A stretch of DNA of 64,000 bases from Limnobacter litoralis (lineage in GTDB: Bacteria > Pseudomonadota > Gammaproteobacteria > Burkholderiales > Burkholderiaceae_B), in NCBI RefSeq assembly GCF_030160455.1, contig NZ_BSOJ01000032.1, positions 124,001 to 188,000 on the forward strand. The letters run 5' to 3'. Of the stretch, positions 1 through 64,000 are shown piece after piece. Under the pieces are notes generated by a model that was not told the origin of the DNA, ran no database searches, and was given only the letters and a program-made list of their open reading frames with translations. The stretch's first letter is position 1. Every line of letters begins with the position of its first letter. A program made the position numbers and the translations under genes.

Positions 1-27
1 GCGATAGAAGCTGTAGATTTCAGTCAT
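1..27 (-). CDS. ABC transporter permease, PQQ-associated (5' end only)
   Basis: A start codon at 25-27 (minus strand) opens a frame reading MTEIYSFYR that runs off the left edge of the window. It overlaps the end of the ABC ATPase by 8 bases, the usual arrangement for the permease partner of this ATPase. Only nine residues are visible, so the product is inferred from position. Confidence 0.4.
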
Positions 28-790
28 GGTGGTGTGTTTGTGACATTTTCCAGATGAACCAGTCGGCCAGTGTGGCGCGGCGGGTTTGAGTCACGCTTTG
101 ATCAGGAAGTTGGTCCAGTGCCTGGACCGGGGTGCCTGTCCATTCAATTCGACCTGCGCGTAAAAAGGTGACACGATCGCAGTCCTGCGCTTCGTCCATG
201 AGGTGGGTGGCGACCAGAATGCTGAGGTGATTGCGTTCTTGGAGTGACTTCAGGGTCGACCAAAGCAGGCCTTTGGCGCTTGGGTCAAGGGCGGTGGTGG
301 GCTCGTCGAGAATCAATACCTTGGGGTTGTGCACCAACGCCCTGGCGATGTCGACCAGGCGTTTTTGACCGCCAGACAGTGCCCCCACCGGCTTGTGCAA
401 GTAGGCCTTGATGGGCAGGCTGTCGCACAGTTCGGCAATGCGTGGTGAGATCTGCCTTTCTGACATGCCTTGCAGACCGGCTGCAAATTCGAGGTTTTGC
501 AGAACCGACATGAATGGGTCCAGCGACACCGACTGAAATACGAAGCCCAATGATTTTCGGGCAGTCAGTGCCTGTTGGCGAACGTCAACCCCATTGACCT
601 GTATGTGGCCTTCTGCAGGGTTGACAAGCCCGGCAATCAGGCTGATCAGTGTGGTTTTGCCGCCCCCGTTGGGGCCGAGCAGGCCCAACATTTCCCCCGG
701 GTTCAGCGTCAGGCTGACCCGGTGAAGCGTGGGAGTGTCCAGCCAGGAAAAAGAGATGTTTTCAGCGAGTATGGTGGGGATCTGCTGCAC
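20..790 (-). CDS. ABC transporter ATP-binding protein of the PQQ-alcohol dehydrogenase system
   Basis: A 256-residue ABC ATPase. Walker A reads GPNGGGKTT (about residues 40-48), the signature is LSGGQKR and Walker B is VLILDEPTTALDP. It resembles the ATPases that accompany PQQ-dependent alcohol dehydrogenase clusters (the PedA/B/C neighbourhood of pseudomonads); the transported substrate is not known. The start is GTG at 788-790, inside the 3' end of pqqE (29-base overlap), so it is probably co-translated with the pqq genes. The assignment to the PQQ-associated subfamily rests on context and overall resemblance; the ABC ATPase fold itself is certain. Confidence 0.88.
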   Translation of the reverse strand: MQQIPTILAENISFSWLDTPTLHRVSLTLNPGEMLGLLGPNGGGKTTLISLIAGLVNPAEGHIQVNGVDVRQQALTARKSLGFVFQSVSLDPFMSVLQNLEFAAGLQGMSERQISPRIAELCDSLPIKAYLHKPVGALSGGQKRLVDIARALVHNPKVLILDEPTTALDPSAKGLLWSTLKSLQERNHLSILVATHLMDEAQDCDRVTFLRAGRIEWTGTPVQALDQLPDQSVTQTRRATLADWFIWKMSQTHHHD

Positions 791-1961
791 TTAGATGCAC
801 CGAGTTCTGGTCGTTTCGATACCATACCACGGGTTGTTCCAGCCCTTTGGCCAAGCCAATGTGTTGCGGCTTTTGCACCTTTAAAATAGGCGTATCAGGC
901 GAGTCGGATTGGGCTTGGTTGACGAAATTGACCACCTGCTGGTGGTGCGGGCTTTTGTGACAGACGGGGTCTGCGTGGGTGGCGTCTCCGGTGATCAGGT
1001 AGGCCTGACATCGACATCCGCCAAAGTCTTTTTCTTTGTCAGGGCAGGTTTTGCAGGGGTCTTTCATCCAGCTGTCGCCGCGGTATTTGCCGAAGGCCTC
1101 CGAGTGTTGCCAAATGTCCTTGATTGGTGTGGTGGTGACGTTGGGAAATACGAAGCCCGGTAACATGCGGGCGGCCTGGCAGGGCAGGGCCGTGCCGTCG
1201 GGGGCTATCGACAAAAACACATTGCCCCAGCCGCTCATGCAGGCTTTTGGCGTTTTCTCGAAATAGTCGGGCACCACATACAGCAATTTCATGCTGTTGC
1301 CCAGTTTCTTGCGCCACGCCTGTACGCGTTCTTCGGCAAACTTCAGCTGGGCGTGTGTGGGTATCAGCGCGGCCTTGTTTTGATAGGCCCAGCCATAGTA
1401 CTGCGTGTTGGCCAGTTCGAGATATTCCACACCCAACTTGTGCGCCAGTTCGATGATGGCGTCAATGTGATCCAGATTCAGTCTGTGAAGCACCACGTTG
1501 AGCACCATGGGCCAGCCATACGCCTTCACGGCGGTGGCAATTTCCAGTTTTTTCTCAAAGGTTTTGGTGTCTGACAGCGCGTCGTTGGCCGCCTGTGTGG
1601 CGTCCTGAAAGCTGACTTGAATGTGGTCCAGGCCAGCCGCCTTCAAGCAGTTCAGACGATCGGGTTTAAGCCCGATACCTGAGGTGATGAGATTGGTGTA
1701 ATAGCCCAGGTCATGGCCATATTGCACCAGCTCTTCCAGATCGTCGCGCAGCAGGGGTTCACCCCCGGAAAAGCCAAGCTGAACCGCACCCAAAGCGCGG
1801 GCCTGCTTCATGGTGTCTTTCCACTGCTCAGTGCTGAGTTCGGCCGTTTGGCGTTTGTAATCGATCGGGTTGTAGCAGAACACGCAATGCAGCGGGCAGC
1901 GGTAGGTGAGTTCAGCCAACAACCACAGCGGGCCCTGGGGCGTTGGCTTTGAAGTGCTCAA
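762..1961 (-). CDS. pqqE: PqqE, PQQ biosynthesis radical SAM enzyme
   Basis: A 399-residue radical SAM/SPASM protein. It makes the C-C bond between the conserved Glu and Tyr side chains of the PqqA peptide while PqqA is held by PqqD. The radical SAM cluster motif CPLHCVFC gives Cys22, Cys26 and Cys29. The C-terminal SPASM cysteines are visible in CMSGWG, CKTCPD and GGCRCQ. The start is TTG, sharing bases with the pqqD stop (TTGA), which indicates translational coupling. No ATG in the right place offers a better start. The length is slightly above the usual 375-385 residues. Confidence 0.96.
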   Translation of the reverse strand: MSTSKPTPQGPLWLLAELTYRCPLHCVFCYNPIDYKRQTAELSTEQWKDTMKQARALGAVQLGFSGGEPLLRDDLEELVQYGHDLGYYTNLITSGIGLKPDRLNCLKAAGLDHIQVSFQDATQAANDALSDTKTFEKKLEIATAVKAYGWPMVLNVVLHRLNLDHIDAIIELAHKLGVEYLELANTQYYGWAYQNKAALIPTHAQLKFAEERVQAWRKKLGNSMKLLYVVPDYFEKTPKACMSGWGNVFLSIAPDGTALPCQAARMLPGFVFPNVTTTPIKDIWQHSEAFGKYRGDSWMKDPCKTCPDKEKDFGGCRCQAYLITGDATHADPVCHKSPHHQQVVNFVNQAQSDSPDTPILKVQKPQHIGLAKGLEQPVVWYRNDQNSVHLSAADPHHTR

Positions 1962-2245
1962 GCCGCCTCCAGCCAGTTGCGTCGGCAGGCCTCTTCAAGC
2001 ATGGCTGTGACGTCGGGGCCGAGGTTGTTGGTCGAAAAACGGGTTTCCAGCGTGTGCACAATTTCATTGAGCGTACGGGTGCCGTCGCACAGCAGCAAAA
2101 TTTCGCTGGCGGACTGGTTGAGCTTGACCATGCCCTCCGGGTACAGAAGCACATAGCTTTGCTGCGCTTCTTCGTATTGCATTCTGAACAGTCGGTTCAG
2201 GCGTGGCCGTTCAGGCACTGTGATGGTGTTCGAGGTGTCGTTCAT
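1958..2245 (-). CDS. pqqD: PqqD, PqqA peptide chaperone
   Basis: A 95-residue RiPP recognition element. It binds PqqA and presents it to PqqE. I chose the ATG at 2243-2245 (MNDTSNTITV), which leaves one base after the pqqC stop and gives the family's normal length; a longer frame extends 19 residues back into pqqC but is not needed. The core LNRLFRMQYEEAQQSYVLLY and the later EILLLCDGTRT are typical of PqqD. It lies between pqqC and pqqE in the standard order. Confidence 0.95.
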   Translation of the reverse strand: MNDTSNTITVPERPRLNRLFRMQYEEAQQSYVLLYPEGMVKLNQSASEILLLCDGTRTLNEIVHTLETRFSTNNLGPDVTAMLEEACRRNWLEAA

Positions 2246-2246
2246 G

Positions 2247-2945
2247 TCAGTTCTCGTCCGGGTAAGCTGCGGCAATGGCATCCGACATGGCCCACAGCAC
2301 ATCCAGTTTGAATTGCAGGATTTCCAGCGCGCGCTCTTGTTGCTGGCGGGTCTGGAAATAACTCAATGTTAACTCCAGTCCGTGTTCAACATCGCGCTCA
2401 GCAAGGCTGATTCTGGAGCGAAAGTATCCGAGGCCTTCTGCACCAACCCAAGGGTAATCGGTGGGCCAGTTGGACAGGCGTTCCTTGTGGATTTCGGGCG
2501 CAAACATTTCAGTCAATGAAGAGCACACCGCCTCTTGCCAGGGGGCCCTGCGCGCGAAGTTGACATAGGCATCCACCGCAAATTTAACAGGCGGCAGCAC
2601 TTTGGAGAGGTTCCAGAGGGTGTCACGTTCAATGCCCACGGCCTCGCCCAGGCGGCTCCACGCCTCAATGCCACCCTGGTTGTCGCCAAACCCGTCGTGG
2701 TCGAGGATGCGTTGCACCCAACGTCGGCGTGTCTCGCGATCGTTGCAGTTGGCCATGATTGCCGCGTCCTTTTGAGGAATCATGATCTGGTAATAAAACC
2801 GGTTGGCTACCCAACCCTGCAACTGGGTTTTGCTGAGCTGACCCGTGCGCATTTTGATGTTGAACGGATGGTGGATGTGGTAGCGATCGCCTTTGGCCCG
2901 CAGTCGGGCTTCAAACTCGGCTTTGCTCCAGGGGGCTTCCGTCAT
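2247..2945 (-). CDS. pqqC: PqqC, pyrroloquinoline-quinone synthase
   Basis: A 232-residue cofactor-free oxidase that performs the final ring closure and eight-electron oxidation to PQQ. The helical-bundle family core is recognisable: [11 protein letters not shown] near the N-terminus, [18 protein letters not shown], and [15 protein letters not shown]. The start codon overlaps the pqqB stop by ATGA. Length is normal (usual about 230-250). Confidence 0.96.
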
Positions 2946-3874
2946 GCCAGTATCTCCATGCCGTCGAATGAAACCTCAATTCCGTGGCGGGCCAGAATGT
3001 CACGCTCCGGGCCCAGTTCATTAAGGATCGGGTTGGTGTTGTTGATGTGAATCAGGATCTTGCGTTTGCCGGGGAAGCGGTCAAGCTGACTGATCATACC
3101 GCTGCCATCTCGATGCGGCAAATCGGTCTGTGGCAAGTGACCCATGTCGGCTGCCATTTTCTTGGAAAATCCGTTGCGCACCATTTCGTCTTCAGTCCAG
3201 AAGGTGCCGTCCACCAACAGCACGTCAGCGGCCTCGACGTGCGGCAACAGATCGTCGGTAATGCGCTCAAGGCCTGGGGCGTAAAACACCCTTTTGCCGC
3301 TTTGGGTGTCTTCAATCATCAGGCCGATGTTGTCACCGACCCGGCCTGCGTATCGGCTTGGCGAATAGGGTGGCGCCTTGCTGATCAAGGGGATGGACTT
3401 GATGCGCAGGGTGTCCATGGGGGCAATCGAAAACGGCTTTTCGCATTCGGTGCACAGGGGGGTCCATTTGACCCCGCAGTAGTATTCGAGCGTGGGCACC
3501 AACGGCAGGCCACTGGTGAGGTCTTCCCAAACCGCTGGGGTGGTGTACAGCCGCATGGGCACTTTGCCCTCGCGCATCATCAACAAGCCTGTCACGTGGT
3601 CGATTTGCGCGTCCATCAGGATGACACCACAAATGCCCGTGTCGCGCGGGCTGCGGTTGGGCTGCAGTTCGGGCGTGTTTTTGATTTGCGTCAGAATGTC
3701 CGGTGAGGCATTGACCAGTATCCAGTTCGGAGAGCCGTCGGAAATAGCGATTGACGATTGGGTTCTTGCTGTAAACCCAGGCTTGCCAGCCCGCACCGAC
3801 TGACAGTTGTTGCAATTGCAGTTCCACTGCGGAAACCCGCCACCTGCAGCTGATCCCAGAACTTTGATCTTCAT
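2942..3874 (-). CDS. pqqB: PqqB, PQQ biosynthesis metallohydrolase-fold protein
   Basis: A 310-residue metallo-beta-lactamase-fold protein. It begins [19 protein letters not shown] and carries the PqqB zinc-site cysteines in CNCNNC (about residues 19-24). PqqB is thought to hydroxylate the tyrosine-derived part of the PQQ intermediate; that role comes from the family, not from this sequence. It is the first gene after the attenuator-like hairpin that separates it from pqqA, and overlaps pqqC by 4 bases. Confidence 0.96.
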
Positions 3875-3894
3875 GTTGTTTTAGTTTTTTGGGT

Positions 3895-3931
3895 TAAAAA
3901 AACCCTGGGGCCTTTGTGGGGCGCCAGGGTT
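3895..3931 (-). terminator. Hairpin plus U-run between pqqA and pqqB (attenuator-like)
   Basis: Arms at 3901-3912 and 3920-3931 pair over 12 positions with one mismatch around a 7-base loop. On the minus strand a run of seven T follows at once (3896-3902 as A on the plus strand). It lies 17 bases after the pqqA stop and 20 before pqqB, so it would let abundant pqqA message form with partial read-through into pqqBCDE. Confidence 0.85.
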
Positions 3932-3948
3932 GGTGCCAATGCGCTGAA

Positions 3949-4023
3949 TCAGCGGTTGGCGATGTACATGGTGATTTCGAAACCGAAACGCATGTCAACG
4001 AATGATGGTGTTGTCCACTGCAT
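3949..4023 (-). CDS. pqqA: PqqA, PQQ precursor peptide
   Basis: A 24-residue peptide, MQWTTPSFVDMRFGFEITMY followed by IANR. The Glu16-x3-Tyr20 pair is the pair that PqqE cross-links and that becomes the PQQ skeleton. It is preceded by a strong ribosome site, AGGAGGA, 6-8 bases before the ATG. It heads the pqq operon and has a sigma54 promoter about 110 bases upstream. Confidence 0.97.
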   Translation of the reverse strand: MQWTTPSFVDMRFGFEITMYIANR

Positions 4024-4134
4024 GAAAAATCCTCCTGTTTTGCTGTTGGTAAAAATGCTTATCCCAATTCTGAGGTTTGCCTCAAGAACGTTGTTTCATC
4101 GTGTGTAGAAACTTCCGCGTTCGTGATTAAATCA

Positions 4135-4149
4135 GCAATTCCTGTGCCA
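4135..4149 (-). promoter_or_regulatory. Sigma54 promoter of pqqA
   Basis: On the minus strand this reads TGGCACAGGAATTGC, a perfect TGGCAC-N5-TTGC -24/-12 element. Transcription would start near 4123, leaving a leader of about 100 bases before pqqA. The same core occurs upstream of the porin and pedF. Confidence 0.88.
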
Positions 4150-4207
4150 CATCCGGAATACGTAAAATGCGTCAAACTGAATGCCTGATTTTGTATTGTG
4201 AACCGAC

Positions 4208-4224
4208 TGTACCAATTTGCAACA
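4208..4224 (-). promoter_or_regulatory. Palindromic upstream activator site, pqqA
   Basis: TGTACCAATTTGCAACA matches the palindrome TGTNNCAWWWTGNNACA that also lies upstream of pedF and aorA. It sits 58 bases upstream of the -24 element, within the range used by sigma54 activators. Binding by the AcoR-type protein is inferred. Confidence 0.6.
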
Positions 4225-4235
4225 AGTTTCACTGT

Positions 4236-4267
4236 AAAAAAGCGCATGCCTTTTGAGCATGCGCTTT
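4236..4267 (-). terminator. Rho-independent terminator of the porin gene
   Basis: A perfect 11-bp stem (arms 4239-4249 and 4257-4267, core AAAGCGCATGC) with a 7-base loop, followed on the minus strand by a T-run (A on plus at 4236-4241). It lies about 30 bases after the porin stop and separates the porin from pqqA. Confidence 0.9.
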
Positions 4268-4295
4268 CGATGATCACCGCGGAGGGTTGTGGCGA

Positions 4296-5498
4296 TCAGA
4301 AGAACAGGATGGCACCCAGTGCAAAGGTGTTGGCCTTGCCTTCAGGTCCAGCTGCACCCAGTTGATAGGTTTGCTTCTGGGTGGTGTACTCGGCTGCCAG
4401 TGTCAGGCTTGGAGTCAGGTTGTGGTAAACACCCGCTGTGATGTTGGTGTTTTCGCGGAGCATGATTGTGTTGGCCGCAGTGTCCGCTGCCGTGGCATCC
4501 AGCTTGGACTTGCCGTAGTTGATACCGAACTTGGTGTTGTTCAGCTTGTAGGTGGCCTGCAGCAGGTAGCCATTTGAATCGCGCTTGCCGCCGTTGGCAT
4601 CCGCACCACCAAAACCGATCAGGGTCGTGCCCAGGCCTTTGCCGGTGAAGTAGTTGCCGGTCAGACCCAGGTTGCCGATGTTGTAGTTTCCACCGAGTTC
4701 ACCACCGCTGAGATCAGCCTGATTGGTGGTTGTGTCGCGGGACTGGTTGATCAGCGTTGCCCAAACCTTGCCGTCTTTACCCAGTGCGTAGGTGGCCATG
4801 CCCTGGAAGCCGGTCTTGTTGTGGGAGCTGGTGGCACTTGTTGTTGTTGCACTAAGTGCCACTGGCTGGAACACGCCGCCACTGAGGCTGAGACCACCAA
4901 GGTCTGGCGATGTGTAGGTAATTTGTGGCTGGAATTGCGTGTAAACGTAACCGGAGCCAATGGAACCCAGTGTGGTGTTCAAGGCGCCGTTGTACGCAGC
5001 ACCGCCGCCAACCGCCAGCAATGACATGTCGTTCAGAATGGCGTTGGATCCGAACAGACCGATGTCACGACCCAACTTCAGGGTACCGATGTCTTTGTTG
5101 CCAAATGACAGGTAAACGCGGCGAGCGTCACCGACGGCCTGGCCTACACCGCCGTTCAGATTCGTGGACGCTGCGCTGGAGTTGGTTGTGCCTGGATCAA
5201 TCGAAATAACGCCCTTCAGGTCGTAGCCGTTTTGTGTTGTTGAGGCTGAAAACACAATAAAACCGGGCAGCAGGCCGTTCTGAATGTTGTTGGAAGACTG
5301 GCCAGTCTGTGAGTATCCGCACAGGCCAAGCGCACCAGACGCTGTTGCGCCTGCGTTGTCACATTTGGTGTTGGTGTAGTAGGCGTTCACTGAACCGGAG
5401 ATGTCCATGTTCCAGTCACCGGCCTTGAATCCGATGGCGTGAGCTGATGTCCCCATTGCTGCAAGTACTGATGCCGCTAGAATCTTTTTGCTGATCAT
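4296..5498 (-). CDS. Outer-membrane general porin
   Basis: A 400-residue porin of the betaproteobacterial type (Porin_4 family). The first 21 residues, MISKKILAASVLAAMGTSAHA, form a signal peptide cut after AHA. The mature part is rich in alternating beta strands and ends in ILFF, the terminal Phe needed for BAM-dependent assembly. Its own sigma54 promoter and terminator mark it as a single-gene unit. Placement between pqq and the PQQ-associated genes suggests it admits alcohol substrates; that is inference. Confidence 0.92.
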   Translation of the reverse strand: MISKKILAASVLAAMGTSAHAIGFKAGDWNMDISGSVNAYYTNTKCDNAGATASGALGLCGYSQTGQSSNNIQNGLLPGFIVFSASTTQNGYDLKGVISIDPGTTNSSAASTNLNGGVGQAVGDARRVYLSFGNKDIGTLKLGRDIGLFGSNAILNDMSLLAVGGGAAYNGALNTTLGSIGSGYVYTQFQPQITYTSPDLGGLSLSGGVFQPVALSATTTSATSSHNKTGFQGMATYALGKDGKVWATLINQSRDTTTNQADLSGGELGGNYNIGNLGLTGNYFTGKGLGTTLIGFGGADANGGKRDSNGYLLQATYKLNNTKFGINYGKSKLDATAADTAANTIMLRENTNITAGVYHNLTPSLTLAAEYTTQKQTYQLGAAGPEGKANTFALGAILFF

Positions 5499-5594
5499 AA
5501 GATCAACCCTCCATTTTTGTTTTAAAAGTTATTGCTTGTGGTTTACTTCGGTCTCGTCAGAGGAACACTGATTTCCTGACTTGAGAGGGCAAGG

Positions 5595-5609
5595 GCAAAT
5601 CCTGTGCCA
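5595..5609 (-). promoter_or_regulatory. Sigma54 promoter of the porin
   Basis: On the minus strand TGGCACAGGATTTGC, a perfect -24/-12 element. Predicted start near 5583, 85 bases before the porin ATG. The core differs from the pqqA promoter by one base. Upstream (5697-5713) there is only a half-matching copy of the 17-bp palindrome (left arm CAG instead of TGT), and several TGTGACA words lie at 5706-5756. Confidence 0.85.
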
Positions 5610-5696
5610 TGACTTAAATTATTGATTTAAAATGATTTTTACAAAAATTATAAAAATTGAATGGCAAGCTGTTTCATGGAGCGACTGTTGCCGTGA

Positions 5697-5713
5697 CAGC
5701 CCAATTTGTGACA
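5697..5713. promoter_or_regulatory. Degenerate activator half-site upstream of the porin
   Basis: CAGCCCAATTTGTGACA keeps the central CAATTTG and the right arm ACA of the palindrome found upstream of pqqA, pedF and aorA but has lost the left TGT. It lies 88 bases upstream of the -24 element. Confidence 0.35.
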
Positions 5714-5801
5714 GTTTTGTCGCCATGTGGAGCAGAAGTGTGACAGTGATGTGACAACAGGAATGCAGGCGTAGTGCAGGTGTTGCTTCAGGGGGCACAA
5801 C

Positions 5802-5829
5802 AAAAAAGCCACCGCGATTGCGGTGGCTT
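5802..5829 (-). terminator. Terminator of the sigma54 activator gene
   Basis: A 10-bp stem, AAGCCACCGC at 5806-5815 with its complement at 5820-5829 and a 4-base loop, followed on the minus strand by a T-run. It lies 22 bases after the activator stop. Confidence 0.9.
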
Positions 5830-5850
5830 ACAAGGGGCGAGCCTGCAGGG

Positions 5851-8307
5851 TCAGGCCTGCTGCTTTTCTTTGAGTCTTCGGTAGATGGTGTTGCGTGAAA
5901 TACCCAGCAGGCGTGCAGCCGCACTCACGTTGCCATGGCACTTTTCGAGCGCGTCCTGAATTGCTCGGGTCTCAATGTCATCCAGATTGCCGAGATCCAT
6001 CACGCTGCTGACCTGCATCGCCTTTGCGCCGAGGTAACCCTGTGATCGGGCCTCCATGGCTTTCTGGTCGTAGGGGGACGATTCGCCTCCAAACCGGTTG
6101 TTGAAGCGTTCCTCCCGGAATCGGGAGAAAGTTTGGTCGAGGTCTGACCGAGAGGAGGTGCCCGCAGGCTGCGCATTGAAAAACGGCTCTTCTGCGGCAT
6201 GCTGCTTGACTGGCTCTGCATTGGCGCCTTGAAAGTGGCGCGTGGTCTGAAACTGAAAACGCTGCACGGGTTGGGCCGTTTGCTTTTGAGGAGCCGGGTG
6301 GCCAGACAGGCAGGGTTTGACGCTGAACACCGGACGTCTGATTTGCGGGGTATGGCCGGTTGATGCTGAATGGCGTGCTGGCTCAGCATGCCCACTTAGA
6401 TGAGGCTCATGCAATGCGTCATCTTGCGGATGTTCAATCGGTGATTCCATTGCAGCGTTGGGCTTGGACCGCTTGCTGCGCAAGCTGATCCACTCGTCGT
6501 GGAAGTCGTCTGGCAGATGTTCCCACTCAATGGTGGGGTTGCCGTCAGCCATGACCACAGCAGTGCGCAGAATGTTGGTCAGTTGACGAATGTTGCCGGG
6601 CCAGGAATGTGCCACAAATGCGTTGGTCACATCCGGGGCGAGATCCATGGGCATGTGGGGGGATTCGTTTTCGAGAATGCGGGCGATGATCCGCTTGATG
6701 TCCTTGCGGTCTCGAAGAGCGGGCAACTTGACTGCCAGGCCATGCAGCCGGTAGTAAAGGTCTTCGCGGAACTGGCCGGCGTCGATCAAGTCTCGCAAAT
6801 TGCGGTGGGTGGCGCAAATCACAATCAAATTGACCGGAATGGATTTCTGGCTGCCCAGTGGTGTGACCACCCGTTCTTGAAGAACGCGCAGCAGGCGGGC
6901 CTGCAACGATATGGGCATGTCGCCAATTTCGTCCAGAAACAGGGTGCCGCCATTGGCTTGAAGAATTTTGCCCTGCGATCCTTTCTTTTTGGCACCCGTA
7001 AAGGCGCCGTCTTCATAGCCAAACAGCTCAGATTCAATCAGCGTTTCTGGAATGGATGCGCAGTTTACCGCCACAAATGGCTTGTCGCGCCGAGGCGAGT
7101 CGTTGTGGATGGCCTGAGCCAGAATTTCCTTGCCGGTGCCAGTTTCACCCAGAATCAGGATCGGAATGTCTTTGCCGATCACTTTGCCCAGTTTGTCGAT
7201 GACCTTGGCCACGGTGGGGTCGCCGGTGTTCAGGTATTTCAGACTGGACAGATAACGGTTTTTGTAAAGCGCTTGTTGGGACTGTTCGCTGGATGTGCGG
7301 CCTGCAATGCCCCCAACCATGTTTCCGTTCAGTATGTCATTGGATTTGGCCAGCCCGGCAGAACCAAAGAACTGACTGCGGCCCACGCTGCCCAAACTGG
7401 CGCGCGCAGTGACGTGGTTTCCATTGTGCAAACACAGAATCAGTGGCTCGGGGTTGCAGGTGCGGTAGTGGTCGATCAGCGCCGAAATCGGCATGCCAAA
7501 CAGCGAGCTGAAAGTGTGGGCACGCAAGGCATTGACCGACATGCCAAACTGAACCATGGCTGCACGGTTGGCCGCCAGAAACTTGCCAGAGGGCGAGAAT
7601 GCGGCTGCCCCTTCGACCACTGAGCCCAAAAATTCGCCTCGCTGGTGAAATTGGACAATGATCGAGTCTTGGAATGACGAATTGAACAAATGGTTTTCGA
7701 TCATCTGGGCCGACATGCGGACCAAACCCATGGTGTGGCGGTGGTAGCTGCGATAATCGCCCGTGACATCAAGCACGCCCAAGGGAACGCCAGTGGGGTC
7801 GAATATCGGTGCAGCCGAGCACGTCAAAAATCGATTGACGTCCAGAAAGTGATCCTGGCCATGAACCACGGTCGGCAGTTCTTCAATCAAGGCCGTGCCG
7901 ATGGCATTGGTGCCTTTGCTTTCTTCGCTCCAGGTCATGCCCTTGGCCAGGGCCACCTTTTGTGCCTTTTCCAAGAAGTCGTCGTCACCCAACGATTCAA
8001 TGATGGTGCCGCTGGCGTCGGTCAGTAGCACCATGCTGTGCGTGCTGACCACCTGCTCGTAAAGTGTTTCCATGAAGGGCAGGGCGCAGCTTCTCAGCTG
8101 ATTGTTTTTTGCGACCAGCTCTTGCAAGACGTCTCGGGCTGCGGGTTCAAAGTTGACTTTGCTGGAGCTTTCCAGCCCGGACTCTGCGCATCGCTTGTGG
8201 GCTCTGCGTATGAATTCGAGGTGCCCTTCGGTGTTGGGATCGATCAGCTCGATCACCTTGGAATTGGGCGTACTTACGGCGTTACCTTGGTCAGGTAGGA
8301 AGGACAT
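5851..8307 (-). CDS. Sigma54-dependent activator, AcoR type (GAF-AAA-HTH)
   Basis: An 818-residue enhancer-binding protein. An N-terminal GAF-like sensor (about 60-330) is followed by an AAA+ domain (about 355-590) with Walker A GETGTGKE, the sigma54-contact loop GAFTGA and Walker B GGTLFLDEIGD. A Fis-type HTH closes the protein (NVSAAARLLGISRNTIYRRL). Between AAA+ and HTH lies an unusual linker of about 165 residues, rich in His, Pro, Gln and Ser. I chose ATG 8305-8307 (MSFLPDQG) because GGAGA precedes it by 6 bases; a frame 15 residues longer exists. It is divergent from pedF. The four sigma54 promoters nearby are its likely targets. AcoR-family members answer to small alcohols or ketones such as acetoin; the ligand here is unknown. 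Confidence 0.93.
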   Translation of the reverse strand: MSFLPDQGNAVSTPNSKVIELIDPNTEGHLEFIRRAHKRCAESGLESSSKVNFEPAARDVLQELVAKNNQLRSCALPFMETLYEQVVSTHSMVLLTDASGTIIESLGDDDFLEKAQKVALAKGMTWSEESKGTNAIGTALIEELPTVVHGQDHFLDVNRFLTCSAAPIFDPTGVPLGVLDVTGDYRSYHRHTMGLVRMSAQMIENHLFNSSFQDSIIVQFHQRGEFLGSVVEGAAAFSPSGKFLAANRAAMVQFGMSVNALRAHTFSSLFGMPISALIDHYRTCNPEPLILCLHNGNHVTARASLGSVGRSQFFGSAGLAKSNDILNGNMVGGIAGRTSSEQSQQALYKNRYLSSLKYLNTGDPTVAKVIDKLGKVIGKDIPILILGETGTGKEILAQAIHNDSPRRDKPFVAVNCASIPETLIESELFGYEDGAFTGAKKKGSQGKILQANGGTLFLDEIGDMPISLQARLLRVLQERVVTPLGSQKSIPVNLIVICATHRNLRDLIDAGQFREDLYYRLHGLAVKLPALRDRKDIKRIIARILENESPHMPMDLAPDVTNAFVAHSWPGNIRQLTNILRTAVVMADGNPTIEWEHLPDDFHDEWISLRSKRSKPNAAMESPIEHPQDDALHEPHLSGHAEPARHSASTGHTPQIRRPVFSVKPCLSGHPAPQKQTAQPVQRFQFQTTRHFQGANAEPVKQHAAEEPFFNAQPAGTSSRSDLDQTFSRFREERFNNRFGGESSPYDQKAMEARSQGYLGAKAMQVSSVMDLGNLDDIETRAIQDALEKCHGNVSAAARLLGISRNTIYRRLKEKQQA

Positions 8308-8414
8308 CCGTGTCTCCTCTTGTTGCTTGTGTTTGTATGGTTGTCTTTGCAACCTGCATCTAATTTTTGACAGCCTGCCCCACTATGCAAAAGCTGTGCC
8401 ATCGGGTAACGGGT

Positions 8415-8431
8415 TGTACCAAAATGGGACA
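8415..8431 (+). promoter_or_regulatory. Palindromic upstream activator site, pedF
   Basis: TGTACCAAAATGGGACA, the best copy of the shared 17-bp palindrome: the arms TGTACC and GGGACA pair at five of six positions. It lies 113 bases upstream of the -24 element of pedF and 108 bases upstream of the activator gene's start, so it could serve activation of pedF and control of the activator. Confidence 0.6.
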
Positions 8432-8543
8432 CTGTGACAATCAAATTAGCACAATGACATTCTCTTTTCCAGTCCTTATCCAATCGCAATTGACTGTTTT
8501 CTGGTGGATTTGCAGCTGGCTTTGGCGCAGACGGGGCTGCCGT

Positions 8544-8558
8544 TGGCACGGGGATTGC
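8544..8558 (+). promoter_or_regulatory. Sigma54 promoter of pedF
   Basis: TGGCACGGGGATTGC, a perfect TGGCAC-N5-TTGC element. Predicted start near 8570, about 36 bases before the pedF ATG. It drives the cytochrome, binding-protein and propeller genes, and faces away from the activator gene. Confidence 0.88.
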
Positions 8559-8605
8559 GTTGTGAACAATTACAAAATTTTTATTCTCAAACACAGGAGT
8601 TGTGG

Positions 8606-9064
8606 ATGTTAGTTCGTAAATTGGCCCTCTTTTCCCTTTTGCTCACAGTGACCGGCCTGGTCTATTCACACGGTGATGTCACTCCCCAAGCCGTTGATGT
8701 CTCCACCTTGCCCAAGCTGGGCGACACCATGCTCGACAAGAACCCCTTCGAAGGCAACAAGGAGGCAATTCGGATTGGCGCTTCAGCCTACAATCAGAAC
8801 TGTGCGCGTTGCCATGGCCTGGAAGTGATTAGCGGCGGTATTGCACCTGACCTGCGCAAGCTCAACATGGATTGTGAAGGACTGGCCAACCCGAAGAAAA
8901 AGGCGCAATGCATCGGGGACATGGACGTGTACTTCAGAAATTCCGTGTTGGGCGGCAAGGTGGTGGACGGACGTGTTTACATGCCCTCGTTTGCAGCTGT
9001 GTTCAGTCAAGAAGCCATTTGGGCGATCCGTTCCTACATTGAAACTCGCAAGTACGACGAGTAA
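8606..9064 (+). CDS. pedF: PedF-type cytochrome c550
   Basis: A 152-residue periplasmic cytochrome c. The signal peptide covers about 21 residues (MLVRKLALFSLLLTVTGLVY). The heme motif is CARCH, with a later Met in VYMPSF as likely sixth ligand. Two further cysteines (MDCEGL and AQCIGD) give the four-Cys pattern of the PedF family, which takes electrons from PQQ alcohol dehydrogenases. The ATG at 8606 follows AGGAG by 8 bases; a longer frame upstream would run through the promoter and is rejected. Confidence 0.93.
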   Translation: MLVRKLALFSLLLTVTGLVYSHGDVTPQAVDVSTLPKLGDTMLDKNPFEGNKEAIRIGASAYNQNCARCHGLEVISGGIAPDLRKLNMDCEGLANPKKKAQCIGDMDVYFRNSVLGGKVVDGRVYMPSFAAVFSQEAIWAIRSYIETRKYDE

Positions 9065-9116
9065 GTAGAACGCATGGCACGTGTAGATCCATAAAAAAGA
9101 CCGGAGACCTGGAGCA

Positions 9117-9971
9117 ATGAAGTCAGAAGCAATCAAGTGGATTCAGAAGTTGGGAATGGGTGTGTTGTTGGGTGGGGCCCTTTGCGTGGCCGCCCAAGCC
9201 CAGGAACTGCATGGATGGGAAAAGGTCAAGCACGACGGTGTGCTCAAAGTGGCCTTGTACAACGACCTCGTGCCCTTCTCAGACAAGGGCCAGGGCATTG
9301 ACGCCGACATTGCAACCGCGCTGGCGGACAAGCTGGGCTTGAAGGTAAAGTTCCTGCCATTTCCCGCCGACGAAACCATGAGCGATGATTTGCGCAACAT
9401 GGTCTGGAAGGGGCATTACATGGGATACGGCCCGGGTGATGTCATGATGCACGTGCCCATTGACCCCTTGCTGATGAAGCAGGAAGACAAGGTGCTGTTT
9501 TTTGCCCCCTACGTACATGAAGACATTTATGTCGTTCGCAATAAAAAGGACATACCGGCCCTGGACGACTTTTCACCCTTTGCTGAACACAAAGTGGGCG
9601 CCGAAATGAATTCGATTGGCGGACTTGTGTTGGCGGGGGCGGATCACGGCAAGTACGTTGAAAACCTGCACAATTACAAGACGGCCCGCATGGCCATGGA
9701 AGGTTTGTTGAAAGGCGAAGTGTCCGCCGTGATGGCCACCAAGCCCGAAATTGAATCGGCTTTGTTCAAGCAGCCCAATGCTGGAGACTTTGTGATTTCG
9801 AAGCTCAGCTTCCCGGCACTTCCGCCGAAGGGTTGGGTGTCTGGTTTGGCGGTAAAGGCCACCAACCAGCAATTGGCGATTGAGCTCAGAAAGGCCATGG
9901 ATGAACTTCAACAGAGTGGTGAACTCCAAAAAATATTCGCCAACTATGGAGTGACCTATGACCATCCGTAA
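9117..9971 (+). CDS. Quinoprotein dehydrogenase-associated periplasmic binding protein (MoxJ-like)
   Basis: A 284-residue protein of the type-3 solute-binding fold with signal peptide MKSEAIKWIQKLGMGVLLGG...AQA. It matches the MoxJ/MxaJ-like family found beside PQQ dehydrogenases. In that family the protein is thought to help assembly of the dehydrogenase rather than import a solute. It ends 14 bases inside the next gene, so the two are coupled. Ribosome site GGAG precedes the ATG. Confidence 0.88.
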   Translation: MKSEAIKWIQKLGMGVLLGGALCVAAQAQELHGWEKVKHDGVLKVALYNDLVPFSDKGQGIDADIATALADKLGLKVKFLPFPADETMSDDLRNMVWKGHYMGYGPGDVMMHVPIDPLLMKQEDKVLFFAPYVHEDIYVVRNKKDIPALDDFSPFAEHKVGAEMNSIGGLVLAGADHGKYVENLHNYKTARMAMEGLLKGEVSAVMATKPEIESALFKQPNAGDFVISKLSFPALPPKGWVSGLAVKATNQQLAIELRKAMDELQQSGELQKIFANYGVTYDHP

Positions 9972-10905
9972 AACGACACTTGCCCTGTTTGTTGCACAAC
10001 TCGCCCTGATTGGATCTGCAAACGCCTTTGAGGCGTATGCGTCCAACGAAGGTTCAAGCTCGATCAGTGTCATCGATGGCAAAACCATGTCAGTGGCCGG
10101 CACCATTGCGGTGGAAGGCAAGCCCCGTGGCATCGTGATTTCGAACGACGGAAAAACCGTGTATGTGTCAGAGCAGACCAAAGGTCGATTGCTGGTAATT
10201 GACACTGCCAAACACAAGATCACCAAGGAAATTCCCTTGGGTGAATCTCCCGAGGGTTTGGGTATCAACAAGGATGGCAGCCTGATTGCGGCTGCTGTGG
10301 AGCGCTTGAACAGCGTTTTGGTGGTGAACACGCACACGGGCAAAGTGGTGGCCACCATCAAGACCGAAGGTGAGAACCCAGAACACGCAGAATTCTCTCC
10401 CGATGGCAAATGGATTTACGCCAGCGCTGAAGAAGACCATCGCGTGGACATACTGGATGTGAAAACCGGCAAAGAAGTGAAATCGGTTGAAGTGGGCAAA
10501 CGGCCCCGTGGTATCGGTTTCACGCCTGATGGCAAGCTGGCCTTCATCGGTTGTGAAATGGACAACTCGGTTTATGTGATCGACGTGGCCAGCATGGAAG
10601 TGGTGAAGCGCATACCGGCTGGTCTTCGGGCCAATGGCATTGTGGTCAGCCCCGATGGCAAGTATGTGTACGTCAGCAATGGCGGTGACGCCAACGTGAT
10701 GCAGATCGACGTGGCCAAACTGGCCGTGGTCAACACCTTCCCGGTGGGCAAGCGCCCGTGGAACATGTCGATTGCCGACAATGGCAAATACCTGTTGGTG
10801 GCTTCTGGGCGGTCTGACGAAGTGTCGGTGGTTGATCTGGAGAAGGGCAAGGCCTTGCCGCCCGTGCCTGTTGGGCAGCGGCCCTGGGGTGTGGTGGCGC
10901 ATTGA
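9958..10905 (+). CDS. PQQ-associated YVTN beta-propeller protein
   Basis: A 315-residue secreted beta-propeller. Signal peptide MTIRKTTLALFVAQLALIGSANA. Repeats of about 42 residues follow the pattern GxRPRGI-x-PDGK-xYVSN-x-VxVID, for example KPRGIVISNDGKTVYVSE and RANGIVVSPDGKYVYVSN. This type is tied to PQQ-dependent catabolism clusters; its biochemical job is unknown. It is the third gene of the pedF operon. Confidence 0.9.
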   Translation: MTIRKTTLALFVAQLALIGSANAFEAYASNEGSSSISVIDGKTMSVAGTIAVEGKPRGIVISNDGKTVYVSEQTKGRLLVIDTAKHKITKEIPLGESPEGLGINKDGSLIAAAVERLNSVLVVNTHTGKVVATIKTEGENPEHAEFSPDGKWIYASAEEDHRVDILDVKTGKEVKSVEVGKRPRGIGFTPDGKLAFIGCEMDNSVYVIDVASMEVVKRIPAGLRANGIVVSPDGKYVYVSNGGDANVMQIDVAKLAVVNTFPVGKRPWNMSIADNGKYLLVASGRSDEVSVVDLEKGKALPPVPVGQRPWGVVAH

Positions 10906-10992
10906 TCGGCTTGGGTTGAGTTGCTTAGTCGGCTATTACAGGCGTGCATGTCACTTGCGCTTGGCTTGCCCGAAAAAACGCTGATCAGAACC

Positions 10993-11065
10993 CTGGCTTT
11001 GGAAGCCCGAGCGACAACTCGTGGCTTTGCAAGCCACTCAAACATGTCGCAGGTCGGGCCTATTC
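10993..11065 (+). repeat. Structured repeat A, copy 1
   Basis: A left flank (10993-11021) and right flank (11042-11059) match copy 2 in inverted orientation at 28 of 29 and 18 of 18 positions. Between the flanks is a perfect hairpin, GTGGCTT-TGC-AAGCCAC (11021-11037). The flanks themselves can pair: GCCCGAGCGACA with TGTCGC-agg-TCGGGC. The element therefore folds as an outer stem enclosing an inner hairpin. Confidence 0.8.
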
Positions 11066-11169
11066 CAAAGCTGCAGGCCCTGACCAGCCGGGCAACCCTG
11101 AATCGCGCTGCGTGACACACCCACCCGCAAAGCCTGACATTGCGGAACCTCGACGAAGCGATCCAGACC

Positions 11170-11217
11170 GACCTGCTGACCTGCTGACCTGCTGACCTGC
11201 TGACCTGCTGACTTGCT
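11170..11217 (+). repeat. Tandem 8-bp repeat GACCTGCT x6
   Basis: Five perfect copies of GACCTGCT (11170-11209) and one variant GACTTGCT (11210-11217). It lies within the repeat-rich spacer. Such octamer arrays are prone to slippage. Confidence 0.95.
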
Positions 11218-11269
11218 CAGCTTTACCCTCGCTACACTGTTCACTAACTTTGACCGAAGCCTCGGTCTG

Positions 11270-11317
11270 CCCCAAGCGCACTGCCCGGTCTGTCGAAGCC
11301 CGATTCAAGAATTGCCC
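11270..11317 (-). repeat. Repeat B, diverged inverted copy
   Basis: The reverse complement resembles the core of the two direct copies at 11411-11471 and 11488-11548: GGGCAATTC, then GGGC, GACAGACtGGGC and GGTGCGCTTGG with scattered differences. It is less well conserved than the direct pair. Confidence 0.6.
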
Positions 11318-11341
11318 CACTTGTGTTGACTCGCAGCCTTG

Positions 11342-11416
11342 GAATATGCCCGACCTGCGACATGTCTGAGCCCCGGCTTTACCGGGGCGAGTTGTCGCTC
11401 GGGCTTCCAAGGCCAG
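11342..11416 (-). repeat. Structured repeat A, copy 2 (inverted)
   Basis: Inverted partner of 10993-11065. The flanks are almost identical, but the inner hairpin is a different sequence, CCCCGG-CTTTA-CCGGGG (11371-11386). Sequence changed while pairing was kept, which points to selection on structure. Confidence 0.8.
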
Positions 11417-11471
11417 AGGCAATTACAAGTTGAATGGGCAATTCAAGGGCGAGACAGACTGGGCGGTGCGC
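11411..11471 (+). repeat. Repeat B, direct copy 1
   Basis: 61 bases beginning GGCCAGAGGCAATTA and ending GGGCGGTGCGC. It matches copy 2 at 56 of 61 positions, with a 77-base period, and abuts structured repeat A copy 2. Confidence 0.9.
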
Positions 11472-11487
11472 TTGGAACAAGCACCCA

Positions 11488-11548
11488 GGCCAGAGGCAAT
11501 TAAAAGTTCTATGGACAATTCAAGGGCAAGACAGACTGGGCGGTGCGC
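11488..11548 (+). repeat. Repeat B, direct copy 2
   Basis: Second 61-base direct copy. A short third fragment, AGGGCAAGACAG-c-CTGGGC, follows at 11554-11572. Confidence 0.9.
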
Positions 11549-11602
11549 GGAGGAGGGCAAGACAGCCTGGGCTGGAGGCAACGATGTTCGCCTTGCAACA
11601 CC

Positions 11603-11619
11603 TGTGTCATTTTGGAACA
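11603..11619 (+). promoter_or_regulatory. Palindromic upstream activator site, aor operon
   Basis: TGTGTCATTTTGGAACA fits TGTNNCAWWWTGNNACA and lies 79 bases upstream of the aor -24 element. It links the aldehyde oxidoreductase operon to the control pattern of pqqA and pedF. Confidence 0.55.
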
Positions 11620-11698
11620 GTTGCGTCACACCATCCATGTCGAAAACCGGAAGTTATGCAAACAGTTGCCGAATGGAGCAGTTGATGGGTCTTTTAGT

Positions 11699-11713
11699 TG
11701 GCAGGGTTATTGC
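11699..11713 (+). promoter_or_regulatory. Probable sigma54 promoter of the aor operon
   Basis: TGGCAGGGTTATTGC keeps the invariant GG and GC with correct spacing and deviates from TGGCAC at one base. Predicted start near 11725, about 53 bases before aorA. Confidence 0.72.
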
Positions 11714-11777
11714 ATAGAGCCTCTTGAAGCAGTTTGAACAAGAAAAACTGACAACTTAAAAAGGATGAGGTATCGGG

Positions 11778-12251
11778 ATGCAAAAATCTCTTCAAATCAA
11801 TCCAGACAAGTGCACGGGCTGCCTGCAATGCGAAATGGCATGTAGCTACGAGAACTATCAGGTGTTCAACACCTCGTTGTCGCGGATCAAGGTTTTCGAT
11901 TTTCACCACACGGGCAAGAAAGTGCCCTACACCTGCACGCAGTGTGACGAGGCTTGGTGTCTGCACGCCTGTCCGGTTGAGGCGATCACCATGGACAAGC
12001 TCAGTGGTGTGAAGGTGGTGTCGGAAGACACTTGTGTGGGTTGCAAGGTTTGTACGATTGCCTGCCCCTTTGGCACGGTCAACTACGTGCAGGAAACCGG
12101 CAAGGTTCAGAAGTGTGACCTGTGCGGCGGTGAGCCCGCCTGTGCCGAGGCCTGCCCAACCGGCGCGATTACTTTTGTAGACGCCAACTGGACAGGTTTG
12201 GACAAGATGAAGCAGTGGGCTGAAAAGCTGAGTAACCAGACACACGCCTGA
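11778..12251 (+). CDS. aorA: AorA, polyferredoxin subunit of aldehyde oxidoreductase
   Basis: A 157-residue ferredoxin-like electron-transfer protein. Sixteen cysteines form four [4Fe-4S] sets: CTGCLQCEMAC, CTQCDEAWCLHACP, CVGCKVCTIACP and CDLCGGEPACAEACP. It has no signal peptide, so it is cytoplasmic. In the Aromatoleum-type enzyme such a subunit carries electrons between the tungsten subunit and the FAD subunit. First gene of the operon; aorB follows after 28 bases. AGGATGAGG precedes the ATG. Confidence 0.92.
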   Translation: MQKSLQINPDKCTGCLQCEMACSYENYQVFNTSLSRIKVFDFHHTGKKVPYTCTQCDEAWCLHACPVEAITMDKLSGVKVVSEDTCVGCKVCTIACPFGTVNYVQETGKVQKCDLCGGEPACAEACPTGAITFVDANWTGLDKMKQWAEKLSNQTHA

Positions 12252-12279
12252 CCACACGAACAGAATTGGGAGAAGCAAC

Positions 12280-14127
12280 ATGGCATGGACCGGAAAATTG
12301 CTGCGGGTCAACCTGACGGAAGGCACCTGCAAAAGTGAAGATTTGAAGATGGAATGGGCCCGGAATTATTTGGGTCAACGTGGCCTGGCCACCAAGTATT
12401 TTGTGGAAGAAGTGGACGCGAAGGTGGACCCACTGTCGCCTGAAAACAAGTTGATGTTTGCCACAGGGCCCTTGACTGGCACCATGGCCTCCACCGGTGG
12501 CCGTTATTCTGTGATCACCAAGGGCCCATTGACGGGTGCAATTGCCTGTTCAAATTCGGGTGGTTACTGGGGTGCAGAATTGAAAATGGCCGGTTGGGAC
12601 ATGGTCATTCTGGAGGGCAAGTCGCCCAAGCCTGTGTACCTGTACATTGAAAATGATGTGCCCAAGCTGTTGGATGCATCAGATCTGTGGGGCAAGAGTG
12701 TTTGGGAAACCGAGCCTGCGCTGAAGACCCGTCATCAAGACCCTTTGATCCGTGTGACATCGATTGGTCGCGCCGGTGAAAACCAGGTGCTTTACGCAGC
12801 CATCGTGAACGATTTGCACCGGGCTGCAGGACGTTCTGGCGTGGGTGCCGTCATGGGCTCCAAAAACCTGAAGGCGATTGCCGTGCGTGGCACCAAGGGT
12901 GTGGGCAATATCCACAATCCCAAAGAGTTCATGAAGGTTACCTTTGAGAAGAAGAAAATTCTGGCCGAAAACGCAGTGACAGGACAGGGCTTGCCAACCT
13001 ATGGCACCCAGGTGTTGATGAACGTGATCAACGAGATGGGTGCAATGCCCACCAACAACCACCGCGAGGTGCAGTTTGATGGCGCGAAGGACATTTCTGG
13101 CGAAAAGATGCACGAGAAGCGTCCGACCGATGGCAAAGCCAATTTGGTGACCAATCAGGCGTGCTTTGGATGCACCATCGCGTGTGGCCGCATTTCAAAG
13201 ATCGACGAAACGCACTTCACCGTGGAAAACAAACCCCAATACTGGGGTGCGTCTGGCGGACTTGAATATGAAGCCGCATGGGCGTTGGGATCTTCCAATG
13301 GCGTCAGTGACCTTGAGGCGCTGACCTATGTCAACTTCCTGTGCAATGAACACGGCATCGACCCAATCTCCTTCGGGGCTACGGTGTCTGCAGTCATGGA
13401 GTTGTACGAAATGGGTGTGTTGACCGAGCAGCAAATCGGTGTGAAGGCACCCTTCGGTTCTGCCGAGGCATTGACCAAACTGGCTGAATGGACGTGCAAT
13501 GGCGAAGGTTTTGGCAAAGACGTTGGCTTGGGTTCCAAGCGATTGACGGCCAAATATGGTCATCCAGAGCTGTCCATGAGCGTGAAGGGCCAGGAATTTC
13601 CGGCTTACGATTCACGCGGCATTCAGGGCATGGGTTTGGCGTATGCCACCTCCAACCGGGGCGCCTGCCACCTGCGCGGCTACACGGTGGCCTCCGAGGT
13701 GCTGGGTATTCCCGTGAAGACAGATCCTTTGACCACCGATGGCAAGCCCGAGTTGGTGAAGGCCTTCCAGGACGCCACTGCGGTGTTTGACTCTGCCGGT
13801 ATTTGTGTGTTCACCAGTTTTGCCTGGACCTTGGCGGATGTACAGCCACAGGTTGCAGCCGCTTGTGGTGACGAGTTCGACATGGACAACCTGGGTGTGA
13901 TTGGCGAGCGGATCTGGAACCTGGAGCGTCAGTTCAACCTCAATGCCGGCTTCACGAAAGCCGACGATGACTTGCCTGCGCGTCTGAAAAAAGACGCAGC
14001 CAAGGTAGGACCCGCCAAGGGCTTGGTCAGTGGTGTTGAAAAGATGCTGCCTGAGTATTATGAGTTGCGCGGCTGGGATGCTGAAGGCCGACCACGCAAG
14101 GAAACCCTGGAGAAATTGGGCCTATGA
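12280..14127 (+). CDS. aorB: AorB, tungsten-type aldehyde:ferredoxin oxidoreductase
   Basis: A 615-residue member of the AOR family, oxidising aldehydes to carboxylic acids at a bis-pyranopterin tungsten (possibly molybdenum) centre. The [4Fe-4S] ligands are ACFGCTIACG (Cys near 295, 298, 302) and a distal Cys in DSAGIC (near 509). The N-terminal pterin-binding part shows TGPLTGTMASTGGRY and the later SNRGACHLRGY. Length fits the family (about 605-620). The start ATG is preceded by GGGAGAAGCAAC. Its stop overlaps aorC by ATGA. Tungsten rather than molybdenum is inferred from the family and from the tup genes at 34 kb. Confidence 0.95.
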   Translation: MAWTGKLLRVNLTEGTCKSEDLKMEWARNYLGQRGLATKYFVEEVDAKVDPLSPENKLMFATGPLTGTMASTGGRYSVITKGPLTGAIACSNSGGYWGAELKMAGWDMVILEGKSPKPVYLYIENDVPKLLDASDLWGKSVWETEPALKTRHQDPLIRVTSIGRAGENQVLYAAIVNDLHRAAGRSGVGAVMGSKNLKAIAVRGTKGVGNIHNPKEFMKVTFEKKKILAENAVTGQGLPTYGTQVLMNVINEMGAMPTNNHREVQFDGAKDISGEKMHEKRPTDGKANLVTNQACFGCTIACGRISKIDETHFTVENKPQYWGASGGLEYEAAWALGSSNGVSDLEALTYVNFLCNEHGIDPISFGATVSAVMELYEMGVLTEQQIGVKAPFGSAEALTKLAEWTCNGEGFGKDVGLGSKRLTAKYGHPELSMSVKGQEFPAYDSRGIQGMGLAYATSNRGACHLRGYTVASEVLGIPVKTDPLTTDGKPELVKAFQDATAVFDSAGICVFTSFAWTLADVQPQVAAACGDEFDMDNLGVIGERIWNLERQFNLNAGFTKADDDLPARLKKDAAKVGPAKGLVSGVEKMLPEYYELRGWDAEGRPRKETLEKLGL

Positions 14128-15473
14128 CAACGCGGCACGTTATTTTAGGTAACGGGCCGGCGGGTGTGGTCGCTGCGGAGCAAATCAGAAAGCAGCGACC
14201 CCACGATTCAATCGTGATGGTGGGGGCCGAACCTGAGCCCCCGTATTCCCGCATGGCCATTCCTTACCTGTTGATCGGCAAGGTGGGTGAAAAAGGCACC
14301 TATCTGCGCAAAGACCCCGACCATTTCAAGCGACAGAATATTCTGGAAGTGCAGGCCAGGGCCACCCGTCTTGACACCAAAGGCAAGGTGGTTCACCTGG
14401 ACAATGGGCAGCAGTTGCCTTACGACAAGTTGTTGATTGCAACGGGTGCTCGGCCCATTTCGCCACCCATCCCAGGTGTGAATTTGCCGGGCGTGTACCC
14501 CTGCTGGACGCTTGAAAACGCGCGTCAAATCATCGAGTTGGCCAAGCCAGGTTCGCGCGTTCTGCAAATGGGTGCGGGTTTTATCGGCTGCATCATTATG
14601 GAAGCATTGGCCTTGCGGGGCGTGAAGCTGACGGTGGTCGAAATGGGCAACCGCATGGTGCCCCGCATGATGACGGAAGGCGCGGGCAGCATGATTCGCG
14701 ACTGGTGCATTGCCAAGGGTGTGAACGTGCATTGTTCCACCAAGGTTGAAGCCATTGAGCAGGGCGGCAAGCCCGCTGGTTTGATGGGCAAAATCGGTGC
14801 GGCACTGGGCATGGGTGGTGGGCAATCTTCCGGTGCCCCTTTGCTGGCCAAGCTCAGCAATGGTGAAACGCTGGAGTGTGATTTGATCATTTCAGCCACG
14901 GGTGTGAAGCCGAATCTGGATTTTCTGGAAGGTTCAGGCCTGGAAGTGGATCAGGGCTTGCTGGTCGACGATCACATGCAGACCAATGTGCCCGATGTGT
15001 TTGCCGCGGGTGATGTGGCGCAAGTGCGCGACTTTTCCACTGGCCAGAAAACGGTCAACATGATTCAACCGGCTGCCGCAGATGACGCGCGCATTGCCGC
15101 TCAGAACATGATGGGCCTGGGGACCGAGACTCAAGGCAGCCTGGCCATGAACGTGCTGGACACGCTTGGCTTGATTGCGGCGTCTTTTGGTCAATGGTGG
15201 GGTTCTGACACGGGCCAGAGCGTTGAGCTGGTTCGCAAGGAATCGTTCAATTACTTGCGACTCGAATTTGAAGGAGATGTGCTGATCGGTGCGACAAGCT
15301 TGGGCCTGACCGACCACGTGGGCGTATTGCGTGGCCTGATTCAGGGCAAAATCAGGCTGGGCGAGTGGAAAGACATTCTGCTCGAAGACCCAACCCGATT
15401 AATGGAAGCCTATCTGGCTTGCGCACAGTCACAAAGCACATGGAAATTACCTTCAAACTCTTTGCAACACTGA
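14124..15473 (+). CDS. aorC: AorC, FAD/NAD-binding subunit of aldehyde oxidoreductase
   Basis: A 449-residue pyridine nucleotide-disulfide oxidoreductase-type flavoprotein. FAD Rossmann motif GNGPAG (about residues 8-13), a second dinucleotide fold VLQMGAGFIG (about 149-158) and the FAD closing motif VFAAGDVAQ. It would pass electrons between the ferredoxin subunit and NAD+, as in the Aromatoleum aromaticum AorABC complex. It lacks the redox-active CxxxxC of disulfide reductases. The aorD start lies inside its last 34 bases. Confidence 0.9.
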   Translation: MTTRHVILGNGPAGVVAAEQIRKQRPHDSIVMVGAEPEPPYSRMAIPYLLIGKVGEKGTYLRKDPDHFKRQNILEVQARATRLDTKGKVVHLDNGQQLPYDKLLIATGARPISPPIPGVNLPGVYPCWTLENARQIIELAKPGSRVLQMGAGFIGCIIMEALALRGVKLTVVEMGNRMVPRMMTEGAGSMIRDWCIAKGVNVHCSTKVEAIEQGGKPAGLMGKIGAALGMGGGQSSGAPLLAKLSNGETLECDLIISATGVKPNLDFLEGSGLEVDQGLLVDDHMQTNVPDVFAAGDVAQVRDFSTGQKTVNMIQPAAADDARIAAQNMMGLGTETQGSLAMNVLDTLGLIAASFGQWWGSDTGQSVELVRKESFNYLRLEFEGDVLIGATSLGLTDHVGVLRGLIQGKIRLGEWKDILLEDPTRLMEAYLACAQSQSTWKLPSNSLQH

Positions 15474-15691
15474 CTGACTATCTGCCGCCGAATCGCAAAG
15501 ACAACGCGGTTCGGCTGACAGTCAATGAGGGCAGCAGCGTTCAATCTGTCATCGAACAGTTCAATCTGCCAGAAAAGCTGACGCACCTGGTACTGGTCAA
15601 TGGGGTCTACGTGGGCCCTGCGGATCGGGCAGGGCGGGTGTTGGTGGCTGATGATGTGCTGGCCATTTGGCCGCCAATCGCTGGAGGTTGA
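15440..15691 (+). CDS. aorD: AorD, MoaD/ThiS-like sulfur carrier
   Basis: An 83-residue ubiquitin-fold sulfur carrier ending in PPIAGG; the terminal Gly-Gly is the thiocarboxylate site used to put dithiolene sulfur into molybdopterin. I chose ATG 15440 (MEITFKLFATLTDY); a frame 25 residues longer would lie wholly in aorC. A dedicated MoaD copy is typical of tungsten AOR operons. Confidence 0.9.
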   Translation: MEITFKLFATLTDYLPPNRKDNAVRLTVNEGSSVQSVIEQFNLPEKLTHLVLVNGVYVGPADRAGRVLVADDVLAIWPPIAGG

Positions 15692-16006
15692 GTGTCGATG
15701 CCTGACTCTGCATTCAAATGCATCAGCCTGCGTGACATGGCCTGCACGGAACGGGAGTTGTTGCGCTGGCTGGGTGTAATGGAAACCCTGTTTGAACCGG
15801 CAGGGCGTGAAGCCGCTGTTTGGTCATTCAAGCTGAATGGAGGTCATGCGCGCATCGCCTGGTCACCCTTGCCTGATCGGGTGATCGCATTGGTTCGGCT
15901 CAAAAGGCTTGAAGTTCGTCTGGAGTGTGAACAATCGGTGCCGGATGACGAGGCGCGCCGGTTTGTGTTTGAGTTTGACCGCCACACGCAAAGGGGCGGC
16001 GGTTAA
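15692..16006 (+). CDS. Hypothetical protein, last gene of the aor operon
   Basis: A 104-residue soluble protein I do not recognise. It may start at GTG 15692 or at ATG 15698 (MPDSAFKCISL); GGAGG at 15683-15687 suits either. It has the pattern WSFKLNGGHARIAWSPLPDRVIALVRL, suggesting a small alpha/beta fold. It overlaps no other gene on its strand, follows the aorD stop directly and ends convergently against eptA with overlapping stops. A role in assembly of the aldehyde oxidoreductase is a guess from position. Confidence 0.7.
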   Translation: MSMPDSAFKCISLRDMACTERELLRWLGVMETLFEPAGREAAVWSFKLNGGHARIAWSPLPDRVIALVRLKRLEVRLECEQSVPDDEARRFVFEFDRHTQRGGG

Positions 16007-17598
16007 CGTTCTGTACCCAGTTGATCGACCTTGCATTCGCTGGTTTCAACGTCGAAACCCATTAGCAGCGCACAAAACAGATCGTCCTGGCTGAAACGCT
16101 TGTCTTCAAATCGCTTGAACTGATCAATGCTGTAGCGATTGTTCTTGCCGAACCACAAGACGGCGGGCACGTGCTTTTGTGCATCGGGTGCAAAGGCGTA
16201 AGGGGCTCCATGCAGGTACAAGCCGTTTTCTCCCAGTGATTCGCCATGGTCGCTGAGGTAGGCCATGGTGGTGGCGTACTTGTCGTCGTTGGCTTTTAGC
16301 AGGTCAATGACCTTGGCCAGAAAGTGGTCGGTGTACAAAATGGCGTTGTCGTAGGCGTTGATGATTTGCGCCTGGCTACATTGTGCAAGCTCATTCGTTT
16401 TGCACACTGGCGTGAATTTCTCGAATTGTTTGGGGTAACGCTTGTAGTAAGCCGGACCGTGATTGCCCATTTGGTGCAACACAATCAGGATGTCTTTGTT
16501 GGCGTGTTTGTTGATGTAGTCCTGAAGCCCTACCAGCATGCCCACGTCGCGACATTCGGAATCACAGTGGGTGTTGGGTGGCGATTTTTTATAATCCTGA
16601 AACTCAATGCGCAAGGCAACCGCCTTGGAGTCGGAATTGTTGTCGCGCCAAAGCACCTGTACGCCCAGGCGCTTGAGCACATCCAGAGCGTTTTCGCGGT
16701 TTTTGGCTTCGCCAATGTCAAAGTCACCCTGGTGCAGGTCAGAAAACATGCAGGGCACCGAGACTGCCGTTGCCGTGCCGCAAGACCACATGTTTTTCAG
16801 GCTGAGTACCCCAATTTTTTCAAGTTCAGGGTTGGTGTTGCGCGGGTATCCATTCAAGGAAAAATGATCTGCGCGTGCGGTTTCGCCGACCACCAAAATG
16901 GTCAGCTTGTGTGGCCCCCCTTGGCTGACTATTTTGCTGTCTGTTGCAGTGGCCGCCAAAGGCATGGGCGAATTGTCTTTGACGATCTCTCGCCCCAGCT
17001 TAATGACGGAGTAGATGTAAAACGTTGGGTTGGCATAAAAGCGAACGCTTTTGTGTGCCCTGAAAAACGTGGCGTAGTGGCTGGTCAGTGGTGCAATCGC
17101 ACAGGCCATCAAAATTAGCGACAGCAGTGCAAGCCATGCCTTGGAGCGTGCGCCCACCCAGAAACCCCGATTGGGTTTGCTGTAACGAACCATCAGCCAA
17201 GCGGGTAAAATGCCCAGAAATGCCAGTCGCAAAACCAACGGCCAGCTCAGCAGGTCGAGTGTTTCCGAGGCGTTGGTTTGCAGCATGTTGGTCAGCATGT
17301 CTGCGTCAATCATGGCACCGTAGGTGTCCATGAAATAGGCTGCTGCTGCACTGGCAAACAGAACAAAAGCCAGAACCCATTTGCCCGCTCTGGAGAAGAC
17401 GATCAGGTTCAGAACAAACAGGGTGGCTGCAAAAAACAGCACAAACACCGAGGCCAGAAATGGCGTATTGGCGAGCGACAAGGGGTAAATGTCAAACACT
17501 CTGCCGAAAAAGCTGAAGTTGCCTGTCACCATGATGAACAGGGAAGCCCAAACAATGCTGAGTTCCTGGCGGTTGATGTGTCTGGTCAGAAAATTCAA
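16003..17598 (-). CDS. eptA: Phosphoethanolamine transferase, EptA/MCR type
   Basis: A 531-residue inner-membrane enzyme that transfers phosphoethanolamine to lipid A. Five hydrophobic segments fill about residues 12-165, then a periplasmic sulfatase-fold domain. The nucleophile region is VVGETARADHFSLNGY (Thr in GETARAD), with SCGTATAVSVPCMFS and YLSDHGESLGE as metal and structural motifs. Modified lipid A resists cationic peptides and polymyxin. The start is TTG at 17596-17598. It is third in an operon with a histidine kinase and response regulator, as PmrAB control eptA elsewhere. Confidence 0.92.
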   Translation of the reverse strand: MNFLTRHINRQELSIVWASLFIMVTGNFSFFGRVFDIYPLSLANTPFLASVFVLFFAATLFVLNLIVFSRAGKWVLAFVLFASAAAAYFMDTYGAMIDADMLTNMLQTNASETLDLLSWPLVLRLAFLGILPAWLMVRYSKPNRGFWVGARSKAWLALLSLILMACAIAPLTSHYATFFRAHKSVRFYANPTFYIYSVIKLGREIVKDNSPMPLAATATDSKIVSQGGPHKLTILVVGETARADHFSLNGYPRNTNPELEKIGVLSLKNMWSCGTATAVSVPCMFSDLHQGDFDIGEAKNRENALDVLKRLGVQVLWRDNNSDSKAVALRIEFQDYKKSPPNTHCDSECRDVGMLVGLQDYINKHANKDILIVLHQMGNHGPAYYKRYPKQFEKFTPVCKTNELAQCSQAQIINAYDNAILYTDHFLAKVIDLLKANDDKYATTMAYLSDHGESLGENGLYLHGAPYAFAPDAQKHVPAVLWFGKNNRYSIDQFKRFEDKRFSQDDLFCALLMGFDVETSECKVDQLGTER

Positions 17599-17611
17599 GT
17601 CAATGCCTTGT

Positions 17612-18235
17612 TTATGTGGACAGCGGTCTTGGGTTCAAGCCTTTGTTCCAGGCCCAGAAGGCCAATTCAAAATCGGTTTGCAGATTCAGCTTTTGCCGGA
17701 TCTGCGACAAGTTGTTGCTGACTGTTTTTGTGCTAATGCCAAGCGAGATGGCGGTCTGCTCGATGGTTGCGCCCGCTGTCAGGCTGCGCACGATGTCCAT
17801 CTCCCGGGCGGTCAGCACCTCCACGTTGACCTGCGCATTTTCAATGTCGCTGGACGAGGCCACCTGATTGCCCAATACACGCTGAATGACCTGAATCAAT
17901 TCCTCGGGCGGGCTGCTTTTGGTGACATAGCCATTGGCCCCTTGCTCAATGGCTTTGCTGGCGATCACCGGCGTGTCGTGCATGCTGAGCACCACAATTT
18001 TCAGAGTAGGGTGCTTCAGGCGCAGGCGCTTAATCAGTTCAAAACCGCTTTGCCCGGGCATGCTGATGTCGACAACAGCCAGATCAATTTTTTCCTGCTC
18101 AAGCAAAGCCCAGGCGTCGTTGGCGTTGCTGGCTTCACCTGCAACCAGCAGGTGTTTCTCCATTTCGATAAAGCGCCTGTAACCAGCACGCACAGCGGCG
18201 TGGTCGTCAACCAGCAGGATCTTGCACTGTAGCAT
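17612..18235 (-). CDS. NarL/FixJ-family response regulator
   Basis: A 207-residue response regulator. Receiver domain residues 3-120 with acidic pair Asp10/Asp11 and phospho-acceptor Asp56 (VVDISMPG). A LuxR-type HTH occupies about 145-205 (LTAREMDIVRSL, then TIEQTAISLGISTKTVSNNL). The start overlaps the kinase gene by 29 bases; eptA follows after 13 bases. It probably controls its own operon and lipid A modification. Confidence 0.93.
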   Translation of the reverse strand: MLQCKILLVDDHAAVRAGYRRFIEMEKHLLVAGEASNANDAWALLEQEKIDLAVVDISMPGQSGFELIKRLRLKHPTLKIVVLSMHDTPVIASKAIEQGANGYVTKSSPPEELIQVIQRVLGNQVASSSDIENAQVNVEVLTAREMDIVRSLTAGATIEQTAISLGISTKTVSNNLSQIRQKLNLQTDFELAFWAWNKGLNPRPLST

Positions 18236-19370
18236 TGGCGAGGTTTTCAGGAATCAAGGGGCAGTGGCATTCTAACGCAAAGCGTCCATCCTGCCGACGC
18301 CAGTGCGCCTGGCCACCCAATCCGTTGAGTCTTTCTGTGATGCCACAGAGGCCCAAAGAGGGCAACACCGGCCTTTGATCATCGGCAACGCCGTCATTTT
18401 CAACAATCAGTATCAGTGTTTTGCCTGTTGATTCAGCCCCAGCCAGTATCTTGACGTGTTTGGCCTGGCTGTGCCGGGCCGCATTGGTCAAGGCTTCTTG
18501 CAACACGCGAAACAAGATCACAGCGGTGTCTTTGGCCAGTGATGGGGTGTTGTCCTGCCATGCGAAATCGACAAACCAGCCTTTGCGCTTTGCCCAGGTT
18601 TCAACCAGGTCTATGGTGGCATCCCGAAGAGAAACGTCCATGACCAGCAGAGGTTTGAGCTCTCGCAGAGAACTGCGCAGCCAGCTCATCATGTCTTGCG
18701 ATTGCTGTTGAATGGCGAGGGCTGCGTCGCGTGCATTGCCTTCGGTGGTTTTAGTCAAAAAGGCGGCGTTGACCGCAATCGACGTCAGCATTTGGCCCAA
18801 GTGGTCGTGCAGGTCTTGGGCAATCGTTTGACGTTCTTGCTCTTGCACTTTCACCACGCGCTGGTACAGCGACTTGCTGTGTTGCTGTTCGGTCTGCAAG
18901 GTGGCAATCAGCCGTTCAATGCCGGCCTGCAGCTGGTTCAATTCGCTGAGCACAGGCGGTGGGGGTGGTTTGGCGTGGCTATTTTCTTGATCGTAACTTT
19001 TCAGCCACTGCAAGGTGGCCTTGAGAGGTTTGTCCAGCATGGGTTTTAACGACAGCCAGACCACCACCCCACTGCCAAGTCCCATCAACAGCAACATGCC
19101 GATGGTCAGCACAAAGTCATCGCGCGCTTCAAGGTGTTCAGCCCCCGATTTTGCACGCGCCAGCGAGCTTGCCATTGCATTCAGGCTTTCGGGCGTCTGA
19201 GCCGGGTTTTGCAGCAGAGAATCTTGCACCTGCTGAACCAGCTTGAGCGAGTTTTGGTATTCGCTGGTGACGTCGTTTTGCCCGGTGGCTTTCAGTACAG
19301 CCATGCACAACAGCAGCCAGAGCCCAAGCCAGACAAAAAGCCGCTTCAGCAGCAAATGATTCAAGCGCAT
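18207..19370 (-). CDS. Sensor histidine kinase, HisKA_3/NarX type
   Basis: A 387-residue membrane kinase. Transmembrane segments at about 10-28 and 87-107 flank a short periplasmic part of about 60 residues. The dimerisation box ERQTIAQDLHDHLGQ gives the phospho-His at 188. The ATPase N-box is VLQEALTNAARHS and the G-region ENDGV and GLCGITERLNGLGG. A proline run (KPPPPPV) lies before the coiled region. The signal is unknown; the genomic link to eptA suggests envelope stress or metal ions. Confidence 0.92.
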   Translation of the reverse strand: MRLNHLLLKRLFVWLGLWLLLCMAVLKATGQNDVTSEYQNSLKLVQQVQDSLLQNPAQTPESLNAMASSLARAKSGAEHLEARDDFVLTIGMLLLMGLGSGVVVWLSLKPMLDKPLKATLQWLKSYDQENSHAKPPPPPVLSELNQLQAGIERLIATLQTEQQHSKSLYQRVVKVQEQERQTIAQDLHDHLGQMLTSIAVNAAFLTKTTEGNARDAALAIQQQSQDMMSWLRSSLRELKPLLVMDVSLRDATIDLVETWAKRKGWFVDFAWQDNTPSLAKDTAVILFRVLQEALTNAARHSQAKHVKILAGAESTGKTLILIVENDGVADDQRPVLPSLGLCGITERLNGLGGQAHWRRQDGRFALECHCPLIPENLANATVQDPAG

Positions 19371-19481
19371 GGCGCTTTTCTCCGAGTGGGGTGCTTTTCA
19401 GGAAAACTTCCCTGTTGAAAAACACCGGGTTTATTTAGTCTTTAAACACGACTACAAGAATAAACAGGCATTTGAGGCTAC

Positions 19482-21797
19482 ATGATAATCAGAACCACCA
19501 AAAACCCACGATTGAAATGTGCAACTGCAGCCACAGCCGCGCTGCTTTGCGGTATTCCACTGGCACATTCGGCCGACGGTCAACTGGGCGACATCACCGT
19601 GATCAGTTCCACCCCTTTGCCAGGTCTGGGTGTTGCCAAAGACAGTGTGCCAGCGCCAGTGCAAACACTGAATTCAAAGGCCATTGAAAACACCAACGCC
19701 AGCTCGGTCACTGACATTCTCAATGACAAGCTGGGCAGTGTTTACATCAATGACATTCAAAACAACGCCTATCAGCCTGATCTGAATTACCGGGGTTTTA
19801 CTGCCTCGCCTTTATTGGGCACGCCGCAGGGTTTGTCGGTTTACATGGACGGTGTGCGTCTGAACCAGCCGTTTGGCGATGTGGTCAGTTTTGATCTCAT
19901 ACCCAAAGCCGCGCTGGAAAGCATTACGCTGGTGCCCGGTTCCAACCCGGTGTATGGGTTAAACACATTGGGAGGTGCGGTGTCCATACGCACCAAGGAC
20001 GGCCGAAGTGCACCCGGCACCAGCATTGAATTGACAGGTGGCAATCGCAGCGCCTGGGGTCTGGAATTCGAACATGGTGGCAGTGACAACACCCGTGGTT
20101 TGAACTGGTATTTGACGGCCAACCAGGAGGGCGACAACGGTTGGCGCCCCTATTCGCCCAGCGACATCAAGCAGTTGTTTGGCAAACTGGGTTGGGCCAA
20201 CGATTCCACCGACATGAGTTTGACCTTGTCATTGGCCGACAATTCGCTGTCGGGCAACGCCTTGCAGGAATACCGACTGATGCAGCGTGACTATGCCAGT
20301 GTGTACACCACGCCCGACATCACCAACAACAGGGCGGTGTTTGTGAACCTGGCGGGTACGCATTTTTTGAATGATTACTGGTCGTTGGAAGGCAACCTGT
20401 ATTACCGAAAGATCAAAACCAACACCTACAACGGTGACTTGGGCGACCCCACGGGGGTACCCACGCCGGTAGATTGCATGACCAACCCCAGCACAGCCAA
20501 CTGCAGCGCCTTGATCAACCGAACCAACACCGACCAAGACAACACGGGGGCCAGCCTGCAATTGTCCTCCAATCAGGCGGTTTGGACATTGCCCAATGTG
20601 GTCACCTACGGTGTGGCCGTGGACACCAGCACCGTGCGCTTTGGCCAAACTTCACAGTTGGCCTACCTGAACGCGGACCGAAGCGTGACCAGCGTGCCGG
20701 CCTTCAACCCCGCCAACCAGGTCGGCCTGACCGGCAGCATGCGAACCTACAGCCTGTATGCCACAGACACGTTGACCTTGAGCAAACAGTGGTACTTGAC
20801 CGGCAGCGGGCGATTCAACCGCACACACGTCAGCACCAGCGATCTGCTGAATCCGGGTGGGGGGCCAGGCTCACTGGATGGCGACCACAACTTCAGCCGC
20901 TTCAATCCGGCCGTGGGGGTGTCGTACAAGCCTTCCAACACGCTGAACTGGTACGCCGGTTACAACGAGGGAAGCCGTGCCCCTTCGGTGATTGAATTGG
21001 GTTGTGCCGACTCCAACAATCCGTGCACATTACCCAACTCGCTGGGCGGTGATCCGCCTTTGAAGCAGGTGGTCACCAAAACCAAAGAGCTGGGTGTGCG
21101 TGGGCAAACCCCTGGCGGCTTTCACTGGTCAGCCAATGTGTTTCGCGCTGACAATTACGACGATTTGCTGTTTGTCGCCTCGCCCACCACGCAGGGTCAA
21201 GGCTACTTCAAGAATTTTGGGCAAACCCGCCGGCAGGGTCTTGAGCTTGGGTTGGACAAATCGTATTCACAGTTGGCCTGGAAGGCAAATTACACCTTTC
21301 TGGACGCCACTTATCAAAGTTCGGACACCTTGACCGGTGGCGCCAACAGCACTCAAGACGCCAACGGCAACATCACGGTCAACCCCGGCAACCACATACC
21401 ACTGGTGCCTCGCCACGTCTTCAAGCTGAACACCAGCTGGAAGGTCAACAGTGTGTTTCGCACAGGGCTGGACATGATTGCGATCGGGCGGAGTTACGCA
21501 CGCGGCAACGAAAACAACCAGCATCAGGCCGACGGTGTGAATTTTCTGGGTTCGGGTGAGGTGCCCGGTTATGCGATTTTCAACTTGAATGCCAATTACG
21601 ATGTCCACAAGAACGTGGAGTTGTGGGCCAAAGTGACCAATCTGTTCGACCGTCATTATTCAACCAGCGGACTTCTGGGCGCCACAGGTTTTGACCCCAA
21701 TGGCACTTACCTGGGGGCAAATACGGTGAATTCCACGTTCTACGGCCCGGGTGCTCCGCGATCATTCTGGGTGGGTGTAAAAATCGCGGTGGACTAG
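19482..21797 (+). CDS. TonB-dependent outer-membrane receptor
   Basis: A 771-residue receptor. The N-terminus carries a long signal peptide ending near AHSADG. A plug domain spans about 50-165, including [20 protein letters not shown], and a 22-strand barrel follows. A possible TonB box is GDITVISST. The C-terminus is WVGVKIAVD, without the usual terminal aromatic residue. The family pattern is closest to siderophore or metal-chelate receptors, but the substrate cannot be told. It diverges from the kinase gene and precedes an ExbB/ExbD-like operon. Confidence 0.9.
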
Positions 21798-21839
21798 GCT
21801 GGAACACGGATTGCTTTGACAGCCAGATGAACACGGAAT

Positions 21840-21861
21840 ACAGGCGTCAGCGGACGCCTGT
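21840..21861 (+). terminator. Hairpin after the TonB receptor gene
   Basis: A perfect 9-bp stem ACAGGCGTC (21840-21848) with its complement at 21853-21861 and loop AGCG, 43 bases after the receptor stop. Only a short T-rich tract follows, so termination may be partial and the next genes could be read through. Confidence 0.5.
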
Positions 21862-21899
21862 TGTGTCAATTTGAAACACGCCGTACCCGGAGCCTGACG

Positions 21900-22562
21900 T
21901 TGAACCCACACAAGTACACCATTTTTCTGTATTGGTTGTTGATTGCCAGCGCCACGGCGCTTGCCGCCGCCATCGTGTGGGATCAAGGTTTGTTGTTGAA
22001 GATCTTCATTCTGGACAACACGCGCATTTGCGCATTCATCGCTTTCTGTTTTGTTGGGGGCACCCTGCTGGCGGGCTGGCGCAGTCTGTATCTGTCTCGG
22101 CAGGCTGAGTATCTGGACGAGATTCAACGCAACCCTCGCCGAGTGCAATTCGAGCCTGGCCAGTCCATCTGCTGGGACTACCTCAGTCACCATGACCCCA
22201 TGGCCAAGGCCAGTGAAGGCCAGTTGCTGGCCGAGGTGATGGCTGAAGAGGCCCGCGGCAATCATCAGATCGGCTGGTTTTTGGCAGGCCTCATGATCAA
22301 GCTGGGCTTGCTGGGCACGGTGGTTGGGTTTGTGATGATGTTGGCCACTCTGCAAGGCATTTCTACGCTGGATGTGAAAGACATCCAAGGGGTTATGGCT
22401 CAAACCACCGGCGGCATGGGGGTGGCCATGTACACCACACTGGTGGGCTTGGTGGGCAGCATTTTGCTGGGCCTGCAATACATTTTGCTGGATCGCTTTG
22501 CCGATGGACTGGTGGCCCGCGCCGTGCGGTTTGCACATGTGTTCAATCAGGCAAAAGGCTGA
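21900..22562 (+). CDS. MotA/TolQ/ExbB-like proton channel protein
   Basis: About 220 residues. Membrane segments near the N-terminus (YTIFLYWLLIASATALAAAIVW), one at about 38-58, and two C-terminal ones (GLLGTVVGFVMMLATLQGI and TTLVGLVGSILLGLQYILL) with the GLLGTVxG and TTLVGLVG signatures of MotA/TolQ/ExbB proteins. I propose TTG 21900 because GGAG lies 7 bases upstream; an in-frame TTG at 21861 is also possible but sits in the hairpin. First gene of a four-gene operon. Not long enough or placed with che/flagellar genes, so a flagellar MotA is unlikely. Confidence 0.82.
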   Translation: MNPHKYTIFLYWLLIASATALAAAIVWDQGLLLKIFILDNTRICAFIAFCFVGGTLLAGWRSLYLSRQAEYLDEIQRNPRRVQFEPGQSICWDYLSHHDPMAKASEGQLLAEVMAEEARGNHQIGWFLAGLMIKLGLLGTVVGFVMMLATLQGISTLDVKDIQGVMAQTTGGMGVAMYTTLVGLVGSILLGLQYILLDRFADGLVARAVRFAHVFNQAKG

Positions 22563-22568
22563 AGCTGC

Positions 22569-23177
22569 ATGGCGCTTTTCAAGCACAACAGTGACCTGGA
22601 CATTGATCCATTCACTGACCTGATCTTCAACACGCTGTTGACCTTCACTTTTTTGTTTTTGATTTCGCTGTTTTTGCTGAACCCACCCGCCAAAAGCGGC
22701 ATCATCGACCCGAAAGCAGAATTGCTGATCACGGTCAGCTGGCCAGACAACAACCCGGATGACGTGGACGTCTGGGGGGCTGGGCCGGGCGACACACTGG
22801 TGTGGTACATGCACCCGCAAGATGGCTTGATGAACATTGACCGCGACGACAGGGGCATGGCCAATGACACGCAGCTCGTCAACGGGCAGGTCATCTCGAA
22901 CCCCCTGAACCAGGAGGTGCTGACTGTGCGTGGCAGAACCCCCGGCGAGTACATCGTCAACCTGAATTACTTCAAAAGCGAAGACCACAAGCCCGTGCCC
23001 GTGAAGGTGTACCTGGCTGACGTCAACCCCAAACTGCAAGTGCTGTATTACGGCGAATTTGTGCTGCAGCATGAAAAAGACGAGTTGACGGCCTTTCGGT
23101 TCACCATCGATGGCGATGGCAAGGTCGTTGACATCAATCAACTTCAAAAATCTCTCGTAAAGGCACAAGAAAAATGA
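22569..23177 (+). CDS. ExbD-like single-span membrane protein with large periplasmic domain
   Basis: A 202-residue protein. A charged N-terminus (DIDPFTDLIFNTLLTFTFLF) leads into one membrane helix at about 15-38; the Asp in PFTDLIFN is placed like the proton-carrying Asp of ExbD/TolR/MotB. A periplasmic domain of about 160 residues follows, containing SWPDNNPDDVDVWGAGPGD and NIDRDDRGMANDT, which resembles a DUF2135-type Asp-rich beta domain. It is longer than usual ExbD proteins and lacks the usual ExbD C-terminal fold. Stop overlaps the next start (ATGA). Confidence 0.72.
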   Translation: MALFKHNSDLDIDPFTDLIFNTLLTFTFLFLISLFLLNPPAKSGIIDPKAELLITVSWPDNNPDDVDVWGAGPGDTLVWYMHPQDGLMNIDRDDRGMANDTQLVNGQVISNPLNQEVLTVRGRTPGEYIVNLNYFKSEDHKPVPVKVYLADVNPKLQVLYYGEFVLQHEKDELTAFRFTIDGDGKVVDINQLQKSLVKAQEK

Positions 23178-23698
23178 CAGAGGTACTGATCGGCCTGACC
23201 CTGGCCTACGTGTTCGTGGTGTTACTTTTGCTGATTGTGCTGATACGCGGCAATTTGAAATGGATGATCAAGGCCCTGCTGGTGGTGCTGGCCATGGGCA
23301 TGAACTGGTACACCTATCAAACCTGGCAGGGGGTGCAGGGCTGGCCTTCGCCTGTGGCCATGCCCACCCATTTTTTGCTGCACTATGCGGTCATCGATGA
23401 GCCCAATCAGAAAAAGGGCACCAAAGGCCACCTGTACGTGTGGGCCAGTGAAATCAGCAAAGCCAAACCCAGCGAGCAACCCCGTGCTTATGAGCTGCCT
23501 TACAGCACTGACCTGCATGCCAAGCTGGAGTCGGCCATGCGAAAAATCGGCAATGGCCAGTTGCAGATGGGGCGTATCACGGGCGGAGAGACCAAAAACC
23601 GCCTGAATGTTCGCGATTACACGCGCATTGGCGACAAAAGCGCAGGGCTGGACCTGGAGTTCAGCAATCTGCCTGATCCACAACTGCCGGAGAAATGA
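23174..23698 (+). CDS. Hypothetical inner-membrane protein
   Basis: 174 residues. Two hydrophobic segments at about 5-25 and 32-48 are followed by a soluble, probably periplasmic, domain containing LYVWASEISKAKPSEQPRAY. No known family recognised. Translationally coupled to both neighbours (4-base overlaps), so it most likely belongs to the same complex as the MotA/ExbB-like and ExbD-like proteins. Confidence 0.75.
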   Translation: MTEVLIGLTLAYVFVVLLLLIVLIRGNLKWMIKALLVVLAMGMNWYTYQTWQGVQGWPSPVAMPTHFLLHYAVIDEPNQKKGTKGHLYVWASEISKAKPSEQPRAYELPYSTDLHAKLESAMRKIGNGQLQMGRITGGETKNRLNVRDYTRIGDKSAGLDLEFSNLPDPQLPEK

Positions 23699-24417
23699 TG
23701 ATGATTCGGCGATGGATGGCAATCGGGCTGGGCGTGATGACGCTGTTGAGTGGCTGTGGCTCCAAGAGCACTTACTTTCCGCTTGAAAAGGGGCGCACCT
23801 GGAGTTACGTGATGCGCTACGAGCGCCCCGATGGAAAGACGCAAGAAGTGATGCAAATTCGCACCTTGGGCAAAGCCGATTATACGGATGCCAAGGGTGC
23901 GTCTGAAACAGCCTATGTAAGGCGCACCAGCAGTGGCACCGATTATTACCTCAGCGTCAAACCCGAGGGCGTGTACAGGGTGGCCAAACGGGTGGTGGTT
24001 CAGTTTGACCCCGTGGCGGATGCCAAGCCGAGGCTGGTCATGCCCATGGGGAAAAACCTGCGCATCGGTTACAGCTGGGCGATGGAGACCCAACCCATGC
24101 TGATTCAATGGCAAGGCACGTTTGCCGAGGCCAATGGCAGTGTGAAGCCCTTTGACATGACTTATCAGGTGGCGGCGCTGGATGACACCATAGACACCCC
24201 GGCGGGTCACTTCACGCATTGCATACGCATTGAGGGTGAAGGCAAGATCACCATCTACGCCAACCCGGCCTCGGGCTATCAGGAAGTGCTGATCAACCAG
24301 CGCGAATGGTACGCACCCGGCGTGGGCCTGGTGCGTCTTGAACGGGATGAACCCCTGAACATGGACATCATCAAGGGTGGCAAGGCGGTGATGCAACTGG
24401 TGGATTATTCCGATTAA
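23695..24417 (+). CDS. Hypothetical lipoprotein, last gene of the ExbB/ExbD-like operon
   Basis: 240 residues with lipobox LLSGCGSK (Cys about residue 19). Three ATG codons in a row (23695, 23698, 23701) make the exact start uncertain. The mature part is beta-rich (YFPLEKGRTWSYVMRYERPD, then HFTHCIRIEGEGK) and resembles outer-membrane lipoproteins of unknown function. It could be the outer-membrane partner of the proton-driven complex encoded upstream. Confidence 0.75.
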   Translation: MMMIRRWMAIGLGVMTLLSGCGSKSTYFPLEKGRTWSYVMRYERPDGKTQEVMQIRTLGKADYTDAKGASETAYVRRTSSGTDYYLSVKPEGVYRVAKRVVVQFDPVADAKPRLVMPMGKNLRIGYSWAMETQPMLIQWQGTFAEANGSVKPFDMTYQVAALDDTIDTPAGHFTHCIRIEGEGKITIYANPASGYQEVLINQREWYAPGVGLVRLERDEPLNMDIIKGGKAVMQLVDYSD

Positions 24418-24430
24418 TCCACCGTGTGCA

Positions 24431-25060
24431 TCAAGCCTTGTTGTTCGTCAGGGTTTGAAAACTGTGAATCAGATTCCGGTAATCAGGAATGTGATTGGAG
24501 AACAGCGTGCCCAGACCCTCAACGTCGTTTCTCCAGTCGCGGTGCAGTTCACAGGCAGCGCCAAACCAGGTCATCAGCTGTGCGCCCGCGGCAGCCATGC
24601 GTTGCCAGGCGGCATCTCGGGTCAATGCATTGAATGTGCCCGATGCATCGGTGATGACAAACACCTCGAAGCCCTCTTGCAAGGCTGACAAGACAGGAAA
24701 AGAAACACACACTTCGGTCACCACGCCGGCCACGATCAGTTGCTTTTTCCCCGTGGCTTTGACCGCTGCTACAAAATCCTCATTGTCCCAGGCGTTGATC
24801 TGACCGGGTCGGGCAATGAAGGGTGAATCCGGAAATATCGCTTTGAGTTCTGGCACCAGGGGGCCATTGGGGCCATTTTCGAAACTGGTGGTCAAAACCG
24901 TCGGCAAATTGAAGTACTTCGCGCAATCGGCCAAAGCCAGAACGTTGTTTTTGAACTTGTCCGGATCGATGTCGCGAACCAGTGAAAGCAGACCGGTTTG
25001 ATGGTCAACCAGCAGAACAGCAGCGTCATCCTTGTTCAGGCGAATGTAGTTTTGGGTCAT
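24431..25060 (-). CDS. Isochorismatase-family hydrolase, YcaC-like
   Basis: A 209-residue cysteine hydrolase. The triad appears as Asp in VLLVDHQTGL (about residue 19), Lys in ATGKKQLIVAG and Cys in VVTEVCVSFPVLSA (about residue 117). Closest in layout to E. coli YcaC, whose natural substrate is unsettled. Monocistronic. It faces the lipoprotein gene convergently with 13 bases between. Confidence 0.88.
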   Translation of the reverse strand: MTQNYIRLNKDDAAVLLVDHQTGLLSLVRDIDPDKFKNNVLALADCAKYFNLPTVLTTSFENGPNGPLVPELKAIFPDSPFIARPGQINAWDNEDFVAAVKATGKKQLIVAGVVTEVCVSFPVLSALQEGFEVFVITDASGTFNALTRDAAWQRMAAAGAQLMTWFGAACELHRDWRNDVEGLGTLFSNHIPDYRNLIHSFQTLTNNKA

Positions 25061-25361
25061 GGCTTTTCCTCCGTTGAAAAGCCCAGAGCTTAGGCAGACA
25101 GTGCTGCATTGAACATGGTGATGCGGTGGCGACGAATCGTGATTCGCCAGGAAATAGGGCTTTGTAGAGCTCGGTCAATGCCTTGATAATCCAGTCTTGA
25201 TGCGGCCTAGAGGGTGTTTTTGCCCGAATGCCAAATGGCAAGTGGAACGTGCCGCAGTGGACACGGTGGCCGAAAATGACAATTCAATGGCCTTTTAAGC
25301 ACCGATCTGAAAATCTGCTTGCGGTACAGTGTGGATAGTCCAAATTCTCTCAGGAGCAGTC
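25061..25361. other. Intergenic region between divergent genes
   Basis: About 300 bases between the YcaC-like and SDR genes. It holds a bulged hairpin, GGCGACGAATC-gt-GATTCGCC (25128-25148), and presumably promoters for both genes. No gene or sigma54 element seen. Confidence 0.5.
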
Positions 25362-26195
25362 ATGCCCGATCATCACAAAAACAGGTTCTGGAAAAACCGT
25401 CGAGTGCTCGTCACCGGTGCAGGCAGCGGGATTGGTCGTGAAATTGCCCGACAGTTACACACCCATGGTGCCAACGTGTTTGCAGTCAGTCTGCATCAGC
25501 ACGAACTGGATCAATTGGCCGACAGCCTTGACTATGACACGCATCGACTTCAATGCCTTGCGATGGATCTCACTGCCCAAGGGGCGGTGAAGCAGCTGCT
25601 GGCCTATCTGGATGAGCATCACATCACCATTGAAGCCCTGTTTAACAATGCAGGCACTGCCTTGTTTGGACCTCATATTGAATTGGACCCCAAGGCAGTC
25701 AGCAACATGCTGACCCTGAACATTCAGGTGATGAGCGAAATGGCCAGCGAGATGGCCCGACACATGGTGAATCGGCGCGTGGCGGGCCATATCCTGAATG
25801 TGGCCTCCATCGCGTCATTTGCGCCCGTGCCTAACCTGGCGGCCTACAGCGCGAGCAAGCATTATGTGTTGGCGTTCACGCATGCGTTGGCGCTTGAATT
25901 GCGCACCCACAACATTCACGTTGGCGCGTTTTGTCCGGGTATTACCCGCACCCCCATCATTGAAAAAATGGGTCTGAATTCTGGCAGTCAGAATCGCAAT
26001 TCCGTGAGCTTCCTGGCGTCCAAACTGGCCACGCCGGTGACGCCCGTTGCAGCCTGTGCACTTCGCGCCATGCGGGATGAAAAGGCATTGGCGCTGCCGG
26101 GTGTCAATCAGTTGGTGCCCTTGGGCAGACTGATACCTGGCCGCGTGCTCAGCAGTTTGGTATTCCGGTTTCTTTCCGGTCGTCAGCCTGCATGA
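25362..26195 (+). CDS. Short-chain dehydrogenase/reductase
   Basis: A 277-residue classical SDR. Cofactor motif TGAGSGIG near residue 20, NNAG in the middle, catalytic Ser in NVASIASFA and YxxxK as YSASK. The ATG at 25362 follows AGGAG by 6 bases. Its stop overlaps the AraC-type regulator (ATGA). Substrate unknown. Confidence 0.92.
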   Translation: MPDHHKNRFWKNRRVLVTGAGSGIGREIARQLHTHGANVFAVSLHQHELDQLADSLDYDTHRLQCLAMDLTAQGAVKQLLAYLDEHHITIEALFNNAGTALFGPHIELDPKAVSNMLTLNIQVMSEMASEMARHMVNRRVAGHILNVASIASFAPVPNLAAYSASKHYVLAFTHALALELRTHNIHVGAFCPGITRTPIIEKMGLNSGSQNRNSVSFLASKLATPVTPVAACALRAMRDEKALALPGVNQLVPLGRLIPGRVLSSLVFRFLSGRQPA

Positions 26196-27259
26196 ACGAG
26201 CTTGCTGCTCAAGGGCACGACCTGGCCACCTGGTTTTTCAAGCCTGTCATTCCGGCGACTTACGCCAAAACCGTGTTGAATGTGGCGCGTTCAAGAGGTC
26301 TGAACATCGAACATGTGGCCTGCCACGCAGGCCTGGACCTTGCCTTGCTGGATGATCCAGCGGCCCGTGTATTGCCGCTGGTCCACATGAATGTTGTGCA
26401 ACAAATTCTCAGTCAGACCGGGGATCATGGCCTGGGGTTTGAAATCGGTCTTGCACTGCCTTTGACCAGCCACGGTGATTTGGGTTTTGCCGTCATGTGC
26501 GCCGGTTCCCTCTGCGAGGTTTTTGACCTGTTGCATCGCTTCTGGAATTTGCAGGAAAAGGCGATTAGCCTGGTGGCCGAGGTTCATCCACGGCAGGCCA
26601 CGATTACCTTGACCACGCCCCTGCAATTGCCTGCACCCGTCGAGCAAGTGTATTTTGAATGCCTGTTGGCCATGATTGTTCGCGCTTTGCAAATGTTGAC
26701 AGGAAGCCAAGCGCTGCCCGGGCAAGTCAACTTGAAGGGGCCAGAGCGTGACTATGTAAAGCGGTTTGCAGAGGTGCTTCCACCCCTTCGCTTCAACATG
26801 CCCAACTGGCAGTACACCATTCCGGTGGAGTGGATGGAGGTGCGCCTTCCGATGTCCAATCCCGACATGCTGGCCGCCGCTGTGCTGCGTTGTGAACGTG
26901 AATTGGCGATGCTGGCGGGTGACCCCAAGGATTTCATGACTCGCGTGCAGCAAGCGCTCACTCTCGGAGCGGGCGGCTACCCCGATCAGCAAACCATCGC
27001 ACGGCACTTGAATGTGTCTGTGCGGACCTTTCGGCGTCGCTTGCTGCTGTGTGGCACCAGCTACCGGGAATTGCTTGAACTGGCCCAGCGCAAAGACGCG
27101 GTCTGCCTGCTTGAAAGTTCGAATCTCAAGGTGCAACAAATTGCAGCCAGGCTGGGCTATTTGAATTCTGGCAACTTTTCAAGGGCATTCAAAAGCTGGA
27201 CAGGGCTGTCTCCAGAGGCATTCCGTCGTCATCGTGTTGAACAGGCACGTGGCAATTAG
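26192..27259 (+). CDS. AraC-family regulator with arabinose-binding-type N-terminal domain
   Basis: 355 residues. The N-terminal 200 residues match the OruR/ArgR-like effector domain seen in AraC regulators of amino-acid and lipid catabolism. The C-terminal double HTH is clear: TIARHLNVSVRTFRRRL and KVQQIAARLGYLNSGNFSRA. Co-translated with the SDR upstream, which is probably among its targets. Confidence 0.9.
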   Translation: MNELAAQGHDLATWFFKPVIPATYAKTVLNVARSRGLNIEHVACHAGLDLALLDDPAARVLPLVHMNVVQQILSQTGDHGLGFEIGLALPLTSHGDLGFAVMCAGSLCEVFDLLHRFWNLQEKAISLVAEVHPRQATITLTTPLQLPAPVEQVYFECLLAMIVRALQMLTGSQALPGQVNLKGPERDYVKRFAEVLPPLRFNMPNWQYTIPVEWMEVRLPMSNPDMLAAAVLRCERELAMLAGDPKDFMTRVQQALTLGAGGYPDQQTIARHLNVSVRTFRRRLLLCGTSYRELLELAQRKDAVCLLESSNLKVQQIAARLGYLNSGNFSRAFKSWTGLSPEAFRRHRVEQARGN

Positions 27260-27277
27260 GCTGTCATTGCCGTTTCC

Positions 27278-27886
27278 TCAATCCGCCTTTAATTCCATCG
27301 CCACATAATGCCCAGCCATGTTGGCCAGCACCTGGGCCAACTCTTCAAAACTGAATGCGGGGTTGGGGTGGCTTAAATACCGTGTCATTGAATACACGCC
27401 ACTGTTGATAAAAATGTAGGCCACGGTGGGCAGGTTTTTCAGTTGCAACTGTTCAGGGTGGGCAATGGCGTGTTTCGTAAACAATTCGCCAAGTGCGCGG
27501 TACACCGGGCTGAGCAGGGTGTGGTTGTCATGCAGCATCAGCGACCGGGCGCATTTCAGGTATTGCTCGTCGTTGGCCTTCAGGAATTCTGCAAATTTCA
27601 GGGTCAATTCATACACCGCATCGGTGAGTGGAATCCGAACGAGGGACGGGGTAAGTGCCTTTACATGGGCTGCAATGGCCTGGGCAAAGTGCTCAATCAG
27701 CGCGTCCAGAATGGCTTGCTTGTTCTCAAAATACTCATACAGCGAACCCACGCCAATGCCTGCGATTTCCGCAATTTGTCGGGTAGTGGTTGATTCAGAA
27801 CCATTTTTTGCAATTGCAATGTAGGCCGCCTGAATAATGGCGTCGTAGGTCTGCCTTGAGCGGGCTTGCTGGGGCTTTCTGGGCAT
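27278..27886 (-). CDS. TetR-family repressor
   Basis: A 202-residue TetR regulator, HTH at about 10-55 (TTRQIAEIAGIGVGSLYEYF). The C-terminal ligand domain has no recognisable specificity. I chose ATG 27884-27886 (MPRKPQQARS); a TTG 27 bases upstream would add nine residues. It faces away from the SDR-diiron-monooxygenase operon, with a palindrome in between. Confidence 0.92.
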   Translation of the reverse strand: MPRKPQQARSRQTYDAIIQAAYIAIAKNGSESTTTRQIAEIAGIGVGSLYEYFENKQAILDALIEHFAQAIAAHVKALTPSLVRIPLTDAVYELTLKFAEFLKANDEQYLKCARSLMLHDNHTLLSPVYRALGELFTKHAIAHPEQLQLKNLPTVAYIFINSGVYSMTRYLSHPNPAFSFEELAQVLANMAGHYVAMELKAD

Positions 27887-27925
27887 TGTGAAATCCGAGT
27901 TGAATCCGAACAAACGTTCACTTTA

Positions 27926-27949
27926 CCATGACATTATTCAATGTCACGG
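27926..27949. promoter_or_regulatory. Palindromic operator for the TetR regulator
   Basis: CC-a-TGACATT-ATTC-AATGTCA-c-GG: 7-bp perfect arms, plus two outer G-C pairs. It lies in the 88-base gap between the divergent tetR and SDR genes, the classic site for TetR autoregulation and control of the neighbouring operon. Confidence 0.75.
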
Positions 27950-27974
27950 TTAATGCCGTCAAGGAACGCAATTC

Positions 27975-28886
27975 ATGTTTGGAAAAAAGCTCAGTAAAAA
28001 TGCCAATGCAGTGGTCACAGGGGCTGGCAGCGGCATTGGCCGCGCCTTCGCGCTCGAGATCGCCAAGCGTGGTGGTCGCGTGGTGTGTGCAGACATCGAC
28101 CTGCAACGTGCGCAGGAAACCGTGGAGATGATCACCGCCTTGCTGGAAGGCGACAAGCCCCATCCGGACCTGGTGTACAAGCCACACGCCTGGGCGGTGC
28201 AGTGCGATGTCAGCAAGCTGGCGCAGGTTCAGGCCCTGGCCGACACTGCAGAAGACTGTTTTGAGGGCAGCGCCGAGCGCACCGCCATCAACCTCGTCAT
28301 CAACAACGCAGGCATTGGCATCGGCGGCAAACCAATCGGTGAAACACCCATAGAAGACTGGCAGCGTACCCTCGGGGTGAACATGTGGGGCGTGATTCAC
28401 GGCTGCCATGTGTTTGCGCCCCGGCTGAAAGCCGCGGCCACCCAGGGTCGCAAAGGCAAACGCACCAACAACCAGTTTGGCATTGTCAATGTGGCTTCTA
28501 CGGCCAGCTTTGCTGCAGCACCTTTGATGGGGCCCTACAACGCCAGCAAGGCCGCTGCCCTGGCCGTGACAGAAACCCTGGCCGCTGAAGTAGCGGGCAC
28601 CGGCATGAAAGTGACCGCCTTGTGCCCCACCTTTGTGAAAACCAACATTGTGCGCGACGGCGAGATCGACAACGATTCCCGCAAGCTGGCCGAAAAGCTG
28701 ATGCACTGGACCGGCATGGCCCCCGAGAAAGTGGTCATCCAAACCCTGAATGCGTTGGACAGCGGTGAGTTGTATGTGCTCCCGCAGATGGACGCGCGAA
28801 TGATCTGGCGCATGAAGCGCCTGACCCCCGGCACTTACGCCAAGGGCGCCGGTTTGCTCAACCGGATTGCCCAGAAAGCCCTTTAA
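27975..28886 (+). CDS. Short-chain dehydrogenase/reductase
   Basis: A 303-residue SDR. TGAGSGIGRAFALE near the N-terminus, INNAGIGIGG mid-protein, catalytic Ser in VASTASFAAA and YNASK (a YxxSK variant of YxxxK). AAGGAA precedes the ATG by 8 bases. First of three genes with a ferritin-like protein and a Baeyer-Villiger-type monooxygenase; together they look like a pathway oxidising an alcohol to a ketone and then to an ester or lactone. Confidence 0.92.
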   Translation: MFGKKLSKNANAVVTGAGSGIGRAFALEIAKRGGRVVCADIDLQRAQETVEMITALLEGDKPHPDLVYKPHAWAVQCDVSKLAQVQALADTAEDCFEGSAERTAINLVINNAGIGIGGKPIGETPIEDWQRTLGVNMWGVIHGCHVFAPRLKAAATQGRKGKRTNNQFGIVNVASTASFAAAPLMGPYNASKAAALAVTETLAAEVAGTGMKVTALCPTFVKTNIVRDGEIDNDSRKLAEKLMHWTGMAPEKVVIQTLNALDSGELYVLPQMDARMIWRMKRLTPGTYAKGAGLLNRIAQKAL

Positions 28887-28915
28887 TTTTTGACAAGCAG
28901 CATTAGGAGTACACC

Positions 28916-29842
28916 ATGCCTCAACTCGATTTGGTAAAAACACTGCGCCGCATCAAGGAAAACCAGTGGGCGCTGGCCGACATAGACTGGGACGCCCCCG
29001 GCGCCGATCAGATCACCCCCGAACAATGGCCCAAGCTGAAAGCCTTCATGGCCGACTTGACCTGGATTGAACACGTGGGTGCGCGCGGCTTTGCCGCCAT
29101 GGCCAAAAAAGCCCCCAACGACACCCTGCGTGAAATTTATCAATGGTTTCACGCTGAAGAACAGCGCCACGCCAACGCCGAGCTGGCCCTGATGCAGCGC
29201 TGGGGCATGCTGGAGGACGGCGAAGTGCCCGAGCCGAACATCAACCTGCGCATCACCATCGAATGGCTGGACAAGTTCAGCGACGACATGCCTCTGAATG
29301 TGCTGGGCAGCGTGATCCCGATGCTCGAAGTGGCTCTGGATGGTGCCTTGTGCAAATTCCTGCTGGAAGAAGTGAAAGACCCGATCTGCCACGAGGTGTT
29401 CAAGAAAATCAACGCCGACGAAGCCCGCCACCTGGGTGTGGATTTCCATGTGCTGGAAATGCTCGGCCACGGCAAGCAATACCAACTTATTTTAGAAGCG
29501 CTGGGCACCGCATTGAATCCCAAGCTGATTCTGGGCGTGCTGGCCTATTTCCCCCTGCTGAACCGCATGCGCGACAACATCATCGGCATGGGCTTGAAAG
29601 AAGAGCGCCTGTACGAGGCCATGAACAAGTTTGAAACTTACGGTGGCGCAACACCCGAAGGCCGCCGCAACCCTTGGTATCAGGTGATGCGCCAGCACGG
29701 CAAATGGGTGGTCAACCGCAAATCGCTGTACCACAAGCCTGTGGATTTGCTGGTCAAGGCGTCTGACTACATTCCCGCCAAGGTGTTTGGCCCTGTGCCC
29801 ACCTGGGTCAACAAAATCACATGGCGCCCCGTGGCGAACTAA
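28916..29842 (+). CDS. Ferritin-like diiron protein
   Basis: A 308-residue helical protein. It has two carboxylate/His motifs typical of a diiron centre: HAEEQRHANAE near residue 80 and NADEARHLGVDF near 165. It resembles the ferritin-like diiron proteins encoded beside monooxygenases in Gram-negative and mycobacterial lipid clusters; whether it is an oxygenase, desaturase or partner is not clear. AGGAG precedes the ATG. Only 3 bases separate it from the monooxygenase gene. Confidence 0.78.
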   Translation: MPQLDLVKTLRRIKENQWALADIDWDAPGADQITPEQWPKLKAFMADLTWIEHVGARGFAAMAKKAPNDTLREIYQWFHAEEQRHANAELALMQRWGMLEDGEVPEPNINLRITIEWLDKFSDDMPLNVLGSVIPMLEVALDGALCKFLLEEVKDPICHEVFKKINADEARHLGVDFHVLEMLGHGKQYQLILEALGTALNPKLILGVLAYFPLLNRMRDNIIGMGLKEERLYEAMNKFETYGGATPEGRRNPWYQVMRQHGKWVVNRKSLYHKPVDLLVKASDYIPAKVFGPVPTWVNKITWRPVAN

Positions 29843-29845
29843 CCC

Positions 29846-31369
29846 ATGAATACAAGCACACTGACACGCACCAAACCGGCCGTGCGTCGCAAATCAGCCA
29901 ACCCGGAATACGACACCGTCATCATCGGTGCCGGCTTTGCAGGCCTGGGCACCGCCATCAAGCTTTTGGAGGCGGGCGTCAAAAACTTCGTCATTCTGGA
30001 GCGAGGCCAACAACCTGGCGGCACCTGGCGCGACAACCAGTACCCCGGCGCAGCCTGCGACATTCCGTCGAACCTGTACAGCTTTTCATTCGCGCCCAAC
30101 CCCGAGTGGTCCCGAAGTTTTTCCGGCAGTGCCGAGATATTCGAGTATGTGAAGCACCTGGTGAAGCACTTCAAGCTGGAGCCGCACATTCAATATGGCC
30201 AAAATGTCAACAGCGCCGAACTGGACGATGAAACAGGCCTTTGGCACATTCACACCGAGGACGGCAAAATCCACAAGGGCAGGGCGGTGGTCATGGCCTC
30301 AGGCCCGTTGGCCAACCCGAAAATGCCCGCCATCAAGGGGCTGGCCGATTATCAAGGCAAGATTGTGCACAGTGCCCGCTGGGACCACGACTACGACCTA
30401 GCTGGCAAACGCGTGGCGGTGATCGGCACTGGCGCAAGCGCCATCCAGATCATTCCGGAAATTGTGGACAAGGTGGGCAAGTTGACGGTGTTTCAGCGCA
30501 CCCCGGCCTGGGTCATGCCGCGGCCCGATTTCACCACATCCGGGTTTAGCAAAAGCCTGTTTCGCAATCTGCCCTTTACCCAGAAAGCCATTCGCGAGGC
30601 CCTGTACTGGACGCATGAATCCATGGCGCTGGCGGTTATTTGGGACTCCCCCTTGCGCAAGGTGGCCGAGCGTTTGGGCAGTGCATTTCTGAATGCGCAG
30701 GTGAAAGACAAGTGGATGCGCCGCCAGTTGACGCCCGATTACAAAATCGGCTGCAAGCGGATCTTGGTCAGCAACACGTATTACCCCGCCTTGCAGCGCA
30801 AAAACTGCGAACTGATTACTTGGCCCATCGCCAACGTGAGTCATCAGGGCATACGCACCGCCGATGGGGTGGAACACCAGGTGGACTGCATCGTGCTGGC
30901 GACGGGCTTTGACGTGCCCAAAAGCGGCACCCCTTACCCGATCAAGGGCATTGGCGGCCGCTTGCTGGCTGAGGAATGGGCGCGGGGCGCACAGGCCTAC
31001 AAAAGCATCAACGTGTCGGGCTACCCAAACCTGTTTATCACCTTCGGACCCAACAGCGGCCCCGGCCACAATTCGGCGCTGGTGTACATGGAGCAGCAGA
31101 TCGCCTACATCGTGAAGGGTGTGCGGCAAATTCTGGACAAGAACCTGAAAATGCTGGATGTGAAACCCGAGGTGCAGGCCCGATACAACCAGAGCATCCA
31201 GAAGCGGCTTTCCAGAACCAACTGGAATTCGGGCTGTAAAAGCTGGTACCTGACCGAGGACGGCTTTAACGCCACCATGTACCCCGGCTTTGCAACCCAG
31301 TACGCGGCGCAAATGAAGCGCTTTGACACTCGCGCTTACGCGCAGGTTCAACAAAACAGGCCAGCATAA
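29846..31369 (+). CDS. Flavin-containing Baeyer-Villiger-type monooxygenase
   Basis: A 507-residue FAD/NADPH monooxygenase. First Rossmann motif IIGAGFAGLG (about 25-34), then GGTWRDNQYPGAACD as in BVMOs, second Rossmann motif VIGTGASAIQ, and the fingerprint YQGKIVHSARWDH, which fits FxGxxxHxxxW(P/D) with Tyr for Phe. Substrate unknown; context with SDR and diiron protein suggests cyclic or long-chain alcohol/ketone catabolism. Confidence 0.9.
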   Translation: MNTSTLTRTKPAVRRKSANPEYDTVIIGAGFAGLGTAIKLLEAGVKNFVILERGQQPGGTWRDNQYPGAACDIPSNLYSFSFAPNPEWSRSFSGSAEIFEYVKHLVKHFKLEPHIQYGQNVNSAELDDETGLWHIHTEDGKIHKGRAVVMASGPLANPKMPAIKGLADYQGKIVHSARWDHDYDLAGKRVAVIGTGASAIQIIPEIVDKVGKLTVFQRTPAWVMPRPDFTTSGFSKSLFRNLPFTQKAIREALYWTHESMALAVIWDSPLRKVAERLGSAFLNAQVKDKWMRRQLTPDYKIGCKRILVSNTYYPALQRKNCELITWPIANVSHQGIRTADGVEHQVDCIVLATGFDVPKSGTPYPIKGIGGRLLAEEWARGAQAYKSINVSGYPNLFITFGPNSGPGHNSALVYMEQQIAYIVKGVRQILDKNLKMLDVKPEVQARYNQSIQKRLSRTNWNSGCKSWYLTEDGFNATMYPGFATQYAAQMKRFDTRAYAQVQQNRPA

Positions 31370-31434
31370 GCGCACAGTGGCGGGTTAGAATCGAGCGGTT
31401 CGATTCAACGATTCAACCCGCCCAGGTGCCGCAG

Positions 31435-32784
31435 ATGACGGATTCGCCCACACAGGCTTCAGAGCCGATTTCAAGACGTCAAGCCTGGCTGTTTTGGCTC
31501 AAGCTGGGCTTCATCAGCTTTGGCGGGCCTGCGGGGCAAATTTCGATCATGCACCAAGAGCTGGTTGAAAAGCGCCGCTGGATCTCCGAGAACCGCTTTC
31601 TTCACGCCCTGAACTATTGCATGGTGCTGCCCGGGCCTGAGGCTCAGCAACTGGCCACTTACCTGGGGTGGCTGATGCACCGCACCGCGGGCGGCGTGGT
31701 CGCCGGGGTATTGTTCATCTTGCCCTCCCTGTTCATTCTGATTGCTTTAACCTGGGTGTATCTGGCGTTTGGCCAGTTGCCCTTGATTGCCGGAATTTTT
31801 TACGGCATCAAGCCGGCAGTCACCGCCATTGTCGTGCATGCTGCGCACCGCATCGGCTCGCGCGCACTCAAGAACGGCTGGATGTGGGGCATTGCCGCAG
31901 CGGCGTTTGTCGCCATTTTCGGCCTGAATGTGCCGTTTCCAGCCATTGTACTCGGCGCGGCCCTGCTGGGCTTTTTCGGCGGAAAGGTGGCTCCAGGGCT
32001 TTTCCAATCCGGTGGCGGGCACGGTGGTGCAACAAAATCCTACGGGCAAGCCATCATTGACGATGCCACGCCAACACCCCCCCACGCGCTGTTCACCTGG
32101 GGCCGGCTTGCCAGGGTATTGGGCAGTGGTTTGCTGCTGTGGTGCCTGCCGATGGCTTTGTTGTGGAGTGTTTTGGGCTGGCAGCACACCTACACGCAAA
32201 TGGCCTGGTTTTTCACCAAGGCGGCCTTGCTGACTTTCGGCGGTGCCTATGCCGTGTTGCCGTATGTGTATCAAGGGGCTGTGTTGAATTTTGGTTGGTT
32301 GTCGCCCACGCAAATGATCGACGGCTTGGCGCTGGGCGAAACCACGCCCGGGCCCCTGATCATGGTGGTGGCCTTTGTGGCTTTCGTGGGGGGGTACCTG
32401 AAGTCTGCCCTGGGGCCTGAACTTCATTTTCTGTCTGGTGTGGTGGCCACATTGCTGGTGACCTGGTTTACCTTTTTGCCGTCGTTTGTCTTCATACTGG
32501 CAGGCGGCCCTTTGGTTGAAACCACACACAACGACCTGAAATTCACCGCCCCGCTAACAGCCATCACCGCCGCTGTGGTTGGCGTGGTGCTCAATCTGGC
32601 CCTGTTTTTTGCTTATCACGTGTGGTGGCCCAGCGGCTTTCAAGGGCATTTCGACTGGTTTTCGGCGCTGCTCAGTTTCAGCGCCTTCATCGCGCTGTTC
32701 AGGTTCAAGCGCGGCATGATGGAAACGCTGGCAGCCTGCGCGCTTCTGGGTTTGGTGGTGCACTGGTTTACGGGCATACCCTAG
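31435..32784 (+). CDS. chrA: ChrA chromate transporter
   Basis: A 449-residue CHR-family membrane protein with two homologous halves. The N-half has GFISFGGPAGQISIMH and VLPGPEAQQLATYLGW; the C-half has LTFGGAYAVLPYVYQ and GETTPGPLIMVVAF. It exports chromate or related oxyanions. ATG 31435 is preferred; GTG 31426 is an alternative. No chrB or chrC regulator lies nearby. Confidence 0.92.
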   Translation: MTDSPTQASEPISRRQAWLFWLKLGFISFGGPAGQISIMHQELVEKRRWISENRFLHALNYCMVLPGPEAQQLATYLGWLMHRTAGGVVAGVLFILPSLFILIALTWVYLAFGQLPLIAGIFYGIKPAVTAIVVHAAHRIGSRALKNGWMWGIAAAAFVAIFGLNVPFPAIVLGAALLGFFGGKVAPGLFQSGGGHGGATKSYGQAIIDDATPTPPHALFTWGRLARVLGSGLLLWCLPMALLWSVLGWQHTYTQMAWFFTKAALLTFGGAYAVLPYVYQGAVLNFGWLSPTQMIDGLALGETTPGPLIMVVAFVAFVGGYLKSALGPELHFLSGVVATLLVTWFTFLPSFVFILAGGPLVETTHNDLKFTAPLTAITAAVVGVVLNLALFFAYHVWWPSGFQGHFDWFSALLSFSAFIALFRFKRGMMETLAACALLGLVVHWFTGIP

Positions 32785-32866
32785 GTCACATTTGTCCTTG
32801 CTGAACCACGGGTCAGTGACTTCGGGCGTAGAATTTTCAGGGCGTTTCATTCTTTGAGAGTCCTTT

Positions 32867-34012
32867 ATGTCACTGCGATCCCATCCCGTTTTTTTCAAAG
32901 CCTTGGCCGGGCTTGGCGCTTTGGCCGTTGCCATGGGAATCGGGCGCTTTGCATTTACACCGGTGTTGCCGATGATGATTGCAGACGCCGGGCTGGACAT
33001 TCGCAGCGGCGGCCTGCTGGCCTCCTCCAACTACCTGGGTTACCTGCTGGGGGCCTTGTCAGCCACTTTTTTCCGCCTGCCTGTCACCAGGGCCATTCGT
33101 TTTGGGCTGCTTTTCACTGGCCTGTTGACAGTTGCCATGGCCGCTGAATTTCCCTTCACCGTGTGGGCTGTTTTGCGCTTTCTCGCAGGGGTTTGCAGCG
33201 CCTGGGTGTTGATCTCGGTGTCGTCATGGAACATCGACAATTTGCAGGACGCGCAGCGCCCCTGGCTGGGAAATCTGGTGTTCGTCGGGGTGGGTTCAGG
33301 TGTCACAGGGGCCGGGTTACTCTGTTTGGCGCTGGTGCACTGGCACGCCCATTCCAGCGTGGCCTGGTTGGTGTTGGGTTTGCTGGCCCTCGGCATCACC
33401 GCATTGGCCTGGCGACAGTTCGAAGTGCCCGCCAAGGCTGAAAACCTGGCCCACAAGTCCGCATCCCCGCACACCTTCCGATGGAATGCTGAGGCAGTGC
33501 GCATGGTGGTCTGCTACGGAGCCTATGGTTTTGGGTACATTTTGCCGGCCACTTTCCTGCCGGTCATGGCCAAAGCCGCCTTGAACGGATCCCCCGTGTT
33601 CGGCTGGTCGTGGGTGGTGTTTGGTCTGGCGGCCATTGCATCAGTGTGGCTGGCGGCGCCTGCGGTGCGCTGGCTGGGCGCCCGGAAAAGCTGGGTGATG
33701 TATCACTGGGTTATGGGCATTGGGGTGGCCTTGCCTGCCATTCACGCCAACCTGCTAACCATCCTGATTGCAGCCCTTTGTGTGGGCGGCACCTTCATCG
33801 TGGTCACTGTGGTGGCCGTGCAAGACGCCAAACGTTTGACCAAGGGCGATGCCACCCAGTTGATTGCAGCCATGACCTCGGCCTTTGCCCTTGGGCAGGT
33901 GGTGGGTCCATTCACGGTTCGTGGCGGCGCAGATTCGTTTGAGTGGCCGCTTTTGCTGGCCGCCACCATCCTGATTGGCAGTGGTGCTCTGCTTCTGAAA
34001 AAAATCGACTAG
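32867..34012 (+). CDS. YbfB/YjiJ-family MFS transporter
   Basis: A 381-residue transporter with about 12 hydrophobic segments. The first reads ALAVAMGIGRFAFTPVLPMM, the signature region of the YbfB/YjiJ family. Substrate unknown. The ATG follows GAGAGTCC. Separate transcription from chrA is likely given 82 bases between. Confidence 0.87.
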   Translation: MSLRSHPVFFKALAGLGALAVAMGIGRFAFTPVLPMMIADAGLDIRSGGLLASSNYLGYLLGALSATFFRLPVTRAIRFGLLFTGLLTVAMAAEFPFTVWAVLRFLAGVCSAWVLISVSSWNIDNLQDAQRPWLGNLVFVGVGSGVTGAGLLCLALVHWHAHSSVAWLVLGLLALGITALAWRQFEVPAKAENLAHKSASPHTFRWNAEAVRMVVCYGAYGFGYILPATFLPVMAKAALNGSPVFGWSWVVFGLAAIASVWLAAPAVRWLGARKSWVMYHWVMGIGVALPAIHANLLTILIAALCVGGTFIVVTVVAVQDAKRLTKGDATQLIAAMTSAFALGQVVGPFTVRGGADSFEWPLLLAATILIGSGALLLKKID

Positions 34013-34125
34013 GGGTTTACGAGAAATTCGCCGGATTTACTGGGGTTTCGCGCTGATTTTTTGGCCTTTTTTCATTACACTGCAAAAATTACGTAAAACG
34101 AACAGGGTATAGCCCTTGTGCTGCA

Positions 34126-34833
34126 GTGGATGATTTCCAGAATTCTTTCGTACAGGCCTTTGCGCTGATCTGGCGCATGGACCCTCAGTTGATCGAGATC
34201 ATCTCGCTCTCATTGCGCGTTACTTTGACGGCCGTCAGCATTGCCTGTGCCATCGGCCTGCCGCTGGGTGCACTGGTGGCGGTGTCCCGTTTTCCAGGCC
34301 GAAATGCCGTCATCGTCTTGTTGAACTCACTCATGGGCTTTCCGCCCGTGGTTTTGGGTTTGCTGCTCTACCTCATTTTTTCAGCGTCCGGCCCTTTGGG
34401 TTTTTTACAGTTTCTGTACACACCCACAGTGATGATTGTTGCCCAGTGCGTCATGGTGATTCCAATTGTGGCTGCGCTAACCCGGCAGGTGATTGAAGAC
34501 CTGTTGGGCGAGTACGATGAGACCTTGCGTTCTCTGAATGCAACCCGCCTTCAAACCTTGACCACCTTGCTTTGGGATGCCCGTTATTCCCTGCTGACCG
34601 GGGCGCTGGCCGGCCTTGGCAGGGCGCTGGCTGAGGTCGGTGCGGTCATTATTGTGGGCGGCAACATCGACCACGTCACAAGGGTGATGACCACAGCCAT
34701 CGCACTTGAAACCTCCAAGGGTGATCTCGCGCTGGCCCTGGGCCTTGGGATCATTCTCTTCACGCTCTCAGTGTTGGTCAACGCGGGGCTGTATGCGTTG
34801 AAGCAGGCGGCTCAAAGGTTGTCCTATGCTTAG
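34126..34833 (+). CDS. tupB: TupB, tungstate ABC transporter permease
   Basis: A 235-residue inner-membrane permease with about five spans. The coupling region reads EYDETLRSLNATRLQTLTTL followed by a GALAGLGRALAEVGAVI-type segment, as in TupB and ModB-related permeases. The start is GTG at 34126. Order permease-ATPase-binding protein is slightly unusual (tupABC is common elsewhere). It overlaps tupC by 8 bases. Confidence 0.88.
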   Translation: MDDFQNSFVQAFALIWRMDPQLIEIISLSLRVTLTAVSIACAIGLPLGALVAVSRFPGRNAVIVLLNSLMGFPPVVLGLLLYLIFSASGPLGFLQFLYTPTVMIVAQCVMVIPIVAALTRQVIEDLLGEYDETLRSLNATRLQTLTTLLWDARYSLLTGALAGLGRALAEVGAVIIVGGNIDHVTRVMTTAIALETSKGDLALALGLGIILFTLSVLVNAGLYALKQAAQRLSYA

Positions 34834-35593
34834 CCCGCAGCCACCCACCGATGCTTTGGTCACGCCGCTCATTCCGGGCAGTGGGCTGTTGCCTCTCGCA
34901 TTCGACGAGGTCACGCTCACATTCAGGCAGTTTTCGCCGCTCAACGGTGTGTCATTGCGCATTGCCAGCCCGGGTATCACCGCCATCATGGGGCCGAACG
35001 GGGCCGGTAAAAGCCTGATGTTGCGTTTGCTCGGCGGCCTGATTGAACCGGTCAGCGGACAGGTGCGGTTTGGCGAGCAGAACCGGGTGCCGCGCGGACA
35101 CATTGGTTATGTCTTTCAAACGCCAGTGCTGCTGCGCCGCAGTGTGAAAGGCAACCTGTTGCACGCTTTAAAGCTCGCCGGTGTGGCTCGCCCCGAGCGC
35201 AAAGAGCGGGCGTCAGCCCTGTTGAAAATGGGTGAGTTGCACCATTTGGCGGACAACCCCGCTCGAAGTCTGTCCGGCGGCGAAAAGCAGCGGTTGGCCC
35301 TGTTGCGTGCGCTGGCTTGCAAGCCAGCTTTGTTATTGCTGGATGAGCCCAGTGCCAGCCTCGATCCACAGGCCACGTTTTTGATTGAATCGCTTGTTTC
35401 CAGGGCCAGCAGGGCCGGTGTCAAAGTGGTTTTGATCAGCCACGACCAAGGGCAGATGGGCAGGCTCGCCGATGAAGTGGTTTTTGTACACAAGGGCAGG
35501 GTGCTTGAACAGTGCCCTGCCGATGTCTTTTTAAAGTCGCCCGAATCCAGACAGGCCAAAGCCTATCTGAGCGGGCAGTTGTTGTTGGATTAA
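34826..35593 (+). CDS. tupC: TupC, tungstate ABC transporter ATPase
   Basis: A 255-residue ABC ATPase. Walker A GPNGAGKS, signature LSGGEKQRLALLRAL, Walker B ALLLLDEPSASLDP and the switch His in ISHDQGQM. It lies between the permease and binding-protein genes, so its partner is clear. Tungstate uptake would feed the aor enzyme at 12 kb. Confidence 0.9.
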   Translation: MLSPQPPTDALVTPLIPGSGLLPLAFDEVTLTFRQFSPLNGVSLRIASPGITAIMGPNGAGKSLMLRLLGGLIEPVSGQVRFGEQNRVPRGHIGYVFQTPVLLRRSVKGNLLHALKLAGVARPERKERASALLKMGELHHLADNPARSLSGGEKQRLALLRALACKPALLLLDEPSASLDPQATFLIESLVSRASRAGVKVVLISHDQGQMGRLADEVVFVHKGRVLEQCPADVFLKSPESRQAKAYLSGQLLLD

Positions 35594-35612
35594 TCCAAGG
35601 GAGAGTGATTTC

Positions 35613-36452
35613 ATGAATATTCAAAAATGGTTCAAGCAGGGCGCACTGGCGGCCGTGTCCGCGCTGGCACTGATTTCATCAGTGGCCGCACACGCTGAAG
35701 ACAAGTTCATTGTGGTGCAATCAACCACCTCGACGCAAAACTCCGGTCTGTACGAATACCTGTTGCCATTGTTCAAAAAAGACACCGGCATTGATGTGCA
35801 CGTGGTGGCCGTGGGCACTGGCCAGGCCATTAAAAACGCTGAAAAGTGCGACGGCGACGTGTTACTGGTGCATGCCAAGGCTGCAGAATTGAAGTTTCTT
35901 GAAACAGGCTATGGCGTTAAGCGCACCGACCTGATGTACAACGACTTCATTATTGTGGGCCCCAAAAGCGACCCCGCCGGCATCAACGGCATGACCGACG
36001 CCGCCAAGGCCTTGCAGACCATTGCCAGCAAAAAGGCGATTTTTGCATCCCGCGGTGACGACAGCGGCACCAACAAAAAGGAAATGGCCCTGTGGAAAAT
36101 TGCCGGCATTGACGTGAAGGCAGAAAGCGGCAAGTGGTATCGCGAAACTGGCTCTGGCATGGGCGCCACACTGAACACCGGCATTGGCATGAATGCCTAC
36201 GTGTTGACTGACCGTGCCACCTGGATCAATTTCAAGAACAAAGGCAGCTACGAAATCGTGGTGCAGGGCGACAAAGACCTGTTCAACCAGTACGGTGTTA
36301 CCTTGATCAACAAGGACAAGTGCCCCATGGTAAAGGCTGATTTGGGTCAGACCTTCATCGACTGGTTGTTGTCACCCAAGGGTCAGAAAATCATTGATGG
36401 CTACAAAATCAACGGCCAGCAACTGTTTTTCGCCAATGCGCCCAAGCAATAA
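35613..36452 (+). CDS. tupA: TupA, periplasmic tungstate-binding protein
   Basis: A 279-residue binding protein with a signal peptide ending AAHAE. The mature N-terminus has VVQSTTSTQNSGLYEYLLP, the TTS-type oxyanion-binding motif that separates TupA from ModA and WtpA. The later ASRGDDSGTNKKE is also typical. A ribosome site AAGGGAG lies upstream. It selects tungstate over molybdate in the family. Confidence 0.92.
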   Translation: MNIQKWFKQGALAAVSALALISSVAAHAEDKFIVVQSTTSTQNSGLYEYLLPLFKKDTGIDVHVVAVGTGQAIKNAEKCDGDVLLVHAKAAELKFLETGYGVKRTDLMYNDFIIVGPKSDPAGINGMTDAAKALQTIASKKAIFASRGDDSGTNKKEMALWKIAGIDVKAESGKWYRETGSGMGATLNTGIGMNAYVLTDRATWINFKNKGSYEIVVQGDKDLFNQYGVTLINKDKCPMVKADLGQTFIDWLLSPKGQKIIDGYKINGQQLFFANAPKQ

Positions 36453-36455
36453 AAT

Positions 36456-37340
36456 TTAAGCGTTCCAGATGACCTGGCTCTGTTGGGCCAGGTCATAGCC
36501 CTGCAATTGTCTCGATTTCTGCACGAAAAATTCGCCTCGGGTGAATTGCCACAATTTCTGAAAATGCGGATCGAACCAGGCCTTGCGATGCACCAGCAGG
36601 TCAAAGCGTTCTTTCAGGCAAGGCACAAACCCCAAACCATACTGTGCCGCCATGGCTTGAAGGCCAAGCGCAACGTCCGCTTCCCCGCTCGTGATGCAGG
36701 CCACCGCATCTGTTTCGCCGTGGCACACCTCAGACCATTGAACATCCGTGGGCTTTAGTCCGTTTTGTTGGAGAAGCCAGTCCATCAGCACCTGGGTGCC
36801 TGAACCGACAGGACGCCTGACCAGACGCAAACCTTTGAGTTGGGACACGTCTCGAAACAGCTGCGTTTTGCCCGACAGCATGACGAATCCTCGGTTGCGC
36901 CAGGCCCAATTGACCAGCACCGCGTTTTGCAAACCCGCCTGATTGGCCACTGTTTTGTGGTTCCAGCCCAAACTGCCGGACAGCGGTTCAGCCAGATGTA
37001 GACCGCACGCCTGTGCCTGGCCTGCCACGAATTCGTCCAGCCCGGACTGACTGCCTGCGAGCTTGAGTGCGAGATCGCACCCCGAGGCCTTGATCGCCCA
37101 TTCCAGCAGCGGATCGTAGCTGCCAGCTAGCACCGGCGGTGGCGTGTGATTCAGCTTTGATGTGGGTTCAGGCTGCTTGCCGTGTTGAAGCCAGGTCAGA
37201 ATGTCTTGCCGTGGAAACAGCAATTTGCCTTTGGCTTTGACCGATGGAATTTCATGGGTAGAGGCCAGTTCATACACTTTGCGCAGTTTGATGCGCAACA
37301 GGTCGGCAACCTCATGGGTTGTCAAAAATTCAGTAGACAT
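36456..37340 (-). CDS. Excisionase-type HTH regulator fused to a PBP-like domain
   Basis: 294 residues. The first 50 form an excisionase/MerR-type HTH (TTHEVADLLRIKLRKVYELA). The rest resembles the PBP-like domain that follows such HTHs in molybdate- and tungstate-linked regulators, with LVRRPVGSGTQVLMDWLL as the best-kept part. It is convergent with tupA, 3 bases apart, which makes a tungstate- or molybdate-sensing regulator likely. Its start overlaps the next gene on the minus strand by 11 bases. Confidence 0.75.
   Translation of the reverse strand: MSTEFLTTHEVADLLRIKLRKVYELASTHEIPSVKAKGKLLFPRQDILTWLQHGKQPEPTSKLNHTPPPVLAGSYDPLLEWAIKASGCDLALKLAGSQSGLDEFVAGQAQACGLHLAEPLSGSLGWNHKTVANQAGLQNAVLVNWAWRNRGFVMLSGKTQLFRDVSQLKGLRLVRRPVGSGTQVLMDWLLQQNGLKPTDVQWSEVCHGETDAVACITSGEADVALGLQAMAAQYGLGFVPCLKERFDLLVHRKAWFDPHFQKLWQFTRGEFFVQKSRQLQGYDLAQQSQVIWNA
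36469..36496. other. Perfect inverted repeat at the tupA / regulator junction
   Basis: Arms ATGACCTGGC (36469-36478) and its complement (36487-36496) around 8 bases. It lies in the last codons of the regulator gene and just after tupA. No clean T-run follows on either strand, so it may act as a weak bidirectional terminator or transcript end. Confidence 0.4.
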
Positions 37341-38103
37341 GCATTAATCGTTGCCAAAATTTTTCCAGCGCGTCTGCGAGGTCACCAAGCCATATTTCTG
37401 CTTTTTGCCACAGGGTGGCTGGCTTGGCACTGACCCATACATTAAACCGGGATTGCGGCAAAAGACGCCGGCCTTGCATGTTTTCAACGATCTTGAACTG
37501 ATTCAGGCCTTTTTCACCCGCGGTGTAATCGCTTTTCAGGTCATTGCCAAGAATGGTCACTGTGAGGGCCGGTGGATGTTTGCTGTCTATCGCCGAATCC
37601 AGTGCGCCCAGCAGGTTGGTGTCCGGCATGTCCATCCACGAGGTGTCGCTGGTGTCGATCACCACATGAATTCGATGCTGGTCCAGATCGGCATTAATAA
37701 TACTGGTGCCTTGGAGCGCCTGCAGCACTTGCGCCGCTTTGCCTTCCGCCACGAACCCGCAACTCAGAGACCCGTTGCGATACTTCACCTGCTTGGTGAC
37801 GGTCAGCCCGTCAATTTTAACGGGGCCGCTGTTGTCGAGCACATTTTGAACACGTGGGTGTGCTTCGAAAAATGCCTCGCAAATGCCGAGCTGTTTCGAC
37901 CGGTCATCGAGTGTGCCGTGGATCAGGGCCGGGTTTTGAAGGGTCAGCAGGTCAATGGTTTGTTGTGACAGATCGGCCAGCACGGTGGCGCTTGAATGGT
38001 TGGGCTCACGCATGTCCAGTGTGACGTGCGTGTTTACGCAGGCCGTTAAGCCGAGCAGGGCGCTCCATACGCCAGTCTTCACGGCTTTCATTAGTACAGA
38101 CAT
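37330..38103 (-). CDS. Hypothetical lipoprotein
   Basis: About 257 residues from ATG 38101-38103 (MSVLMKAVKTGVW); a start 21 bases further upstream is possible. Lipobox LLGLTACVN. The middle contains a YdbL-like stretch (QNPALIHGTLDDRSKQLGIC) but the whole is not assigned. It precedes the HTH/PBP regulator on the same strand with an 11-base overlap, so the two are co-transcribed. Confidence 0.65.
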   Translation of the reverse strand: MSVLMKAVKTGVWSALLGLTACVNTHVTLDMREPNHSSATVLADLSQQTIDLLTLQNPALIHGTLDDRSKQLGICEAFFEAHPRVQNVLDNSGPVKIDGLTVTKQVKYRNGSLSCGFVAEGKAAQVLQALQGTSIINADLDQHRIHVVIDTSDTSWMDMPDTNLLGALDSAIDSKHPPALTVTILGNDLKSDYTAGEKGLNQFKIVENMQGRRLLPQSRFNVWVSAKPATLWQKAEIWLGDLADALEKFWQRLMHVY

Positions 38104-38231
38104 TCGGTCAGGCATCCACGTCAATGGGTTGTGCGTTAGAAAACGAATTTACAACTTGGTTTCAAATAGCCCTTGAATTTTCTCACATTCGCCCCATGTC
38201 ATGTTCCATGTTCGCAGCATGCAGTAAACTT

Positions 38232-38245
38232 ACTTACCAATAAGT
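38232..38245. promoter_or_regulatory. Possible operator upstream of nemA
   Basis: ACTTA-CCAA-TAAGT, 5-bp perfect arms, 25 bases before the nemA start. Flavin ene-reductase genes are often under TetR-type repressors, but no regulator gene is adjacent here. Confidence 0.35.
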
Positions 38246-38269
38246 CATTAAGCAGTAAAGGAGTACCCA

Positions 38270-39388
38270 ATGACAACCACAGCAGTGAAAGACCATCCCC
38301 TTTTTAAACCCTTCAAACTGGGCTCCATTGAGCTGAAGAACCGCATCGTACTGGCCCCCTTGACCCGCAATCGCGCAAGCGCCGGCAACGTGCCCAATGC
38401 GAGCAATGTGACTTACTACCGTCAGCGGTCCACTGCGGGCCTTATCATCTCTGAGGCTACACAGATCAGCCCTCAAGGCGTTGGCTACCCCAACACCCCC
38501 GGTATTCACACCGATGAGCAGGTGGCTGGCTGGAAAGGTGTGGTCAAAGGCGTCCATGAAGAGGGCGGAAAAATTTTCCTGCAGCTCTGGCACGTGGGTC
38601 GCATCAGCCATTCCAGCCTGCAGCCTGACGGCGCACTGCCAGTCGCACCCAGTGCGGTCAAGCCACATGAAGGCATGGCCATGACTTACGAAGGCATGAA
38701 AGAATTTGAAACCCCACGCGCTTTGGAGCTGTCTGAAATTCCCGGCATTGTCGCCGACTACCGCCGTGCCGCAGAGCGCGCCCTCGAAGCCGGTTTTGAC
38801 GGCATTGAAGTGCACGCCGCCAATGGTTATCTGCTCGACCAGTTTTTGCGCGATGGTTCCAACAAGCGCACAGACGCCTACGGTGGCGCCATCGAGAACC
38901 GTTGCCGCTTGGTGCTCGAAGTGCTTCAGGCTGTTCTTGAGGTGTGGCCGGCCGACAAGGTGGGCATCCGCATTTCGCCCAGTGGCACCTTCAACAGCAT
39001 GAGCGATTCCAACCCCGAGGCCTTGTTCACCTTCCTGCTTGAAAAACTGAACAGCCACAAACTGGCCTACGTGCATGTGGTGGAGGTCAACGAAGCCGAT
39101 TTACGCCACGGTGGGCGTAAGGTGGACACCGAAGTGCTACGCAAGGCTTACCACGGTAACCTGATGGTGTGTGGCGACTACACGGCCGAGCGCGCCATCC
39201 AGGCTGTGGACAGCAAGCTGGCTGAGCTGGTGGCTTTCGGGCGTTTGTACATTGCCAACCCTGACCTGCCACAGCGTTTGCAGTTGGGTGCCGAATTGAA
39301 CACGCCCGATGTGAACACCTTCTATGGTGGCACCGACAAGGGTTACATTGATTACCCAACCCTGTCGGAGCAGGCAGCCAGCGTTTAA
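38270..39388 (+). CDS. nemA: Old Yellow Enzyme-family ene-reductase (NemA)
   Basis: A 372-residue FMN-dependent NADPH reductase of activated alkenes, maleimides and nitro compounds. Signature HAANGYLLDQFLRDGSNKRT with AYGG, the flavin-contact region APLTRNRA near residue 30, and His in WHVGRISH. Strong ribosome site AAGGAG. Single gene. Confidence 0.93.
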   Translation: MTTTAVKDHPLFKPFKLGSIELKNRIVLAPLTRNRASAGNVPNASNVTYYRQRSTAGLIISEATQISPQGVGYPNTPGIHTDEQVAGWKGVVKGVHEEGGKIFLQLWHVGRISHSSLQPDGALPVAPSAVKPHEGMAMTYEGMKEFETPRALELSEIPGIVADYRRAAERALEAGFDGIEVHAANGYLLDQFLRDGSNKRTDAYGGAIENRCRLVLEVLQAVLEVWPADKVGIRISPSGTFNSMSDSNPEALFTFLLEKLNSHKLAYVHVVEVNEADLRHGGRKVDTEVLRKAYHGNLMVCGDYTAERAIQAVDSKLAELVAFGRLYIANPDLPQRLQLGAELNTPDVNTFYGGTDKGYIDYPTLSEQAASV

Positions 39389-39401
39389 TCTGGCTACAAT
39401 A

Positions 39402-39441
39402 ACGGCCATTGTTTCAACATGCATGTGGGTGCAATGGCCGT
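39402..39441 (+). repeat. Inverted repeat around a start codon
   Basis: Arms ACGGCCATTG (39402-39411) and CAATGGCCGT (39432-39441), perfect over 10 bp with a 20-base loop. The second ATG of the following gene (39434) lies in the right arm and the first (39419) in the loop. In mRNA this would fold over the translation start. Confidence 0.7.
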
Positions 39442-39850
39442 CTTCAAACTTCAGGAAATCACGCTGCTGGAAATCGATGAAAACACTGGCCTGCACACCA
39501 AAGAGCACCGTGTTTTCTCGTTTTTTGAAGCGGATCGTGTGATCAGCCAAATCCAGCAGCTCGTCAGGCAGGGTGCCCAGCGTCATCTGCAGTTCCGCAT
39601 TCATTACCTTGAAAACCGGCATAAGCGGCACTACAAAGGGCTATTTCGATTCAGCCAGCAAAGTGGTGCGGTCTCGTTGCAGCGTCACATTTCGGATTTT
39701 TTGAACCAGTGCGAAACCCGGCTGGATCAGTTGCGAATGAGCGAGGCGGATTTTCGGATTTTGAAAAACCGCATGACCAGCCTGTTTGAAGCCTGCACCC
39801 TTGAAGAAATGTTCCGCTTGAACCGCAAGGACATTTTTGTAGAGCCTTAG
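39419..39850 (+). CDS. Hypothetical protein
   Basis: 143 residues (138 if it starts at ATG 39434, MAVFKLQEITL). Soluble, with amphipathic helical C-terminal half and a basic patch (YLENRHKRHYKGLFR). No family recognised and no ribosome site seen before either start. It stands between nemA and the convergent aroQ. Confidence 0.6.
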   Translation: MHVGAMAVFKLQEITLLEIDENTGLHTKEHRVFSFFEADRVISQIQQLVRQGAQRHLQFRIHYLENRHKRHYKGLFRFSQQSGAVSLQRHISDFLNQCETRLDQLRMSEADFRILKNRMTSLFEACTLEEMFRLNRKDIFVEP

Positions 39851-39871
39851 TGTGGCGCTGGGTTGCGTCAC

Positions 39872-40312
39872 TTAGTCAGCAGGCAACTCCGCCAGAAAAC
39901 GCAAAGCGTAGCCATATCCCTTCCAGCCCAGCCCGCACACCACCCCGACCGCAAGGTCTGACAGGAAAGAATGATGCCGAAAGGCCTCCCGCTTGTGCAC
40001 ATTGGACAAATGCACTTCAACAAAGGGAATGCCCACGCCAGCCAGGGCATCGCGAATGGCAACACTGGTGTGGGTGTATGCGCCGGGGTTGATCACAATA
40101 CCTGCCATGTCGTCTGTTTTGGCTTGGTGAATACGGTCAATCAGCGCGCCTTCGTGATTGCTCTGAAACACCGTCAAGGAAAACCCTTCTTTGGTGGCCT
40201 GCGCCTTCAGGTTGTTTTCAATGTCGGTCAATGTCATGTGGCCGTAAATACCGGGCTCGCGGGTGCCCAGCAAATTCAAGTTCGGTCCGTTGATCAGCAA
40301 TAACTTTTTCAC
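39872..40312 (-). CDS. aroQ: AroQ, type II 3-dehydroquinate dehydratase
   Basis: A 146-residue enzyme of the shikimate pathway. It begins with [20 protein letters not shown], where Tyr is the catalytic base, and carries [13 protein letters not shown] and [14 protein letters not shown] chose GTG 40310-40312 because GGAG lies upstream and the family begins here; a longer in-frame extension upstream is not conserved in style. Confidence 0.95.
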
Positions 40313-40428
40313 GCAGGTCTCCTGAAGGGATTGCCAATAGTAGCAAGCTGCGCGCGGCTTTGGGCAGAATTGGGATAAGATCAAAGGCTGCAATTTCAAA
40401 TAAAACAACACTTTCGGAGACGCTTTTC

Positions 40429-41205
40429 ATGAGTACCCAAGTGGATGCTGTGGTCAACCTGTTTGCCGGCACCATGCGCGGCTGGCGTGGCACAACGGTG
40501 CGTGGCCGTGCCCGCAAAACCCCGGAAAAACTGCTGAAACTGTATGACATTGAGGCTAGCCCGTTTTGTCGACTGGTGCGCGAGGCCCTGTCCGAAATGG
40601 ACCTTGATGTGCTTATTCTGCCTTGCCCAGCCGGCGGCACACGTTTTCGGCCACAGGCCAAAGCCTTGTTGAAAAACACCACTTTCCCGATGCTTGTGGA
40701 CGAGAACACGGGTGAAATGATGAATGAGTCAGCTCACATCATTGACTATCTGGCCCGCACTTATGAGGGTGGCGTGCAAGCCCAGAAAGGGCCATTTCGA
40801 GGCCTCGCGGTGGGTACGTCTGTGTTGTCCACGCTGTTTGGTCTGCGCAGCCACGGTTTGTCAGGCTTGAAGGCGCGTCCTTCGCGCGAGCCTGCCCAGC
40901 CGCTTGAGCTGTTCAGCTTCGAGTCCAGTCCTTTTTCAAAGCCTGTGCGTGCACGCCTGTGCGAGCTCGAATTGCCTTACGTGTTGCGCAACACCGCCAA
41001 AGGCGCGATGAGCGATATGGGTCCGCCTTCGTTTCGCGACAAGCTTTTTAAGGGCCCAAAAGGCACCACCCGCAATCGCGCCTTCCTGTTTGAAAAAACC
41101 GGCAAGGTGCAAGTGCCCTATTTGATCGACCCCAACACGGGTGTCGAAATGTATGAATCGCAAGCCATTTTGAATTATCTGGATCAAACTTACGCTGTGC
41201 GCTGA
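40429..41205 (+). CDS. Tandem GST N-terminal (thioredoxin-fold) protein
   Basis: 258 residues holding two GST_N/glutaredoxin-like modules: one at about 37-120 (YDIEASPFCRLVREALSEM, then a Pro turn in TTFPMLVDENTG and ESAHIIDYL) and one at about 160-255 (FSFESSPFSKPVRARLCEL, then VQVPYLIDPNTG and ESQAILNYL). The first keeps a Cys in SPFC, the second has SPFS. No all-helical GST C-terminal domain is present. GGAG precedes ATG 40429. Next to a molybdopterin oxidoreductase 17 bases downstream. Confidence 0.85.
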   Translation: MSTQVDAVVNLFAGTMRGWRGTTVRGRARKTPEKLLKLYDIEASPFCRLVREALSEMDLDVLILPCPAGGTRFRPQAKALLKNTTFPMLVDENTGEMMNESAHIIDYLARTYEGGVQAQKGPFRGLAVGTSVLSTLFGLRSHGLSGLKARPSREPAQPLELFSFESSPFSKPVRARLCELELPYVLRNTAKGAMSDMGPPSFRDKLFKGPKGTTRNRAFLFEKTGKVQVPYLIDPNTGVEMYESQAILNYLDQTYAVR

Positions 41206-41222
41206 ACCAGGAGTGTTGCCCA

Positions 41223-43343
41223 ATGCCTGCCGACATTAAAACCCACCGCCGCGCTTGCCCGCTTTGCGAGGCCATTTGTGGACTTGTCATTGAAACCCAG
41301 CTTGGAGAGGTCATCTCCATTCGGGGGGACAAGGAGGACCCGTTCAGCAGGGGCCACATTTGCCCCAAAGCAGTGGCACTCAAGGACATTCAGGAAGATC
41401 CAGACCGTCTGACCCAGCCCATGCGTCGCGAGGGGCGTTCCTGGCTGCCCATCAGCTGGGACGAAGCCCTTGAATACGCGGTGGAGGGGCTGGCACAGGT
41501 GCGTGAGAAGCACGGCCCGAACGCCGTGGGTGTTTACCAGGGCAACCCCAATGTGCACAACTGGGGTTTGATGACGCACGCCAGTCAGTTTCTGGGTTTG
41601 CTTAAAACACGCAACCGATTTTCAGCCACTTCAGTGGACCAGTTGCCCCACCAATTGGTGGTGTACTGGATGTATGGTCATCAGCTCTTGATACCCATTC
41701 CAGACATCGACCACACGGAATACATGCTGGTGCTTGGCGCCAACCCGCTGGCGTCAAACGGCAGCCTGATGACCGTGCCCGACGTGGCCCGCCGCATCAA
41801 AGCCCTGCAAGCCCGCGGTGGTGAACTGGTGGTCATTGACCCCCGCCGCACCGAAACTGCCAAAGTGGCCAATGCCCATCATTTCATCAAGCCCGGCACA
41901 GACGCCGTCTTTCTGATGGCCATCATCAACACCATCGTCAGCAAGGGCTTGTCCAAACTGGGGCGCCTGGCTGAGATCACGGATGGCCTTGATGATGCAC
42001 TGGCCAGCATTTCCGGTGTGGACTCGGCCATGGCTGAAAAGCTGTGTGGCATTGCCGCCGCCGACATTGAACAAATCGCCAAGTCATTTGCCTTGGCCAG
42101 CCGCGCGGTCTGTTACGGTCGCATGGGCATTTCCACGCAGGTGCATGGCACGCTTTGCCAGTGGCTGGTGCAATTGCTGAACCTGATCACCGGCAATTTG
42201 GACCGCGTTGGGGGCAGCCTGGTCACCAAGCCAGCGCTGGATTTACTGACTGCGCCGGGCAGCAAAAAAGGCAGCTACGGGCGTTGGTACAGCCGCGTCA
42301 GCCAGCGCCCAGAAGTGCTGGGCGAGTTTCCATCTTCTGTGATGGCTGAAGAAATGTTGGCCGAGGGGGAAGGGCAGATCAAGGCAATGGTGACAGTTGC
42401 CGGCAATCCGGTGCTGTCCACCCCGAACGGCCGGCAACTTGACCAGGGCCTGGAGTCGCTTGAATTCATGGTGTCGGTGGACATGTACCTGAATGAAACC
42501 ACCCGCCACGCCCATGTGATTTTGCCCACCTCGGCGCCGCTGGAGCACGACCATTACGACCTGATTTTCAATGTGTTTGGTGTTCGCAACCAGGCCAAGT
42601 ACAGCGAAGCCACCTTGCCACGCCCCAAAGACGTCAAGCACGACTGGGAATTGATGGGTGAGCTTGCCAGTTTGTACGCCAAGCGCACTGGGCAGGCTGT
42701 CAAGCCCATCCCACCGCCGCAAACCCTGCTCGATTTCGGCTTGCAAATGGGGCCTTACGGTGCCGCCTCTGAGCATCGGCTTTCTCTGGAAAAACTCAAG
42801 ATGTATCCGGAGGGTGTTGACCTTGGTCCCTTGTCCCCCAGCTTTCCCGAGCGATTGATGACAGACACCAAGCGGATACAGGCTTGCCCAGCCGAGGTGC
42901 GCATGGCGGCGCTGCATTATTGCGCATCGCTGTTGGAACAACTGGAGGATGCAAAGCCCGAGCCGGGCTATTTGTTGTTCGGTCGAAGGCAGGTGCGCAG
43001 CAACAATTCATGGATGCACAACTACGAAAGGCTGGTAAAGGGGCAGGAACGATGCACTCTGCTGATTCACCCGGAAGACGCCAGGCGAGAGAATTTGACC
43101 GATGGGCAGCGCACCACACTGAAGGGCCGCGTGGGTGAAATTCAGGTTGACATTGAGGTGTCAGATGAAGTGATGCGCGGCACTTTGAGCCTGCCGCATG
43201 GCTGGGGGCACAACCGGCAGGGCATTCGGCAAAAAATAGCCCAGGCCCATCCGGGTGTCAGCGCCAATGACCTGACCGATGAACAATTGCTGGACGCTGT
43301 CTCCGGCAACGCCGCCATCAATGGCGTGCGCGTTCATTTTTAG
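41223..43343 (+). CDS. Molybdopterin oxidoreductase, [4Fe-4S]-containing
   Basis: A 706-residue enzyme of the DMSO reductase/formate dehydrogenase superfamily. The N-terminal [4Fe-4S] cysteines are CPLCEAICGL and HICPKA. The catalytic domain (about 60-560) includes GVYQGNPNVHN and LGANPLASNGS, and the C-terminal molybdopterin-dinucleotide domain (about 580-706) follows. No twin-Arg signal, so cytoplasmic. No partner subunits are adjacent. Substrate cannot be told. Confidence 0.9.
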   Translation: MPADIKTHRRACPLCEAICGLVIETQLGEVISIRGDKEDPFSRGHICPKAVALKDIQEDPDRLTQPMRREGRSWLPISWDEALEYAVEGLAQVREKHGPNAVGVYQGNPNVHNWGLMTHASQFLGLLKTRNRFSATSVDQLPHQLVVYWMYGHQLLIPIPDIDHTEYMLVLGANPLASNGSLMTVPDVARRIKALQARGGELVVIDPRRTETAKVANAHHFIKPGTDAVFLMAIINTIVSKGLSKLGRLAEITDGLDDALASISGVDSAMAEKLCGIAAADIEQIAKSFALASRAVCYGRMGISTQVHGTLCQWLVQLLNLITGNLDRVGGSLVTKPALDLLTAPGSKKGSYGRWYSRVSQRPEVLGEFPSSVMAEEMLAEGEGQIKAMVTVAGNPVLSTPNGRQLDQGLESLEFMVSVDMYLNETTRHAHVILPTSAPLEHDHYDLIFNVFGVRNQAKYSEATLPRPKDVKHDWELMGELASLYAKRTGQAVKPIPPPQTLLDFGLQMGPYGAASEHRLSLEKLKMYPEGVDLGPLSPSFPERLMTDTKRIQACPAEVRMAALHYCASLLEQLEDAKPEPGYLLFGRRQVRSNNSWMHNYERLVKGQERCTLLIHPEDARRENLTDGQRTTLKGRVGEIQVDIEVSDEVMRGTLSLPHGWGHNRQGIRQKIAQAHPGVSANDLTDEQLLDAVSGNAAINGVRVHF

Positions 43344-43348
43344 CCCCT

Positions 43349-44473
43349 TCAGGTCTTACGGACAATCACGCTGCCAATCGAGTAACCTGCACCGAAGGAG
43401 CAGATTACGCCAACGTCGCCTTGCTGCAGGTCGGCGTTGTGGCGGTGAAAGGCGATGATTGAACCCGCAGACGCCGTGTTGGCAAATTCATCGAGAATGA
43501 CCGGGGCTTTGTCGCTGGTCACCTCGTGTGCACCCAACAGCTTTTTGGCAATCAGCTGGTTCATGCTGAGGTTGGCCTGGTGCAGCCAGTAGCGGCGCAC
43601 ATCATTGGCTGAATTCAAACCGAGGCTTTCCAGGTGGGTGGCCATGTGCTCAGCCGCCATGGGGCAAACTTCCTTGAACACTTTGCGACCTTCCTGTTTG
43701 AACAGTTTGTCGCGCGCATCGGGGTCTGCGTCTTCCGAGCGGTTCATGAAGCCAAAGTTGTTGCGGATGTTGTTCGAAAACACGGTGGCCAGCTTGGTGC
43801 CCAGTACTTCCCAACTGCCAGGTTTGGCGTCTTCAAGTCTTTCAACCAGAATGGCCGTGCACACATCACCAAAGATGAAATGGCAGTCGCGGTCGCGCCA
43901 GGCGTGGTGTGCGGATGTAATTTCCGGATTGACCACCAGTACAGCCCTTGCACAGCCTGTGCGCACAGCATTCACTGCCTGTTCAATGCCGAATGTGGCG
44001 GATGAACAGGCCACGTTCATGTCATACCCAAAGCCCTTGATGCCCAGTGCTTCCTGAATTTCAATTGACATGGCCGGGTAGGCGCGCTGCATATTGGCTG
44101 CTGAGCAGATGACCGCATCAATGTCTTCCGGTTTTTTACCGGCTTTGTTCATGGCGTCCTGGCAGGCTTTGACCGAGATTTCAGCCATCAGCGACAATTC
44201 TTCATTGCTGCGCTCATGAAAGATCGGGTGCATTCTTTCCGGGTCCAGAATGCCGGTCTTTTCCAGTACGTAGCGTTGCTTGATGCCGGACGCCTGTTCA
44301 ATAAAGCCCACACTGGATTCCGCCAGCGCAGTCAGTTCACCTTTGGCGATTGCGTCCGCATTGTGTTGGTTGTAACGCGCAACGTAGGTGTTGAATGACT
44401 CAACCAGTTCTTCGTTGGTGATGGTGAAAGGGGGAATGTACAGGCCAGTGGCACTGATGGCGACCTTGATCAT
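43349..44473 (-). CDS. Beta-ketoacyl-ACP synthase III-like protein
   Basis: A 374-residue thiolase-fold synthase. The catalytic triad is present: Cys in NVACSSATFG, His in WLHQANLSMN and Asn in FANTASAGS. It is longer than housekeeping FabH (about 320) and resembles FabH homologues that serve specialised acyl chains. I chose ATG 44471-44473 (MIKVAISATG), where the fold begins; 22 extra codons upstream are unlikely. No other fatty-acid genes lie nearby. Confidence 0.9.
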   Translation of the reverse strand: MIKVAISATGLYIPPFTITNEELVESFNTYVARYNQHNADAIAKGELTALAESSVGFIEQASGIKQRYVLEKTGILDPERMHPIFHERSNEELSLMAEISVKACQDAMNKAGKKPEDIDAVICSAANMQRAYPAMSIEIQEALGIKGFGYDMNVACSSATFGIEQAVNAVRTGCARAVLVVNPEITSAHHAWRDRDCHFIFGDVCTAILVERLEDAKPGSWEVLGTKLATVFSNNIRNNFGFMNRSEDADPDARDKLFKQEGRKVFKEVCPMAAEHMATHLESLGLNSANDVRRYWLHQANLSMNQLIAKKLLGAHEVTSDKAPVILDEFANTASAGSIIAFHRHNADLQQGDVGVICSFGAGYSIGSVIVRKT

Positions 44474-44548
44474 GCTGTCTCGCTGTTGTTGTTCGGCGTT
44501 GTTCCAAATTATTGCACGCCTTGAACTGGGCTGTAACATCCAGACAGC

Positions 44549-44574
44549 AAAAAGCCCGGTTGCTCACCGGGCCT
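44549..44574 (-). terminator. Terminator of the small membrane protein gene
   Basis: Stem AGCCCGGT with its complement (about 44553-44560 and 44566-44573), 5-base loop, with a T-run following on the minus strand. It separates the small membrane protein from the FabH-like gene. Confidence 0.85.
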
Positions 44575-44596
44575 TGCTTCAATCCGCTGGGTGTAT

Positions 44597-44827
44597 TCAG
44601 GCTTTGATCGCAGGGGTGCTGCGCTTTTGCTGAATGCGTTTAACCTGGTACACCGCAACAAGCATGGCTTGAGCCACAACCAGGGCCGCAGCCGCTAACA
44701 GATTGGGGCCTTCGTTGCCGGTGTAGTTGATGTATTCAACACCTGCGTTGGTCAGAAAGCCCAAAGTCATGATGGCCATGAACAACACGCCGGGGGTACG
44801 AACGATAGAGCGAATGATTGATTGCAT
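44597..44827 (-). CDS. Small membrane protein, hypothetical
   Basis: 76 residues with two hydrophobic helices (about 12-30 and 43-62) and a basic tail (QVKRIQQKRSTPAIKA). GAAGGGAAATATC precedes the ATG. Not recognised. Its own terminator lies downstream. Confidence 0.7.
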   Translation of the reverse strand: MQSIIRSIVRTPGVLFMAIMTLGFLTNAGVEYINYTGNEGPNLLAAAALVVAQAMLVAVYQVKRIQQKRSTPAIKA

Positions 44828-45064
44828 GATATTTCCCTTCAGTCAGTTTTTGTGGGTTCGGATATTCTTGGTTCCGAATTACCTGGTGCATTCACGTTGT
44901 GTGTTTGCGTGAATTAATTGTGTACATTTGTGCACTGAAAGTCAAATTGTTTTCAAAAAATTGCTCGAATATTCGCTCTAAAAATTTTTAACCTTTTGTT
45001 TTAAAAAAGAAAAATTAAAATTAATTCCGGTGTGTTTCTGTTTCATTTTTTCTCAAAGTAGGGG
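44828..45064. other. AT-rich intergenic region
   Basis: About 240 bases, strongly AT-rich at 44925-45060, with A and T runs. It probably holds the promoter of the small membrane protein (minus strand) and the 3' end of the next minus-strand operon. Nothing else seen. Confidence 0.5.
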
Positions 45065-45841
45065 TCAACTTAAAAAATCGGCCAATTGGCCGGCAATGCC
45101 GATCTTTTCAGCCAGCTTTTTCGCCTTGTCCCGATAGGCCTTGTTCACTTGGTCCGTCAGTTTGGCCATGCGTGCCTGTTCTTTCGCACTCATTTCAGCG
45201 GTAATCAACATGATTTCCTGAATGAATTCAGGCGTGGCGTAGGCTGCAGCAATCAACTCCAGCAGTTTTTCTTCGGTCAGCATGTTGGCCAGTTTGGCGA
45301 TGCGGTCTTTGCGCTGGGCAAAACAGGACACATGCAGGTTGACCGCAGGGTCCTCAATCACTTCCATGATCTCGATGGTTTTCTTTTCCGGCATGAAGTC
45401 GGTGAAACCGCCCAGCACATGAAATTCACCATCGTGAATCAGTTTGACGGTGACTTTCTTGAGCAAGTCAACGGGCAGTTCTGCCAGCATTTGCTGCGCG
45501 CGTTCGGGTATCTGGTTGCGGGCCACGTCGGCCATGAACTCCGCGTCGAAGTGTTTGCACAAGCCGACTGCCTTGCTGATCGGCGTGAAGTAGGACATGT
45601 TGGCCGTAATGGCCGGGCCAAACACCTTGGTGCACAGTGTGGCGCTGATGCCATCGGGGGCCAACTTGCCCGCGCCTGCGATTCGTTCAAACACCGGGCC
45701 GAACTTGTTCAGCAGGCTGTTCTGAAAGGTGGTGCGCAGCTTCTGCAGGCTGACTGCATCCAGCTTGTCGAGGTAGGCCAGGTCAGCAGGCTCTTTGTGA
45801 AGGGCCTGGGCCAGGCGACGTAATTCAGTGTTTCTGTCCAT
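45065..45841 (-). CDS. Hypothetical protein
   Basis: 258 residues, largely helical, no signal peptide or membrane span. It contains a stretch like a MgtE-N or CBS-adjacent helical repeat (LLKKVTVKLIHDGEFHVLGG, then DRIAKLANMLTEEKLLELIAA). No assignment. It follows the 70-residue gene by 3 bases and is probably co-expressed. Confidence 0.7.
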   Translation of the reverse strand: MDRNTELRRLAQALHKEPADLAYLDKLDAVSLQKLRTTFQNSLLNKFGPVFERIAGAGKLAPDGISATLCTKVFGPAITANMSYFTPISKAVGLCKHFDAEFMADVARNQIPERAQQMLAELPVDLLKKVTVKLIHDGEFHVLGGFTDFMPEKKTIEIMEVIEDPAVNLHVSCFAQRKDRIAKLANMLTEEKLLELIAAAYATPEFIQEIMLITAEMSAKEQARMAKLTDQVNKAYRDKAKKLAEKIGIAGQLADFLS

Positions 45842-45844
45842 GAT

Positions 45845-46057
45845 TCAAAGCCCCAGTATTTTTTTGACGGCACCACGCAGCAGGCGTGGAATGTGTTCAA
45901 GCGCGTTGTCCATGCTTTCCTTCAGGAAGGCATCGTGCTTTTGATGGGCCTGTTCAAGATCTTGGGCAAGTTGCTTTTGCTGGGCAGCGGTCAAGGCTTC
46001 CAGTTCGGGCAGCGCATTGCCTACAATGGCTTGCAGGCTGGCGTCGAGTTTGGCCAT
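45845..46057 (-). CDS. Small helical protein, hypothetical
   Basis: 70 residues, charged and predicted helical (LTAAQQKQLAQDLEQAHQKH). It could form a coiled coil. CAGGAGACAACC precedes the ATG as a good ribosome site. First gene of a two-gene unit with the 258-residue protein. Confidence 0.7.
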   Translation of the reverse strand: MAKLDASLQAIVGNALPELEALTAAQQKQLAQDLEQAHQKHDAFLKESMDNALEHIPRLLRGAVKKILGL

Positions 46058-46190
46058 GGTTGTCTCCTGTTTGTCATTGAAACATCATAAACGTTGTCGA
46101 TGACTGTTCGTGCGGGTTTGCCTGCAAAACTCTGGAAGATGCGCTCTATACTTGGCTGATCTTGAAAAAGAACAACCCGGAGCAGTCCTC

Positions 46191-46916
46191 ATGAGCAAAG
46201 TTCAGCCAATTCAAGGCAATCGCAGCCGCCAATACAAATATTACGATTTCATTCTGGCCGCCTTTGTGGTGGTGCTCTTGTGCTCAAACCTGATTGGCCC
46301 CGCCAAAATTGCGCAGCTTGATTTGCCCCTGGTTGGCAGCGTCACGTTTGGCGCGGGTGTGCTGTTTTTCCCCATTTCCTATTTGTACGGCGATATTTTG
46401 ACGGAGGTGTATGGCTATGGGCTGGACCGCAGAGCTGTGTGGGCCGGGTTTGGCGGCTTGATTTTTGCTTCTTTCATGGCCTGGGTGGTGGTGCACTTGC
46501 CCGCCGCACCGTTTTGGCAGGACAGGCAAGCCGCCATTGAAAGCGTATTCGGCAACACCTGGCGCATTGTGCTGGCCTCGCTGGTGGCCTTCTGGAGTGG
46601 CAGCTTTGCCAACAGCTTTGTGCTGGCCAAAATGAAAATCCTGACGAAAGGCAAGCACCTGTGGACCCGCACCATTGGTTCAACCTTGGTGGGCGAACTG
46701 GTCGACTCCAGTCTGTTTTACACCATCGCCTTCTGGGGCATCATGACCAAAGAGCAGCTCATCACGGTTACGTTGACCCAATACGTGCTCAAAACCGGTT
46801 GGGAAGTGGTGGCCACTCCACTGACTTACTGGATCGTGGCCAGCCTGAAACGCGCTGAAAACGAAGACTATTACGACACAAACACCTCATTTAACCCCTT
46901 TACCCTGAAAGCCTGA
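46191..46916 (+). CDS. yhhQ: Queuosine precursor transporter, YhhQ family
   Basis: A 241-residue membrane protein with about six spans that imports 7-deazaguanine precursors for queuosine in tRNA. The family core FPISYLYGDILTEVYGYG is present, with a further conserved ARG-TIGSTLVGELVDSS-type segment. ATG 46191 is preferred; CCCGGAGCAG lies upstream. Its stop overlaps the hydrolase start by one base. Confidence 0.9.
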   Translation: MSKVQPIQGNRSRQYKYYDFILAAFVVVLLCSNLIGPAKIAQLDLPLVGSVTFGAGVLFFPISYLYGDILTEVYGYGLDRRAVWAGFGGLIFASFMAWVVVHLPAAPFWQDRQAAIESVFGNTWRIVLASLVAFWSGSFANSFVLAKMKILTKGKHLWTRTIGSTLVGELVDSSLFYTIAFWGIMTKEQLITVTLTQYVLKTGWEVVATPLTYWIVASLKRAENEDYYDTNTSFNPFTLKA

Positions 46917-47869
46917 TGAATCAAATGCCCGGCAGCCAGCCTTCCATGGCGGCTTACCAACCCGTTCAAAAGCCGGTTTCCAGCTTCGTCAAGCTGCGTG
47001 GCTTGAACACCCATTTGCACACCTGGGGCGAGCCCGATTGGCCTTTGGTGCTGATGTTGCACGGCTGGATGGATGTCGGCGCCAGTTTTCAGTTTGTGGT
47101 GGACTGCATGGCCAACCAATGGCGCGTGGTTGCCCCTGATCTGCGCGGCTTTGGCCTGACAGACTGGCCCGTGGGCAAAGGCGATGGCACAGCCAGGTCG
47201 TACTGGTTTGGCGATTACCTGGCCGACCTGGATGCCTTGATTGATCATCTAAGCCCCACTCAGCCTGTCAACCTGGTGGGGCACAGCATGGGTGGCAACA
47301 TCGTGATGCTGTACGCGGGTGTCAGGCCCCAGCGCATTCGCAGCCTTGTCAACCTGGAGGGTTTCGGTTTGCTGGACGCAAATCCCGCCAAGGCGGGCAA
47401 GCGTTACGCCCGCTGGCTGGATGAGCTGAAAGAGCCGCCCACACTGCGCACCTATGGCAGCCTTGAGGCCGTGGCGCAACGCCTCCAGAAAACCAATCCC
47501 AGATTAACCACCGACAAAGCCTTGTATCTGGCGGCGCACTGGGCTGAAAGCACCGAGAGCGGTTATCGCATTCTTGGCGATGCAGCGCACCGTATTTCAA
47601 ACCCGATTGGCTATCGATTGAACGAGGCGCAGGCCATTTGGGTCAGTATTGAGGCGCCTGTTCTACACGTAGAGGCTGCGCAAACCGAGGCGGGCTTGTG
47701 GATGGCGCGTCAGGGTGAGCAGGCTGATTTCGATGCCCTGCGGACCCGGTTTGAATGCGTACCCGATTGGCGTTTTGCCCGCATTGACGATGCCGGCCAT
47801 ATGTTGCATCACGACCAACCGGCTGAACTGGCCCGGCTGATTGAATCTCATCTGGCAGAACACAGGTAA
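46916..47869 (+). CDS. Alpha/beta hydrolase
   Basis: A 317-residue alpha/beta hydrolase. Oxyanion region LMLHGWMDVG, nucleophile Ser in LVGHSMGGN, and catalytic His in DDAGHMLHHDQP. Substrate unknown. Co-transcribed with the queuosine transporter gene (overlapping TGATG). Confidence 0.9.
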   Translation: MNQMPGSQPSMAAYQPVQKPVSSFVKLRGLNTHLHTWGEPDWPLVLMLHGWMDVGASFQFVVDCMANQWRVVAPDLRGFGLTDWPVGKGDGTARSYWFGDYLADLDALIDHLSPTQPVNLVGHSMGGNIVMLYAGVRPQRIRSLVNLEGFGLLDANPAKAGKRYARWLDELKEPPTLRTYGSLEAVAQRLQKTNPRLTTDKALYLAAHWAESTESGYRILGDAAHRISNPIGYRLNEAQAIWVSIEAPVLHVEAAQTEAGLWMARQGEQADFDALRTRFECVPDWRFARIDDAGHMLHHDQPAELARLIESHLAEHR

Positions 47870-47898
47870 AAAAAAGCCGACCTTTTGAGGGGTCGGCT
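47868..47898 (-). terminator. Strong hairpin with T-run on the minus strand
   Basis: Stem AGCCGACC (47875-47882) with its complement (47891-47898). On the minus strand a run of nine T follows. The plus strand has no T-run directly after it. It is the hydrolase transcript's end if bidirectional, or the end of a minus-strand transcript from the lipase gene at 48.4-49.2 kb. Confidence 0.6.
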
Positions 47899-48034
47899 AA
47901 ACCTTTCTCGCTTGCGGAGAAGAGGAGACATTGGTTGGAGAACTGTAACAGTCCTCGATGTCAGTATTTTGCGTCTGTCTAACCTTTTGTTCAAGCTGAT
48001 TTGTAGGTGATTCCTACTAGTTTTGGAGTAATAA

Positions 48035-48406
48035 ATGCCCCATGTCACCGTGGAATACAGTTCGAACCTGTCCACCCTGGATGTGCCCTGGGTGTTGTAC
48101 AAACTCAATCAATGCCTGGTTGACCTAGACATCTTTCAAGAAAGTGACATCAAAACGCGCGCTTATCGCGCTGATCCATTTCTGATCGGCTTGCAAGACG
48201 AGGCAGTTGAGCACGCTTTTTTTGCCGTCCGGGTAGAAATGTTGAGTGGTCGCGAACGGGCCGTGAAGGTGCAGGTGGGGCAAGCTTTGCTGCGCACGCT
48301 GGAAGTGCTGCGCATCGGATTGCCCGAGGTTACGACCCAACTGACCGTGCAGGTTCAGGAAATTGAGCCTGAAATTTACTTCAAGAGCTACACCACTGGG
48401 GATTAG
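48035..48406 (+). CDS. 5-carboxymethyl-2-hydroxymuconate isomerase-family protein
   Basis: A 123-residue tautomerase-fold protein of the CHMI family. It begins MPHVTVEYSSNL; Pro2 is the catalytic base after Met removal. The chain length and the ending EIEPEIYFKSYT fit. The homoprotocatechuate pathway it serves elsewhere has no other gene here, so the role is open. Confidence 0.85.
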   Translation: MPHVTVEYSSNLSTLDVPWVLYKLNQCLVDLDIFQESDIKTRAYRADPFLIGLQDEAVEHAFFAVRVEMLSGRERAVKVQVGQALLRTLEVLRIGLPEVTTQLTVQVQEIEPEIYFKSYTTGD

Positions 48407-48415
48407 GGCTCTCTG

Positions 48416-49171
48416 CTACGCGCCCAAGTGCGGATAAATCTCCGCTTTCAAGTGATTGAACAGTCTGGCATCGTCCAGCAGCGCCATGTGCCCGCTGCGT
48501 TCAAGCAAGGTGTGTCGTGCGCCGTCCAGTTTGGCGGCCTTGGTGCGCAACAGCAAAGCGTCGGGTGTGGCTATGACGCTGGTCATTTTGTGGCGGTAAG
48601 CGCGATCCGCCTTGTTCAGTTCACTTAAAAAGCGGCTGCCCGGCAACATGTCTACGACGCAATCGCCAAGACCCAGGTGCGCCATGTGAGTGCCTTGGTG
48701 GGGTGTGGCCAGGGTAAACAGGTGCTGGACCTGTTGGCGCATTTGCCAGTGTTTGAGCATGGCCTGACGGCAAATCAAACCGCCCATGGAATGCCCCACC
48801 AAAAATACGGGTGAATTCTCACATTCTTCACGACTCAGGGTCAGGTTCATGAACGTGGCGAAATCGCTGGCCATTTCACGCACGCTGGCCAATGTGTAAC
48901 GGGGTTTGTACAGGGCCAGGCGAACACCGCTCCACAGCAATTCCTCGTACAGCGTGGAAAAGCAACCGTGGTTTTCAAGGTAACCCGGCACGAGGAAAAC
49001 AATCGGGAGTCGGTGATCCTGAAAGTTGGGGCTGAACTGGGGAATGGCGTTGGGTACGCGTTGGCGAAACAGGAAGCTCAAACCCAGCAGATAACCCTCT
49101 CGGGCGGCTGCCCGTGCATGCCCAACCAGACCTTCGGCGGGTTTGTGCAAAATGGGTGGCAATGCGGCCAT
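48416..49171 (-). CDS. Lipase-like alpha/beta hydrolase
   Basis: 251 residues. Oxyanion motif VFLVPGYLENHG, nucleophile Ser in LVGHSMGGLICR, and a C-terminal His in LLERSGHMALLDD. Similar to intracellular triacylglycerol lipase-like or PGAP1-like proteins. No signal peptide. Confidence 0.87.
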   Translation of the reverse strand: MAALPPILHKPAEGLVGHARAAAREGYLLGLSFLFRQRVPNAIPQFSPNFQDHRLPIVFLVPGYLENHGCFSTLYEELLWSGVRLALYKPRYTLASVREMASDFATFMNLTLSREECENSPVFLVGHSMGGLICRQAMLKHWQMRQQVQHLFTLATPHQGTHMAHLGLGDCVVDMLPGSRFLSELNKADRAYRHKMTSVIATPDALLLRTKAAKLDGARHTLLERSGHMALLDDARLFNHLKAEIYPHLGA

Positions 49172-49459
49172 GCTGTCTCCTGCTGCTTTTGATGCTTTTA
49201 AGTTACGCCAGCTGTTTCTTTTGTTTCATTTTGATTAACGGAAAAATTACGCGCAGATTGAGCTTTTGGGGGCGCGATTTCGTGGTTTTCAGCGTAAACC
49301 CCTACGGAATCGCCTAAGTTTCAGCTAAGTTTTTTAAAGAAGTGTCAAAAAGCCGACACAAGTCCCCATCCAGACCGTCAGACCCTCAGTAACACCCTGA
49401 GATGTACCTGCAGCACAACACACCAATCAAATACACAACAAGGACAGGCAGAGGTCATC
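49172..49459. other. Divergent intergenic region
   Basis: About 290 bases between two divergent genes. It should hold both promoters. TTTCAGC words recur (49287, 49319) and TGTC-aaaaag-CCGACA lies at 49343. No sigma54 element or gene seen. Confidence 0.4.
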
Positions 49460-52400
49460 ATGGGGACACGCAACATTGCAGCGGTGCTGCTGGGCGCAGC
49501 GTTGGTCACACTGGGGGGGTGTTGGTCATCCGGCAACGATTCAGGAGGTGGCAGCGCATCCGTCAGCCCGTCTGGCAGTGGTGGTTCCACGGTCACCCCC
49601 TCTGAGGCAAATGGGCGGGTGTTTTTGATCAAACCAGGCCCCAACGCCACCACCGACATGGTCAAGGCCATGGTTCAACTCAAACCCAAGGACGTGCTGC
49701 GGTTCGACTGCGGGTTTTTCAACCTGACGACCGGCATTCAAATCACCGCCACAGAAGATGTCACGATCGAAGGCTGCGGCAAAGACAACACGTTCCTGTC
49801 CTTTCGGGACAGCAATTCCCAGGAAGGCTTTCTGGCGTCCAACGTGGTGGGCGTAACCCTGCAAGACCTCACGATTGGCGATTCTCCCGGTGACGCCATC
49901 AAGATGAAGGGCGTCAACCATGGCAACATTTTGCGCGCGCGGGCCATTTGGAGCAGTGGTCGCAAAACAGCGGCCGAGGTGCCCATCACCGCTCAAAACT
50001 TCAAACAACAGGTGAAGGTGGGTTGCACCGACCCTGCCCGACACGACCCCAACAACCCCAATCCACTGGAGACCGATCACAGTTCGCCCGATTACACCGT
50101 CAGCACCGCATCGGGCCGATATGGCATTTACCCGGTGCAGTCGCGCAACATCTTGGTGGAAGACACGGAATCAATCGGTGCATCGGATGCAGGCATTTAC
50201 GTGGGCCAAACCAATATCGCCAAGATCCGCAAAAGCAGGGCGGCCTTTAACGTGTTCGGGTTTGAAATTGAAAACGTTCAGAATGGCGAATATTCAGAGA
50301 ACGTGGCTGAATGCAATTCTGGTGGCTTTTTGGTGTACGACCTGGACAACCTGACGCAATACGGATCCAAGTCGCGGGTGTACAACAACATTGCACGCAA
50401 CAACAACACGTACAACTTCGCGGTGCCCGGTTCAATCGTTTCCAACGTGCCACGCGGTTCGGGCCTGATCACGCTGGCCTACGACAAAATCGACATTTTC
50501 GGCAACACGTTTGAAAACAACGGCACAGCGGGCATCATTTTGACCAGCTATGACCTGTTGGGTGAAAACGGCGACCGTCGAATGGACGTGTATTCCGAAG
50601 CGGTGAATATTTACGGCAACACCTTTAAAAACAACGGCAATGACCTGCCTTCACCCGACTTTGCCACCATTGTGGCCACCCAGGGGTCCCAGATCAGCAC
50701 GGCTTTTCCGGCGGTGGTAGGCATTAAAAATGCTGCGGCGGGTGGCGGTTACCGGGGTGCCCACATTGTGTGGGACGGCTACATGGACAGCCTGAACAAA
50801 GACTGTGCTGCCCCCACCGACAAGGACGGCAAACCGGTGCCGGTGGACGCTGAGGGCAAGCCCATTCAGGGCAACCAGTACCCCAACCCCAGTTGCCGGT
50901 ACAACAAGTACAAGTTCGATACACAAGGCAAGCGGATTGTGCCCAAATGGTGGTTCAGTTGCATCAACCCCGACAACAATTTTTCATCGGACAGTCTCGC
51001 CTTCTCCAATTTCCATGGCACGCGCGGTCTGGATGCCGTGGTCAACCTCAATACCAATGACCCCACCAAAAACCTGTCGGTGGAATACATCAACAGCATT
51101 GCAAGCGGCATTCCGCTGCTGGCGGCCGATCTGGATGTCAGCAAGCACAACTGCATGGCGCGTTTTGGCGCGGGTTTGCCCCATTTGCCAGACTTCGCTT
51201 TTGAGCCCTACACACCCACAGGTGCCTACGCGCCAGAACCCGTGCAAGCCAGGGTGGATGCACTGTGCAACGCCCCGCAAAAAGCGGGTGAGGTCAACGA
51301 AGCCGCGTATGAGGTGAACTGTCCTGATTTGGCCCAGTACAACCTGTTTGCCGATGCCCAGGACCCACGAAGCATGCCCAATGGACAAGGCATGCCGTAT
51401 GTGTTGAACACCAAGCTGTTCAGTGACTATGCGCTCAAGCACCGGGTGATGTTTATTCCGCGTGGCAAGAAGGCGGTGTTTCTGGCCGATGAAGACAAGC
51501 GCATCAACTCCACCATTGACTTCCCGGTGGGCACCATCATTGCCAAAACCTTTGCCTTCGTAGACCAGCCCAAGGGCACCGAAATGCCTTACGAAACCCG
51601 TTTGTTGATCAAACGTCAGCGTGAAGACGGTCAAAAATACTGGGAAGGGTTGGAGTACGTGTGGCAAACCGGTGAAGGCGGTGCCCGCAAAGCCCTGTTG
51701 ACCCAATACGGGGGCACCGCAAGCGCCAGTTGGGACTATGTGGACAATGACACCGGTGTGCGTCACCAGGGCAGCACCAATGAATACCTGCTGCCCAATG
51801 CCAGCCAGTGTTCGGTTTGCCACAGCAACAACGATGTGGACCCGGGTACTGCGCCCATTGGCCCCAAACCACGTAACCTGAACCGGGCCTACCACACCGA
51901 GTCGCCTTTGGCTGTCGGCCAAAGTCAGCATGCAGTCAATGGCAAGAACCAGCTGAAATTCATGTGTGACAACGGGTTGATGACGGGCTGCCCAAGCAGC
52001 TTCAATCTGGATTCCCGTGGTGTGGCCACCAATGTTCGGCACAATCCGAGGTTCAACATGGCGGGTGACTCCGGTTTGCCTGCAAACTCAAAAGGGGACA
52101 TTGAGGCCCGTGCCCGATCCTATCTGGAGGCCAATTGCGCCCACTGTCACAACGAAAACGGCCAGGCCTCCAACACCGGCTTTTATCTGGATGTGTTCCG
52201 CAGGGTTGACGGCAACATGGGTGTGTGCAAAAAGCCAACCGCCAGCGGCACAGAAGGGCGGGGCGGCCGAATTTACGACATCACGCCTGCGCACTCAGAT
52301 CAGTCGATTTTGACTTATCGCATCGGGCCTGATGCCACAGCCATTGCGGCGCGCATGCCACAACTGGGTCGCAGTGTGGTGGACACCGAGGCGGTGGCAT

Positions 52401-52525
52401 TGATCTCCAAATGGATCGACACCGTGGTGGACAACACCTACGACAACGCCGACGCTTGCCAGGCCAGCAACAATCAACAACAAGGCACCTCACTTCCTGT
52501 GGTGGGCACAGTGCCAATTCCGTAG
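49460..52525 (+). CDS. Parallel beta-helix / diheme cytochrome fusion lipoprotein
   Basis: 1021 residues. Lipobox LGGC with Cys21 and a Ser/Gly-rich stretch after it. Residues about 60-560 hold right-handed parallel beta-helix repeats (NILVEDTESIGASDAGIYVG, YNNIARNNNTYNF, NIYGNTFKNNG). Residues about 620-1010 form a cytochrome-like domain with CSVCH (near 783) and CAHCH (near 893). Each half matches a conserved family that in other bacteria is usually encoded as separate neighbouring genes; here they are one protein. It is an outer-membrane or periplasmic redox protein of unknown function. Confidence 0.85.
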   Translation: MGTRNIAAVLLGAALVTLGGCWSSGNDSGGGSASVSPSGSGGSTVTPSEANGRVFLIKPGPNATTDMVKAMVQLKPKDVLRFDCGFFNLTTGIQITATEDVTIEGCGKDNTFLSFRDSNSQEGFLASNVVGVTLQDLTIGDSPGDAIKMKGVNHGNILRARAIWSSGRKTAAEVPITAQNFKQQVKVGCTDPARHDPNNPNPLETDHSSPDYTVSTASGRYGIYPVQSRNILVEDTESIGASDAGIYVGQTNIAKIRKSRAAFNVFGFEIENVQNGEYSENVAECNSGGFLVYDLDNLTQYGSKSRVYNNIARNNNTYNFAVPGSIVSNVPRGSGLITLAYDKIDIFGNTFENNGTAGIILTSYDLLGENGDRRMDVYSEAVNIYGNTFKNNGNDLPSPDFATIVATQGSQISTAFPAVVGIKNAAAGGGYRGAHIVWDGYMDSLNKDCAAPTDKDGKPVPVDAEGKPIQGNQYPNPSCRYNKYKFDTQGKRIVPKWWFSCINPDNNFSSDSLAFSNFHGTRGLDAVVNLNTNDPTKNLSVEYINSIASGIPLLAADLDVSKHNCMARFGAGLPHLPDFAFEPYTPTGAYAPEPVQARVDALCNAPQKAGEVNEAAYEVNCPDLAQYNLFADAQDPRSMPNGQGMPYVLNTKLFSDYALKHRVMFIPRGKKAVFLADEDKRINSTIDFPVGTIIAKTFAFVDQPKGTEMPYETRLLIKRQREDGQKYWEGLEYVWQTGEGGARKALLTQYGGTASASWDYVDNDTGVRHQGSTNEYLLPNASQCSVCHSNNDVDPGTAPIGPKPRNLNRAYHTESPLAVGQSQHAVNGKNQLKFMCDNGLMTGCPSSFNLDSRGVATNVRHNPRFNMAGDSGLPANSKGDIEARARSYLEANCAHCHNENGQASNTGFYLDVFRRVDGNMGVCKKPTASGTEGRGGRIYDITPAHSDQSILTYRIGPDATAIAARMPQLGRSVVDTEAVALISKWIDTVVDNTYDNADACQASNNQQQGTSLPVVGTVPIP

Positions 52526-52555
52526 CCTGAGTCTCTGTCAGAGGCTGCGTTTTCA

Positions 52556-52586
52556 GGGGGTGTTTCGCAAGGAACGTCCCCTTTTT
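52556..52586 (+). terminator. Terminator of the beta-helix cytochrome gene
   Basis: An 11-bp stem with G-U pairs (52556-52566 with 52571-52581), a GCAA tetraloop and five T. It lies 31 bases after the stop. Confidence 0.85.
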
Positions 52587-52622
52587 CCATTTTGGGGCTG
52601 AAAGTTTTGTATCCTTGGGGCT

Positions 52623-53441
52623 ATGGCTTTTTTACACGACCCCACCACACTGTTTCTTTTCAAGCTGTTGGCTACGCTGTTGCTGTTGGCCAGTGGCTTT
52701 TTCGTCAACCGGGCACTGTCTTGGTCATTGCGCAGGCTTCACCCCAATCGGCCAGACAAGGCCCGTTCGCAGCTGGTGTTTGTGAAAAACCTGGTGCGGC
52801 TGGTGGTGTTCGTGTGTCTGGTGATCGTGTGGGCCTCTCAGATTTCGGGGGCCCTGCTGTCGGTGGCTGCCATCGCCGGTGCGCTGATCATCACCGGCAA
52901 GGAGTTTGTTCTCAGTCTGTTTGGTTATGTGAACATTTCGTTGGCGAAACCCTTTCGCATTGGCGACTACATTGAAATTGGCGTGCAAAACGGGCGAGTG
53001 ATTGACATCGACCTGCTGACCACCAAGTTGTTTGAAATTGGCCCCTCGGGCAAATACACCGGGCGGCGTCTGGCGGTGCCCAATTCGATGGTATTTACCC
53101 ACACGGTGAAGCATTCTTCCATGTTGGGGCATTTCAGCCTGTATCAAATTGAAATCATCTTGCCGTTCACTGCAGACACCAAGCGGGCCGAGGAAGTGGC
53201 CTTGAAGGTGGCCAAGGCAGTGGCCGATGAATGGGTAGAGGCCGCAGACCGCTACTTCGACATGATCGAGGTGGCTGATTTTGTGGATTTGCCCAGCGCG
53301 CACCCTGCCGTGTTCTGGCAGGCCTACAACGAGTTGGCGCACAAAATGATTATTCGCATGGCCTGCCCACTCGACAAGCGGGGCGACGCCGAGCAGGCGG
53401 TTTATCGTGGCTTTTGGCAGGAATTCGGGCCCGTGCGCTAA
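52623..53441 (+). CDS. MscS-family mechanosensitive channel
   Basis: 272 residues. Three membrane segments (about 10-30, 55-75 and 77-98), the last being the pore helix (SVAAIAGALIITGKEFVLSL). The beta domain entry reads SLAKPFRIGDYIEI. It resembles small MscS-type channels. It releases solutes under osmotic downshock in the family. Confidence 0.87.
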   Translation: MAFLHDPTTLFLFKLLATLLLLASGFFVNRALSWSLRRLHPNRPDKARSQLVFVKNLVRLVVFVCLVIVWASQISGALLSVAAIAGALIITGKEFVLSLFGYVNISLAKPFRIGDYIEIGVQNGRVIDIDLLTTKLFEIGPSGKYTGRRLAVPNSMVFTHTVKHSSMLGHFSLYQIEIILPFTADTKRAEEVALKVAKAVADEWVEAADRYFDMIEVADFVDLPSAHPAVFWQAYNELAHKMIIRMACPLDKRGDAEQAVYRGFWQEFGPVR

Positions 53442-53462
53442 AGCGATCTAATCGGGACGGGC

Positions 53463-53855
53463 TTATTGGCCCTTTTCGCGATATTTCATCAACTCGCGGG
53501 TCAGCCACGCATTGCTGGTCTGCTCGGGCTGGTTGGGGCACTTGACGGTGTACACCCGGCCGCTCAATTCGCTTTTGGTGGCGGCCAGTTTGATGAAGTC
53601 CTCTGTTGTCAGAATGTCGTCCCAGTAGTAATTCAACTTGCGTTCAATGTGCTTTCGCGCTTCCGGGCCTTTGTGCGCGCTTCCATTCCTGTTGTAGGTG
53701 CAGTCGCTTTGTTGAACAAAATCAAGAAGGTGGTTGATTTCAGCCTGGGTGGATTTGGCGGGCGATGCTTCTGCAGCCAGGGCTGTAAACACCATGAAAA
53801 GCCCCAGAATGGCGATCATCAAAAAGCGGGTAACGGCGTTGTTTTTCACATTCAT
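53463..53855 (-). CDS. DUF5329-type (YfeK-like) periplasmic protein
   Basis: About 130 residues with a signal peptide (MNVKNNAVTRFLMIAILGLF, then ALAAEA). The core INHLLDFVQQSDCTYNRNGS and HIERKLNYYWDDILTTEDFI matches the DUF5329/YfeK group; two Cys (QQSDC and VKC) may form a disulfide. A GTG start 21 bases upstream is possible. Function unknown. Confidence 0.8.
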   Translation of the reverse strand: MNVKNNAVTRFLMIAILGLFMVFTALAAEASPAKSTQAEINHLLDFVQQSDCTYNRNGSAHKGPEARKHIERKLNYYWDDILTTEDFIKLAATKSELSGRVYTVKCPNQPEQTSNAWLTRELMKYREKGQ

Positions 53856-54018
53856 GTCCTTTTTTTGCGAATGCACATTCTACTTTGTGCATTGACAGTG
53901 GGGTTATCCCCACTTACCTTTACATCAGTCAATGTTACATTTGAAATAACAAACAAACGTTTGACTGAATAAAAAAGCAGTCCACCTGCACCAAGCCCAC
54001 CGTTGGAGAACACGACAG

Positions 54019-55014
54019 ATGGTTAAAGAAGTCGCCGCCGCACAGACTGGCATGCATCAGCTTGAATTGGCCTTTCTGAAAGATGTTGGACCGAAATACC
54101 TCACCCTGGCCCGCGCGCCCCATGGACTGAAGATCCGCCAATGGAAAAGCCGTTCTACCGTGCCCCTGCTGAACAAGCTGCATGCCGGTTTTTCGGGTTT
54201 GAAGCGCAAGCAGGCCTTGGTGGATGATCATCGGCTGGTCTGGCTGGAAGGTGGTTTGCCCGAGGGCACGCCCGTTGTCCTGCTTCATGGTTTTGCATCC
54301 AACAAGGAAAACTGGCTGTCGCTGGTGCCTTTTTTGTTGCGCCACTATCGCGTGTTTGTGCTGGACCTGCCCGGCTGGGGTGAAAGCACCTTCAACGCCA
54401 ACTTGCCTTACGGCCTCGACGACCAGGTGGCCCGTGTGGCCAGTTGGATGCAGGCACACGTGTCAGGCAAGGCGCATGTGGTTGGCAACTCCGTAGGGGG
54501 CATTGTGGCGGGCTTGTTGGCAGGCCGCCACCCCGAACTGACCAAAACCGTGTGTTTGATGAATCCGGCAGGGGCCAAGGGAAGCAACGCCACACGATTT
54601 GAAGATGGCTTGCGCAAAGGGCAAAACCCGATGATTGTCGAGAGCCTGGCCGGTGCCCACACCCTGCTGAGTCTCGCCATTCACAGCAAGCCGATTGCAT
54701 TGGCCCTGGCCCCATTGATGGCGCAAGACCTGATCAACCGTCGGCACGTGAACCGCCACCTGTTTCATCAGATGTTTGTGAATGCCCCCGATGAAAGCAA
54801 GCGCGGCATGTGCAACATCGAGTCACCTGCCTTGATCATGTGGGGCAAAGAGGACAAGTTGGTGCATTACACCGGCGCGTTTCTGTATCAGGAAGTCATT
54901 CCCGGTTCAGAGCTTGTTTTGTTTGATCAGGTTGGCCACCTGCCCATGGTCGAGATCCCAATGAAAACCACCAAAACCCTCCAGAACTTCTGGAAATCGG
55001 TCGAATCCGAATAA
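54019..55014 (+). CDS. Alpha/beta hydrolase
   Basis: 331 residues. Oxyanion motif VVLLHGFASNKENW, nucleophile Ser in VVGNSVGGIVAG and His in DQVGHLPMVE. The N-terminal 80 residues before the hydrolase fold are not assigned. A downstream lipoprotein gene follows after 36 bases. Confidence 0.9.
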   Translation: MVKEVAAAQTGMHQLELAFLKDVGPKYLTLARAPHGLKIRQWKSRSTVPLLNKLHAGFSGLKRKQALVDDHRLVWLEGGLPEGTPVVLLHGFASNKENWLSLVPFLLRHYRVFVLDLPGWGESTFNANLPYGLDDQVARVASWMQAHVSGKAHVVGNSVGGIVAGLLAGRHPELTKTVCLMNPAGAKGSNATRFEDGLRKGQNPMIVESLAGAHTLLSLAIHSKPIALALAPLMAQDLINRRHVNRHLFHQMFVNAPDESKRGMCNIESPALIMWGKEDKLVHYTGAFLYQEVIPGSELVLFDQVGHLPMVEIPMKTTKTLQNFWKSVESE

Positions 55015-55050
55015 ACTTGGGTCAGGAATAACTGACAACAAGGGGTTTGC

Positions 55051-55350
55051 ATGAAATTTCGTTCAGGAGCAGTGGCCGTATTGTGTCTGGCAGCATTGGC
55101 ATTGACTGCGTGCAGCAAGAAACTGGAAGGCACCTACAAAGACGATTTGGGTTTGCAAAAGTACGAGTTCAAGTCGGATGGCAATGTGTACGTGTCTACC
55201 ATGGGCATCACCAAAGAAAGCAAGTACACCGTTGAAGACAAAAAGGTGAAGATCAAAAACGGCGACGACGTCACCATTTATGACCTTCAGGACGACGGTA
55301 CCATCAAAGGGCCCTTGGGCATGTTGCTCAAGCCCCAGCCCGGCAAATAA
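55051..55350 (+). CDS. Small lipoprotein, hypothetical
   Basis: 99 residues with lipobox LALTACSKK (Cys about 21). The mature part (LEGTYKDDLGLQKYEFKSDG) resembles a small META or lipocalin-like beta domain. Lys and Asp content is high. Function unknown. Confidence 0.75.
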   Translation: MKFRSGAVAVLCLAALALTACSKKLEGTYKDDLGLQKYEFKSDGNVYVSTMGITKESKYTVEDKKVKIKNGDDVTIYDLQDDGTIKGPLGMLLKPQPGK

Positions 55351-56118
55351 TTACTTCTTTCTGGCGGCCGCCAGTTGCGCCTGCAAGGCATCAATGCGCT
55401 GGTGGTTGTCTTCTGAACCGATGTAAGTTCTGAACAGCCACTCCTGGGTGCGCATGGACGTGTCCAGGTCTTGGTTCAGCACCACATTTGACAGGCGTTT
55501 GGTTTCAGCCAGTGCGGCCCGGTCGTAGCCTGCCATGTCTTTTGCAATTTGCGCCACGCTGCTCAACAGTTCGCCTTCTGCAAACACTTTGCTGACATAT
55601 CCCATGCGTTCGGCTTCAGCCGCGTCATAGATTCGGCCTGTCAGGGCCACTTCCTTGGCTCGGCCCAGGCCGATGATGCGCCACAGGGGGTCCATGATGG
55701 GGGTCAGTGACAGCACAATTTCACGCTGCCCGAACTTTGCGCGTGTGGAGGCATAGCGAATGTCACACATCATCGTCAGGTCGAAACCTCCGGCAATGGC
55801 TGCACCGCCAACCGCGCAAATCACGGGCTGTTCTGCAAACAGGATGGCGCGGTATGCCCTGTGAAACAGCGCGGTGTAGGCCTCGTTGCTGACTTTCTCC
55901 AGCTTTCGAATTTCATTGAGGTCAAAGCCAGCCGAAAAATAGCGCTCTCCACCGGTCAACACAATCACATTCACGTCCTGGCGATGCCCCAGGTTTTTGA
56001 ACATGTTCTCAATTTCCAGCAGCACGTCGGGTGCCAGCGCGTTGCCTTTGTCCGGGCGATGAATGGTGACCGTGGCCACTTTGTGTTCAATGTGAAGCTG
56101 TAGGTACTGGAATTCCAT
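55351..56118 (-). CDS. Enoyl-CoA hydratase/isomerase-family protein
   Basis: A 255-residue crotonase-fold protein. CoA-contact region RPDKGNALAPDVL, oxyanion loop GGERYFSAGFDLNEI and the AVGGAAIAGGFDLTMMCDIRYAS segment. Hydratase and isomerase activities cannot be separated from sequence; the usual paired catalytic Glu residues are not both obvious. ATG 56116-56118 chosen (MEFQYLQLHIEH); starts further upstream add an unrelated tail. Confidence 0.87.
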   Translation of the reverse strand: MEFQYLQLHIEHKVATVTIHRPDKGNALAPDVLLEIENMFKNLGHRQDVNVIVLTGGERYFSAGFDLNEIRKLEKVSNEAYTALFHRAYRAILFAEQPVICAVGGAAIAGGFDLTMMCDIRYASTRAKFGQREIVLSLTPIMDPLWRIIGLGRAKEVALTGRIYDAAEAERMGYVSKVFAEGELLSSVAQIAKDMAGYDRAALAETKRLSNVVLNQDLDTSMRTQEWLFRTYIGSEDNHQRIDALQAQLAAARKK

Positions 56119-56329
56119 GAAATGCTCTCTGTCTCTCATTGTTGTGATGGGGAAATCCCGAATTGCCTTGTAACGTTTTGTAACAACTTGTCGCGACGTT
56201 TGACCTGATTTACCACTTCTTTTCGTGGTTTTGAAAAACAGGGTCGGGTACACAATAACTCAAATGGGCTATCCCCTGATGCAGGTTGTGCGCCCAGACC
56301 CCGATCAAAATTCTGCGGAAAAAGACCCC

Positions 56330-57529
56330 ATGGCAAATCAGGACAATTTAAAAGGGACCTTGGAAAAAATCGTACCACTGCTGGCCCTTGTGTTTTCTTT
56401 GGCACTGGCGTCTGCGGGTGCATTTGTCGGTCAGGCCTGGATTGGACTGGCCTTTGGCCTGGTGGCCGTGGTAATTGGTTTTGTGGCAGGGCGGCTTGGG
56501 CAGTCAAAGTCCGACCCCGTCGAGCAGACCCGGCAGGCCGAAGAAGACCTCCGCATAGAGCAACAAAACACCCATGATCAGCACGAGTTTCATGAACTCG
56601 GTGAGCGCTGGGTTCCGACATTGAGCAATCAGTTGAAAACGGCCAACCAGCAGATGGAGCAGGGCATCGTTCAATTGACCGATTCATTTGGTGAAATTCA
56701 CCAAAAGCTGAATGAAACCGTAAAACTGGCCACCGAGGCTGCTGGCGTGTTGGGCCAGAGCACTGGCGGTGGCAGCGGTCTGTCTGAAAGTGTGCAGCAC
56801 ACTTTGACAGGCATGTTGAGCGACATCAAAAAGTCATTGGATGAAAAAGCCGTGATTTTTCAGGAAGTACGCGGATTTGTGACCTCCACCGATGAACTTG
56901 CCAAAATGGCCACTTCGGTAGAGGAACTGGCAGGCAAGACGAATTTGCTGGCCTTGAATGCGGCCATCGAAGCCGCTCGCGCAGGTGAGGAAGGCCGAGG
57001 CTTTTCAATCGTGGCCGATGAGGTGCGCAAACTGTCCATGTTGTCGGCAGACACAGGGTTGAAAATCCGCCAGCGTGTGGAGCAGATCGCTCAGGCTGCG
57101 CGCCGTGCAGGCGAGGGCGCCAAAAAAATGGAAGCGTCTGACCAGCACATGCTGGCAAGCGCCAATGAGGTGCTTCACGAGGTGGTCAGCCGCTTTGATG
57201 AAGTGACTGTGCCCTTGCATCACGCCAGTGAAAACATCATTCACAACACACGTCAGGTGTCATCCAGCCTGAACAGCGCAGTTGTGCATTTTCAGTTTCA
57301 AGATCGGGTGTCTCAAATTCTTGGGCATGTGGACGACAGTCTTCAAATGGTTCGGCAGCAGGTCAGCATGGGTTACAGCGGCCTGAATACGGCTGAGTTG
57401 ATGCATGAACTTGAAAAGAATTACACCATGGCCGAAGAGCGCCACAATCACGGCGGCGCAGCCACAGCGGTGAAAAAGGCAGCAACCCCTGTGGCCAAGC
57501 CAGCAGACGACGACATTACATTTTTCTGA
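56330..57529 (+). CDS. Methyl-accepting chemotaxis protein with N-terminal membrane hairpin
   Basis: 399 residues from ATG 56330. Two hydrophobic segments at about 13-32 and 35-53 form a membrane hairpin with no periplasmic sensor. The signalling domain is clear: [20 protein letters not shown], then [18 protein letters not shown]. The protein has long coiled-coil stretches before and after this tip. Lack of a ligand domain suggests that it senses membrane state or through partners. It heads a che operon. Confidence 0.88.
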
Positions 57530-57541
57530 GAAAGAGTCGCT

Positions 57542-57907
57542 ATGAGCAAGACTATTCTGATTGTGGACGATTCAACCTCCTTGAGGCAGGTGGTTTCGAT
57601 GACCTTGAAAAGTCAGGGGTTTGATGTCGTCGAAGGCTGCGATGGCAAGGACGCGCTGACCAAGCTGGATGGCCGCAAAATCCATTTGATTGTGAGCGAC
57701 TTGAACATGCCGAACATGGACGGCTTGAGCTTTGTTCGGGAAGTCAAAAAACTGCCGAACTACAAATTTGTACCCATCATCATGCTGACCACTGAGTCGG
57801 ATGAAAAATTGAAATCCGAAGGCCAGCAGGCGGGGCTGAAAGCCTGGATGGTCAAGCCGTTCAAGCCCGAGCAAATGATTGCAGCAGTGAACAAGCTGGT
57901 TGCCTGA
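57542..57907 (+). CDS. cheY: CheY-type response regulator
   Basis: A 121-residue receiver-only protein. Acidic pair Asp9/Asp10, phospho-acceptor Asp53 in VSDLNMPNMDG, Thr in MLTTES and Lys in MVKPFKP. Between the MCP and STAS genes. It is the output of CheA in this cluster. Confidence 0.92.
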   Translation: MSKTILIVDDSTSLRQVVSMTLKSQGFDVVEGCDGKDALTKLDGRKIHLIVSDLNMPNMDGLSFVREVKKLPNYKFVPIIMLTTESDEKLKSEGQQAGLKAWMVKPFKPEQMIAAVNKLVA

Positions 57908-57938
57908 TGCAACCCTTGAACCCTTTGAGGAGCTGAAC

Positions 57939-58244
57939 ATGGAGACCCTGAACGACACCGTGGCTGCAACGCAGGCCTATGCGCTGGAATGTCTCACAAT
58001 TGCCGATTGTGGGCCCTTGTATGAGCGCATCAAGCAGGGTTTGGCACAGGGTGAATCCATCGTGCTGAACTTGAGTGATTGCCAGGAAGTGGACACCGCA
58101 GGTTTGCAATTTCTGGTGGCCATCCAAAATGACCCCGAAGTGAATTTGAAAGTGCATTGGACCAAACCCTCAGACACGGTGTCTCAAAAGGCGGCTCGCC
58201 TGGGCCTGACCTCGTGGATACACGCCGGCGCACTGGAGGTTTAA
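57939..58244 (+). CDS. STAS-domain protein
   Basis: A 101-residue STAS/MlaB-like protein. NLSDCQEVDTAGLQFLVAIQ is the characteristic loop; the Ser usually phosphorylated in anti-sigma antagonists is Thr in VDTAGLQ. ATG 57939 follows GAGGAG by 7 bases. Lies between cheY and cheA, an arrangement met in some non-flagellar or pilus-linked che operons. Confidence 0.85.
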   Translation: METLNDTVAATQAYALECLTIADCGPLYERIKQGLAQGESIVLNLSDCQEVDTAGLQFLVAIQNDPEVNLKVHWTKPSDTVSQKAARLGLTSWIHAGALEV

Positions 58245-58248
58245 GCAC

Positions 58249-60399
58249 ATGGCTTTTGAATTTGATCTTGAATCGTCACGCGGTGTGTTTTACACCGAGG
58301 CCCGTCAGCTATTGGGTGAAGTGGAATCGTATGTGTTGCAGTTGGAACAAGACCCGCATGACACAGAAACGCTGAATGCCGCATTTCGCGCAGCACACAC
58401 CATCAAGGGCAGTGCCGGGGTGTTTGGCTTGTCTGTGATTACGCATTTTGTACACGATCTTGAAACCGTGCTTGATCGGGTACGCAACGGTGAAATCGCC
58501 TTTGACGGGGCCATGAGCACGCTGGTGCTGGAGTGCCGAGACCACATTTCCAACCTAGTGGACGCCATTGAAGGGGGTGGAAACGCTGAACACGTCGGCG
58601 AGGATCTTGCACCTGTTCAATCGCAGTTGACCAAGCGCCTGCAATCCTATTTGCTGGACGCTGACCGGTCGTCTGATTCAGGCGGCGCAACCTTGCAAGA
58701 TCAAGCGGCCAGCCCGGCTGTTGCCACCGATGCCTTGTGGCACATCTCCGTTCGCCTCGGAAAATCCACCCTGTGCGATGGCTTCGACCCTGCACCGATT
58801 TTTGGCTATTTGTCCACCTACGGTGCCATTGAGGCAATTATTCCCGTACTCGACAAGTTGCCCGCCTTTTCTGATCTGGATCCCGAAGGCTGTTACCTCG
58901 GCTTTGAACTGCGCTTTCGCACGGACAAAAGCAAGAAAGACATCGAAGAGGCCTTTGAGTTTCTGACGCAGGAAAGCCAACTGAGGATATTGCCTCACCA
59001 ATGCAGCGTCGATGAATTTGACGCCCTGGTGGCCAGCTTGCCTGAAGAGGAGGGCCGAGCCCTGGAATTGCTGGAGCAGGCTGGTTTTACGCGGCCAGCT
59101 CCCCAGGTGCAGCTGGATCAATCCAGTGCCGTGGCAGAGCGACCTGCCGATGCCGTGGTCAATATTCCTGTTAGCCAGAAGAAGAAGGCCCCTGCAAAGG
59201 CATCTGCCTCTAGCCAGTTGATTCGTGTGCCTTCTGACAAGCTCGACGCTTTGATCAATCTGGTCGGTGAATTGGTGATTGCCAACGCCGGCACGGTTGA
59301 ACAGGCCAAGCAAATGAACAACGTCAGCATGCTGGAGGCCACCAGTGCCGTGGCAGGGTTGATTGAAGAAATTCGCGATGGTGCGCTCGGTTTGCGCATG
59401 GTTCAAATTGGTGAAACCTTCCAGCGATTCCAGCGCGTGGTGCGCGACATCTCCATGGGCATGGGCAAGCAGATCAGCCTGGACATACGTGGTGAAGAAA
59501 CCGAACTGGACAAAAGTGTGGTCGAAAAAATTGGCGACCCATTGATGCACCTGGTGCGCAATGCGCTGGATCACGGGCTTGAAACCCCTGCTGAGCGCGA
59601 AGCTGCCGGCAAGCCTTTGAATGGCCGACTCGGCCTGCACGCCTATCACGACAGCGGTCACATTGTGATTGAAGTGTCGGACGATGGCCGTGGCCTGGTG
59701 CGTGACAAAATTCTGAAGAAGGCCCTTGAAAAGGGCATCGTGACGCCGGAGCAAACGCTGAGCGATGCCGAGGTCAACATGCTGATTTTTGCCCCTGGGT
59801 TTTCGACGGCAGACCAGGTCACCGACATTTCGGGCCGCGGGGTAGGCATGGACGTGGTCAAACGCAACATTGAAGCGCTTCGTGGCTCTGTGCAGGTTCG
59901 TTCTGAGGCCGGCAAAGGCACCACGTTCGAAATTCGCCTGCCTTTGACACTGGCGATTATCGACGGCTTTACCATCGGCGTGGGCAATTCGGTTTATGTG
60001 ATCCCGCTCGGCTTTGTGCGGGAGTGTCTGGAGTTGCCCAGCTCGGCCCTGGTTGAAGACGACCGCATGGACATTCACTACGATTTGCGCGGTGAGTTCC
60101 TGCCCTGTGTGCGCCTTCGCAAGGTGTTTGATGTCAAGGGTCCGCGACCCAAACGCGAGAACATCATCGTGGTCAGCTTTGGTGGCGTGAAGGCAGGCAT
60201 TGTGACCGACCAACTGCACGGTGAAAGCCAGACCGTGATCAAGCCCCTAGGCACCCTGTTTGAACAGAACAAGGCCATCAGCGGCGCAACAATACTGGGC
60301 TCGGGCGATGTGGCATTGATCATCGACGTGCCCAAGCTGATCGGGGAAGTGGCCCACATCACCGCGCGCCAGAGCGACCGCTTGCGCCTTGTCAGCTGA
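58249..60399 (+). CDS. cheA: CheA histidine kinase
   Basis: 716 residues. Hpt domain with phospho-His50 (AAHTIKGSAG). Dimerisation about 320-390, HATPase with HLVRNALDHGLETP, GRGVGMDVVKRNI and GKGTTFEIRLPLT, and a CheW-like C-terminal domain (about 575-710). Only 4 bases after the STAS gene. One Hpt only, so not a ChpA-type giant. Confidence 0.94.
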   Translation: MAFEFDLESSRGVFYTEARQLLGEVESYVLQLEQDPHDTETLNAAFRAAHTIKGSAGVFGLSVITHFVHDLETVLDRVRNGEIAFDGAMSTLVLECRDHISNLVDAIEGGGNAEHVGEDLAPVQSQLTKRLQSYLLDADRSSDSGGATLQDQAASPAVATDALWHISVRLGKSTLCDGFDPAPIFGYLSTYGAIEAIIPVLDKLPAFSDLDPEGCYLGFELRFRTDKSKKDIEEAFEFLTQESQLRILPHQCSVDEFDALVASLPEEEGRALELLEQAGFTRPAPQVQLDQSSAVAERPADAVVNIPVSQKKKAPAKASASSQLIRVPSDKLDALINLVGELVIANAGTVEQAKQMNNVSMLEATSAVAGLIEEIRDGALGLRMVQIGETFQRFQRVVRDISMGMGKQISLDIRGEETELDKSVVEKIGDPLMHLVRNALDHGLETPAEREAAGKPLNGRLGLHAYHDSGHIVIEVSDDGRGLVRDKILKKALEKGIVTPEQTLSDAEVNMLIFAPGFSTADQVTDISGRGVGMDVVKRNIEALRGSVQVRSEAGKGTTFEIRLPLTLAIIDGFTIGVGNSVYVIPLGFVRECLELPSSALVEDDRMDIHYDLRGEFLPCVRLRKVFDVKGPRPKRENIIVVSFGGVKAGIVTDQLHGESQTVIKPLGTLFEQNKAISGATILGSGDVALIIDVPKLIGEVAHITARQSDRLRLVS

Positions 60400-60432
60400 T
60401 CGAACTCAACGAATTTTTGAAGGAACACCACC

Positions 60433-61017
60433 ATGGACGACTTGAACAAACAGATTGCCCGCAGCGCACAGGGAGATGCCGCATTGGACCAGTACCTGAC
60501 TTTTCAGGTGAATCAGCAAAAACTGGCCGTGGACATTTTGCGCATCAAGGAAATCATTGAATTTGACCGCATCACCGTGGTGCCCATGATGCAGCAGTGC
60601 ATTGACGGCGTCATCAACTTGCGCGGCTCCGTGGTGCCGGTGGTTAACTTGAGTGCGCGTTTTGGACAGGGCAAAACCCAGCCGGGCAGACGCACTTGCA
60701 TTGTGATTCTGGAAAGCCAGTTGGCCGATGAAACGCAAGTGGTCGGCTTCTTGGTGGACGCTGTCAATGCTGTGGTCGATGTTCCTGTGGACCAGATTGC
60801 GCCACCTCCACAATTTGGCGCGGGCATCAAGACCGATTTTTTGCGCGGCATTGGCAAAGTGGACGACGAGTTTGTCATGCTGCTGAACGTGGAAAAGCTG
60901 CTGGACTTTCACATTCCTTCCGATCTGGAGGAGGCCGCTGCTGCAGCCCATGCCGCTGCGGCCGTCACAGCCGGTTCAGGCGCGGCTCAAACCCAGGTTG
61001 AAACGGCTGAATTCTAG
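60433..61017 (+). CDS. cheW: CheW coupling protein
   Basis: A 194-residue CheW. Core YLTFQVNQQKLAVDILRIKE, INLRGSVVPVVNLSARFG and VGFLVDAVNAVVDV. An Ala-rich tail (EEAAAAAHAAAAVTAGSGAA) of about 25 residues is longer than usual. AAGGAACACCACC precedes the ATG. Last gene of the che cluster; cheR, cheB and cheD are not present nearby. Confidence 0.92.
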   Translation: MDDLNKQIARSAQGDAALDQYLTFQVNQQKLAVDILRIKEIIEFDRITVVPMMQQCIDGVINLRGSVVPVVNLSARFGQGKTQPGRRTCIVILESQLADETQVVGFLVDAVNAVVDVPVDQIAPPPQFGAGIKTDFLRGIGKVDDEFVMLLNVEKLLDFHIPSDLEEAAAAAHAAAAVTAGSGAAQTQVETAEF

Positions 61018-61031
61018 CCCCTCGAACGGAA

Positions 61032-62873
61032 TTAAGGCCGGGTGCGCAATTCGATCACCCGGTCGCGCAATGCTTCCATGTCGACGTCTGTTGCGTCAAT
61101 TGCCGGGCCAATCTGAAGATCGATTGGTCGGCCCCATTCCTTTTCCTTGAAGCGCGTTTTGCGCGTAAACACCGAGCCCCACAAGCCACCCAAAGCCATG
61201 GGTATTACAGGCACCGGGCTGTGCTCCAGAATTTTCAGCAATCCGGGTTTGAATTCACCAATTTCACCGTCGCTGGTCAGTTTGCCTTCCGGAAAGAGGC
61301 ACACCACCTCGCCGTCGTCCAGAGCGGCTTTGACCTGCCTGAACGCCGCTTCAAACACAGCAGGGTCTTCTTGCCGGCCGGCTATTGGAATGGCTTTGGC
61401 GGTGCGAAAAAACCAACCCAATGCCCTCATCTGGAAGATCTTGTAATACATGATGAAGCGCAGTGGCCGTCGAATGGCGGCAGCCAATACGACCGCATCG
61501 CTGAAGCCGATGTGGTTGCACACCACAATGCAAGGCCCTGTGTCGGGGATGTGTTGCAAACCCTTCACCTTGAAGCGGTACACCGTGTGAACCAGCGCCC
61601 ACACAATAAAACGCCACAGAAACTCGGGCACCAAACTGTAGATGTAAGCCGCCACCACCAGGTTGAACAGGCCGGCAAACAGTACCAGCGCCGGGGTCTG
61701 AAAACCGAGGCCGTGACAAAGCAAGCCCAGGCCAGCAGCAAGCACCATGAAAATCGCGTTCAAAACATTGTTGGTGCCGATTACGCTGGCCACATGCGCC
61801 TTGTCGGCGCGGGTCTGGATCAAGGCGTACAAGGGGACAGTGTAAAAGCCGCCGAACAGACCTGCCAGTGCGAGATTGATCCCGAAACGGATGGCCTGTT
61901 CGTTGTGCCAGAAAGGCAAAGGTGTGTTGATGAGAACCTGATCAGGCAGGTGACGCCAGGCCAGCAATAAAAACAGGCTGAGCCCAGCAGAGCCCAGCGG
62001 TACCAGGCCAATTTCGACCTGTTTGCCCGACAGCTTTTCACTGAACAGGGAGCCCAGGCCCACTCCGACCGAAAAAAGGCCCATCAGCCAGGTCAGGCCA
62101 GCAGAATCGAGTCTGAGGTGATGTTGGGCAAGGTCAGGCAATTGTGCCAGCACCATGGCACCGATGAACCAGAACCAGCTGATGCCGAGAATGCTGAGCC
62201 AGACCGATCGGGTTTGACGGGCCTGTTTGAATCCTGTCACGTTGGATCGCCACAGGTTGTTCAGTTCAAAGCTGGAAGGGTGCTTGGTTGGAATGCCCGG
62301 AATCCAGAAAGTGACCCCCAACCCGATCAGCGCAACCAGGCAAGGAATGAGGGCCAACAGCAGGGTAGAGCCTTTGATTGAGACCAGCACGCCTGCGGTG
62401 AGTGTGCCCAGCAGGATCATGATGAATGTCACGCTTTCAATGAGGGCGTTGCCGGCCATGATCTCTGTTGTGGCCAGTGTGGCAGGGAGATACGCGTACT
62501 TCACTGGTCCGAAAAACGCCGATTGCGTGCCGATCAGGAAAACGCAGCCCATCAGCAGCCAGAAATTGGCTTGAACCAAACCATACGCCGCCAGCAGCAT
62601 GATCAACAATTCGGTGGCTTTCAGAACTTGAATAAGACGCGCCTTGTTGAAATGGTCAGCCAGGTGCCCCCCAAGCCCGGAAAACAGTGCAAAGGGTGCG
62701 ATGAAGAGACCAGAGGCCAGGTTCGTGACCGTGGCCAGGCTGAGTTGGGTGTCAAACCGGGCGGCTTGATAAGTGAATAGCAAGACCAGCAGTTGCTTGA
62801 AAAGATTGTCGTTGAATGCGCCCAGCGCCTGGGCAGTGAAGTAGGGTAGAAACTTGCGGGTGGTCAGCAGCAT
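61032..62873 (-). CDS. MFS transporter fused to 1-acylglycerol-phosphate acyltransferase
   Basis: 613 residues. An N-terminal MFS domain of about 400 residues (LplT-like, 12 spans; starts TARKFLPYFTAQALGAFNDNL-like) is joined to a PlsC domain of about 190 residues. The acyltransferase motifs are CNHIGFSDAVVL (NHx4D type) and LFPEGKLTSDG. Similar fusions (with or without an acyl-ACP synthetase part) handle lysophospholipid flipping and re-acylation. The acyl-ACP synthetase third domain of LplT-Aas proteins is missing. Confidence 0.9.
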   Translation of the reverse strand: MLLTTRKFLPYFTAQALGAFNDNLFKQLLVLLFTYQAARFDTQLSLATVTNLASGLFIAPFALFSGLGGHLADHFNKARLIQVLKATELLIMLLAAYGLVQANFWLLMGCVFLIGTQSAFFGPVKYAYLPATLATTEIMAGNALIESVTFIMILLGTLTAGVLVSIKGSTLLLALIPCLVALIGLGVTFWIPGIPTKHPSSFELNNLWRSNVTGFKQARQTRSVWLSILGISWFWFIGAMVLAQLPDLAQHHLRLDSAGLTWLMGLFSVGVGLGSLFSEKLSGKQVEIGLVPLGSAGLSLFLLLAWRHLPDQVLINTPLPFWHNEQAIRFGINLALAGLFGGFYTVPLYALIQTRADKAHVASVIGTNNVLNAIFMVLAAGLGLLCHGLGFQTPALVLFAGLFNLVVAAYIYSLVPEFLWRFIVWALVHTVYRFKVKGLQHIPDTGPCIVVCNHIGFSDAVVLAAAIRRPLRFIMYYKIFQMRALGWFFRTAKAIPIAGRQEDPAVFEAAFRQVKAALDDGEVVCLFPEGKLTSDGEIGEFKPGLLKILEHSPVPVIPMALGGLWGSVFTRKTRFKEKEWGRPIDLQIGPAIDATDVDMEALRDRVIELRTRP

Positions 62874-62959
62874 GCGGCGCAGTCGACAGCCAAAAGCCGC
62901 AGTTTAACTTCAATGTTGAATAGTTGTGAGTCACGCGCGGGTGGTATCACCCTTCGGGA

Positions 62960-63184
62960 CTAGGATTTGACGCAGCGCTCAATCCGGATCTGAGACCGGT
63001 TCAGTGGTTTGCTCACGGCGTCTGGTGCCTGGTAGGTGCTGCATTGACCGATGAAACTGTACTGGGCCGTGTCCGAGTTGATGTTTTTATCGATCTGGAC
63101 CACACCGAGAACCAGCACGAAAAAAGCGCCCATGAACCAGAACAATTTTTCGTTTCGACGGAAGAACGCGTTGATGTCAAACAT
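62960..63184 (-). CDS. Small single-span membrane protein, hypothetical
   Basis: 74 residues from ATG 63182-63184 (MFDINAFFRRNEKLFWFMGA). One membrane helix at about 16-34, then a short periplasmic part with two Cys (GQCSTY and ERCVKS). Not recognised. It lies between the MFS-PlsC and MarR genes on the same strand. Confidence 0.65.
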   Translation of the reverse strand: MFDINAFFRRNEKLFWFMGAFFVLVLGVVQIDKNINSDTAQYSFIGQCSTYQAPDAVSKPLNRSQIRIERCVKS

Positions 63185-63265
63185 TTCAAATAAATAAACA
63201 ATATTCAGTTTTTGTAACTTTGCCCGCGCAATTTTTATCAATTGAAAACAAAAAGTCAAGTGAAA

Positions 63266-63748
63266 TCAATTGCTTTGCCGGGTAATCGGGCCCACGTCAA
63301 GAATCGGCGATGCGTCCAGTGTGTCAGCACCCATCAGATGAGTGACTTTGCCCAGCGTTGCTGCAATCTGGTGTTGCTCCCATTCGGGCAGTTGGGCAAA
63401 GTTGTGTGCAAAACGCGCTTGAAGGCTCGAAGGCGCCGCTTTGGCCTCGTGTTCGCCTTTTTCCGTCAGGATGACTTCCAGTCGACGCCGATCCTCACTG
63501 CTGCGGCGCTTTTCAATCAGCCCACGCTGTTCCAGTTTTTGCAATATTACAGTCGAGGTGACAGGCGACAAGGTAAGTGCTTTTGCCAGATCGCCGGGTG
63601 AAATGCCAGGGTTGTCTGCAACCAGTTGCAGGGTCAACAATTCAGACGTGGCCATGTCTGCAAGCTTGGCCAATTCCTTGGCGCTTGCCTCTGTGGCGCG
63701 AATGATGCGTCGCAAAGAAACCAGGCTGTTTTCCAGCGTGTTTTTCAT
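63266..63748 (-). CDS. MarR-family regulator
   Basis: 160 residues. Winged HTH in the middle: ISPGDLAKALTLSPVTSTVI then LEQRGLIEKRRSSEDRRRLEV, the wing with the Asp-Arg-Arg pattern of MarR. ATG 63746-63748 chosen (MKNTLENSLVSLRR); 14 more codons upstream are possible. Ligand unknown. Confidence 0.9.
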   Translation of the reverse strand: MKNTLENSLVSLRRIIRATEASAKELAKLADMATSELLTLQLVADNPGISPGDLAKALTLSPVTSTVILQKLEQRGLIEKRRSSEDRRRLEVILTEKGEHEAKAAPSSLQARFAHNFAQLPEWEQHQIAATLGKVTHLMGADTLDASPILDVGPITRQSN

Positions 63749-64000
63749 GAAAATTGCCTGCGGAAATGCGTTTATTTTCAAAAGAGCCACTATTGTAATG
63801 TGCCGCTGTGTATTGCAATTGTTACAGCCTCGCGATTTTGCACACTCTACAAACTATTTTTTCCGCAATTTGATTTAATTTACAAAGTAAACTATTATTG
63901 TGTTTGTCCTTTCATAAAACAGCGATTTTCAACGAATTTCGCTGCTTTTACGAAAGGGTGATCAAAAAAATACTTTTATAAATAAACTGTTTGTGCCGAA
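63749..64000. other. Intergenic region at the right edge
   Basis: About 250 AT-rich bases with no gene. It probably holds the marR promoter and one for a gene beyond the window. A small palindrome, TTTAC-AAA-GTAAA (63879-63891), could be a MarR operator. Confidence 0.5.
63879..63891. promoter_or_regulatory. Possible MarR operator
   Basis: TTTAC-AAA-GTAAA, 5-bp arms, about 130 bases upstream of the MarR start. Short palindromes in AT-rich DNA arise easily, so the call is weak. Confidence 0.3.

Follow-up and report, generated by a model that had tools for sequence, protein, structure and literature searches.

The 64-kb window analyzed here (64,000 nt of the Limnobacter litoralis genome) carries genes for PQQ synthesis, a cytochrome c-550, and a tungsten aldehyde oxidoreductase (AOR) around a gene for an AAA+ activator, which raises the question as to whether alcohol and aldehyde oxidation are switched together by a single regulator. 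The original prediction placed four sigma54 promoters, before pqqA, a porin gene, pedF, and aorA, under this one activator. All four sequences were found at the predicted coordinates and strands (Table 1). The genome encodes RpoN (463 bits), and PqqB, PqqC, and PqqE exceed their NCBIfam cut-offs.

Table 1. Features of the putative regulon, in window coordinates (UAS, putative palindromic activator site)
Feature	Position	Strand	Basis or remark
pqqA, 24 aa, first gene of pqq operon	3949..4023	-	translation
sigma54 promoter of pqqA, TGGCACAGGAATTGC	4135..4149	-	sequence match, genus conservation
putative UAS before pqqA, TGTACCAATTTGCAACA	4208..4224	.	palindrome search, footprint comparison
porin (Porin_4)	4296..5498	-	domain match
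sigma54 promoter of porin, TGGCACAGGATTTGC	5595..5609	-	12/12 genus genomes
degenerate UAS upstream of porin, a single good half (TGTCACAAATTGGGCTG) on the minus strand	5697..5713	.	weakest UAS assignment
activator: GAF (78-206), AAA+ (363-526), GAFTGA at 434, Fis-type HTH (775-814)	5851..8307	-	
sigma54 promoter of activator gene, TGGCACAGCTTTTGC	8387..8401	-	13/13 genus genomes
putative UAS between activator and pedF, TGTACCAAAATGGGACA	8415..8431	.	palindrome search, footprint comparison
sigma54 promoter of pedF, TGGCACGGGGATTGC	8544..8558	+	13/13 genus genomes
pedF, cytochrome c-550	8606..9064	+	TIGR04494, 192 bits vs cut-off 122
family-3 solute-binding protein, probably in pedF operon	9117..9971	+	
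beta-propeller protein	9958..10905	+	TIGR03866-like, below cut-off
putative UAS before aorA, TGTGTCATTTTGGAACA	11603..11619	.	palindrome search, footprint comparison
sigma54 promoter of aorABC, TGGCAGGGTTATTGC	11699..11713	+	genus conservation
AorA, iron-sulfur subunit	11778..12251	+	domain match
AorB, tungsten subunit (AFOR_N, AFOR_C)	12280..14127	+	domain match
AorC, FAD-binding subunit (Pyr_redox_2)	14124..15473	+	domain match
MoaD/ThiS-like protein, probable aorD	15437..15691	+	
weaker sigma54-like site before ExbB-type operon, TGGAACACGGATTGC	21800..21814	+	similar site in 5/5 fetched relatives
putative UAS, 3' of ExbB operon promoter, TGTGTCAATTTGAAACA	21862..21878	.	
ExbB/MotA-family gene and next three genes	21861..24417	+	block kept in 4 ORF-compared relatives

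The bare pattern TGGCA-N6-TTGC is weakly above chance, since seven matches occur in the window against 2.95 expected and 3 of 100 shuffles reach seven; two of the seven are intragenic. Genome-wide, the exact form TGGCAC-N5-TTGC occurs 20 times in 3.01 Mb (backwards control, nine). Five of these matches, the ones given a closer look, fall within 12.8 kb at C32:119803-132558 (Poisson 3e-8, for a stretch picked post hoc). The case for the sites rests on position and clustering rather than on a count of the bare pattern. By a 16-position sigma54 score, with weights set by the analyst, the five top-scoring sites of the window were the four above and the one at 8387-8401 on the minus strand. The sites have the GG and GC of the TGGCAC-N5-TTGC class in fixed spacing; those before aorA (TGGCAG) and before an ExbB-type operon (TGGAAC) each depart from TGGCAC by one position. 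The GC at -12 of the aorA site lies at 11712-11713.

To check the prediction, upstream regions were compared in relatives, and the sites are kept wherever comparable in activator-bearing members of the genus. With the window included, the counts are 11/11 for pqqA, 12/12 for the porin, and 13/13 each for the activator, pedF, and aorA, in genomes that are related and so are not independent trials. The pqqA site reads [ACT]GGCAC..TTGC in all 11 genomes covering it and is also kept in G008. Before the solute-binding protein gene, which lies inside the pedF operon and served as a control, no such site was found (0/15). Despite being off consensus, the aorA site is strongly conserved, with 12 of its 15 positions invariant versus 43/285 in the surrounding DNA. 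One claim did not survive this comparison: the "extended core" said to unite the first three sites is no regulon feature, because most relatives read TGGCATGTCTTTTGCC before the porin gene and TGGCATGGGGATTGCA before pedF.

The activator has an AAA+ domain with GAFTGA, a Fis-type HTH, and an N-terminal GAF domain, and has no receiver domain, an architecture of bacterial enhancer-binding proteins of the AcoR type. Among the best 25 of 28 NCBIfam families, it reaches no curated cut-off (DhaR, 287.7 versus 551), and no named equivalog such as AcoR or DhaR could be assigned among them. Comparison with solved structures involved 35 sequences and matched sigma54-type activators over the AAA+ region. 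The genome has five strong sigma54 activators, including this one, which is found in synteny with the regulon among relatives.

Comparison of the regulon promoters across relatives uncovered a 17-bp palindrome, TGTTTCA-N3-TGAAACA, which is probably the binding site of the activator. Its strict form has 36 copies in the 14 genomes searched (control, 2), 30 of them at regulon promoters. Because these promoters served to define the palindrome, that match is in part circular; the definition did not draw on the alcohol dehydrogenase, relay, or ExbB sites described below. A looser form gives nine sites in 3.01 Mb (control, 1), five of them within 24.7 kb at this locus. We take the loose matches at C9:176105, C10:149, and C28:39213 as probable chance, along with the strict matches on G006 C7, G008 C86, G012 C1, and G015 C20 and at G009 C1:2498219. 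Written as TGT-N11-ACA, the palindrome fits the TGT/ACA class with a 10- to 12-bp spacer reported for many sigma54 activators in the sections available of PMC6615313. Its distribution is uneven. A full palindrome is missing from the porin and ExaC promoters, and in relatives no palindrome occurs at the relay promoter in the short piece examined. Before the alcohol dehydrogenase gene, most relatives have degenerate copies only, G014 being a clear exception. The strict form is present at none of the regulon promoters of G015 or G027 and at only one in G001.

Beyond its four sites, the original prediction had overlooked the palindromes and several further promoters: that of the activator gene, that of the ExbB operon, and three that lie outside the window. 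These three are of the same type and precede the genes for a PQQ alcohol dehydrogenase and for the acetaldehyde dehydrogenase ExaC as well as a quinoprotein relay operon. The alcohol dehydrogenase promoter is kept in all 12 genus genomes with fetched upstream DNA and in G027, that of ExaC in 7/7 relatives with the ExaC start covered (11 stretches fetched), and that of the relay operon in 11/11 relatives. In relatives, the relay operon is a neighbor of the alcohol dehydrogenase gene; here it is on a separate contig (C15), again with a UAS and a sigma54-like site. The ExbB-type operon lies inside the window, and the five relatives compared there had been chosen for having a UAS at this position. 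The beta-propeller gene has no counterpart in the fetched loci of genus relatives. The divergent neighbor of the alcohol dehydrogenase gene here encodes a ModE-like HTH with a PBP domain, and such a gene adjoins the relay operon in 10 of the 11 relatives' stretches. This would fit an arrangement in which the activator answers a single PQQ-side signal and the operons are further gated, for example by tungstate through the ModE-like protein, and so are rarely co-expressed. The shared sites argue instead for joint activation, and we regard such gating as unlikely.

The membership of aorA requires separate argument. AorABC has AFOR_N/AFOR_C, Fe-S, and FAD subunits and a MoaD-like gene alongside, and is predicted to be a three-subunit tungsten AOR. 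The sigma54 promoters on the PQQ side could be real and the aorA site a relict or a chance match, with expression coming from read-through or another promoter. The site is off consensus, 27 of the 32 non-genus genomes scored in the order have AOR genes without one, and no terminator was found at 10850-11800, which leaves room in the window for transcription reading through from the pedF operon. Against this, the site is kept throughout the activator-bearing genus members with a palindrome upstream, no sigma70-like promoter was found at 10850-11800, and in several relatives a GC-rich hairpin with a T-run, judged by eye, lies between the gene preceding aorA and the UAS. Moreover, genus member G006 (99% complete) has kept the tungsten enzyme and has no activator ortholog, PqqC, or alcohol dehydrogenase, and up to 1 kb upstream of its aorA there is no sigma54-like site; we read G006 as a natural control for the pairing of activator and aorA site. 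Taken together, these observations make a relict or chance site improbable.

Linkage of the activator to AOR recurs in other families. The order activator/pedF-solute-binding protein-aorA occurs in G295 and in a Piscinibacter MAG, where pedF has a sigma54 site together with an imperfect palindrome, as judged by eye, and in G417 the activator adjoins aorA. Outside the genus, an aorA sigma54-like site occurs in a minority: 4/12 genomes with an activator-like gene (at least 440 bits) versus 1/20 without (one-sided p=0.05), at a cut-off of 13.9 that was chosen after the score of G027, which lies just at it, had been seen. At a stricter score of 14.0, the counts are 3/12 versus 1/20 (p=0.14), and we consider the suggested link borderline. 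The site goes with PqqC in 5/13 genomes versus 0/19 without (p=0.006; at 14.0, 4/13 versus 0/19, p=0.02). Not counted here are G106, whose stretch has no AorA, G064 and G389, for which the stretch was not fetched, the Piscinibacter MAG, which had no PqqC search, and G006, which belongs to the genus. Among the genomes compared, G082 and G125 are of one genus.

A different regulator behind these sites, such as the LuxR type (gene at 17612-18235; LuxR-type regulator and kinase near aor) that a paper title pairs with sigma54 for the Azospirillum quinoprotein alcohol dehydrogenase, is the alternative to which we give least credence: the adjacent activator, AAA+/Fis and not LuxR, is the one syntenic with the regulon, the palindrome is of the sigma54-activator class, and G006, which likewise encodes five strong sigma54 activators, has neither an ortholog of this one nor an aorA site.

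Control by one AAA+ activator, as first proposed for pqq, porin, pedF, and aorA, is thus supported within the genus by the conserved sites, the palindrome, activator synteny, and the G006 contrast, and we think it likely that the sites are sigma54 promoters of a single regulon under the GAF/AAA+/Fis activator, including both the AOR and PQQ sides. The activator would bind the palindrome near the promoters. Once its N-terminal sensor had taken up a ligand, probably an alcohol or aldehyde or a metabolite related to these, the protein would hydrolyze ATP through its GAFTGA-bearing domain and open RNA polymerase-sigma54 at the predicted transcription starts. This would jointly switch on PQQ synthesis, the porin, the PQQ alcohol dehydrogenase, and cytochrome c-550 with the solute-binding protein, as well as two aldehyde-oxidizing enzymes (tungsten AorABC and NAD-dependent ExaC), the quinoprotein relay operon, and the ExbB-type operon; the activator may also control its own gene, whether positively or negatively. 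Judging from sequence, the sites are real and probably functional, a new regulon assembled from known parts. A broader reading, to which we give slightly less than an even chance, is that a single sigma54 activator sensing alcohols or aldehydes controls an envelope-spanning oxidation chain, in which the porin, PQQ, the quinoprotein dehydrogenase, the cytochrome, the relay proteins, and ExbB-type energizing lie outside and tungsten AOR and ExaC inside. Burkholderiales would have brought AOR under this control repeatedly, whether through a promoter of its own, through fusion to the operon behind pedF, or through adjacency, so that aerobic PQQ alcohol oxidation there would regularly have AOR as its second step.

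Most tungsten oxidoreductases still lack an assigned role; according to the part of PMC13328260 available, enzymes whose physiological role is defined occur in only 5 of 92 clades. A regulon placing the tungsten enzyme with PQQ alcohol oxidation would name such a role, the second step of alcohol oxidation. It also predicts inducers, its motif lets further members be found, and the function of the relay genes and the uncharacterized ExbB-type operon becomes testable through their shared control.

The original prediction knew of no described regulon with both the tungsten enzyme and pqq. In the openly licensed literature we found no paper joining PQQ genes and tungsten AOR under sigma54, but each half is separately in print. 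By its title, a 2017 paper of Singh et al. reportedly described the Azospirillum brasilense quinoprotein alcohol dehydrogenase as a target of sigma54 together with a LuxR-type regulator. A sigma54-dependent PQQ alcohol dehydrogenase would be common to both systems; that title names a LuxR-type partner and neither a GAF/AAA+/Fis activator nor a tungsten enzyme. The Pseudomonas ped/exa cluster, to which pedF belongs by name, likewise has co-regulated PQQ alcohol dehydrogenases, but its regulators in the texts available are PedR1 (AgmR) and PedS2/PedR2 (PMC12997753, PMC13390443); a term search found "AcoR" in neither text and no "aldehyde oxidoreductase" in that of PMC12997753. In Clostridia, AorR/sigma54 control of aor-moaD has been predicted (Nie et al. 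2019, PMC6615313). As described in the sections available, AorR is, like our activator, a predicted sigma54 activator of an aldehyde oxidoreductase gene accompanied by moaD, with a UAS of the TGT/ACA inverted-repeat class. Unlike here, it is filed under alcohol synthesis (acetate to acetaldehyde reduction), and its listed target is aor-moaD, without PQQ genes; the predicted target set here is wider. For AdhR of Clostridium beijerinckii, a GAF-bearing sigma54 activator of alcohol dehydrogenase genes like the one predicted here, action through a UAS was shown by mutants and EMSA; its targets produce solvent, and the portion available mentions neither PQQ nor tungsten (PMC7017808). A bug-symbiosis region of Burkholderiaceae is comparable by description: the available text of PMC9088363 places together a PQQ cluster, a PQQ alcohol dehydrogenase, a "sigma-54-dependent Fis family regulator," and a solute-binding protein, and mentions neither promoters nor a tungsten enzyme. 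On the AOR side, the text available for Aromatoleum aromaticum, from which "sigma," "transcription," and "upstream" are absent by term search, describes an AorABC like the one predicted here, a tungsten AOR of three subunits whose operon also contains MoaD-like genes (PMC6365974).

The original prediction placed sigma54-type sites before pqqA, the porin gene, pedF, and aorA, and all four are there exactly as given. Their number alone is mildly greater than chance (7 pattern matches in the window versus 2.95 expected). When both strands of the 64 kb were scanned with a 16-position score, with weights set by the author, the top five scorers were these four and a site before the activator gene. 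The predicted list was therefore correct but short, having left out the activator gene's own site; the observation was right, and understated. Unlike the count, the placement of the sites is not a mild chance excess. TGGCAC-N5-TTGC matches 20 times in the 3.01-Mb genome, compared with 9 for the backwards control, and 5 of the 20 fall in C32:119803-132558, on the contig that holds the window (C32:124001-188000; Poisson, ~3e-8, for a stretch picked post hoc). The genome also encodes rpoN.

Features of the locus and of related stretches (window coordinates unless a contig, C, or fetched stretch, L, is named)
Feature	Position	Strand	Remark
pqqA	3949-4023		First gene of pqq operon
Palindrome	4208-4224
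Weak palindrome	5697-5713		Before porin gene
Activator gene	5851-8307	minus
Sigma54 site of activator gene	8387-8401	minus	TGGCACAGCTTTTGC
Palindrome	8415-8431
Beta-propeller gene	9958-10905		Between SBP gene and aorA
Dense repeats	10993-11548		Just 5' of aorA
Inverted arms of repeats	10993-11021/11388-11416		97%
Tandem GACCTGCT copies	11162-11225		Before aorA
Palindrome	11603-11619
LuxR-type response regulator and HisKA_3 kinase	17612-19370		Near aor operon
TonB-dependent receptor	19482-21797		Directly 5' of ExbB-type operon
Palindrome	21862		Before ExbB-type operon
Activator gene of G011	L061:10578-13207
ModE-like HTH and PBP-domain protein	L001:15953-17050		C32, left of window
Apparently secreted protein	L175:1425-2408		Divergent from relay operon
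Second PQQ dehydrogenase	C7:4219-5748
More distant quinoprotein	C27:55373-57034

PqqB, PqqC, PqqE, and the cytochrome c-550 PedF each exceed their family cutoffs, and domain matches identify the porin, the solute-binding protein (SBP), and AorA, AorB, and AorC, after which a MoaD/ThiS-like protein is encoded. The activator combines a GAF domain, an AAA+ domain whose GAFTGA motif lies at residue 434, and a Fis-type helix-turn-helix (HTH). Its description as AcoR type stands for architecture and fails for family membership: no curated cutoff was reached among the 25 listed of 28 named families, so we use the term as an architecture label only. The linker between AAA+ and HTH is long (approximately residues 615 to 770); of the homologs examined from outside the genus, most are shorter proteins.

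Searches of 15 genus genomes recovered an activator ortholog in 12, the exceptions being G006, G002 (85% complete), and G010 (65% complete). Those 12 share the gene order pqq - porin - activator / pedF - SBP - aor, within the reach of the fetched contigs. In the single genus member G011, the activator gene is matched in two pieces, and its promoters are still kept. Comparison of upstream regions, the check proposed with the prediction, found the sites kept: among genomes with the activator, the window counted in each, a site precedes aorA, pedF, and the activator gene in 13/13, the porin gene in 12/12, and pqqA in all 11 covering that DNA (G008 has one too). Identical scoring 5' of the SBP gene, inside the operon, gave 0/15. 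The 15-bp aorA site has 12 invariant positions across 13 sequences, compared with 43/285 in flanking DNA; the pedF, pqqA, and porin sites have 11, 10, and 9. By this measure, the least canonical site (aorA) is therefore the best conserved of the four.

A natural control comes from G006 (99% complete), which carries aorABC at 83 to 92% identity. An activator ortholog and PqqC are missing from its genome, and none of its proteins passes the cutoff for a PQQ alcohol dehydrogenase. Its aorA has no sigma54-like site, the best score within 1 kb upstream being 12.5 versus at least 14.7 elsewhere in the genus. Because G006 still encodes five other strong sigma54 activators, the absence of the site, in this one genome, tracks the absence of this activator and its partners.

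Sigma54 promoters require a site for an activator. Among the alignments listed, a palindrome, TGTTTCA-N3-TGAAACA, lies 5' of aorA, between the activator gene and pedF, and 5' of pqqA, with a half-degenerate copy upstream of the porin gene. Its loose form has 9 sites genome-wide (control, 1), 5 of them within 24.7 kb here. Copies absent from the motif definition occur ~40 bp before the sigma54 site of a PQQ alcohol dehydrogenase (L001), before an ExbB-type operon, and 5' of a quinoprotein relay operon on contig C15, there with the sigma54-like site CGGCACAAGTCTTGCT; lying outside the defining set, they point to these three as new members. Across 14 genomes, the strict form was matched 36 times (control, 2); regulon promoters account for 30 of these matches, which fall in the PqqB/porin, activator/pedF, and SBP/aorA gaps or at the loci of the alcohol dehydrogenase, the relay operon, or the ExbB-type operon. 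At those promoters, G015 and the non-genus relative G027 have no strict match and G001 has only one; in most relatives, only degenerate palindromes precede the alcohol dehydrogenase gene.

The alcohol dehydrogenase has a sigma54 promoter in 12/12 genus genomes fetched. Adjoining it is the acetaldehyde dehydrogenase ExaC (939.9 bits, exceeding its cutoff), with TGGCACGCAGGTTGC 5' of its start; a sigma54 site is present in all 7 relatives whose ExaC start lies inside the stretch (11 stretches fetched). The relay operon, encoding a SoxYZ-like carrier (TIGR04557) and a metallohydrolase (TIGR04558), is found 5' of the alcohol dehydrogenase gene in 11/11 relatives fetched, its sigma54 site conserved. 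The ExbB promoter has counterparts in 5 relatives fetched, all selected for having the palindrome, which sits 31 to 62 bp downstream of the promoter's start, an unusual placement.

Several neighboring genes were also recorded. The ModE-like protein, encoded divergently from the PQQ alcohol dehydrogenase, is possibly a molybdate/tungstate-linked regulator; its gene is kept at 58 to 67% beside the relay operon in 10/11 genus stretches fetched. The TonB-dependent receptor has a partial PqqU match far below cutoff, and in the 4 relatives compared, an extra gene with no family assigned separates it from the ExbB-type operon. The apparently secreted protein (N terminus judged by eye) matched nothing in NCBIfam or Pfam at the cutoffs used; homologs (38 to 45%) precede the ExbB operon in 5 relatives. 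In this same genome, the stretch around the second PQQ dehydrogenase (L177) has two sigma54-like sites. The repeats before aorA, which include a 65-nt direct repeat, are possibly what remains of an insertion element; in most relatives, the corresponding gap is short. The beta-propeller gene has a counterpart in the G027 locus and none in the fetched loci of genus relatives. The LuxR-type regulator and kinase resemble regulators of PQQ dehydrogenases elsewhere.

Beyond the genus, a sample of 399 genomes from the order contains 35 with AOR, our own included. Among the 32 non-genus AOR genomes that could be scored, a sigma54-like site precedes aorA in 5/13 with PqqC versus 0/19 without (P = 0.006) and in 4/12 in which an activator-like gene reaches at least 440 bits versus 1/20 without one (P = 0.05), at a site-score cutoff chosen after G027 was known to sit exactly on it. 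One step higher, these become 4/13 versus 0/19 (P = 0.02) and 3/12 versus 1/20 (P = 0.14). The two genes co-occur (PqqC in 11/12 with the activator-like gene versus 2/20 without), and the genomes are not all independent, since G082 and G125 belong to one genus. G295 and a Piscinibacter MAG share the order activator / pedF - SBP - aorA (SBP-aorA gaps of ~0.16 and 0.57 kb), with no sigma54 site at aorA itself and one at pedF beside an imperfect palindrome, read by eye. In G417, the activator gene adjoins aorA, and the divergent pedF has TGGCACAGCGTTTGCA. On a Variovorax plasmid, the activator, pedF, pqq, and alcohol dehydrogenase genes occur together with sigma54-like sites, and the palindrome at pedF is complete. 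The end of the activator that holds the recognition helix (close to GNVS..A..LGISRNTIYR) is alike across these homologs.

The activator dimer most likely binds the palindrome. With its GAF domain occupied, it would assemble and remodel RNA polymerase-sigma54 at every regulon promoter. Alcohol admitted through the porin would be the substrate of the periplasmic PQQ enzyme, with PedF taking up the electrons, and in the cytoplasm AorABC and ExaC would oxidize the resulting aldehyde; from family knowledge, we infer this step order and the inducer. Since only 13 bp separate the promoter of the activator gene from a palindrome, autoregulation may be limited or negative. The predicted regulon joining PQQ alcohol and tungsten aldehyde oxidation is, at the level of sequence, well supported in the genus and less evenly outside, and we consider it probable that a single activator governs it with sigma54. 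That this activator commands the whole envelope-spanning chain, and that Burkholderiales repeatedly tied the tungsten AOR in, we hold tentatively, at just short of even chances. Sensitivity to the cutoff and the uneven palindromes keep our confidence in both from being higher.

The Azospirillum quinoprotein alcohol dehydrogenase is reportedly, by a paper's title, under sigma54 and a LuxR-type regulator. Among the papers listed in searches of open-licence literature, none showed a joint PQQ/tungsten regulon. In published accounts, the ped cluster is controlled by PedR1 and PedS2/PedR2 (PMC13390443), sigma54 is named once, for cbrB (PMC12997753), and a PQQ-bearing Burkholderia region includes a sigma54 Fis-family regulator (PMC9088363). 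Other papers place alcohol dehydrogenase genes under AdhR/sigma54, with mutants and EMSA (PMC7017808), and clostridial aor-moaD under predicted sigma54/AorR control, giving TGT/ACA palindromes for many such activators (PMC6615313). The predicted regulon itself is new; its type is already known.
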